A stretch of 26,052 nt of DNA from a virus, in the IMG/VR virus record IMGVR_UViG_3300027861_000178, positions 1 to 26,052 of that record; one strand, written 5' to 3'. How positions within the stretch are numbered: position 1 is the first letter of the stretch; each line of letters opens with the position of its first letter. The translations under genes were made by a program, and so were the position numbers. This document shows positions 1 to 26,052 of this stretch, one piece after another. The notes below the pieces were generated by a model that saw only the letters and a list, made by a program, of their open reading frames with translations, was not told the DNA's origin and searched no databases.

Positions 1-150
1 GCAGAGTTTATCAAAAGAGCTGCACCGAAAAGAACAGGTTTAAAAACCACAAAAGTAGGAGGCAAGTCTAATGATTACAACGCATACCTAAAGGCAAGAG
101 GCGATGCCGCAGGTAGAAGGGGTGTAAATGGAGGGAACATTACACTTTAA
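1..150 (+). CDS. C-terminal end of an unidentified phage protein (5' truncated)
   Basis: The frame is open from base 1 and ends in TAA at 148-150, giving the last 49 residues of a protein whose start lies outside the window. The tail is basic and Gly/Asn-rich (KRAAPKRTGLKT near its start, GRRGVNGGNITL at the end) and looks disordered. It sits 24 bases upstream of the likely capsid gene. In tailed phages that slot often holds a scaffold, protease or head-fibre gene, but nothing here identifies which, so no function is assigned. Confidence 0.7.
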   Translation, partial: AEFIKRAAPKRTGLKTTKVGGKSNDYNAYLKARGDAAGRRGVNGGNITL

Positions 151-152
151 TA

Positions 153-164
153 AAAAACTTAAAA
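153..164 (+). promoter_or_regulatory. A-rich translation leader upstream of the capsid gene
   Basis: The sequence AAAAACTTAAAA ends 10 bases before the capsid start codon, and an almost identical element (AAAAACTTAGAA) precedes the next gene at 1555-1566. No Shine-Dalgarno-like GGAGG is present before either start. Bacteroidota genes commonly lack a Shine-Dalgarno sequence and instead have A-rich sequence before the start. That this element acts as a ribosome-binding enhancer is inference. Confidence 0.4.
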
Positions 165-174
165 GAAATCTAAA

Positions 175-1542
175 ATGGCACAAAATAGCCCTTTAAACGT
201 AGCAGAAAACTTGACCATTCGGTCACTTTCTGATCGTAACGATTTCCGAAATGTATATGACCTTTCAGGAGGTTACAACAAGTTCGGAATGATCGTTAAC
301 ATTTTAAATATGCCTTTCGGAGGCGGAAAGCAGTTCGACACTGACAAGTACGAGAAATCAGTAATGGGTCGTGGACACGTTATTGCTCAAGTATCTGCAC
401 AAGCTGCTCCAATTGGAACTACTATGGTTCTTTCTCTTGCTCCTCAAGGAACTCCTCCAGCAGCAGTTGACACTTTCCGTGTTGGTGATGTTGTAGTAGC
501 TGCTGACCACAGTGTATCAGGTAAAGTAATCGCAACCGTTCCTGGTTCTATTACTATTGAAGCAACTGAGTCAACTATCGCTGCTATGCAGGCTGCATTT
601 GCAGTTAATGCTTATGTAAAGGTATTAGGAGACAGCTCTCCGAACTTCTACTCTGATGGAAAATCTCCATTGTATGAGTTCCCTGAGTTAATCTACAACT
701 ACTCTGCTGTTAAGCGTGATACTTACTTAGCTTCTCGAAGAGAGAACATTAAGTCTCGTATCTACTTTAAGGATCAGTTCTGGGGAGATGCACAACTTGA
801 CCTTATGGTTCAGCGATTCCTTCGTCAGATGGAAAAGCAAATGTTGTTCTCAAACCAAGCTCAGTGGACATCTCAAGTAGGTGGTCTTTCTGACATGAAC
901 GGTGGTGTAAGATGGTCTATCATCAACAGAGGTGGTGAGTACCTTCCACTTGCTTCTGCTTTGACTCAAGCACAGTTCGACAACTTCCTTGCTAATGTAT
1001 GGAGCCGTAAGGCAAGCCGTACCACTCCATTGACTTTGTTCATGGGAAGAGGTATGATGCAACACATTCAGCGAACTTTTACTGACGGATACATTGTGAA
1101 TGCTGGTTCTATGAACACATTCGGTGGTTCTGAAGTTAAAGGGATCGATGTACGTACATACGCTATCGCTGGTGTTGAAGTAGCAATGGTTGAGCTTCCA
1201 GTTCTTAACGATACTGAGTTCTTCCCAGAGTTGACTTCAGTTGCTGGACTTAGCAACCCTTACCGTCAGCAGCACACATTGTTCGCTCTTGACCTTGATC
1301 CAATTGAGGTTAAAGGTGGTGGACTTGCACCTGCTATCGAAAAAATCTACCGAGGACCTTCTGAGTTCTACGCTGGTTACATTAAAGGTATGGCTGACGC
1401 TGGAGTACCTACAGCAGAGAACTTTAAAGACTACTCAGTTGATATCGTAAGTTCAGTTGACGCTCACAGATGTGATGTAATGGCTGACAACGGAATCGAC
1501 ATGATCGGTAAGTTCTGTGGAATGATTGAATTGATAGCTTAA
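175..1542 (+). CDS. Probable major capsid protein (HK97 fold)
   Basis: 455 residues, the normal size for a podovirus coat protein. The N-terminus (about 1-70) leads into a beta-rich insertion (about 70-155, with FRVGDVVV and later VKVLGDSSPN) of the kind seen in many phage coat proteins. Next comes a long charged helix region (about 175-225, KSRIYFKDQFWGDAQLDLMV), then an A-domain-like part with LTLFMGRGMMQHIQR and a beta stretch ending VAMVELPVLND. There is no signal peptide or membrane segment. Codon use is rich in C-ending codons such as AAC, TTC and GAC compared with the internal-protein genes, which fits high expression. Its place ahead of the decoration, ring and tail genes matches a capsid gene. 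The family call rests on overall pattern and context; no single diagnostic motif proves it. Confidence 0.75.
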   Translation: MAQNSPLNVAENLTIRSLSDRNDFRNVYDLSGGYNKFGMIVNILNMPFGGGKQFDTDKYEKSVMGRGHVIAQVSAQAAPIGTTMVLSLAPQGTPPAAVDTFRVGDVVVAADHSVSGKVIATVPGSITIEATESTIAAMQAAFAVNAYVKVLGDSSPNFYSDGKSPLYEFPELIYNYSAVKRDTYLASRRENIKSRIYFKDQFWGDAQLDLMVQRFLRQMEKQMLFSNQAQWTSQVGGLSDMNGGVRWSIINRGGEYLPLASALTQAQFDNFLANVWSRKASRTTPLTLFMGRGMMQHIQRTFTDGYIVNAGSMNTFGGSEVKGIDVRTYAIAGVEVAMVELPVLNDTEFFPELTSVAGLSNPYRQQHTLFALDLDPIEVKGGGLAPAIEKIYRGPSEFYAGYIKGMADAGVPTAENFKDYSVDIVSSVDAHRCDVMADNGIDMIGKFCGMIELIA

Positions 1543-1554
1543 TTTATAAATTTT

Positions 1555-1566
1555 AAAAACTTAGAA
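1555..1566 (+). promoter_or_regulatory. A-rich translation leader upstream of the second head gene
   Basis: AAAAACTTAGAA lies 3 bases before the ATG at 1570 and differs at one position from the element before the capsid gene. The 27-base gap between the two genes is otherwise A/T only apart from this element. It is probably a start-region enhancer for an abundant structural protein, inferred from the repetition alone. Confidence 0.4.
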
Positions 1567-1569
1567 AAA

Positions 1570-2346
1570 ATGAATCAAGATATCAATATAATTCTTACTA
1601 CTGCTGAGACTGTAGTTACTGCTATAGACTTTGCAGACGGTTTAGGTAGAATCCTAAAAGGTGCTGACGTACAGTACACTTTCCCTTGGAAAAAAATGGG
1701 AGCTGTGTCTAAATCAACAGGTGCTGCTGGAACCGCAGGTGTTGTAACTGTAACGCCAGGTACTGGTGCTGCTAACACGGCTTACACTTTCTTCATCACT
1801 CAAAATGTGGGTGAGGAGTTGGTTTCAGAGCAAATCACTTGGGTAAGTGGAGCTGTTGCGCCATCTGCTACTGAAATTTGTGACGGATGGAGGAGCATCA
1901 TAGCTGCTCATGTAGCTGCTGGTAGACTTGCAATTACTGGAACAGGAACGAGTACTTGTATCCTTACCGCTTCTTCAGTTGACAACTTCAACCTTAGAGG
2001 TGTTAGTGGTCCTCTTGGGGCGGCTGTACAAACTGCTCCTCCTGTAGCCCCAGTTGGACGAGGCGCAGACCTTCTTGCAGAGGGTATTGTAGACTCTTTC
2101 CCTGCTGTTGGTGCTGCTGCTGCTCTTCCTGTTGCTGGTCTTTCTTACAGTGAGTACACTTTTGAGCTTATGATGCCTAAAGGTAACGGAGGATTTAACG
2201 AGCAAACAAGCGACCAAGCGGTTAAATTGAAAGTTTACGCTGACGAAGGTGCGCCTGGTACTAATTGGAGTGACCTTGACGCTGTAGTTGACGATATAAT
2301 TGATGGTACTTACACTGCTGCTGAACTTTTGGGTTCTAACGTGTAA
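1570..2346 (+). CDS. Beta-rich structural protein, probable head decoration/auxiliary capsid protein
   Basis: 258 residues, rich in Gly, Ala, Thr and Val, with almost no predicted charged helix in the central part. Residues about 55-135 form a beta domain with AYTFFITQNV followed by VSGAVAPSATEICDGWRSII. The same pattern of a strand pair, then ATEI-x-DG and a short helix, recurs in the protein at 23831-24685, so the two share a domain. The C-terminal third carries YTFELMMPKGNGGF and an acidic end. The gene lies 27 bases after the capsid gene in the same transcription unit and is followed directly by a terminator, so it would be made together with the coat. A decoration protein is the best guess. 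A head-fibre or spike protein is also possible, and no enzyme motif is seen. Confidence 0.55.
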   Translation: MNQDINIILTTAETVVTAIDFADGLGRILKGADVQYTFPWKKMGAVSKSTGAAGTAGVVTVTPGTGAANTAYTFFITQNVGEELVSEQITWVSGAVAPSATEICDGWRSIIAAHVAAGRLAITGTGTSTCILTASSVDNFNLRGVSGPLGAAVQTAPPVAPVGRGADLLAEGIVDSFPAVGAAAALPVAGLSYSEYTFELMMPKGNGGFNEQTSDQAVKLKVYADEGAPGTNWSDLDAVVDDIIDGTYTAAELLGSNV

Positions 2347-2371
2347 TAATCTTCAGTTGTTTAATTTTAAG

Positions 2372-2402
2372 AAGAGGTGGCATTTTGTCACCTCTTTTTT
2401 TT
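2372..2402 (+). terminator. Rho-independent terminator after the capsid unit
   Basis: A 10-bp stem (AAGAGGTGGC at 2372-2381 with GTCACCTCTT at 2387-2396, one G.T pair) closes a 5-base loop and runs into eight T residues (2395-2402). It lies 26 bases after the stop of the second head gene, so it would end transcripts carrying the capsid and decoration genes. Confidence 0.85.
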
Positions 2403-2409
2403 ATATTTG
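2402..2409 (+). promoter_or_regulatory. Weak candidate Bacteroidota -7 promoter box
   Basis: TATATTTG matches the TAnnTTTG -7 consensus of Bacteroidota and overlaps the end of the terminator T-tract, 27 bases before the ATG at 2437. No convincing -33 TTG is seen at the expected distance. It would restart transcription for the next gene. The stretch is AT-rich, so a chance match is possible. Confidence 0.35.
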
Positions 2410-2436
2410 ATGTTGTTAATTAACTAATACTTTAAA

Positions 2437-3366
2437 ATGGAAAGAGAAATTGCAGTGATAAAGCCTAAAGGTGTAAATCACATCAAACAAGCCGTAACCC
2501 TAACGGCTACCTACAGTTTAAAGGGCAGAAACATCTCCCTAAATCAGTACGGAGAGGTAAAGCCTGGAAACCTAACTACAAATAGGGGAGACATTAGATT
2601 TGCAGGAGAGCTTGCCACAGAGAGTAAAATCTTCGGTGAATCATTAGAAGATGCTGAAGATGAAATTGATTTCTGGATGAACCACCCTATGGTTGAGGAT
2701 ATCAACGGTAAAGGAAAAGACAACTCAAGGTTTACCATTGAGGTGATTGCCGCTACCAAAGACAAGAAGAGAGCAAAGACTGTAAGCGTAAACCGTGTAG
2801 TATCAACTATTTACGGTATGTCAGAGGCTGAAAGAAAGGACGTTATGTACTTCTTCAAGCAAGACCCAAGAGATATGAGCGATGATGACATCACACTTAC
2901 GCTTGTGGATATTGAAGGAGGTCTTTTATTAGCAGAGCCTAACACATCAAGATTTATTGAGACATTCGGATCATTGAACAAGAGTTCAGTAGCCAAGAAG
3001 GTAGAGATGTTGGTGTATGTAAACAAGGGAATTGTATCTGGATTTGTTACAGAAGACGCAGACAAGTTCTATATCGGTGATGTTCTTATAGGTAAAGATG
3101 AGGATGATATCGCATTGTTCTTCAAGGATAATGCACAGATGTATGACAACCTTGTACGTTCACTTGCTGACGGTGGTGACGATACAGCGTTCAACGAATT
3201 AAACGAGGTTGAGGATGATGACATCACTCCTGCCGAGAAAAGAGCGCACTTTACAAAACTATACAAGAAGTATAAACTAAAGGGTAAGTTCCCTGCCGAC
3301 CTTGACAAGGCAATTGAACGAATCCACGCATACGAAGAGGAGAACGGAATAGAGTTGTCTGAGTAA
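2437..3366 (+). CDS. Unidentified 309-residue phage protein of the head region
   Basis: I do not recognise the family. The N-terminal part (about 1-60) is beta-like, with VTLTATYSLKGRNISLNQYG. The middle mixes helices and strands: a patch of acidic helix near SLEDAEDEIDFW and a DMSDDDITLTLVDIEGGLLL segment. The C-terminus has a strongly acidic linker (NEVEDDDITPAEKRA) followed by a basic helical stretch, LYKKYKLKGKFPADLDKAI, that could bind nucleic acid or a partner. There is no signal peptide or membrane segment. It sits alone between two terminators, so it can be expressed separately from both the capsid and the tail genes. A head-associated, scaffold-like or DNA-binding role is possible, but the sequence does not decide among them. 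Confidence 0.6.
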   Translation: MEREIAVIKPKGVNHIKQAVTLTATYSLKGRNISLNQYGEVKPGNLTTNRGDIRFAGELATESKIFGESLEDAEDEIDFWMNHPMVEDINGKGKDNSRFTIEVIAATKDKKRAKTVSVNRVVSTIYGMSEAERKDVMYFFKQDPRDMSDDDITLTLVDIEGGLLLAEPNTSRFIETFGSLNKSSVAKKVEMLVYVNKGIVSGFVTEDADKFYIGDVLIGKDEDDIALFFKDNAQMYDNLVRSLADGGDDTAFNELNEVEDDDITPAEKRAHFTKLYKKYKLKGKFPADLDKAIERIHAYEEENGIELSE

Positions 3367-3389
3367 CAATCAGACACCCCCTCTTTATG

Positions 3390-3422
3390 AAGCCCTGACC
3401 TAACGGTTGGGGCTTTCTTTTT
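3390..3422 (+). terminator. Rho-independent terminator before the connector/tail block
   Basis: An 11-bp stem (AAGCCCTGACC at 3390-3400 with GGTTGGGGCTT at 3405-3415, two wobble pairs) has a TAAC loop and is followed by TTTCTTTTT. It lies just after the stop of the 309-residue protein and just ahead of the next promoter box. Confidence 0.85.
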
Positions 3423-3441
3423 ATGTGTCCATAACATTGCG

Positions 3442-3449
3442 TATCTTTG
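3442..3449 (+). promoter_or_regulatory. Promoter box, form CGTATCTTTG, 4 nt from the start codon
   Basis: TATCTTTG (in context CGTATCTTTG) fits the Bacteroidota TAnnTTTG -7 box. It follows a terminator and ends only 4 bases before the ATG at 3454, so a transcript starting at the usual distance would begin at or next to the start codon. The same 10-base form recurs at 10639-10648, and with one change at 23406-23415. No clear -33 TTG is visible; a TGTG lies 18 bases upstream of the box, as it also does at 10641. Confidence 0.6.
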
Positions 3450-3453
3450 TTCA

Positions 3454-4578
3454 ATGGTCACAGGATTAGATCTTTCAAAATTATTCGAGGATAAGATAGA
3501 TAACAGCTACTCGGATTACGTAAGCGATGCCAAGATGCAACGTGCGTTTGATAATGCGTTCCTACGTATTATAGAGAACAAGTATCGTGGTATGGACACT
3601 CAGAAGGAGTTCGATGAACTGTCTGAGCTGATGGTTATCGACAAGAGGCTTCTTATAAATAACGATAGGTTTAGAACTGTAGCTGTTCCTATTGCCTCTG
3701 TAACTACAGGGTTACTTACTACAACCTTCACGTTTGCGGCAGAGCATAACCTTGTAGAGGACGATACCTTTACTGTATCTGATGTGTTAGGAACGCTGAC
3801 AGGTGTTAACCAAACTCACACAGTTACCGCAGTATCCATTACTTCTGATACAATCATAACGCTTGCAACTGCATCTACTGGTACGGCTACAGCTAATACA
3901 GGCTCCGCTACTACTCAGCACATATCTACAGACAGTATGCTCCCTGACTATCTACACGTATTGGCTATCAAGTCTTATATGTACGACACATCTAAAGACG
4001 GATACTCTCTATATAAAGTAGAGGCAGGTACGCCTGGAGTTGTTGAATTTTTTAGACCCAATAAGATAAGAAGCGGTGACTACGTTCATAGCGCAGATTT
4101 ATCTGGAACTAACCCTCAACAATTCATCATACTTAAAAGAATAAACGAGTTTAAGTATGAGATTTACGATGCCTCTGATAGGACTATGAACACTCCTATT
4201 ACTGTTCCTGTTGCCCCAACAAACCCTTCGGATTTTGTAGTAAGACCAGTTGAAGAGAATTGGGCTAAGTACCTACAGAGCGATAGAAGAATATCTAAGT
4301 CTGGACAGCCTACCGTTGACGAGCCAAGATTTAATCAGCATAAGAACTTTATACTTATGCACCCTCAAAACGCAAGTTGCCCTGCGGTAGATATAGACTA
4401 CATTAGAAAACCTGAAGTAGTTATCGATGTTACGGACGATGTTCGTGATCTAAATCTATTCTACAGCGAGACACTACTGAATAGACTCACAGATGAGGCT
4501 GTTAAGATGTTCTACCAAGAGGTACGTGACCCTAACCAGTATCAGATTGCTGACAGAGAGATGATTGACAACCCATGA
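3454..4578 (+). CDS. Ring/adaptor-type head-tail connector protein with inserted beta domain
   Basis: 374 residues. The N-terminal helical part (1-75, LSKLFEDKIDNSYSDYVSD) and the later SMLPDYLHVLAIKSYMY segment (about 161-177) look like the ring proteins that stack under the portal in crAss-like and related podoviruses. The C-terminal helices, with NLFYSETLLNRLTDEAVKMF, fit the same type. Between them, residues about 80-152 form a Thr-rich beta insertion (FTFAAEHNLVEDDTFTVSDV, then NQTHTVTAVSI, then TIITLATASTGT) resembling the FCCH-like beta domain often seen in phage structural proteins. The ATG at 3454 keeps the first helix; the next in-frame Met (residue 28) would cut it. The stop overlaps the next start (ATGA). 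Assignment is by motif resemblance and context. Confidence 0.6.
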   Translation: MVTGLDLSKLFEDKIDNSYSDYVSDAKMQRAFDNAFLRIIENKYRGMDTQKEFDELSELMVIDKRLLINNDRFRTVAVPIASVTTGLLTTTFTFAAEHNLVEDDTFTVSDVLGTLTGVNQTHTVTAVSITSDTIITLATASTGTATANTGSATTQHISTDSMLPDYLHVLAIKSYMYDTSKDGYSLYKVEAGTPGVVEFFRPNKIRSGDYVHSADLSGTNPQQFIILKRINEFKYEIYDASDRTMNTPITVPVAPTNPSDFVVRPVEENWAKYLQSDRRISKSGQPTVDEPRFNQHKNFILMHPQNASCPAVDIDYIRKPEVVIDVTDDVRDLNLFYSETLLNRLTDEAVKMFYQEVRDPNQYQIADREMIDNP

Positions 4579-4676
4579 TGAGTATCTCTGGAAATATAGA
4601 AACAGATTGGGAGGTCGATGTGACCTACGAAGAATTATACGAAGAACTAATATACGAGTACATTGAAAACTCTTGA
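4575..4676 (+). CDS. Tiny acidic ORF (33 aa), possibly the N-terminus of the next protein
   Basis: Starts inside the stop of the preceding gene (ATGA overlap, 4575-4578) and ends in TGA at 4674-4676. The product has 10 acidic and no basic residues and a repeated tyrosine pattern, YEELYEELIYEY, predicted helical. The ATGA overlap is the arrangement used by the real genes around it, which supports translation. It overlaps the next frame by 14 bases in the +1 direction, and the next gene has no good start of its own. This could therefore be a separate small protein or the first part of one longer ring protein joined by a +1 shift or a sequence error. Confidence 0.5.
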   Translation: MMSISGNIETDWEVDVTYEELYEELIYEYIENS

Positions 4677-5322
4677 GTGCATAGAATTGATACAGATGGC
4701 TGACGAAGGTGGAATCTTCACCGATGAGTCACGCTACGATGTTGGTACAATGCTTACAGTTTTAAACGCTGCAAGAGCATTCGCCATTACCGAGATGTAC
4801 CGTAAAAACACAAGGGTACACCCTAACTTTATTCAGAGGGTTTATCCTGAGTACAAGAAGAACCTACAGCAGGATGACTGCTACACATTGTTTGAGATTC
4901 CACGTACAGTAGAAATCAACGACAAGATGGACGGTCTTATGTACGTAGGTAGCATTAAGGGTGACGAGGCTTTTTGGAAGGTTCGTACACGTATGCAGTT
5001 AAGTTCAAGGCGAAATCATAGGATTCATAAGCTGGCTCAAAAAAAGCACATACATTTCCTGTACGACACTACAAGGGGATACTTAGAGATATACGACCCA
5101 AAGGTAAAGTATCCGTTGGTTGAAGGAATCTTTGAAGACCCTACAAGCGTTCCTCAGTTCAGCTTTGACCACGATGAGTACCCTATCACTAACGATGCCA
5201 TGAAGCGTATCGAAGACCTTGTGAGAAGGGGGACTATATTAGACTCTATGAGGATTCCTATCAATAAGATATCAAACTCCCAAGAGGATTCAAATATTCA
5301 ACGTGACGTTCAAACGAAATGA
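4663..5322 (+). CDS. Ring/adaptor-type connector protein
   Basis: 219 residues if started at the TTG at 4663; the first in-frame ATG is at 4696 (residue 12). The ATG choice would remove half of the first helix (ECIELIQMADEGG), which looks like the conserved opening of this type of protein (helix, then GG, then D/E-rich loop, then a helix ending LNAARAFAI). I therefore keep the longer form, but the start is uncertain. The middle is a mix of strands and basic stretches (SSRRNHRIHKLAQKKHIHF) and the C-terminal helix has NDAMKRIEDLVRRGTIL. It sits among connector genes and overlaps the next gene by ATGA (5319-5322). A head-tail ring component is inferred from this context and from the helical opening motif. 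Confidence 0.55.
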   Translation: MKTLECIELIQMADEGGIFTDESRYDVGTMLTVLNAARAFAITEMYRKNTRVHPNFIQRVYPEYKKNLQQDDCYTLFEIPRTVEINDKMDGLMYVGSIKGDEAFWKVRTRMQLSSRRNHRIHKLAQKKHIHFLYDTTRGYLEIYDPKVKYPLVEGIFEDPTSVPQFSFDHDEYPITNDAMKRIEDLVRRGTILDSMRIPINKISNSQEDSNIQRDVQTK

Positions 5323-6005
5323 TAGAGGTAGGTAAATATAGCATTGTAAGTCTTCAGGAGGCTGTTGAGTCTGCGAAGGAGATGCTACGTATTCAGGACA
5401 CGACAGAGTTCGATGGCTTCCTTCTTAGGAAGGCAGACGAGGCTATGCGCCATATCGGTGACGCTACTACATACGCAAAACGTGCGTGTACCATAGATAT
5501 CGTTGACGGAAGAGCAAAGCTCCCTATGGGCTTTATTAGACTTCTAGGGGCGAGAATGTCCGACTCTAACGGCAACTGCTTCGACCAACCTTACCTTGAC
5601 CTTGCGTTCCTAACGGACTGTGGGTGCGAGAACGTGGCAAGCACAAACAATGGCTTTAATAATTCCTTTGAGATTCAGGAGGGCTACATAGTATTTCACG
5701 TACCTTCAGACCTTGAGACAGATAAGATGCGTATAGCGTACATCTCAAGGACTGTAGATGATGATGGGTTGATGTTAATGTCTGAGAGACACGAGAGAGG
5801 GATAGAGGCTTACCTGTGCTATCAGTTTACGGTTAGCTTCTTTGAAAACTATCCTGTCAACATAAGACAAGAATATCAGAGAACTTGGAAGAACCAAAAA
5901 CAACACCTCAAGGGCATGAGCCAAAGGGAGAGATTTGAAGAGAACAAGAGGCAGATAGGTGCATTACTTAATGCGTGGATAACCTCTGATAGAAACGATA
6001 GATAA
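5319..6005 (+). CDS. Head-tail adaptor / tail-tube ring protein
   Basis: 228 residues. The layout is typical of phage adaptor proteins that sit between portal and tail. An N-terminal helix pair (LQEAVESAKEMLRI, then DGFLLRKADEAMRHI) is followed by a strand-turn motif (CTIDIVDGRAKLPMGFIRLLGARM) in which 'I-x-DG-x-A-x-LP-x-GF' is the recognisable part. Strands with QEGYIVFHVPSD come next, and a C-terminal helical bundle ends in a long charged helix. It is translationally coupled on both sides: ATGA overlap with the gene before and TAATG overlap with the tail-barrel gene after. P22 gp4-like accessory factors and crassvirus ring proteins are the nearest functional parallels. Confidence 0.65.
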   Translation: MIEVGKYSIVSLQEAVESAKEMLRIQDTTEFDGFLLRKADEAMRHIGDATTYAKRACTIDIVDGRAKLPMGFIRLLGARMSDSNGNCFDQPYLDLAFLTDCGCENVASTNNGFNNSFEIQEGYIVFHVPSDLETDKMRIAYISRTVDDDGLMLMSERHERGIEAYLCYQFTVSFFENYPVNIRQEYQRTWKNQKQHLKGMSQRERFEENKRQIGALLNAWITSDRNDR

Positions 6006-9000
6006 TGAGCGATCAGCCAGTAAGATTTACACCACTCGGAAACCTTGACAAAGACTCTGAGTACAAACTTGTAGGCAAGGGTAATTATACTGATGCTCTT
6101 GATGTAATCAAGCAGGATGATGCTGGTCAGGTGTCAGGAACAATACAGCCTACACAGAGAAACAAACACGCTTTCTCGTTGGGTAGTGTTCAGGCACAAA
6201 ACAAGAAGTATCGTGTAACTGTAGATGGCGATGCTACAAAGAGTCATGCGTTAAGGTTTGTATCATCCGACAATCAAGTTACAATAGTAAATGGGAGTGG
6301 GAGTAACAATGAGGTTGAGTTTAATGGTATTGTTTCAGATTTTTTAAACTCTTGGAATACCCAGACTCAACAGTATGCTGCTTTTCAGATAACAACTTCT
6401 GGAAATATTATTGAAATAGAGTTAACGCAATATTCTTATTATAATTGGAGTTTATTCAGTGTAGGGCAAGATGAGGTTCAAGTAGAGTGTATTCAAGAAG
6501 CCATACCAACCAACCTTACTGGTAAGCTGAAAGACATTGGTTCTTACGATTTACTTGGTGATTTGTTTATATTCAGTACTACTCAAAGCGAAGAACCTTC
6601 AGAGTTAGAGGCTAAAATAATTAATGTTGGTCCACTTAACAATAACCCATCGCCTCCTCCAAACCTTATATTAACTGGACCTATAACCGAAATAACATTT
6701 GACTCTCCTCACGGACTTATACAAGGAGAGCAAATAAGAATACAAAACTCGCAAGCCGCTTGGTTAAACACAATTTTAATTGTGGATGAGGTCACTTCAT
6801 CTTTATCGATAAATGTTGTAACTAACACTTCTTGGGGGCAGGTTTATCCAGAGTTTTCAGTAGGTGATGAGGTTGTAATTATAAACCCAACAGGGTTAGG
6901 TGAGATTGGAGTTTCTCAAAAAAACAACCAATCAGAGCAGTGGTCATACATTAGGTTGCTTAGAAGTGTTGAGTTCAATTTTGTTCAGACAAAAGACATA
7001 AGGTGCGATGGGAGACAAAAGATATCAAGTAAACATCTTTATTTTACTGATTTCTATAATTCAATAAGATCTTTTAAGTATAAAGGGGTATTTCAAGAGG
7101 ACGGAGCGTTATCTTTTGTTAATAGTGAAAATATATACAGTTACGGAAATATAAACCTTGAAGTGCAGCTTTCGGATGTTTCTGGAGGAATTTACAATAC
7201 TCTTTCTTTATCTTCTGTAAATCAAACAGGAGGGCAACTTGTTGCTGGTAATTATTATTTTTTCTATAGGTTTTACATAGGTGGTCAATCTCAATTTTGG
7301 GGTGCTTTACCTAACCCTGTTTCAATATATCTTAAAGACTTTCCAGATGACCCAATAAGATTTATTGTTGGAGATCCATCAACAACAGTAACATCAAAAT
7401 CAATAAGTATTAGCCTTACTGGTGTTAATGTTAATCTTTTTGATGAGGTTGAATTTGCTGTAATAAGAGCCTTTGAAGATGGGTTTGATGAGCCTTTAAT
7501 ATTTACACCAAACAGATTGACTGCAACTGAAACTGTAAATGTTGACTATACTGGTTACGGAGAGGAGGTAATACCTGTAGATGTAGCAGAATTTTCTTTA
7601 GAATCACTTTCTGTTGCTGTACCAGACAAGGCGTATGATTTATCTATTATAGACGGCAGATTGGTTCTTGGGAACATAAAATACAAAGATATAGGTAATT
7701 TATCAGATTGGGCTGAAGCAATAACTCATTCATTAAAATACGAAGAAATAGGTATTAGCCCAATTAGAAGAAAGGATATCTATGAATCATACGTCAAGCC
7801 AGAGATAATAAACGAATACCCTTCTGTAACTTTAAACGAAATATATAGAGTTGGGGTTGAAGTTATTTTTTCAAACGGAGTAAAATCCCCTATCTATTGG
7901 GTGGATGACATAAAAATAGATTGCGAATCTACAAACACAGAAAATCCAAACAATGATAATAGAAGGATTTCTGGGTTGCCTAATTTTGAATTAACAGGGG
8001 ATGTTGATGTTTCAGACGGAAACAATAACCAAGTAACAAAAGTTCCCTACATAGAATTTTCTAACATAAATTTAGAGTATTTATTTGGTGGTACTCCATT
8101 AAAAAATCAAATATCAGATGTTAGATTTAGACTCGCTGAAATAAAAAACAAAAGAAGTGTTTTAGCATCTGGTTTTGTTGTTATAGGAGTGGATGGTAAT
8201 AGGATTTCTGAGGTTGTTCCAGATGCCTCTGGCTACACTCAAGACGGAAGCACTGGACCTGTTACATTTAGCATTAGTACTAATGATACTATTGCTCCAA
8301 TCCCCTCATTTGCTGGATGGTATGGATTTAATAACCCAAATAACCAATTCTACGCTGAGTGGGATACAACTGAAATAGGCTACCCATTTTCAGACTTTCC
8401 AAACACTAATCCCCCTGGTCTTTTAGCAAACAATTGGACTCCATATAGAAAATATGCCTTTTTCTGTTCTCCAGAATTAACAAATGGAGAATTAGATGAT
8501 TTTAACTTAACAGGTGCTGATAGATTAAATGTAATGTATCCTTTAAAGAGGGAAGGGGATTATGTTGTTGGGGATATATCGGATTGGTCTGTAGGTTCTC
8601 TATCTCCAAGAGAAAATATTTTTTTAGACTATGTTGCTAAAACAGGGTTCTCTAACCCTGCCGTAAGCACAAATCAATATGATATAGATTATTTTGAGAC
8701 TTTTACTCCATCTCAGGGGATATATACTACAAATATTGACCCAACATCTCCAGGTGAAGAGGTTTCTAATCATTACAATACATTTGTAACAACACCAGTA
8801 GGGGGGGCGCCTGGACCAGTTCTACATCTTCCTAAAATGATGGTTTTTAAAACTGACCAAGGAATATATCCTGCTGATCTTCAAAATATACCATCAGAGG
8901 TTGCAAAGGATTGTGGTATATACTACGCTCAATTATATAGGGATATACCTAATAAGTATGGAGATATAGGAGACACGACATATATGTCTCAATACTCAAG

Positions 9001-10621
9001 TCATTCAGTGCAATCATTATTAGCGAATAGTGTGGCTAAATGTTTTTTAGGTGATGCTTTTATATACAGGGTCATAAATAGATGGCAATACCCAAGCTCC
9101 AATGCAAGGGGGGCTATAGGGTTATCCAATACTTGTCAGTCATACATAAATACTGCATTGATATTCCCTGAACCCACTTCAATGTTTTTTGATCAAGATA
9201 CAATTAACAATTGGTTAGACTCACTTGAAGAGTATGAATGGAAATATAATCACGCTTATGATTATAGGTTCCCAATACAAGACTCCCTTGTTTACACCGA
9301 AGAGCTAATAGATTCTCTCAGTGACGCTCCAGCAAGAGTTATATTTAGCGAAAGAGATAATTACGCATTTACAGTAGACAGGATGAGGGATATTCCTGTT
9401 GCTAACTTTAAAGATTTAGACGGAACTTGGGGTCCTATATTTTCAGTAAACAACATAAACGGAGAGCTATTTACGCTTCAACCAAGAAAGTATCAGCTTC
9501 AATACTTCAACACAAGAGGAACGCTTCAGGGTTCTAATGATGGAATTGAAGTTTTAATTGGCGATGCGTCTGTTTTGGATAGGGATGGAAAATCACTATC
9601 ATCTTACGGGACTAACCACGAAGGCTCAGTAATAAAAGGGTCAAGCCCAGGCGGTAAGGATGTAATTTACTGGTTCAACCAAGAGAATGGATTGTTTATG
9701 CGATTTGGTGCAGATGGAACTGTTGTTCTTTCTGAACGTAATGGTATCCGTTCTTTTTCAGCAAACAATACAAAATGGACCGAAAACCAAAACGTAGCCG
9801 CATTAAACTACGGAATCAGAAGTGTTTGGGATGATAGGTTCAAAGAGGCTATTTGGACATTTATAGGGGTTAGAGCAAATAAAGGAGTATGGGGAACATT
9901 ACCCTCAAATCAACCATATTCAGAAGGAGATACGGTTACTGGAAATACATTTGATACATATTCATTTGATGGTATTCCTGACGTATATATATCTCTGTTA
10001 AACCATTTTCCTTTACCTCAAACAGAACCTGGGGTAGGAAGCGATTGGGAAACGCACTGGAAGAAGGCTGAAAATAACTCTGAATACTACACGGTATTTA
10101 CGCTTGCATTTAATGAACTATCAAACGGATTTAGCACGTTTTACTCTCACTTACCAAAGACATACCTAAAGTGGAAGAACAAGTTCCTAAGTTCTCACCC
10201 AACAGAAAGAAGTGAGATTTACGAACACAGAAAAGGCTATGACAAGTGGTACGAGTACGAAGGTGTATGGAAAGAGTCAGAGCCGTATCTTGAGGGCGTA
10301 GTTAATCCATTCCCAGATCAGTCTAAGAAGTTCGTAGCTATTCAAGCACTTACCGACAATGTTCCTGACAGAATAGAGTTAAAAACAAAAGACCACGAAT
10401 CATTCTTAGTCGCTACAGACTTTGACCCTGAAGATGATGCTTGGAGGACTCCTATTAAGAACGACATACTTACAAGCCAAACAAGCGACCCTAACGATGA
10501 CACAGTTTCATTAATTGGCTCGTACATGAGGGTTAAGTTTAAGTTCTTCAACGGTGCTTACAACAAGATGAACAACTTGGTAGTCAAGGTAAGACAAAGA
10601 CTTAGGAGAACTCAATCATAG
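6005..10621 (+). CDS. Tail stabilisation / muzzle-type barrel protein (P22 gp10-like)
   Basis: 1538 residues. The N-terminus (FTPLGNLDKDSEYKLV, then GNYTDALDV at 26-34) is the typical opening of the large tail-barrel proteins of crAss-like and other Bacteroidota podoviruses. The C-terminal third is blade-like and carries YWFNQENGLFMRFGADG, then IRSF, then the conserved-looking FNELSNGFSTFYSHLPKTYL (1369-1388). Residues about 219-300 hold an FCCH-like beta insertion (SPHGLIQGEQIRI). No signal peptide or membrane segment is seen. The protein probably forms the distal tail barrel below the ring proteins. The gene ends with TAG, the only TAG stop in the window. Base composition differs along the gene: the middle is clearly more AT-rich than both ends, as if the variable central part had a separate history. 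Confidence 0.7.
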   Translation: MSDQPVRFTPLGNLDKDSEYKLVGKGNYTDALDVIKQDDAGQVSGTIQPTQRNKHAFSLGSVQAQNKKYRVTVDGDATKSHALRFVSSDNQVTIVNGSGSNNEVEFNGIVSDFLNSWNTQTQQYAAFQITTSGNIIEIELTQYSYYNWSLFSVGQDEVQVECIQEAIPTNLTGKLKDIGSYDLLGDLFIFSTTQSEEPSELEAKIINVGPLNNNPSPPPNLILTGPITEITFDSPHGLIQGEQIRIQNSQAAWLNTILIVDEVTSSLSINVVTNTSWGQVYPEFSVGDEVVIINPTGLGEIGVSQKNNQSEQWSYIRLLRSVEFNFVQTKDIRCDGRQKISSKHLYFTDFYNSIRSFKYKGVFQEDGALSFVNSENIYSYGNINLEVQLSDVSGGIYNTLSLSSVNQTGGQLVAGNYYFFYRFYIGGQSQFWGALPNPVSIYLKDFPDDPIRFIVGDPSTTVTSKSISISLTGVNVNLFDEVEFAVIRAFEDGFDEPLIFTPNRLTATETVNVDYTGYGEEVIPVDVAEFSLESLSVAVPDKAYDLSIIDGRLVLGNIKYKDIGNLSDWAEAITHSLKYEEIGISPIRRKDIYESYVKPEIINEYPSVTLNEIYRVGVEVIFSNGVKSPIYWVDDIKIDCESTNTENPNNDNRRISGLPNFELTGDVDVSDGNNNQVTKVPYIEFSNINLEYLFGGTPLKNQISDVRFRLAEIKNKRSVLASGFVVIGVDGNRISEVVPDASGYTQDGSTGPVTFSISTNDTIAPIPSFAGWYGFNNPNNQFYAEWDTTEIGYPFSDFPNTNPPGLLANNWTPYRKYAFFCSPELTNGELDDFNLTGADRLNVMYPLKREGDYVVGDISDWSVGSLSPRENIFLDYVAKTGFSNPAVSTNQYDIDYFETFTPSQGIYTTNIDPTSPGEEVSNHYNTFVTTPVGGAPGPVLHLPKMMVFKTDQGIYPADLQNIPSEVAKDCGIYYAQLYRDIPNKYGDIGDTTYMSQYSSHSVQSLLANSVAKCFLGDAFIYRVINRWQYPSSNARGAIGLSNTCQSYINTALIFPEPTSMFFDQDTINNWLDSLEEYEWKYNHAYDYRFPIQDSLVYTEELIDSLSDAPARVIFSERDNYAFTVDRMRDIPVANFKDLDGTWGPIFSVNNINGELFTLQPRKYQLQYFNTRGTLQGSNDGIEVLIGDASVLDRDGKSLSSYGTNHEGSVIKGSSPGGKDVIYWFNQENGLFMRFGADGTVVLSERNGIRSFSANNTKWTENQNVAALNYGIRSVWDDRFKEAIWTFIGVRANKGVWGTLPSNQPYSEGDTVTGNTFDTYSFDGIPDVYISLLNHFPLPQTEPGVGSDWETHWKKAENNSEYYTVFTLAFNELSNGFSTFYSHLPKTYLKWKNKFLSSHPTERSEIYEHRKGYDKWYEYEGVWKESEPYLEGVVNPFPDQSKKFVAIQALTDNVPDRIELKTKDHESFLVATDFDPEDDAWRTPIKNDILTSQTSDPNDDTVSLIGSYMRVKFKFFNGAYNKMNNLVVKVRQRLRRTQS

Positions 10622-10640
10622 AGTGTGCGTTGTTTTTTCG

Positions 10641-10648
10641 TATCTTTG
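10641..10648 (+). promoter_or_regulatory. Promoter box, form CGTATCTTTG, before the internal-protein genes
   Basis: TATCTTTG in the same CGTATCTTTG context as the box at 3440-3449, lying in the 56-base gap after the tail-barrel gene. It ends 29 bases before the ATG at 10678. As at 3442, a TGTG occurs 18 bases upstream of the box. It would start a transcript for the three putative ejection proteins. Confidence 0.6.
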
Positions 10649-10671
10649 AAGTTAGTCTATAACTAAACTTC
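10648..10671 (+). other. Hairpin in the short 5' leader of the internal-protein transcript
   Basis: GAAGTTAGT (10648-10656) can pair with ACTAAACTTC (10662-10671) apart from one bulged A, giving a 9-bp stem with a 5-base loop. It begins at the last base of the promoter box, so it would form the 5' end of the mRNA if transcription starts there, and it ends 6 bases before the ATG. It is too AT-rich and lacks a T-tract, so it is not a terminator. A role in mRNA stability or start-site access is a guess. Confidence 0.4.
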
Positions 10672-10677
10672 ATAAGC

Positions 10678-11391
10678 ATGGCGTGGATAGGACCTGTGAT
10701 AGGGGCATTAAGCGGAATTGTAACAGGAGCAATTCAAAAAAGAAAGGCGGCAGAAGCAGCACAAGCACTTCCTGACCCTATGAGTTTCTCTCCTACACCA
10801 CAAATGGTTAAGGCTGAAGAAATGTTTGGTAAACGAGCAGAAATGGGTTTAGACCCAGCAGAACTGCGAGTGGCAAGACAAGGGATTACAAGAAGCAGAG
10901 GGGCAGCAGGAAGAATGATGGAGAACATGGGTCTTTCAAGAATATCTCAAGGTATGTCCAATATTTACGGAATGGATGCGGAGATGAATCTTGCTGCTTT
11001 GAACGCTAAGGCAAAGCAAGATGCTATGAATAGATATTTAGGTGTAGCACAAGGGTTCCAAAACATACAAGACCAAGAGGTTACTTCGTTTAATCAAATG
11101 CTAAACCAACAAAGAATGGCGCTGGGGGCTGCTGGGGCTTCTGGAGGCAAAAATATACTAAGCGGTATAGCTACAGGTGTTCAAGGTTTAAACACTAATC
11201 AACTTGCAGAGGCTTACGCAAACTCAGGAGACACGTATAACTACAATTTATACGGAGGGACTGGTGGGAGTAGCTTTGGAGGTGGAATGTTTGGGAGTTC
11301 GGGAGGTGGACTTGGATTTGGAGGAGCGTATTTAGATTCAGGATTTACAGGTGTCGATACCTCTCGCTTCGGTAGATTTGGTCCTAAGTAA
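10678..11391 (+). CDS. Small membrane-associated internal virion / ejection-type protein
   Basis: 237 residues. Residues 3-20 are hydrophobic (WIGPVIGALSGIVTGAI) and followed by KRK, a plausible membrane-inserting N-terminus. A helical, Met/Gln-rich central part follows (MDAEMNLAALNAKAKQDAM, then TSFNQMLNQQRMALG). The C-terminal 50 or so residues are very rich in Gly, Ser and Phe (GGMFGSSGGGLGFGGAY) and look flexible. The layout of short hydrophobic N-terminus, Gln-rich coil and Gly-rich end resembles the small ejection proteins of podoviruses (T7 gp14, P22 gp7). It is the first of three genes under one promoter and precedes two large proteins. A pilot or membrane-pore role is inferred; no sequence signature proves it. 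Confidence 0.5.
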   Translation: MAWIGPVIGALSGIVTGAIQKRKAAEAAQALPDPMSFSPTPQMVKAEEMFGKRAEMGLDPAELRVARQGITRSRGAAGRMMENMGLSRISQGMSNIYGMDAEMNLAALNAKAKQDAMNRYLGVAQGFQNIQDQEVTSFNQMLNQQRMALGAAGASGGKNILSGIATGVQGLNTNQLAEAYANSGDTYNYNLYGGTGGSSFGGGMFGSSGGGLGFGGAYLDSGFTGVDTSRFGRFGPK

Positions 11392-11409
11392 TAATATTAA
11401 AAAAACAAC

Positions 11410-13305
11410 ATGGCAAACGGAGGAGCTTTCGGCAACCCACTAACTACAGGTATAGCACTGAACTTCGAGGTCGATATGACCCCGTATCGTCAGATGATGA
11501 AGGACAACCTTGATTTTGCCAAAAATCAGGCTGCGAATATAAAGGCAAAACAAAAAGAGTTTAAGGATATACTAAAGAACATAACCTACGATGACTCTAA
11601 GATTCTAAAAAGACGTAGAGATGGCGCAAGGGTTAAGTACGCAGAGCTTATTAGCGATGCAATAAAGTTGCAGAAAGAGGGTGACTTTGGAGGTGTTCAG
11701 ATGGCGATTGCAGAATTTGATAGCGGTATGCGTAATTTAGTTGATGAGAGAACTCAATTTGACGCATACGAAAAATTAGCTAAAGATGGAAAGCATTTCG
11801 TTAATATGGATTACATTAATGCAATACATGGAGAGAACGCAGGAGCCACTTCTGACGCTAATATACTCTTAAATCATGGAGATGAAATTATTTACGACTC
11901 AAAAAGTGGTACTTTTAATTCACACGCCATTAAAAGAGCAGACCCGTTAGCTTTTGTCAACAAGGTAATTTCGGGTATGCCTATGAAAGCACTTAAAGGC
12001 TCTAAGCCTGTATATATACCAGAAACAAGAGAGTATAAATACGACCTATCAAAAGTCGAAGACCCTGATGCGCTTTATGCGGAAATGGCAGCTACGTGGT
12101 TAGGCGGAGGGGAAAGTCATATTGAAACTATGAGGAGAGACATGAATCTAACTCCAGATGACCTTGACGGAACTGGAGCGATTGAGAATGCCACTGAGTA
12201 TATGAGAATGTTGACCGAAAACAAAATACTCGGTGAAAGATATTCAAGCCCTCCCCGACCTCCATCAACCAAACATACTTACGGGGTTACCGATGATAAT
12301 ATTGGAGATGTAAGTTTCTCAGGAAAACCATCATCAGCAGTGTCTACAGAGAGTTCAACTCCAGAGCAGATAGAGCAAGCGAGAGTTGACAAGATAACAG
12401 GTGAAGTGCAAAAATATGTAACTGATGCTATAGCCGCAGACCCAGATAATGTGGAAGATAAATTAGCTATGGAGTCATATTTAGAGCCTTTTGGATTAAA
12501 CATAAAGGTATCTGGAAGAGCTTCGGCTATAGGTAAAGAAGAAGTAGCAATACAAACAGAATCTGGTAATAATTTGGCATTCTTAGACCCTACCTCTAAC
12601 ACGTTTGTTCAAGACCTAACTAAAATAATTTTAGAAAACGGTACTGAAAGCTATCTTGAAACACAGGTCGGAACTCCCGAAACAACAGCCGAAGAGTTCC
12701 TTACTCCTGAGTCTGATTCATTCTTTGCCAATCTTGCTGGTGGCAAGACACCAATTACAGACTGGGCAATCCCTGCTGGGGCAACAGTTGTTTTAACTGG
12801 CGATCAGGGGGCTGTTGAGGTAAAACTAAAGAATGATATGACCTTTGATAAAGGTAAGTTCCAAAAAGCAGCTAAATACAAGGATAAATCTGGGAATACG
12901 GATACGTACTACGATATAATGTTCCCAATTGACCAAAGAGATAAGGAAACGTATTTCACCAATTTGTTTAATGATTCTGACGTTCTTACTGAATTTAAGA
13001 TAAAAAGCCCAGACCAACTTCCAAAGTCAATGTATGTGAAGCAAGATAACGGTTTATTTAAAAGTCTTTTATCAGTCTTACAGAACAAGACTAACATAGG
13101 AAAGATGACTGAAGGTTCTCTAAAGAAAGCTATGGACAAGTTTATGAAGCCTATGTCTACGTCAGGAACGGCATCAAGCGGTGGAGCAGCAAGAAGAACA
13201 GAGATAAAGGAATCTGAAATAGCAGCAGCAGCCGCTGCTGCTGGTCGTTCTGAAGCAGAATACAGACAACTTCTAATAGATAATGGAATTAAAATAGTAC
13301 CATAA
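11410..13305 (+). CDS. Internal virion (cargo/ejection) protein, 631 aa
   Basis: No family is recognised with certainty. The N-terminal 110 residues are helical and very basic (NQAANIKAKQKEFKDIL, then KILKRRRDGARVKY). A mixed globular middle follows, with YIPETREYKYDLSKVEDPDA and a Ser/Thr/Pro-rich linker near 290-320. Another mixed alpha/beta stretch leads to an Ala-rich C-terminus (SEIAAAAAAAGRSEAEYRQ). There is no signal peptide or membrane helix. The gene sits 18 bases after the small membrane-type protein and 1 base before the giant gene, so the three are surely co-transcribed and probably act together. By position it matches the second internal protein of T7-like ejection sets or a crassvirus cargo protein. 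Confidence 0.5.
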   Translation: MANGGAFGNPLTTGIALNFEVDMTPYRQMMKDNLDFAKNQAANIKAKQKEFKDILKNITYDDSKILKRRRDGARVKYAELISDAIKLQKEGDFGGVQMAIAEFDSGMRNLVDERTQFDAYEKLAKDGKHFVNMDYINAIHGENAGATSDANILLNHGDEIIYDSKSGTFNSHAIKRADPLAFVNKVISGMPMKALKGSKPVYIPETREYKYDLSKVEDPDALYAEMAATWLGGGESHIETMRRDMNLTPDDLDGTGAIENATEYMRMLTENKILGERYSSPPRPPSTKHTYGVTDDNIGDVSFSGKPSSAVSTESSTPEQIEQARVDKITGEVQKYVTDAIAADPDNVEDKLAMESYLEPFGLNIKVSGRASAIGKEEVAIQTESGNNLAFLDPTSNTFVQDLTKIILENGTESYLETQVGTPETTAEEFLTPESDSFFANLAGGKTPITDWAIPAGATVVLTGDQGAVEVKLKNDMTFDKGKFQKAAKYKDKSGNTDTYYDIMFPIDQRDKETYFTNLFNDSDVLTEFKIKSPDQLPKSMYVKQDNGLFKSLLSVLQNKTNIGKMTEGSLKKAMDKFMKPMSTSGTASSGGAARRTEIKESEIAAAAAAAGRSEAEYRQLLIDNGIKIVP

Positions 13306-13306
13306 T

Positions 13307-16300
13307 ATGGGTTTTCAAAGCACAGTAAGTTACGATGAGTTTGGTATTGCTATTAAATCAAAAGACGAAGAGGTAGCTGTTGATGAGTTTGGCATTCCGA
13401 TAAAAAAAAAAGAGTCAACCGAACCGACTCAGCCAGTTCAGACTCAGCAAGTTCAGGAACAAGAAGTTCAACAATCTCCAACTCAGGACGCTCCTTTACT
13501 CGGTCTTGGAGCTGTTTCGGAACAAGCTACAGCATCTCCTTCAGTTGGTCAAGGAGTTCTTAGGGATGTAGACCAAACACAGACTACGGATGGTGAATTA
13601 GACGCAGTTAAGAAGTCAATAGACCGACCTCTTATGGCGGCTCAAGATAGAGCTAAACAAGAATCTCAATCAGGTTCGTCACTAAACCTTTCAAGAACAG
13701 AAAAGTTCGTTCCGTATGACATATCTGAGCCTGAAATTACAATAGATGAAGAAGCTGAAGATTATATTCCTGACGAATTTGGGGCTTACTCTACAAGCTA
13801 CGAAGAAGTTGTAAAGGACAAATCCCTACTCGCTCAGTCTGAGGTTAAAAAACAAGCCCAAAAAAGAGCTTTAAAACACGAGATAGCAAGAGATCAACTT
13901 TTAAGTGTTGACGTAAAAGATAAATTGTTTGATAAGGATTACACAGACAGTCTTTTAGATACGTATGCCCCCAAGGACATAAAAACAACCACTACTGGTT
14001 CTTATCAACCTGGTAGGATTACTACGGCTGATGAGTTTGTTCGTGACCAAGAAAAGGTAGACGAGTATCAGGTCGCTCTTAATGCAGCAAAAAAGCAAGT
14101 AGTGTCAGAAAAGCTTTCCAACATAATGGATAGCGGTGACACAGCATTCCAATCCGCAGAGTTAGACATTGACAAGGCAATGAACTCATGGCTTGAAACA
14201 ACCAAGGATCTTGAGACTAAAGAGGCTAGGAAAGACCTTACATTTATTGAGGACTTAATTCTTGATGACGAATACATTAAAAAAGGTGCAGATATAAGCA
14301 CTGTACACGACATACTCCAACCTGGGTATGTTGGTGGCGCACAAGGTATTTTTGATTCCGAGATAGATAAATTTGTAGAGGAAAACTTAGAAGACCTTAA
14401 CATAGAAAGTGACGAGGAGAAAAAGATGATGAAGGTTCATCTTAAAGAAGTTTACAAGAGCAAGAAAAAATTAGACAAGGCTGCTGGACAGGTTGCTAAA
14501 AAACTTGGTTTTGATGCAGATGATGTGACTAAGGATTTTGATAAGATTGTAAAAAAAATCACAGGTTACGAATCGGAGATTAAGTCGTTATACACTCCGT
14601 ATGAAGCAAAAGCCAAACAGGTTCAAAAAGACATGGTGCTTGAGTTTGAGAAATCACAGGACCGTATTTTTAATAGAATATCTCAGTCTGAAGAGTACAG
14701 TAAATTACAAAGTGAACTTCAGGGAAAGGTGAACTCTGGTGAAATGACAGAGGCAGAGGCAAACTCAGCATTAAACCAAAGGATAAACATTATGATTTCT
14801 GAAAGCCCAGAGGCAACTCAGCTTCAGAAAAAATATCAGGGCGTTCTAAGTAGTTATGAGTCTCAGTTTGAAAAAGAGACAAGTAGAATATTTAGCAATA
14901 TACAGGCTGAAATAGAACAGGCAAAAGACCTATCAAGCAAGGATGAAGAGTACAGGAAGATGCTTTCTGAAAAGGTGTCTGAAATGTATGATGCTGAGAA
15001 GGCTGAAATAGAGTCTGATTGGGAAAACCTATACTTTGGTGGTGGTCAGATGAGAGGATTAAAAACTGGTCTTGGTACTATTGCTTCAATGATGTCTGGA
15101 GGTTCTGAAATGTTCTTTGGAGAGACTGAGTTCAGTAAGAGTCTTACATCGGTAAATAATCAAATTCAATCAGACAATCCTTTAATAGACCCAGGTGAGT
15201 TTAGCTGGACGGAAAGTCCATTTGACGCAGATTGGTGGGCTACAAGAGTCATGCCGTCTGCCCCAATTACATTCTCACTATTGGTTCCAGGTATGGGTGT
15301 GGGTGCTGGAACAGCAGCACTTGCAACAAGGATTGGTCTTACTGGTCTTTCTCGTGCGCTTATAGCTGGTACTGTGTCTGGTACAGGAATGAGGGCAATG
15401 GAAAGCTTTACGGAGTCATCTTTACAGTACTACGACCTTATAGAGAGAGGTGAGTCTGTAGAATACGCCTCAGTAGAGGCTTCTAAAAACTATAGGGACC
15501 AAATGGGGGCTGTAGTTTTTGATGTAGCCGAAATGACGTTTATATTCCTCCCAGTTGCAAGTAGACTTGCCGCAGTAGCTAAAGTTGCTGTACAGGTTCC
15601 ATTAAACTCAGTAGAAGAGCTTTACCAAGAAGAAATAACTGCCGAGGAAATTGCCCGAAAAAGGTACTTAGAGGGTGGGCTTACTATGGAGGAAATTGAG
15701 ACAGGGGTTACGGAGTACGAAAAAGTATTTTCTGGTGGAAAGTTCAGCGATATGTACAACTTCGCCAAAACAAAGCAGGGTCAGGAGGTAATGGCTATTG
15801 GCGGAATATATGGTGGTGCATTTGGCGTTACTTCATTTGGAGTTCCAGGCGTAATTGATGGTGACTGGCAACGAGCAAACTCACAAAGAAAGCTTAACAA
15901 CTTCCTTAACGAGGAGATTGTAAAGTATTCAAGCACTGAAATTGTTAGAAACGCAGAAGGTAAACCACTTGAGTTCGGTAGGGGTGGAGTTGTCCGTGGT
16001 CCTGCCGAGACAATGCAGGAAGCTAAAAACAGAAGAATCTGGCAGCTTAAGGCTACTCTTGACGAGATGCAGATGAAGGGTCTTATCAATGAAGATGACA
16101 CTAAACTTGGTAAAAAGCAGATTGACTTTACCTTTGGTGTTGCTGACCAGATGCCTGTAAATCTTCCTCTCGTTACCCGTGGTCAGTTACTACAGAAACT
16201 AACGGAAATAGAGGAGCTTGAACAGGGACTTGAGGGTATGACTAACGAGACTCTTATTGGCAATCAAAAGAAGAAGATAGCAAAGCTAAAGAAGGAGTCT

Positions 16301-19300
16301 GAAGAAATAATTGGCGGAACTGCAAAGGGCTACTTTATAAATAATGTGAGCGTTACACTTGAGCAGTTTGTAAAGATAGCTACAAATCCAAAGTTCGCAG
16401 AGGATGTTGTTAATGGCAATGTTGATATTGTCATAATGAACGACCAAGAAACTCAGGAATCATTTGCAAATGCTGTTAAAGAGTACAAGACTGAGCCAAG
16501 AGTATTTGAAACCCCTACAGATGAAAAGTACGCTGTAGTAAACGAAGGCAAGGGAGAGGGAGACAGGGTTCTTACTAAAACAGAGTACGATGAGTATGTT
16601 GCTCCTGCCCAAGAAGAAAAAACAAAAGAGGATAAGTTAGCTAAAGATAAAGATAGAAACGAACGTATAGAGAAGGCTCTTGCGATACTTGAGCCTATAG
16701 CATCTTCGAGAGAGGAGCTTACGGTAGACCAACTGACAGAGGTGTCTGAAATCATTGGCGAAGAACTCGCTGGAGAGTTGATATCAGATCAAATCAGCAA
16801 GGCTCCTGACGCTGTAGACCTATATAACCTATTAGACGATAATAAAGTAAAGATAGATGATACGCAAACTACCGAACAAGAAGCTGTGGTTGAAGAGGCT
16901 GCACCTGCTGAGGAGGTTGTGGTTGAAGAGGCTGCGCCTGTTGAGGAAAAAGAAAGAGGGTTCTTCGGTAAAACACTTGACAAGGTATTCAAAAAAGAAA
17001 AGATTGATGAGGATGTTCAGCTAACTGAGGAACAAAAAGAGCAGGGTATTCAAGAGGTTTATGATGAACAGGTAAAATATTTAGAAAGCAGAATTGAGAA
17101 GGCTCAAAAAGAAGGAAATAGTGTTCTTGATAATATGTACAAAATAGACCTTGAGGGACTTAAGTCTGAATCTCCAAGGCAGTATTTAGAAAGAGATTTA
17201 GAGACACGGAAAGGAATGCCTAGCTACTACTCGGAACAAGCAAGTAAAAAGAATGCTGGAATTTACAACAAACAATTAGTTCAAGAGTCAGTTGATAGAA
17301 TCTACCAAATAGAGAAACTGTTAGGCATAACAGCAACAGAGCAAGAGGTAAAAGCAAGGCAGGAGATTATAGACTCCACGCCAACAAGAGCTGAATTAGA
17401 GGCTCAAATACTATCTGAATCTCAAACATTAGAAATAAAAGACGGTAAAATAGAAATAGTCAAGTCAGTTGAACTTGGCAAAGCACCTACAATTAAAACA
17501 AAGGATGCTCCTAAAATAGAACCCCTCACCAAAGAAGACGCAAAGTCGGAAGAAAAAGTAAAGGAGTTCGTTGAAGAAAACTTGTCTGACGAGAAGAAGA
17601 ATGAAGAGGCAGATAATGAAATAGAGTCTAAGTCTGAAGAAGAACTCAAAGAAGACGTTCCTAAAGTATTAGAATCAATCTCTGAATCAGAAAGAGAGAG
17701 ACTTGACAGAGAGGCTAAATTCAAAAAAAAGTCTACTGTAGATTATGTTATTGACTACCTAAAAGGTAAGTTAAAGAATGTCAGACAGTCAATCAAGAAT
17801 ATCCTTGAGAAGATTAAATCGAATTATAGAAAGGTAATTATAGGTACTACTATAATAGTTGATTTAGCTACAATGGGAACTGGCGTTAAGCTTGCAGAAC
17901 CAAAGGTCAAAGATGCATTTAAGGAATCTATAGAGTTCGTGTCTCCAATAGTTAAAGAAGTTTCCAAAAGTAGTATATTGTCTTTTGCTGAATCAAATAA
18001 AGAATCGTTTTCATTAATCAACGAAACTGTTCAGGCAAGTAGTTTATCTGAATCAATAAAAGGAAATTTTGCAAATGTTGCATCTCAGTCTGGAGCAGTT
18101 AAGGGTGTAAAACAAGAAGTGTCACTTACAAAGCAAGGGATTACAAAAGAAACAGACGTTATTGACGATAAGTTTTTAGACACACAAACATTCAATGAAA
18201 ATATAAGCGTTTCAAAAGAAGCTACAACTAAATTGCCTCAAGTTAGATATAGAGAGCAATTTCCAGCATCAAGAGGAACAGAATATGTTATTGGTGGGAA
18301 TACCAATGAAAGAAAAGGTAAAGACATTGAGGGCATTGAGAGAGTATCACACTTTATGTTGGATGGGAATTTTAAAGAAGGTGTTGATTATACCGATAAA
18401 GATTATGAATATTTTAAGTCAGGAGATCAATACAGATATACAGGAAACAGGGGTATTCACAGAACTGGCATTGAAACAGATGGATATGTTCCGTATATAT
18501 TAAATAGGGCTGGTGATCGTGCTATTGTTACATACAAAAGATACTCTGAAATATCTAAAAGTAAAGACGTAAACCAAGTCCTTAAAGATGGTAATATTCT
18601 AACGCCATTACGTCAGTTTAAATTTGGAGACATAGATTGGGATAGAAAGCCAATAAATAAGGAGGTTAAAGATGGTGGAGATAGGGTTTATAAATCTGCT
18701 GTTGAGTTACTTCTAAAAGACAATGTTCCTAACCCATACAGAGAAGGGAGATTAAAAGGAGATGGAGGTGGTAAAAAGGACTTACACCCAAGAGGAACGT
18801 ACATATTTTATACGCCAGCTTCTGGAGAAGATGCTTACGGAAGATATAATGGAGGTTCTTTTGTTTTCATTTTTGATTACAAAGGCGAGACATTTGTAAG
18901 AGATTTTGCTGGCAGTATTACTGATGTAAAGGCAGAGGGAAGAGATATAGCTAAAAAGTATAGAATAAGTGAAAATGACATAACAATTGGTTTTCACGAT
19001 GCAGGTAGTGTAAGTACAAAATTAAAAGCCACAAACGGAAAGTTAACTGATAGTGATATTAAAAAAGTAAACAATAAGGGAGTTGTAACTAATTTCTTAG
19101 GCAAGCCAACAGAAAACAAAATACCAAGAGATGAGCCAGGCGATGCTCCAATTGGTCTTATGGCACTTCCATTACTGTTCGGTGGTGTAAAAAGAAAAAG
19201 AAAACCCTTAGAGGACACTGATGCTGACAAAGTAGTAACAGAATGGATGGGAGATGTGCAGAAGATTTACGATGCACAGAAGACTAAGAATAAGGAAGAA

Positions 19301-22300
19301 GCAAGAAATCAAGCCGCTGTTAATTTAGCGTTAAGCGGTAAACTGGATGAACTCGCTCCTGACCAAGTAAGTAAAATTCTTGACGCTATAAAGAAAGAGA
19401 CTGAAGTTATGGGTAAGAAGTGGAGTGTTTCCACATTGTCTGAACTTGAGGGTCTTACACTTAAAGAACAGTTCAAGCAAGGTTTTGAAGAGTATGTTGC
19501 CGCAATGAAGCAGAAAGAGTCTGATAAGATTCAAAAAGCAAAAGAAACTGCTCAAGGCAAGATAGATGCAGTTAAAGAAAGAACTGCAAAAGCCGTTGAG
19601 AAAATAAAGGCTAAAAAAGAAGCTGAAAAAATAGAGTACAAAGACAAGATTGAAAAGCTAAAGAAAGAAAGTAAAGCCGACAAAGAAGCAAGAGAACTTT
19701 TTGCAGCAATTGTAAATGACATCGCTAAAGATGCAGGTCTTTCTCAAATATCAAGAAATAAAGCCTCTGAACTTCTAAAATCTTCAAGAGATGTAAATGC
19801 AGAGAACATTGAAAGGTTACTTGAAAAAGCTGTTCGTGTAATAGAATACGAATATAAAAGAAACATTGTAAAAGAGTCAGACAAGAAAATAAAGGACTTT
19901 AATAAAAATATTAAAAAGAACAAGTTTGGTACTTTAACTCAAGCAGCTAAAGAACTTGCTGGGATAACCACTGAAGATATACCTATCGGATTACTCCCAA
20001 GGTTTGTTGATGTAATAGATGGTGTTTCAAAGAAATCTCCTTCAGCTAAAGACCTTGAGGAGCTTGCTAAATTTATGTCTGAGTTTAAGAATGAACTTGA
20101 CCAGCAAATAACTGACATACAGTCTTTTGCAGATGTGCTTAATGATTTCAAGACTCAAGAAGAAACTGAAAAAATAGATGATTATTTAAAAGAAAACGGT
20201 TTTTCAGAATCACAAATAGAGTTCTTCAAGAACAACAGAAAAGCTATAAACGCTGCATACAAAAGTTTTTACACTAAAGAAGGGAAAGACCTAACCGCAC
20301 AAGAAAAAGCACAAAAGATATCTGAGCAGATGCTTGAAGCCAAAAAGGTTTTTAGGGAGATGGAAGCTGACGGTGACGCAAAGGTTGATATGAACAAGTT
20401 CAAAGGCAAAGTTCAACAAGAAGTGAATATTGCTGAGTTCTTTAATAACATAAAAGCGTCCGATATAAACTACCTTTCAAGAACAGAAGCAAACAAACTA
20501 CCTGTTGTTTTTGAAAATCTTAACCGTGGCATGGTTACAAATGCAACTTTTAAGATTATGAATAGAATTAAAGGCGGAAGGATTCTTGATTCTTTTGTGA
20601 AGTTAGACCCTAAATCTCCAATCAAAAGAGTTAAGACAAAAGATGAGCTTTTTGAGTCTTTTGTATCTAATGCTGGGGAAATTGCAAAATTAGATAGGGT
20701 TTTTGATCCTGCCACATTAAAGAACTCAAGAGATCTTGCAAAAGATATTGAGAAAAAGGTTCTTGACTACGCTGATGAGGTTATAAAAGGGCTAAAAGGA
20801 AAACCATTGTATGAGCAAATAAGCAAGGTAATAAGACCACTTGTAAATGCAAACACACGTACAGCAAAATTCCACGAAAAGGCTAACGAGTTGTTTAATA
20901 AAATGGATGGGAGTCCTTTACATAACACAACTCTTATGTCTGTATATTTTAGGTCAAGAGAGTTTGACTTGAACCCAGACAATGCCAAGATAAGAAATCC
21001 TCTTGACTACATAAATAAGACATTAGAAAGCTCAAGTTTATCAGAAAAGAAAAGAGCTGTACTTAGCGGAATAAAAAACGAATACTTTAGAAATGGAAAG
21101 CCATTAACAAAAAATATGCTTTCAGTTATAGAGAAGAGTAAGGGTGGTCCGTTGATTGACTTTATGGATAAGGTTATGGCTGAATCAAAAGGCGATGTGA
21201 GATTTATGTCTGAAGTGATTGAGTCAAGCCCTGTTGATTTTTTTATGGGATACCAGCCAAGGTCAACAATTAAAGGAAAGAAAAGTATTGAGGATTTATT
21301 ATCTGATGTTTCCAACAATGTAGGTAGACCATCTTTAAAAACGAGTGCCGTAAAATCAAGGGAAACAGGAGCTAACGCTCTTAGCTTTGATGCAATGGAT
21401 GATTTTATGCGAACAGCAGCATCCATCGATTTACAAAGAAGTATTGCTCCTGCTTTGGCAGAATTAAATGCATTTATATCTGAAGCAAGTAGAAGCGGAA
21501 ACGCTGACGCTAAAATATTTGCAGACACTTTAAAAAGGGTAGTTGAATCCTACGTGAAAAATACCTTATCAAGAGACTATAAGCAAAAGGGTCTTTTCGG
21601 AAACATTTATGATTCAATGGGCAGAAAGCTAAAGAAAAACACTTTAGCTGGCATATCTAAGGCTACTGTTGAGTCACTTATTCAATTAGGTAAGATACAT
21701 ATTGATGAAGATGCAAGTAATGCGTTTTATAAGAACGCATCTATGAAAAGAGATGTGTCTAATCAACAAGTTTTAGAAGCTCTAAACTCTATTCACGTAG
21801 CAAGGGCAGGAGTACTTTCTTCTGAAATGTCAAGAAAAAGGTCATACATAACAGACGCTGTAAGGAGAGGTGATTCAAATAAAGTTGAAGAATTAATATA
21901 TTCTGCGTCAAAAACCATTCCTGGTAAAGTTGTATCAGGCGTGGATGATTTTATGGGAGATTTTAATACGGCACTTATAAAGTTCCCTGACCTTATTGGG
22001 ACTGTTCAGTCTGCAATAGGGGGAGCCGCTATTAGGTTTAAGGAAATTACAGGTAAAGAACTTGATTTCGACAAGCTTGTAAAAGACCCTGAATACAGGG
22101 CAAAATATAAAGATGAACTTGAAGCTTCAATAGCATATGGTGATCAGTTAGCAACAAGAATGGGTGGACCTGGCTCTATGGAACAAAAATCTCTTCAAGA
22201 TATAAAGGGTGGCAAGATTTGGGATGCGAATAGGTTTGTTAGGTCATTTTCCACAAATGAGAATGAGCAAATTCTAAGTGCAGTTACTACTCTTGGCGTA

Positions 22301-23368
22301 CCTACGTTGTCAGAAACAATTGGCAGAGATAAAGGAAGGCAGCGTGGAGCTGAATTTGAAAACAAGAGAAAAGCAGCAAGAGGACTTGCATCTTCTCTTT
22401 TTGGTCTTGGAGCTTACACAAGCTTTAGAATGGCACTTGGAACTTTAATTCTTGGTATGTTCGGTGCTTTATTGAATGGTGATGATTGGGATGAAGAATT
22501 TGATAATTGGGATTGGGATGTATTTAAAGCAAGGGTTCTTGGGGACTCTGTTTGGACTGCTTTATTTGGGAAGTTTGGAGTTATAGAGTCTTTAGTTGCG
22601 CAGTCACTTATTGCTTATGGAGTAAGACAAGCATATAAAGAAAGGGGCAAAGAAGAGCTTGGAGAGAAGATTGCTGATGGTATGTTTTACAGTACGGTAA
22701 GCCAAGACGATAAAGCAACTAAGGAATGGAAAATGTTAGGTCCAGAAGGAAAGCTTTTAGGTAGTATTTTGGAAACTGTATATGTGGTTGCAGATGCTTA
22801 TGAAGAAGAAGATTTTGACTTGCTTTCAAGCCCAAGCTTTAAGAATAACATTTTTACAATAGCAAAAGGGGTTTCTAATTTAGGGGCGGCTCAAGACGTA
22901 GGAACTGGGGTAAGAAAAAGGTGGTACGGAAGAGATGAAAATAGAAAGGTAAGGGAGTCATTTGGTAAAAACGGAGATTCCAAAATAGTAAACGAAGTAG
23001 AAAAAGAAGTTTTAAGGCTCTACAAAGAAACAAGAGAAAGGTCTGTTATGCCTTCAATGATAAAGGATAAACCAAGAAAAATAACGAAAAAGGGAGTAAG
23101 CGTTGATGTTTTTATTCATGGATTTTCGGTTAAAGAACTTCAAAGGTTAAAGGGAGACTTTATTAGGCGTGAATCTGAAAAACTAATTAATACAAGAGAT
23201 TATAAAAACGTAAGTGATTCTAAGAAAATAAAATTACTCAAGAGTATTTACGGTAATTGGAGTAGGTCTGAGTCCATTAACAGCGTTTCAAAAGGCAAAT
23301 ACAAAAGTATTGATGATTTCTACAAGCACAATGACAACATACTCAAGTTTGAAAGATCGTTAAGATAA
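13307..23368 (+). CDS. Giant (3353 aa) internal virion / cargo protein
   Basis: A single intact frame of 3353 residues, roughly 370 kDa. In order: a disordered N-terminus (1-150) with DEFG motifs at 10-13, 26-29 and 156-159. Charged coiled-coil helices follow (about 180-620), then three hydrophobic stretches (about 650-700, 736-765, 828-850) and acidic low-complexity sequence (about 1150-1480). A membrane-like segment (VIIGTTIIVDLATMGTGVKLA, 1510-1530) precedes a mixed alpha/beta globular module (about 1640-1935) and a short hydrophobic patch followed by KRKRK (about 1950-1966). After that come a Lys-rich coiled coil (about 2060-2140), a helical region with DFFMGYQPRST, two more hydrophobic stretches (3027-3056, 3082-3107), and a charged helical end (VKELQRLKGDFIRR, then YKNVSDSKKIKLL). 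The end resembles the C-termini of large phage polyvalent proteins (LPD38-type). Membrane insertion during DNA entry is the likely role. No polymerase DxDGD or lytic transglycosylase signature was seen. Confidence 0.6.
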   Translation: MGFQSTVSYDEFGIAIKSKDEEVAVDEFGIPIKKKESTEPTQPVQTQQVQEQEVQQSPTQDAPLLGLGAVSEQATASPSVGQGVLRDVDQTQTTDGELDAVKKSIDRPLMAAQDRAKQESQSGSSLNLSRTEKFVPYDISEPEITIDEEAEDYIPDEFGAYSTSYEEVVKDKSLLAQSEVKKQAQKRALKHEIARDQLLSVDVKDKLFDKDYTDSLLDTYAPKDIKTTTTGSYQPGRITTADEFVRDQEKVDEYQVALNAAKKQVVSEKLSNIMDSGDTAFQSAELDIDKAMNSWLETTKDLETKEARKDLTFIEDLILDDEYIKKGADISTVHDILQPGYVGGAQGIFDSEIDKFVEENLEDLNIESDEEKKMMKVHLKEVYKSKKKLDKAAGQVAKKLGFDADDVTKDFDKIVKKITGYESEIKSLYTPYEAKAKQVQKDMVLEFEKSQDRIFNRISQSEEYSKLQSELQGKVNSGEMTEAEANSALNQRINIMISESPEATQLQKKYQGVLSSYESQFEKETSRIFSNIQAEIEQAKDLSSKDEEYRKMLSEKVSEMYDAEKAEIESDWENLYFGGGQMRGLKTGLGTIASMMSGGSEMFFGETEFSKSLTSVNNQIQSDNPLIDPGEFSWTESPFDADWWATRVMPSAPITFSLLVPGMGVGAGTAALATRIGLTGLSRALIAGTVSGTGMRAMESFTESSLQYYDLIERGESVEYASVEASKNYRDQMGAVVFDVAEMTFIFLPVASRLAAVAKVAVQVPLNSVEELYQEEITAEEIARKRYLEGGLTMEEIETGVTEYEKVFSGGKFSDMYNFAKTKQGQEVMAIGGIYGGAFGVTSFGVPGVIDGDWQRANSQRKLNNFLNEEIVKYSSTEIVRNAEGKPLEFGRGGVVRGPAETMQEAKNRRIWQLKATLDEMQMKGLINEDDTKLGKKQIDFTFGVADQMPVNLPLVTRGQLLQKLTEIEELEQGLEGMTNETLIGNQKKKIAKLKKESEEIIGGTAKGYFINNVSVTLEQFVKIATNPKFAEDVVNGNVDIVIMNDQETQESFANAVKEYKTEPRVFETPTDEKYAVVNEGKGEGDRVLTKTEYDEYVAPAQEEKTKEDKLAKDKDRNERIEKALAILEPIASSREELTVDQLTEVSEIIGEELAGELISDQISKAPDAVDLYNLLDDNKVKIDDTQTTEQEAVVEEAAPAEEVVVEEAAPVEEKERGFFGKTLDKVFKKEKIDEDVQLTEEQKEQGIQEVYDEQVKYLESRIEKAQKEGNSVLDNMYKIDLEGLKSESPRQYLERDLETRKGMPSYYSEQASKKNAGIYNKQLVQESVDRIYQIEKLLGITATEQEVKARQEIIDSTPTRAELEAQILSESQTLEIKDGKIEIVKSVELGKAPTIKTKDAPKIEPLTKEDAKSEEKVKEFVEENLSDEKKNEEADNEIESKSEEELKEDVPKVLESISESERERLDREAKFKKKSTVDYVIDYLKGKLKNVRQSIKNILEKIKSNYRKVIIGTTIIVDLATMGTGVKLAEPKVKDAFKESIEFVSPIVKEVSKSSILSFAESNKESFSLINETVQASSLSESIKGNFANVASQSGAVKGVKQEVSLTKQGITKETDVIDDKFLDTQTFNENISVSKEATTKLPQVRYREQFPASRGTEYVIGGNTNERKGKDIEGIERVSHFMLDGNFKEGVDYTDKDYEYFKSGDQYRYTGNRGIHRTGIETDGYVPYILNRAGDRAIVTYKRYSEISKSKDVNQVLKDGNILTPLRQFKFGDIDWDRKPINKEVKDGGDRVYKSAVELLLKDNVPNPYREGRLKGDGGGKKDLHPRGTYIFYTPASGEDAYGRYNGGSFVFIFDYKGETFVRDFAGSITDVKAEGRDIAKKYRISENDITIGFHDAGSVSTKLKATNGKLTDSDIKKVNNKGVVTNFLGKPTENKIPRDEPGDAPIGLMALPLLFGGVKRKRKPLEDTDADKVVTEWMGDVQKIYDAQKTKNKEEARNQAAVNLALSGKLDELAPDQVSKILDAIKKETEVMGKKWSVSTLSELEGLTLKEQFKQGFEEYVAAMKQKESDKIQKAKETAQGKIDAVKERTAKAVEKIKAKKEAEKIEYKDKIEKLKKESKADKEARELFAAIVNDIAKDAGLSQISRNKASELLKSSRDVNAENIERLLEKAVRVIEYEYKRNIVKESDKKIKDFNKNIKKNKFGTLTQAAKELAGITTEDIPIGLLPRFVDVIDGVSKKSPSAKDLEELAKFMSEFKNELDQQITDIQSFADVLNDFKTQEETEKIDDYLKENGFSESQIEFFKNNRKAINAAYKSFYTKEGKDLTAQEKAQKISEQMLEAKKVFREMEADGDAKVDMNKFKGKVQQEVNIAEFFNNIKASDINYLSRTEANKLPVVFENLNRGMVTNATFKIMNRIKGGRILDSFVKLDPKSPIKRVKTKDELFESFVSNAGEIAKLDRVFDPATLKNSRDLAKDIEKKVLDYADEVIKGLKGKPLYEQISKVIRPLVNANTRTAKFHEKANELFNKMDGSPLHNTTLMSVYFRSREFDLNPDNAKIRNPLDYINKTLESSSLSEKKRAVLSGIKNEYFRNGKPLTKNMLSVIEKSKGGPLIDFMDKVMAESKGDVRFMSEVIESSPVDFFMGYQPRSTIKGKKSIEDLLSDVSNNVGRPSLKTSAVKSRETGANALSFDAMDDFMRTAASIDLQRSIAPALAELNAFISEASRSGNADAKIFADTLKRVVESYVKNTLSRDYKQKGLFGNIYDSMGRKLKKNTLAGISKATVESLIQLGKIHIDEDASNAFYKNASMKRDVSNQQVLEALNSIHVARAGVLSSEMSRKRSYITDAVRRGDSNKVEELIYSASKTIPGKVVSGVDDFMGDFNTALIKFPDLIGTVQSAIGGAAIRFKEITGKELDFDKLVKDPEYRAKYKDELEASIAYGDQLATRMGGPGSMEQKSLQDIKGGKIWDANRFVRSFSTNENEQILSAVTTLGVPTLSETIGRDKGRQRGAEFENKRKAARGLASSLFGLGAYTSFRMALGTLILGMFGALLNGDDWDEEFDNWDWDVFKARVLGDSVWTALFGKFGVIESLVAQSLIAYGVRQAYKERGKEELGEKIADGMFYSTVSQDDKATKEWKMLGPEGKLLGSILETVYVVADAYEEEDFDLLSSPSFKNNIFTIAKGVSNLGAAQDVGTGVRKRWYGRDENRKVRESFGKNGDSKIVNEVEKEVLRLYKETRERSVMPSMIKDKPRKITKKGVSVDVFIHGFSVKELQRLKGDFIRRESEKLINTRDYKNVSDSKKIKLLKSIYGNWSRSESINSVSKGKYKSIDDFYKHNDNILKFERSLR
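16885..16947 (+). repeat. Tandem 33-bp repeat in the giant gene
   Basis: A 30-base unit at 16885-16914 recurs at 16918-16947 with two substitutions, a period of 33 bases. It encodes VVEEAAPAEEV followed by VVEEAAPVEEK in an acidic, Pro/Ala-rich, surely disordered linker. The copies are in frame, so gain or loss of a unit would only change linker length. Confidence 0.85.
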
Positions 23369-23407
23369 CACTTCTAACGTACACAATGTTATATCCTCAA
23401 AATTCCG

Positions 23408-23415
23408 TACCTTTG
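23408..23415 (+). promoter_or_regulatory. Promoter box, form CGTACCTTTG, 4 nt from the start codon
   Basis: TACCTTTG fits the Bacteroidota TAnnTTTG -7 box and lies in the 51-base gap after the giant gene. It differs by one base from the boxes at 3442 and 10641 and shares the preceding CG. It ends 4 bases before the ATG at 23420, the same spacing as at 3454, again pointing to a leaderless or nearly leaderless transcript. No clear -33 element is seen. Confidence 0.55.
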
Positions 23416-23419
23416 AGTT

Positions 23420-23728
23420 ATGCCGAAAAATTCTAATAAAAACAGTAGAGCAAGGGCAACAATGAAGCGTTTGGGGATTAGTGGCTTTAATAAGCCTAAG
23501 AGAACTCCGTCTAACGCTAAAAAGAGCCACATAGTAATGGCTAAAGATGGCGATAAGACCAAGCTAATCCGATTTGGAGAGCAAGGTGCGTCAACTGCTG
23601 GCAAGCCTAAGAAGGGTGAGTCAGAGAAGATGAAGAAGAAACGTGCGAGTTTTAAAGCTCGTCACGGAAAGAATATTAAAAAAGGTAAAATGTCTGCTGC
23701 GTGGTGGGCTAACAAAGAAAAATGGTGA
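23420..23728 (+). CDS. Small basic conserved phage protein (KMSAAWW type)
   Basis: 102 residues, rich in Lys and Arg. The C-terminal two thirds carry a signature I have seen in small virion or hypothetical proteins of many phages. It consists of KLIRFGEQGAST, then a K/E-rich stretch, then RASFKARHGKNIKKGKMSAA followed by WWANKEKW at the very end. The N-terminus (PKNSNKNSRARATMKRL) is basic and probably flexible. The function of this family is not known to me; the charge suggests DNA contact or a head-associated role. It is the first gene after the promoter at 23408 and stands 3 bases before a tiny Cys-containing gene. Confidence 0.6.
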   Translation: MPKNSNKNSRARATMKRLGISGFNKPKRTPSNAKKSHIVMAKDGDKTKLIRFGEQGASTAGKPKKGESEKMKKKRASFKARHGKNIKKGKMSAAWWANKEKW

Positions 23729-23731
23729 GAT

Positions 23732-23827
23732 ATGAAGTACGGTAAGATGTCAGGAACAAAGAAATCTTCTGCAAAGAAGTGCAAGAAGCACGGTAAGGCT
23801 AATTGTAAATCATGTAAAAAACGATAA
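23732..23827 (+). CDS. 31-residue basic protein with a CxxHx4CxxC motif
   Basis: ATG at 23732, TAA at 23825-23827, with 3-base gaps to the genes on either side, which is the spacing of a real operon member. The product is Lys-rich and contains C17, H20, C25 and C28 in the pattern CxxHx4CxxC, a ligand set that could hold one zinc ion as a minimal knuckle. It ends in NCKSCKKR. The next two proteins also carry CxxC ends. Nucleic-acid binding or a structural metal site are possible. It could still be a chance small frame, but the spacing and motif argue for translation. Confidence 0.55.
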   Translation: MKYGKMSGTKKSSAKKCKKHGKANCKSCKKR

Positions 23828-23830
23828 GCA

Positions 23831-24685
23831 ATGGCTATAAGTGCTATATCACATACTGTATGTCTTGATTGCAGTGAGAACGAGTTCGTTGTAACTGGAT
23901 CTATTACTGGAGAACCTACTGAATCAGTAACAAACAGTCTATCTGTTACTGATCCAAATGGAAACACTGTCGTTTACGACAATGCTACGTTGGGAAATGC
24001 TTTGTACACTACTCCATTTACTTACACTATATCTGCTGGTAGCACTATCATAACAGGTGGTGGCTCAGTTAGTCAAGCGACATTGAATTGGACTACTACT
24101 GCAAACACTACATACTCATTTATACTGAGAACAATGGTGAATGGGTACGTGCAGGATTATCCTTTGTCTGTTACGACAGGAGCGTCACCAACAGCTACTG
24201 AGATAGGGGATGGGTTAGAGGCTGCTATAAATGCTTTGCCTTCAGGGTTAGGGCTTCAAGATGTTATTTATACGTCAGGAACGTCACTAACAATTCAAGG
24301 TCAGACAAACTACTACTTTGGAATCGATGCGTTAGTCAACCTAACTGCAAGTGGCATTACGCCAAGCCCATCAGGGTCTTCAAGCGCAACATTTACAGAC
24401 GGTAAGTACATGGTAACATGGTCGCTTACAGATAACTCTGTAACACATAATTCAGTAACAGAGTCCTACTTCCTTTGCGATGTAGAGTGTTGTGTAAGAG
24501 GCAAGATGTCGGCTATTGATGTAGACTGCGACTGTACGGGAGATAAGGCAACAGACGCTGCTATAGAGGCTATGCTAATGTTGCAAGGAATAAAGGCTGC
24601 TGCCGCTTGCGGAAAAGATGCAAAGGCAGATAAACTGCTTGTAGGATTACAGGCTATATGTAATAATGATTGTAAAAGCTGTTAA
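23831..24685 (+). CDS. Cysteine-rich beta-structured fibre/adhesin-type protein
   Basis: 284 residues. The N-terminus has CLDC (11-14). Residues about 80-160 form a beta domain (TTYSFILRTMVNGYV, then TTGASPTATEIGDGLEAAIN) that matches the domain in the capsid-adjacent protein at 1570-2346. A second beta part contains ITPSPSGSSSATFTDGKYMV. The C-terminus is helical and cysteine-rich: C216, C220, C221, C233, C235, C260, C277, C281 and C284, ending NNDCKSC. No signal peptide is present, as expected for a virion protein. The Cys could bind metal or form disulfides after release. It lies between the small Cys protein and the collagen-like protein and probably belongs to the tail tip, fibre base or head surface. 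The exact role is not known. Confidence 0.5.
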   Translation: MAISAISHTVCLDCSENEFVVTGSITGEPTESVTNSLSVTDPNGNTVVYDNATLGNALYTTPFTYTISAGSTIITGGGSVSQATLNWTTTANTTYSFILRTMVNGYVQDYPLSVTTGASPTATEIGDGLEAAINALPSGLGLQDVIYTSGTSLTIQGQTNYYFGIDALVNLTASGITPSPSGSSSATFTDGKYMVTWSLTDNSVTHNSVTESYFLCDVECCVRGKMSAIDVDCDCTGDKATDAAIEAMLMLQGIKAAAACGKDAKADKLLVGLQAICNNDCKSC

Positions 24686-24688
24686 AAA

Positions 24689-25399
24689 ATGAGTTGTAAT
24701 TCTTGTTCAAATATAACACTACCTGGAGTTGTGGGACCTGCTGGTGCGCCTGGTGCTGCTGGTGCTGCTGGTGCGCCTGGTGCTGCTGGTGCTGCTGGTG
24801 CTAACGGTACTAACGGATCTAACGGAACCAATGGAACGTCAATAATAGAAATTGACACCACTTTGGGTGCTGGTATAACTTCTCAGACAAGCCCAACAAC
24901 TCCTCAAAAATCATTTAATATCCCTGCAAATACATGGCAGAATGACGGGGATATGGTTGAGATGGAAATTATGGCGGTAGGTGAGGAGTTTGTTAACCTA
25001 GTAGCTCTGCCTTCACACAAAATTTACCTAACTATTGGAGAAGCACCTGGGACTGTTTACCCGATTGACATTAGCACTTTAGGAACGGCTTGGTTTGGTG
25101 CTGGATACACATTTTCAAATTCAAAGTTTGAGCCTTTTTTCCATTTAAAGACACAGTTATCTATGTCTTCATCAGGTACAATTACTCCAATTACAGATAC
25201 TTACATGACTGAAGGGCTTTACACTGATGAATCAACAAATATTTTTGGAGACGTAAAGCTTTTTGATAAGCAAAGAGGGGCTAACCTAACCAGTGTTCCA
25301 GTTGGGTCTGATATTCCGATTAAAGTGTATTTGGTAAGCGCAGACGGAAGTGTAAATATGAAGCTCTTCTACTTTAAACTAACATCATACAAGGCGTAA
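24689..25399 (+). CDS. Collagen-like fibre protein
   Basis: 236 residues. It opens with MSCNSC (a CxxC at 3-6), then has 13 Gly-X-Y triplets at residues 13-51 (GPA GAP GAA GAA, ending in GTN/GSN triplets), the pattern of a collagen triple helix. Residues 52-236 form a beta-rich globular part (MVEMEIMAVGEEFVNLV, then PIKVYLVSADGSVNMKLFYF) likely to be the trimeric head domain. Phage collagen-like proteins are typically trimeric fibres of tail or head. It starts 3 bases after the Cys-rich gene and ends 1 base before the next fibre gene. The two CxxC cysteines could staple the three chains or bind metal. Confidence 0.65.
   Translation: MSCNSCSNITLPGVVGPAGAPGAAGAAGAPGAAGAAGANGTNGSNGTNGTSIIEIDTTLGAGITSQTSPTTPQKSFNIPANTWQNDGDMVEMEIMAVGEEFVNLVALPSHKIYLTIGEAPGTVYPIDISTLGTAWFGAGYTFSNSKFEPFFHLKTQLSMSSSGTITPITDTYMTEGLYTDESTNIFGDVKLFDKQRGANLTSVPVGSDIPIKVYLVSADGSVNMKLFYFKLTSYKA
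24743..24796 (+). repeat. Perfect 27-bp tandem repeat in the collagen-like tract
   Basis: Two identical 27-base units (24743-24769 and 24770-24796) encode GAPGAAGAA twice. The unit itself is built of 9-base Gly-X-Y blocks. Length change by slippage would stay in frame and alter fibre length. Confidence 0.9.
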
Positions 25400-25400
25400 A

Positions 25401-26052
25401 ATGGCATTAAAAAACATACAAACACTTACGGCTTTAACAAGCGGAACACTAAGTATTAACGTAAGTAAAAATCCAGCCGCAGCTATTGATATGGCTTCAA
25501 TAGCGAGGGTGTCTGGAGTAGTAACTTTAACTGGAAACCTTAATATTTCCCCAACTGGTACACCTTCAAGAGATACCGCTATAAAAATTCTATGGGAGGC
25601 AGCCGTTACAATAACGCCTTCGTCAGGTGATCAAGTTGTTATATTTGGCGAAACTGTTCCTGATGAATTAGTTGGAAGAAACTTTATAGCTGAATGCGTT
25701 TATGACGGAAGCGGAGGACCTTGGGTGGTAAACATACTACCTGACTTTGCAGGTGTGGGAATAGTAGCAGCAGACAGGATTGCAGCAAATGCAGTAACAA
25801 CCGCTAAAATTGCTGACGATGCAGTAACTCTTGCTAAGATGGCAGGACTTGCAAAGGGGAATATTATTTATGGTGACGCATCTGGTGACCCTGCAAGTGT
25901 TAATTTAGGTGCTGTTGACGCAAACTTAGTAGTTGGAGATACCACTAACGGAGTGGCTGTTGTCGCTATGAGTGGTGACGCTACTATTGCTAAGACAGGA
26001 GCATTGACAATTGCAAACAACGCAGTTACTACCGCTAAGATTTTAGATGACA
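25401..26052 (+). CDS. Fibre protein with NAVTTAKI repeats (3' truncated)
   Basis: Open from ATG 25401 to the end of the window, 217 residues seen. The N-terminal 125 residues are beta-rich (VVTLTGNLNISPTGTPSRD, then WEAAVTITPSSGDQVVIFG). From residue 130 it has the repeat block NAVTTAKIADD, AVTLAKMAGL, and after GNIIYGDASG and MSGDATIAKTGALTIAN a third block NAVTTAKILDD. Repeats of this sort are typical of trimeric tail fibres and side fibres. It is 1 base downstream of the collagen-like gene, so the two are surely co-transcribed. The receptor-binding end is not in the window. Confidence 0.65.
   Translation, partial: MALKNIQTLTALTSGTLSINVSKNPAAAIDMASIARVSGVVTLTGNLNISPTGTPSRDTAIKILWEAAVTITPSSGDQVVIFGETVPDELVGRNFIAECVYDGSGGPWVVNILPDFAGVGIVAADRIAANAVTTAKIADDAVTLAKMAGLAKGNIIYGDASGDPASVNLGAVDANLVVGDTTNGVAVVAMSGDATIAKTGALTIANNAVTTAKILDD

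What the first reader, a model, noticed from the sequence alone, without database searches (positions are those of the whole stretch)
18230..19110. Compact alpha/beta module inside the giant protein, possibly enzymatic
Residues about 1640-1935 look unlike the coiled, low-complexity sequence around them. They contain aromatic and glycine-rich strands (HPRGTYIFYTPASGEDAYGR, GGSFVFIFDY) and a GFHDAGS motif (1895-1901), just after a membrane-like segment at 1510-1530. No other cell-wall enzyme is visible among the ejection genes, so this is the best candidate for an activity delivered with the genome. The enzyme idea is a guess: H1827, H1897 and D1898 are only suggestive.
Basis: inference. Interest (0 to 1): 0.6.

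Follow-up and report, generated by a model that had tools for sequence, protein, structure and literature searches.

The report
Bacterial exported-protein domain in phage protein
A giant, patchwork protein of a crAss-like bacteriophage, probably injected into the host, carries a compact removable domain whose second half belongs to an unnamed family of exported Bacteroidota proteins; two of the three residues guessed to be catalytic are not conserved.

Summary
Residues 1640-1935 of the 3,353-aa protein (ORF 13307-23368) contain the protein's most beta-prone and nearly its most aromatic stretches. The region behaves as a cassette: a relative (L021; capsid protein 91% identical) aligns on both sides, up to about residue 1577 and again from 1936, with only about 25 residues in place of about 360.

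Pfam, PHROGs, NCBIfam, PADLOC, PDB, phage and plasmid searches find nothing. A search of Bacteroidota genomes and one profile iteration found seven stand-alone chromosomal proteins, all with an N-terminal export or anchor segment and no known family. A profile of those seven alone matches window residues 1845-1924 at 33.8 bits (best of 2,000 shuffles 9.4); the N-terminal half is only suggestive.

The enzyme reading fails in its specifics: H1827 and H1897 are unconserved; only D1898 (D-A-G) is invariant. The module keeps 11 of 37 residues invariant among the bacterial relatives and lacks their conserved His residues. The fold is unresolved (AlphaFold pLDDT 30 and 49).

Best reading: a captured, diverged exported-protein domain in a variable slot of a mosaic, polyvalent-type cargo protein, probably shown to the periplasm during genome delivery.

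The parts
13307..23368 (+). giant mosaic cargo/ejection-type protein (3,353 aa) that contains the module
   Evidence: block homology to three relatives' giants
17831..17875 (+). hydrophobic segment 1 (about residues 1509-1523), basic flank on its N-terminal side
   Evidence: conserved in L021
18038..19111 (+). indel cassette, about residues 1578-1935, absent from L021; low third-position GC (0.211; z -3.9 given the amino acids for residues 1575-1935)
18314..18661 (+). N-terminal half of the domain (about residues 1670-1785: IEGIERVSHFMLD, LTPLRQFKFGDIDW); homology suggestive only
   Evidence: 8.3 bits, 1 of 2,000 shuffles reaches it; alignment
18821..19078 (+). C-terminal core (about residues 1839-1924), homologous to exported Bacteroidota proteins; order strand-strand-helix-strand
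   Evidence: secondary structure in low-confidence models
18851..18856 (+). G1849-G1850, invariant in all homologues
18989..19009 (+). GFHDAGS 1895-1901: D1898 and G1900 invariant, H1897 not conserved
18785..18787 (+). H1827 of HPRGTY: not conserved (Trp in 6 of 7)
19145..19189 (+). hydrophobic segment 2 (residues 1947-1961, APIGLMALPLLFGGV) followed by KRKRK; conserved in L021

Best explanation
The module is a divergent, phage-captured member of an unnamed family of exported (often lipoprotein-like) Bacteroidota proteins. It sits as an optional cassette in a variable slot of a mosaic giant cargo protein of a crAss-like phage. Shown: it is discrete; it is present/absent between relatives; its C-terminal core is homologous to the bacterial family; the giant is a block mosaic; the relatives' family carries N-terminal export or anchor segments. 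Inferred: the giant is packaged and ejected with the DNA; the slot lies in a loop between two hydrophobic segments that is exposed to the periplasm during delivery; there the module acts as an envelope-facing accessory domain, most likely binding or mimicking the host ligand or partner of the parent lipoprotein rather than cutting the wall, since it has lost most residues the bacterial proteins hold invariant.
For: Indel with conserved flanks: 66-69% identity over window about 1402-1577, and 68% identity over the first 176 residues from 1936, but only about 25 aa between them in L021. Homology: single-sequence hit E 5.4e-9 in one Bacteroidia genome; a profile found five more stand-alone homologues in Chitinophagales, E 1e-59 to 1e-93; a seven-sequence profile that excludes the window scores its core 33.8 bits against at most 9.4 for 2,000 shuffles. 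Export: all seven have a strong N-terminal hydrophobic segment, and L166, L197 and L200 a lipobox-like Cys; where the neighbourhood can be read they lie among ordinary chromosomal genes, not prophages. Loss of invariants: 11 of 37 kept; the conserved His of VH.YT falls in a gap, the His of IHGS is A1868, and the C-terminal GAG[FY]GY motif is missing. Topology: basic residues on the outer sides of both hydrophobic segments in window and L021. Giant: same gene position after the crAss muzzle (PF25731); a relative's giant carries LPD38 at E 4e-4, a phage-only polyvalent domain (PMC5512222).
Against: No virion proteomics exists for this phage, so packaging is inferred from gene order. The two hydrophobic segments are short and weak (19-aa Kyte-Doolittle 1.41 and 0.99), so the loop topology may be wrong. 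Homology of the N-terminal half is only suggestive (p about 0.001). Low third-position GC is the extreme of a gradient along the gene and does not prove acquisition; L021 could have lost the module instead. The function of the bacterial family is unknown, so binding versus catalysis is not decided by data.
Confidence: 0.5

Rival explanations
1. The module is an active enzyme injected with the genome, using the invariant acids (D1686, D1898, with R1769 and S1870) on an envelope or cytoplasmic substrate; the lost His residues were not catalytic.
For: D1686, R1769, S1870 and D1898 are kept in all eight sequences despite 17-24% identity to the window. Polyvalent proteins commonly carry enzymes (PMC5512222); a relative's giant carries an HEMIH zincin-like motif after the same kind of acidic linker.
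Confidence: 0.25
2. The family is a remote branch of the NAGPA/YigE phosphodiester-glycosidase fold: strand, helix, strand ending in D-[AG]-G.
For: The core has the same order of elements, and D-A-G falls in register with LDGG when profiles are aligned; in one genome the stand-alone homologue lies two genes from a protein with NAGPA-profile similarity.
Against: Profile-profile probability 0.1%; score 10.1 is below column-shuffled controls (up to 14.9), while two NAGPA branches recognise each other at 94%.
Confidence: 0.08
3. The module is ancestral filler or a structural spacer of the giant that L021 lost, with no function of its own.
For: Direction of the indel is not proven; the giants differ greatly in length (3,096-4,418 aa).
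Against: Clear homology of the core to stand-alone exported proteins and conserved D/G/S positions argue for a folded domain; no homologue in three other giants.
Confidence: 0.15

Closest known systems
Polyvalent proteins of phages and conjugative elements (Iyer et al. 2017, PMC5512222)
   Same: Giant multidomain proteins thought to be injected with the DNA, strongly mosaic, with interchangeable domains; a relative's giant has a sub-threshold LPD38 match, a domain described only from phage polyvalent proteins.
   Different: No recognised polyvalent domain in the window's own giant; the domain here matches none of the Pfam or NCBIfam entries searched and has stand-alone relatives that are exported proteins in ordinary chromosomal settings.
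crAss-like cargo proteins (PhicrAss001 gp45-gp50, PMC10172136)
   Same: Encoded after the muzzle gene; large; hydrophobic segments; expected to pass through the tail before the DNA.
   Different: No sequence match to known phage records for either half of the giant; crass cargo proteins are predicted to be mostly helical, whereas this module is beta-rich.
NAGPA/YigE phosphodiester glycosidases (PF09992)
   Same: Similar order of secondary-structure elements and a D-x-G motif after a strand.
   Different: No statistical support by profile comparison.

Membership tests
Unnamed exported Bacteroidota family (L165, L166, L197-L201) | homologous core with GG, S and D-A-G | tested here: met
   33.8 bits against at most 9.4 in shuffles with a profile that excludes the window; G1849, G1850, S1870, D1898, G1900 invariant
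Unnamed exported Bacteroidota family (L165, L166, L197-L201) | colinear N-terminal half ([HQ]F.LD ... FRQW) | tested here: inconclusive
   8.3 bits, reached by 1 of 2,000 shuffles; F1683, D1686, R1769, Q1770 retained
Unnamed exported Bacteroidota family (L165, L166, L197-L201) | conserved VH.YT and IHGS histidines and C-terminal GAG[FY]GY | tested here: not met
Peptidoglycan hydrolase / peptidase | recognisable family profile or conserved catalytic His | tested here: not met
   no Pfam, NCBIfam, PHROGs or PDB match; H1827 and H1897 not conserved
ADP-ribosyltransferase | ART family profile or fold | tested here: inconclusive
   no sequence or profile match; fold could not be compared
NAGPA (PF09992) | profile similarity above controls | tested here: not met
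Phage polyvalent protein (the giant as a whole) | two or more functionally unrelated domains, mosaic architecture, virion gene context | tested here: inconclusive
   mosaicism and context met; recognised domains only in relatives and below cut-off (LPD38 E 4e-4, GNAT E 0.002)
Ejected virion cargo protein | presence in the virion and delivery into the host | not testable with these tools
   needs virion mass spectrometry

The most novel reading that the evidence does not exclude
Crass-like phages may capture host exported or lipoprotein domains into a swappable periplasmic loop of a giant ejection protein, so that during genome delivery the phage presents a decoy or mimic of a host envelope protein, for instance to engage its partner or to block a competing or defensive process.
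Probability: 0.2. Interest if true: 0.7.

Novelty: new variant of a known kind. Interest (0 to 1): 0.42.

Why it matters
It ties a previously unannotated exported-protein family of Bacteroidota to the likely ejection machinery of crAss-like phages. It also shows that, in relatives with 91-94% identical capsid proteins, the muzzle-to-giant region is rearranged in blocks. If the module faces the periplasm, it gives a concrete handle on how these phages deal with the Bacteroidota envelope, which is poorly understood.

Tried and rejected
Direct searches with the module in viral contigs, genome contigs, phage records, plasmids, PDB, Pfam, PHROGs, NCBIfam and PADLOC gave nothing. A hand-made DNA motif (DFAG ... 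FHDAG) in genome contigs returned only chance proteins, but gave Bacteroidota genome handles that made the six-frame searches possible. AlphaFold2 on single sequences failed (mean pLDDT 29.7 for the module, 49.0 for the core), so no Foldseek search was run on them. Homologues found by the genome search were not handed to the structure predictor because its stated rule does not list that source. NAGPA was tested and rejected at profile level. Weak tblastn hits of a stand-alone homologue to Staphylococcus jumbo-phage giant proteins (E about 0.06) were not supported by the family profile. Four weak hits in the Flavobacteriaceae search (E 0.005-0.03) and most of those in the Bacteroidia search were judged chance.

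Full report
Observation. ORF 13307-23368 encodes 3,353 aa. Sliding-window statistics show that residues 1640-1935 hold the most beta-prone segment of the protein and nearly its most aromatic. Hydrophobic segments flank the region at 1509-1527 and 1947-1961.

Context. The window is a 26-kb virus record. Its 1,538-aa protein matches the Crassvirus muzzle family (PF25731, E 1.6e-29), and the nearest isolate by tblastn is Cellulophaga phage phi14:2 (28.5% over 190 aa). Eleven viral contigs carry capsid proteins 88-98% identical to the window's. Three of them include the equivalent giant gene (3,096, 3,673 and 4,418 aa). The giants are block mosaics: window and L022 share about 163-1134 at 54-57%; window and L021 share about 1402-1577 and 1936-2965; L021 and L023 share about 700 residues at 56%. 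Meanwhile capsid proteins are 91-94% identical, muzzles only 33-43% over their main aligned blocks, and the two genes between muzzle and giant have no or little counterpart.

Cassette. L021 runs from the first hydrophobic segment to PIGLMALPLLFGG with an 87-residue loop; the window has 423 residues there. The missing stretch is about residues 1578-1935. Its third-position GC is 0.211, lower than expected from the amino acids (z -3.9), but this is the bottom of a gradient along the gene and only weakly indicates recent acquisition.

Homologues. No family, structure, phage or plasmid database recognises the module. Six-frame searches of Bacteroidia genomes with the C-terminal half found two stand-alone proteins (E 5.4e-9 and 5.9e-5). 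A three-sequence profile found five more among 399 Chitinophagales genomes at E 1e-59 to 1e-93; they are rare elsewhere (no new strong hit in 396 genomes of the phylum). They are about 324-374 aa ORFs with an N-terminal export or anchor segment, three with lipobox-like Cys, and lie among ordinary chromosomal genes where the neighbourhood is visible. No Pfam or NCBIfam family covers them. A profile of the seven, excluding the window, matches residues 1845-1924 at 33.8 bits against at most 9.4 in 2,000 shuffles; the N-terminal half scores 8.3 bits with 1 of 2,000 shuffles equal or better.

Residues. Of 37 positions invariant in the seven proteins the window keeps 11, including F1683, D1686, T1696, R1769, G1849, G1850, S1870, D1898 and G1900. 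H1827 aligns with Trp and H1897 with Ser. The His of VH.YT falls in a gap and the His of IHGS is A1868.

Mechanism. By gene position the giant is expected to be a cargo/ejection protein; in PhicrAss001 cargo proteins are packaged in capsid and tail and are expected to leave ahead of the DNA (PMC10172136). A relative's giant has a sub-threshold match to LPD38, which Iyer et al. [quoted passage not shown] Relatives also show HEMIH, HEYGH and GHNR motifs and a weak GNAT match, read here by eye as polyvalent-type enzymes. Basic flanks outside both hydrophobic segments would, by the positive-inside rule, put the loop in the periplasm, in keeping with the exported nature of the bacterial homologues; this step is inference from weak segments. 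Binding or mimicry of an envelope ligand is preferred over catalysis because most family invariants are lost, but this is a judgement, not a result.

Limits. The fold is unknown; single-sequence AlphaFold2 gave only a low-confidence strand-strand-helix-strand order. Resemblance to the NAGPA fold was tested and is not above controls. Viral scans use exact peptide patterns and may miss distant copies.

Noticed in passing
window 6005-13305 and counterparts in L010/L021, L011/L022, L004/L023: In relatives whose capsid proteins are 91-94% identical, the muzzle drops to 33-43% and the two following genes have no or weak counterpart: the region from the muzzle to the giant is hypervariable.
   Followed up: partly
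window 13307-13420; L023 1057-1200: The giant's N-terminus has a tandem motif (YDEFGIAIKSK / VDEFGIPIKKK) shared with L023; weak matches (E 0.5) in structural proteins of Cellulophaga phages phi38:1, phi40:1 and Calle.
   Followed up: partly
L022 residues about 1577 and 3124-3300; L023 residues 1308 and 2943; L021 residues 1090-1200: Relatives' giants carry polyvalent-type signatures: HEMIH and HEYGH zincin-like motifs, ParB-like GHNR, LPD38 (E 4e-4) and GNAT (E 0.002).
   Followed up: partly
window 24689-25399: A protein with a collagen-like repeat (PF01391, E 3.8e-6, just under cut-off) lies downstream of the giant, possibly a fibre.
   Followed up: no
L205 3728-6388: One stand-alone homologue lies in a run of lipoprotein-like genes, two genes from a protein with NAGPA/YigE-profile similarity.
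   Followed up: partly
window residues 1947-1965 (19145-19201): APIGLMALPLLFGGVKRKRK looks like a C-terminal sorting or anchor signal of exported bacterial proteins (Pro, hydrophobic run, basic cluster) but sits inside the protein; conserved in L021. Resemblance from memory only.
   Followed up: no
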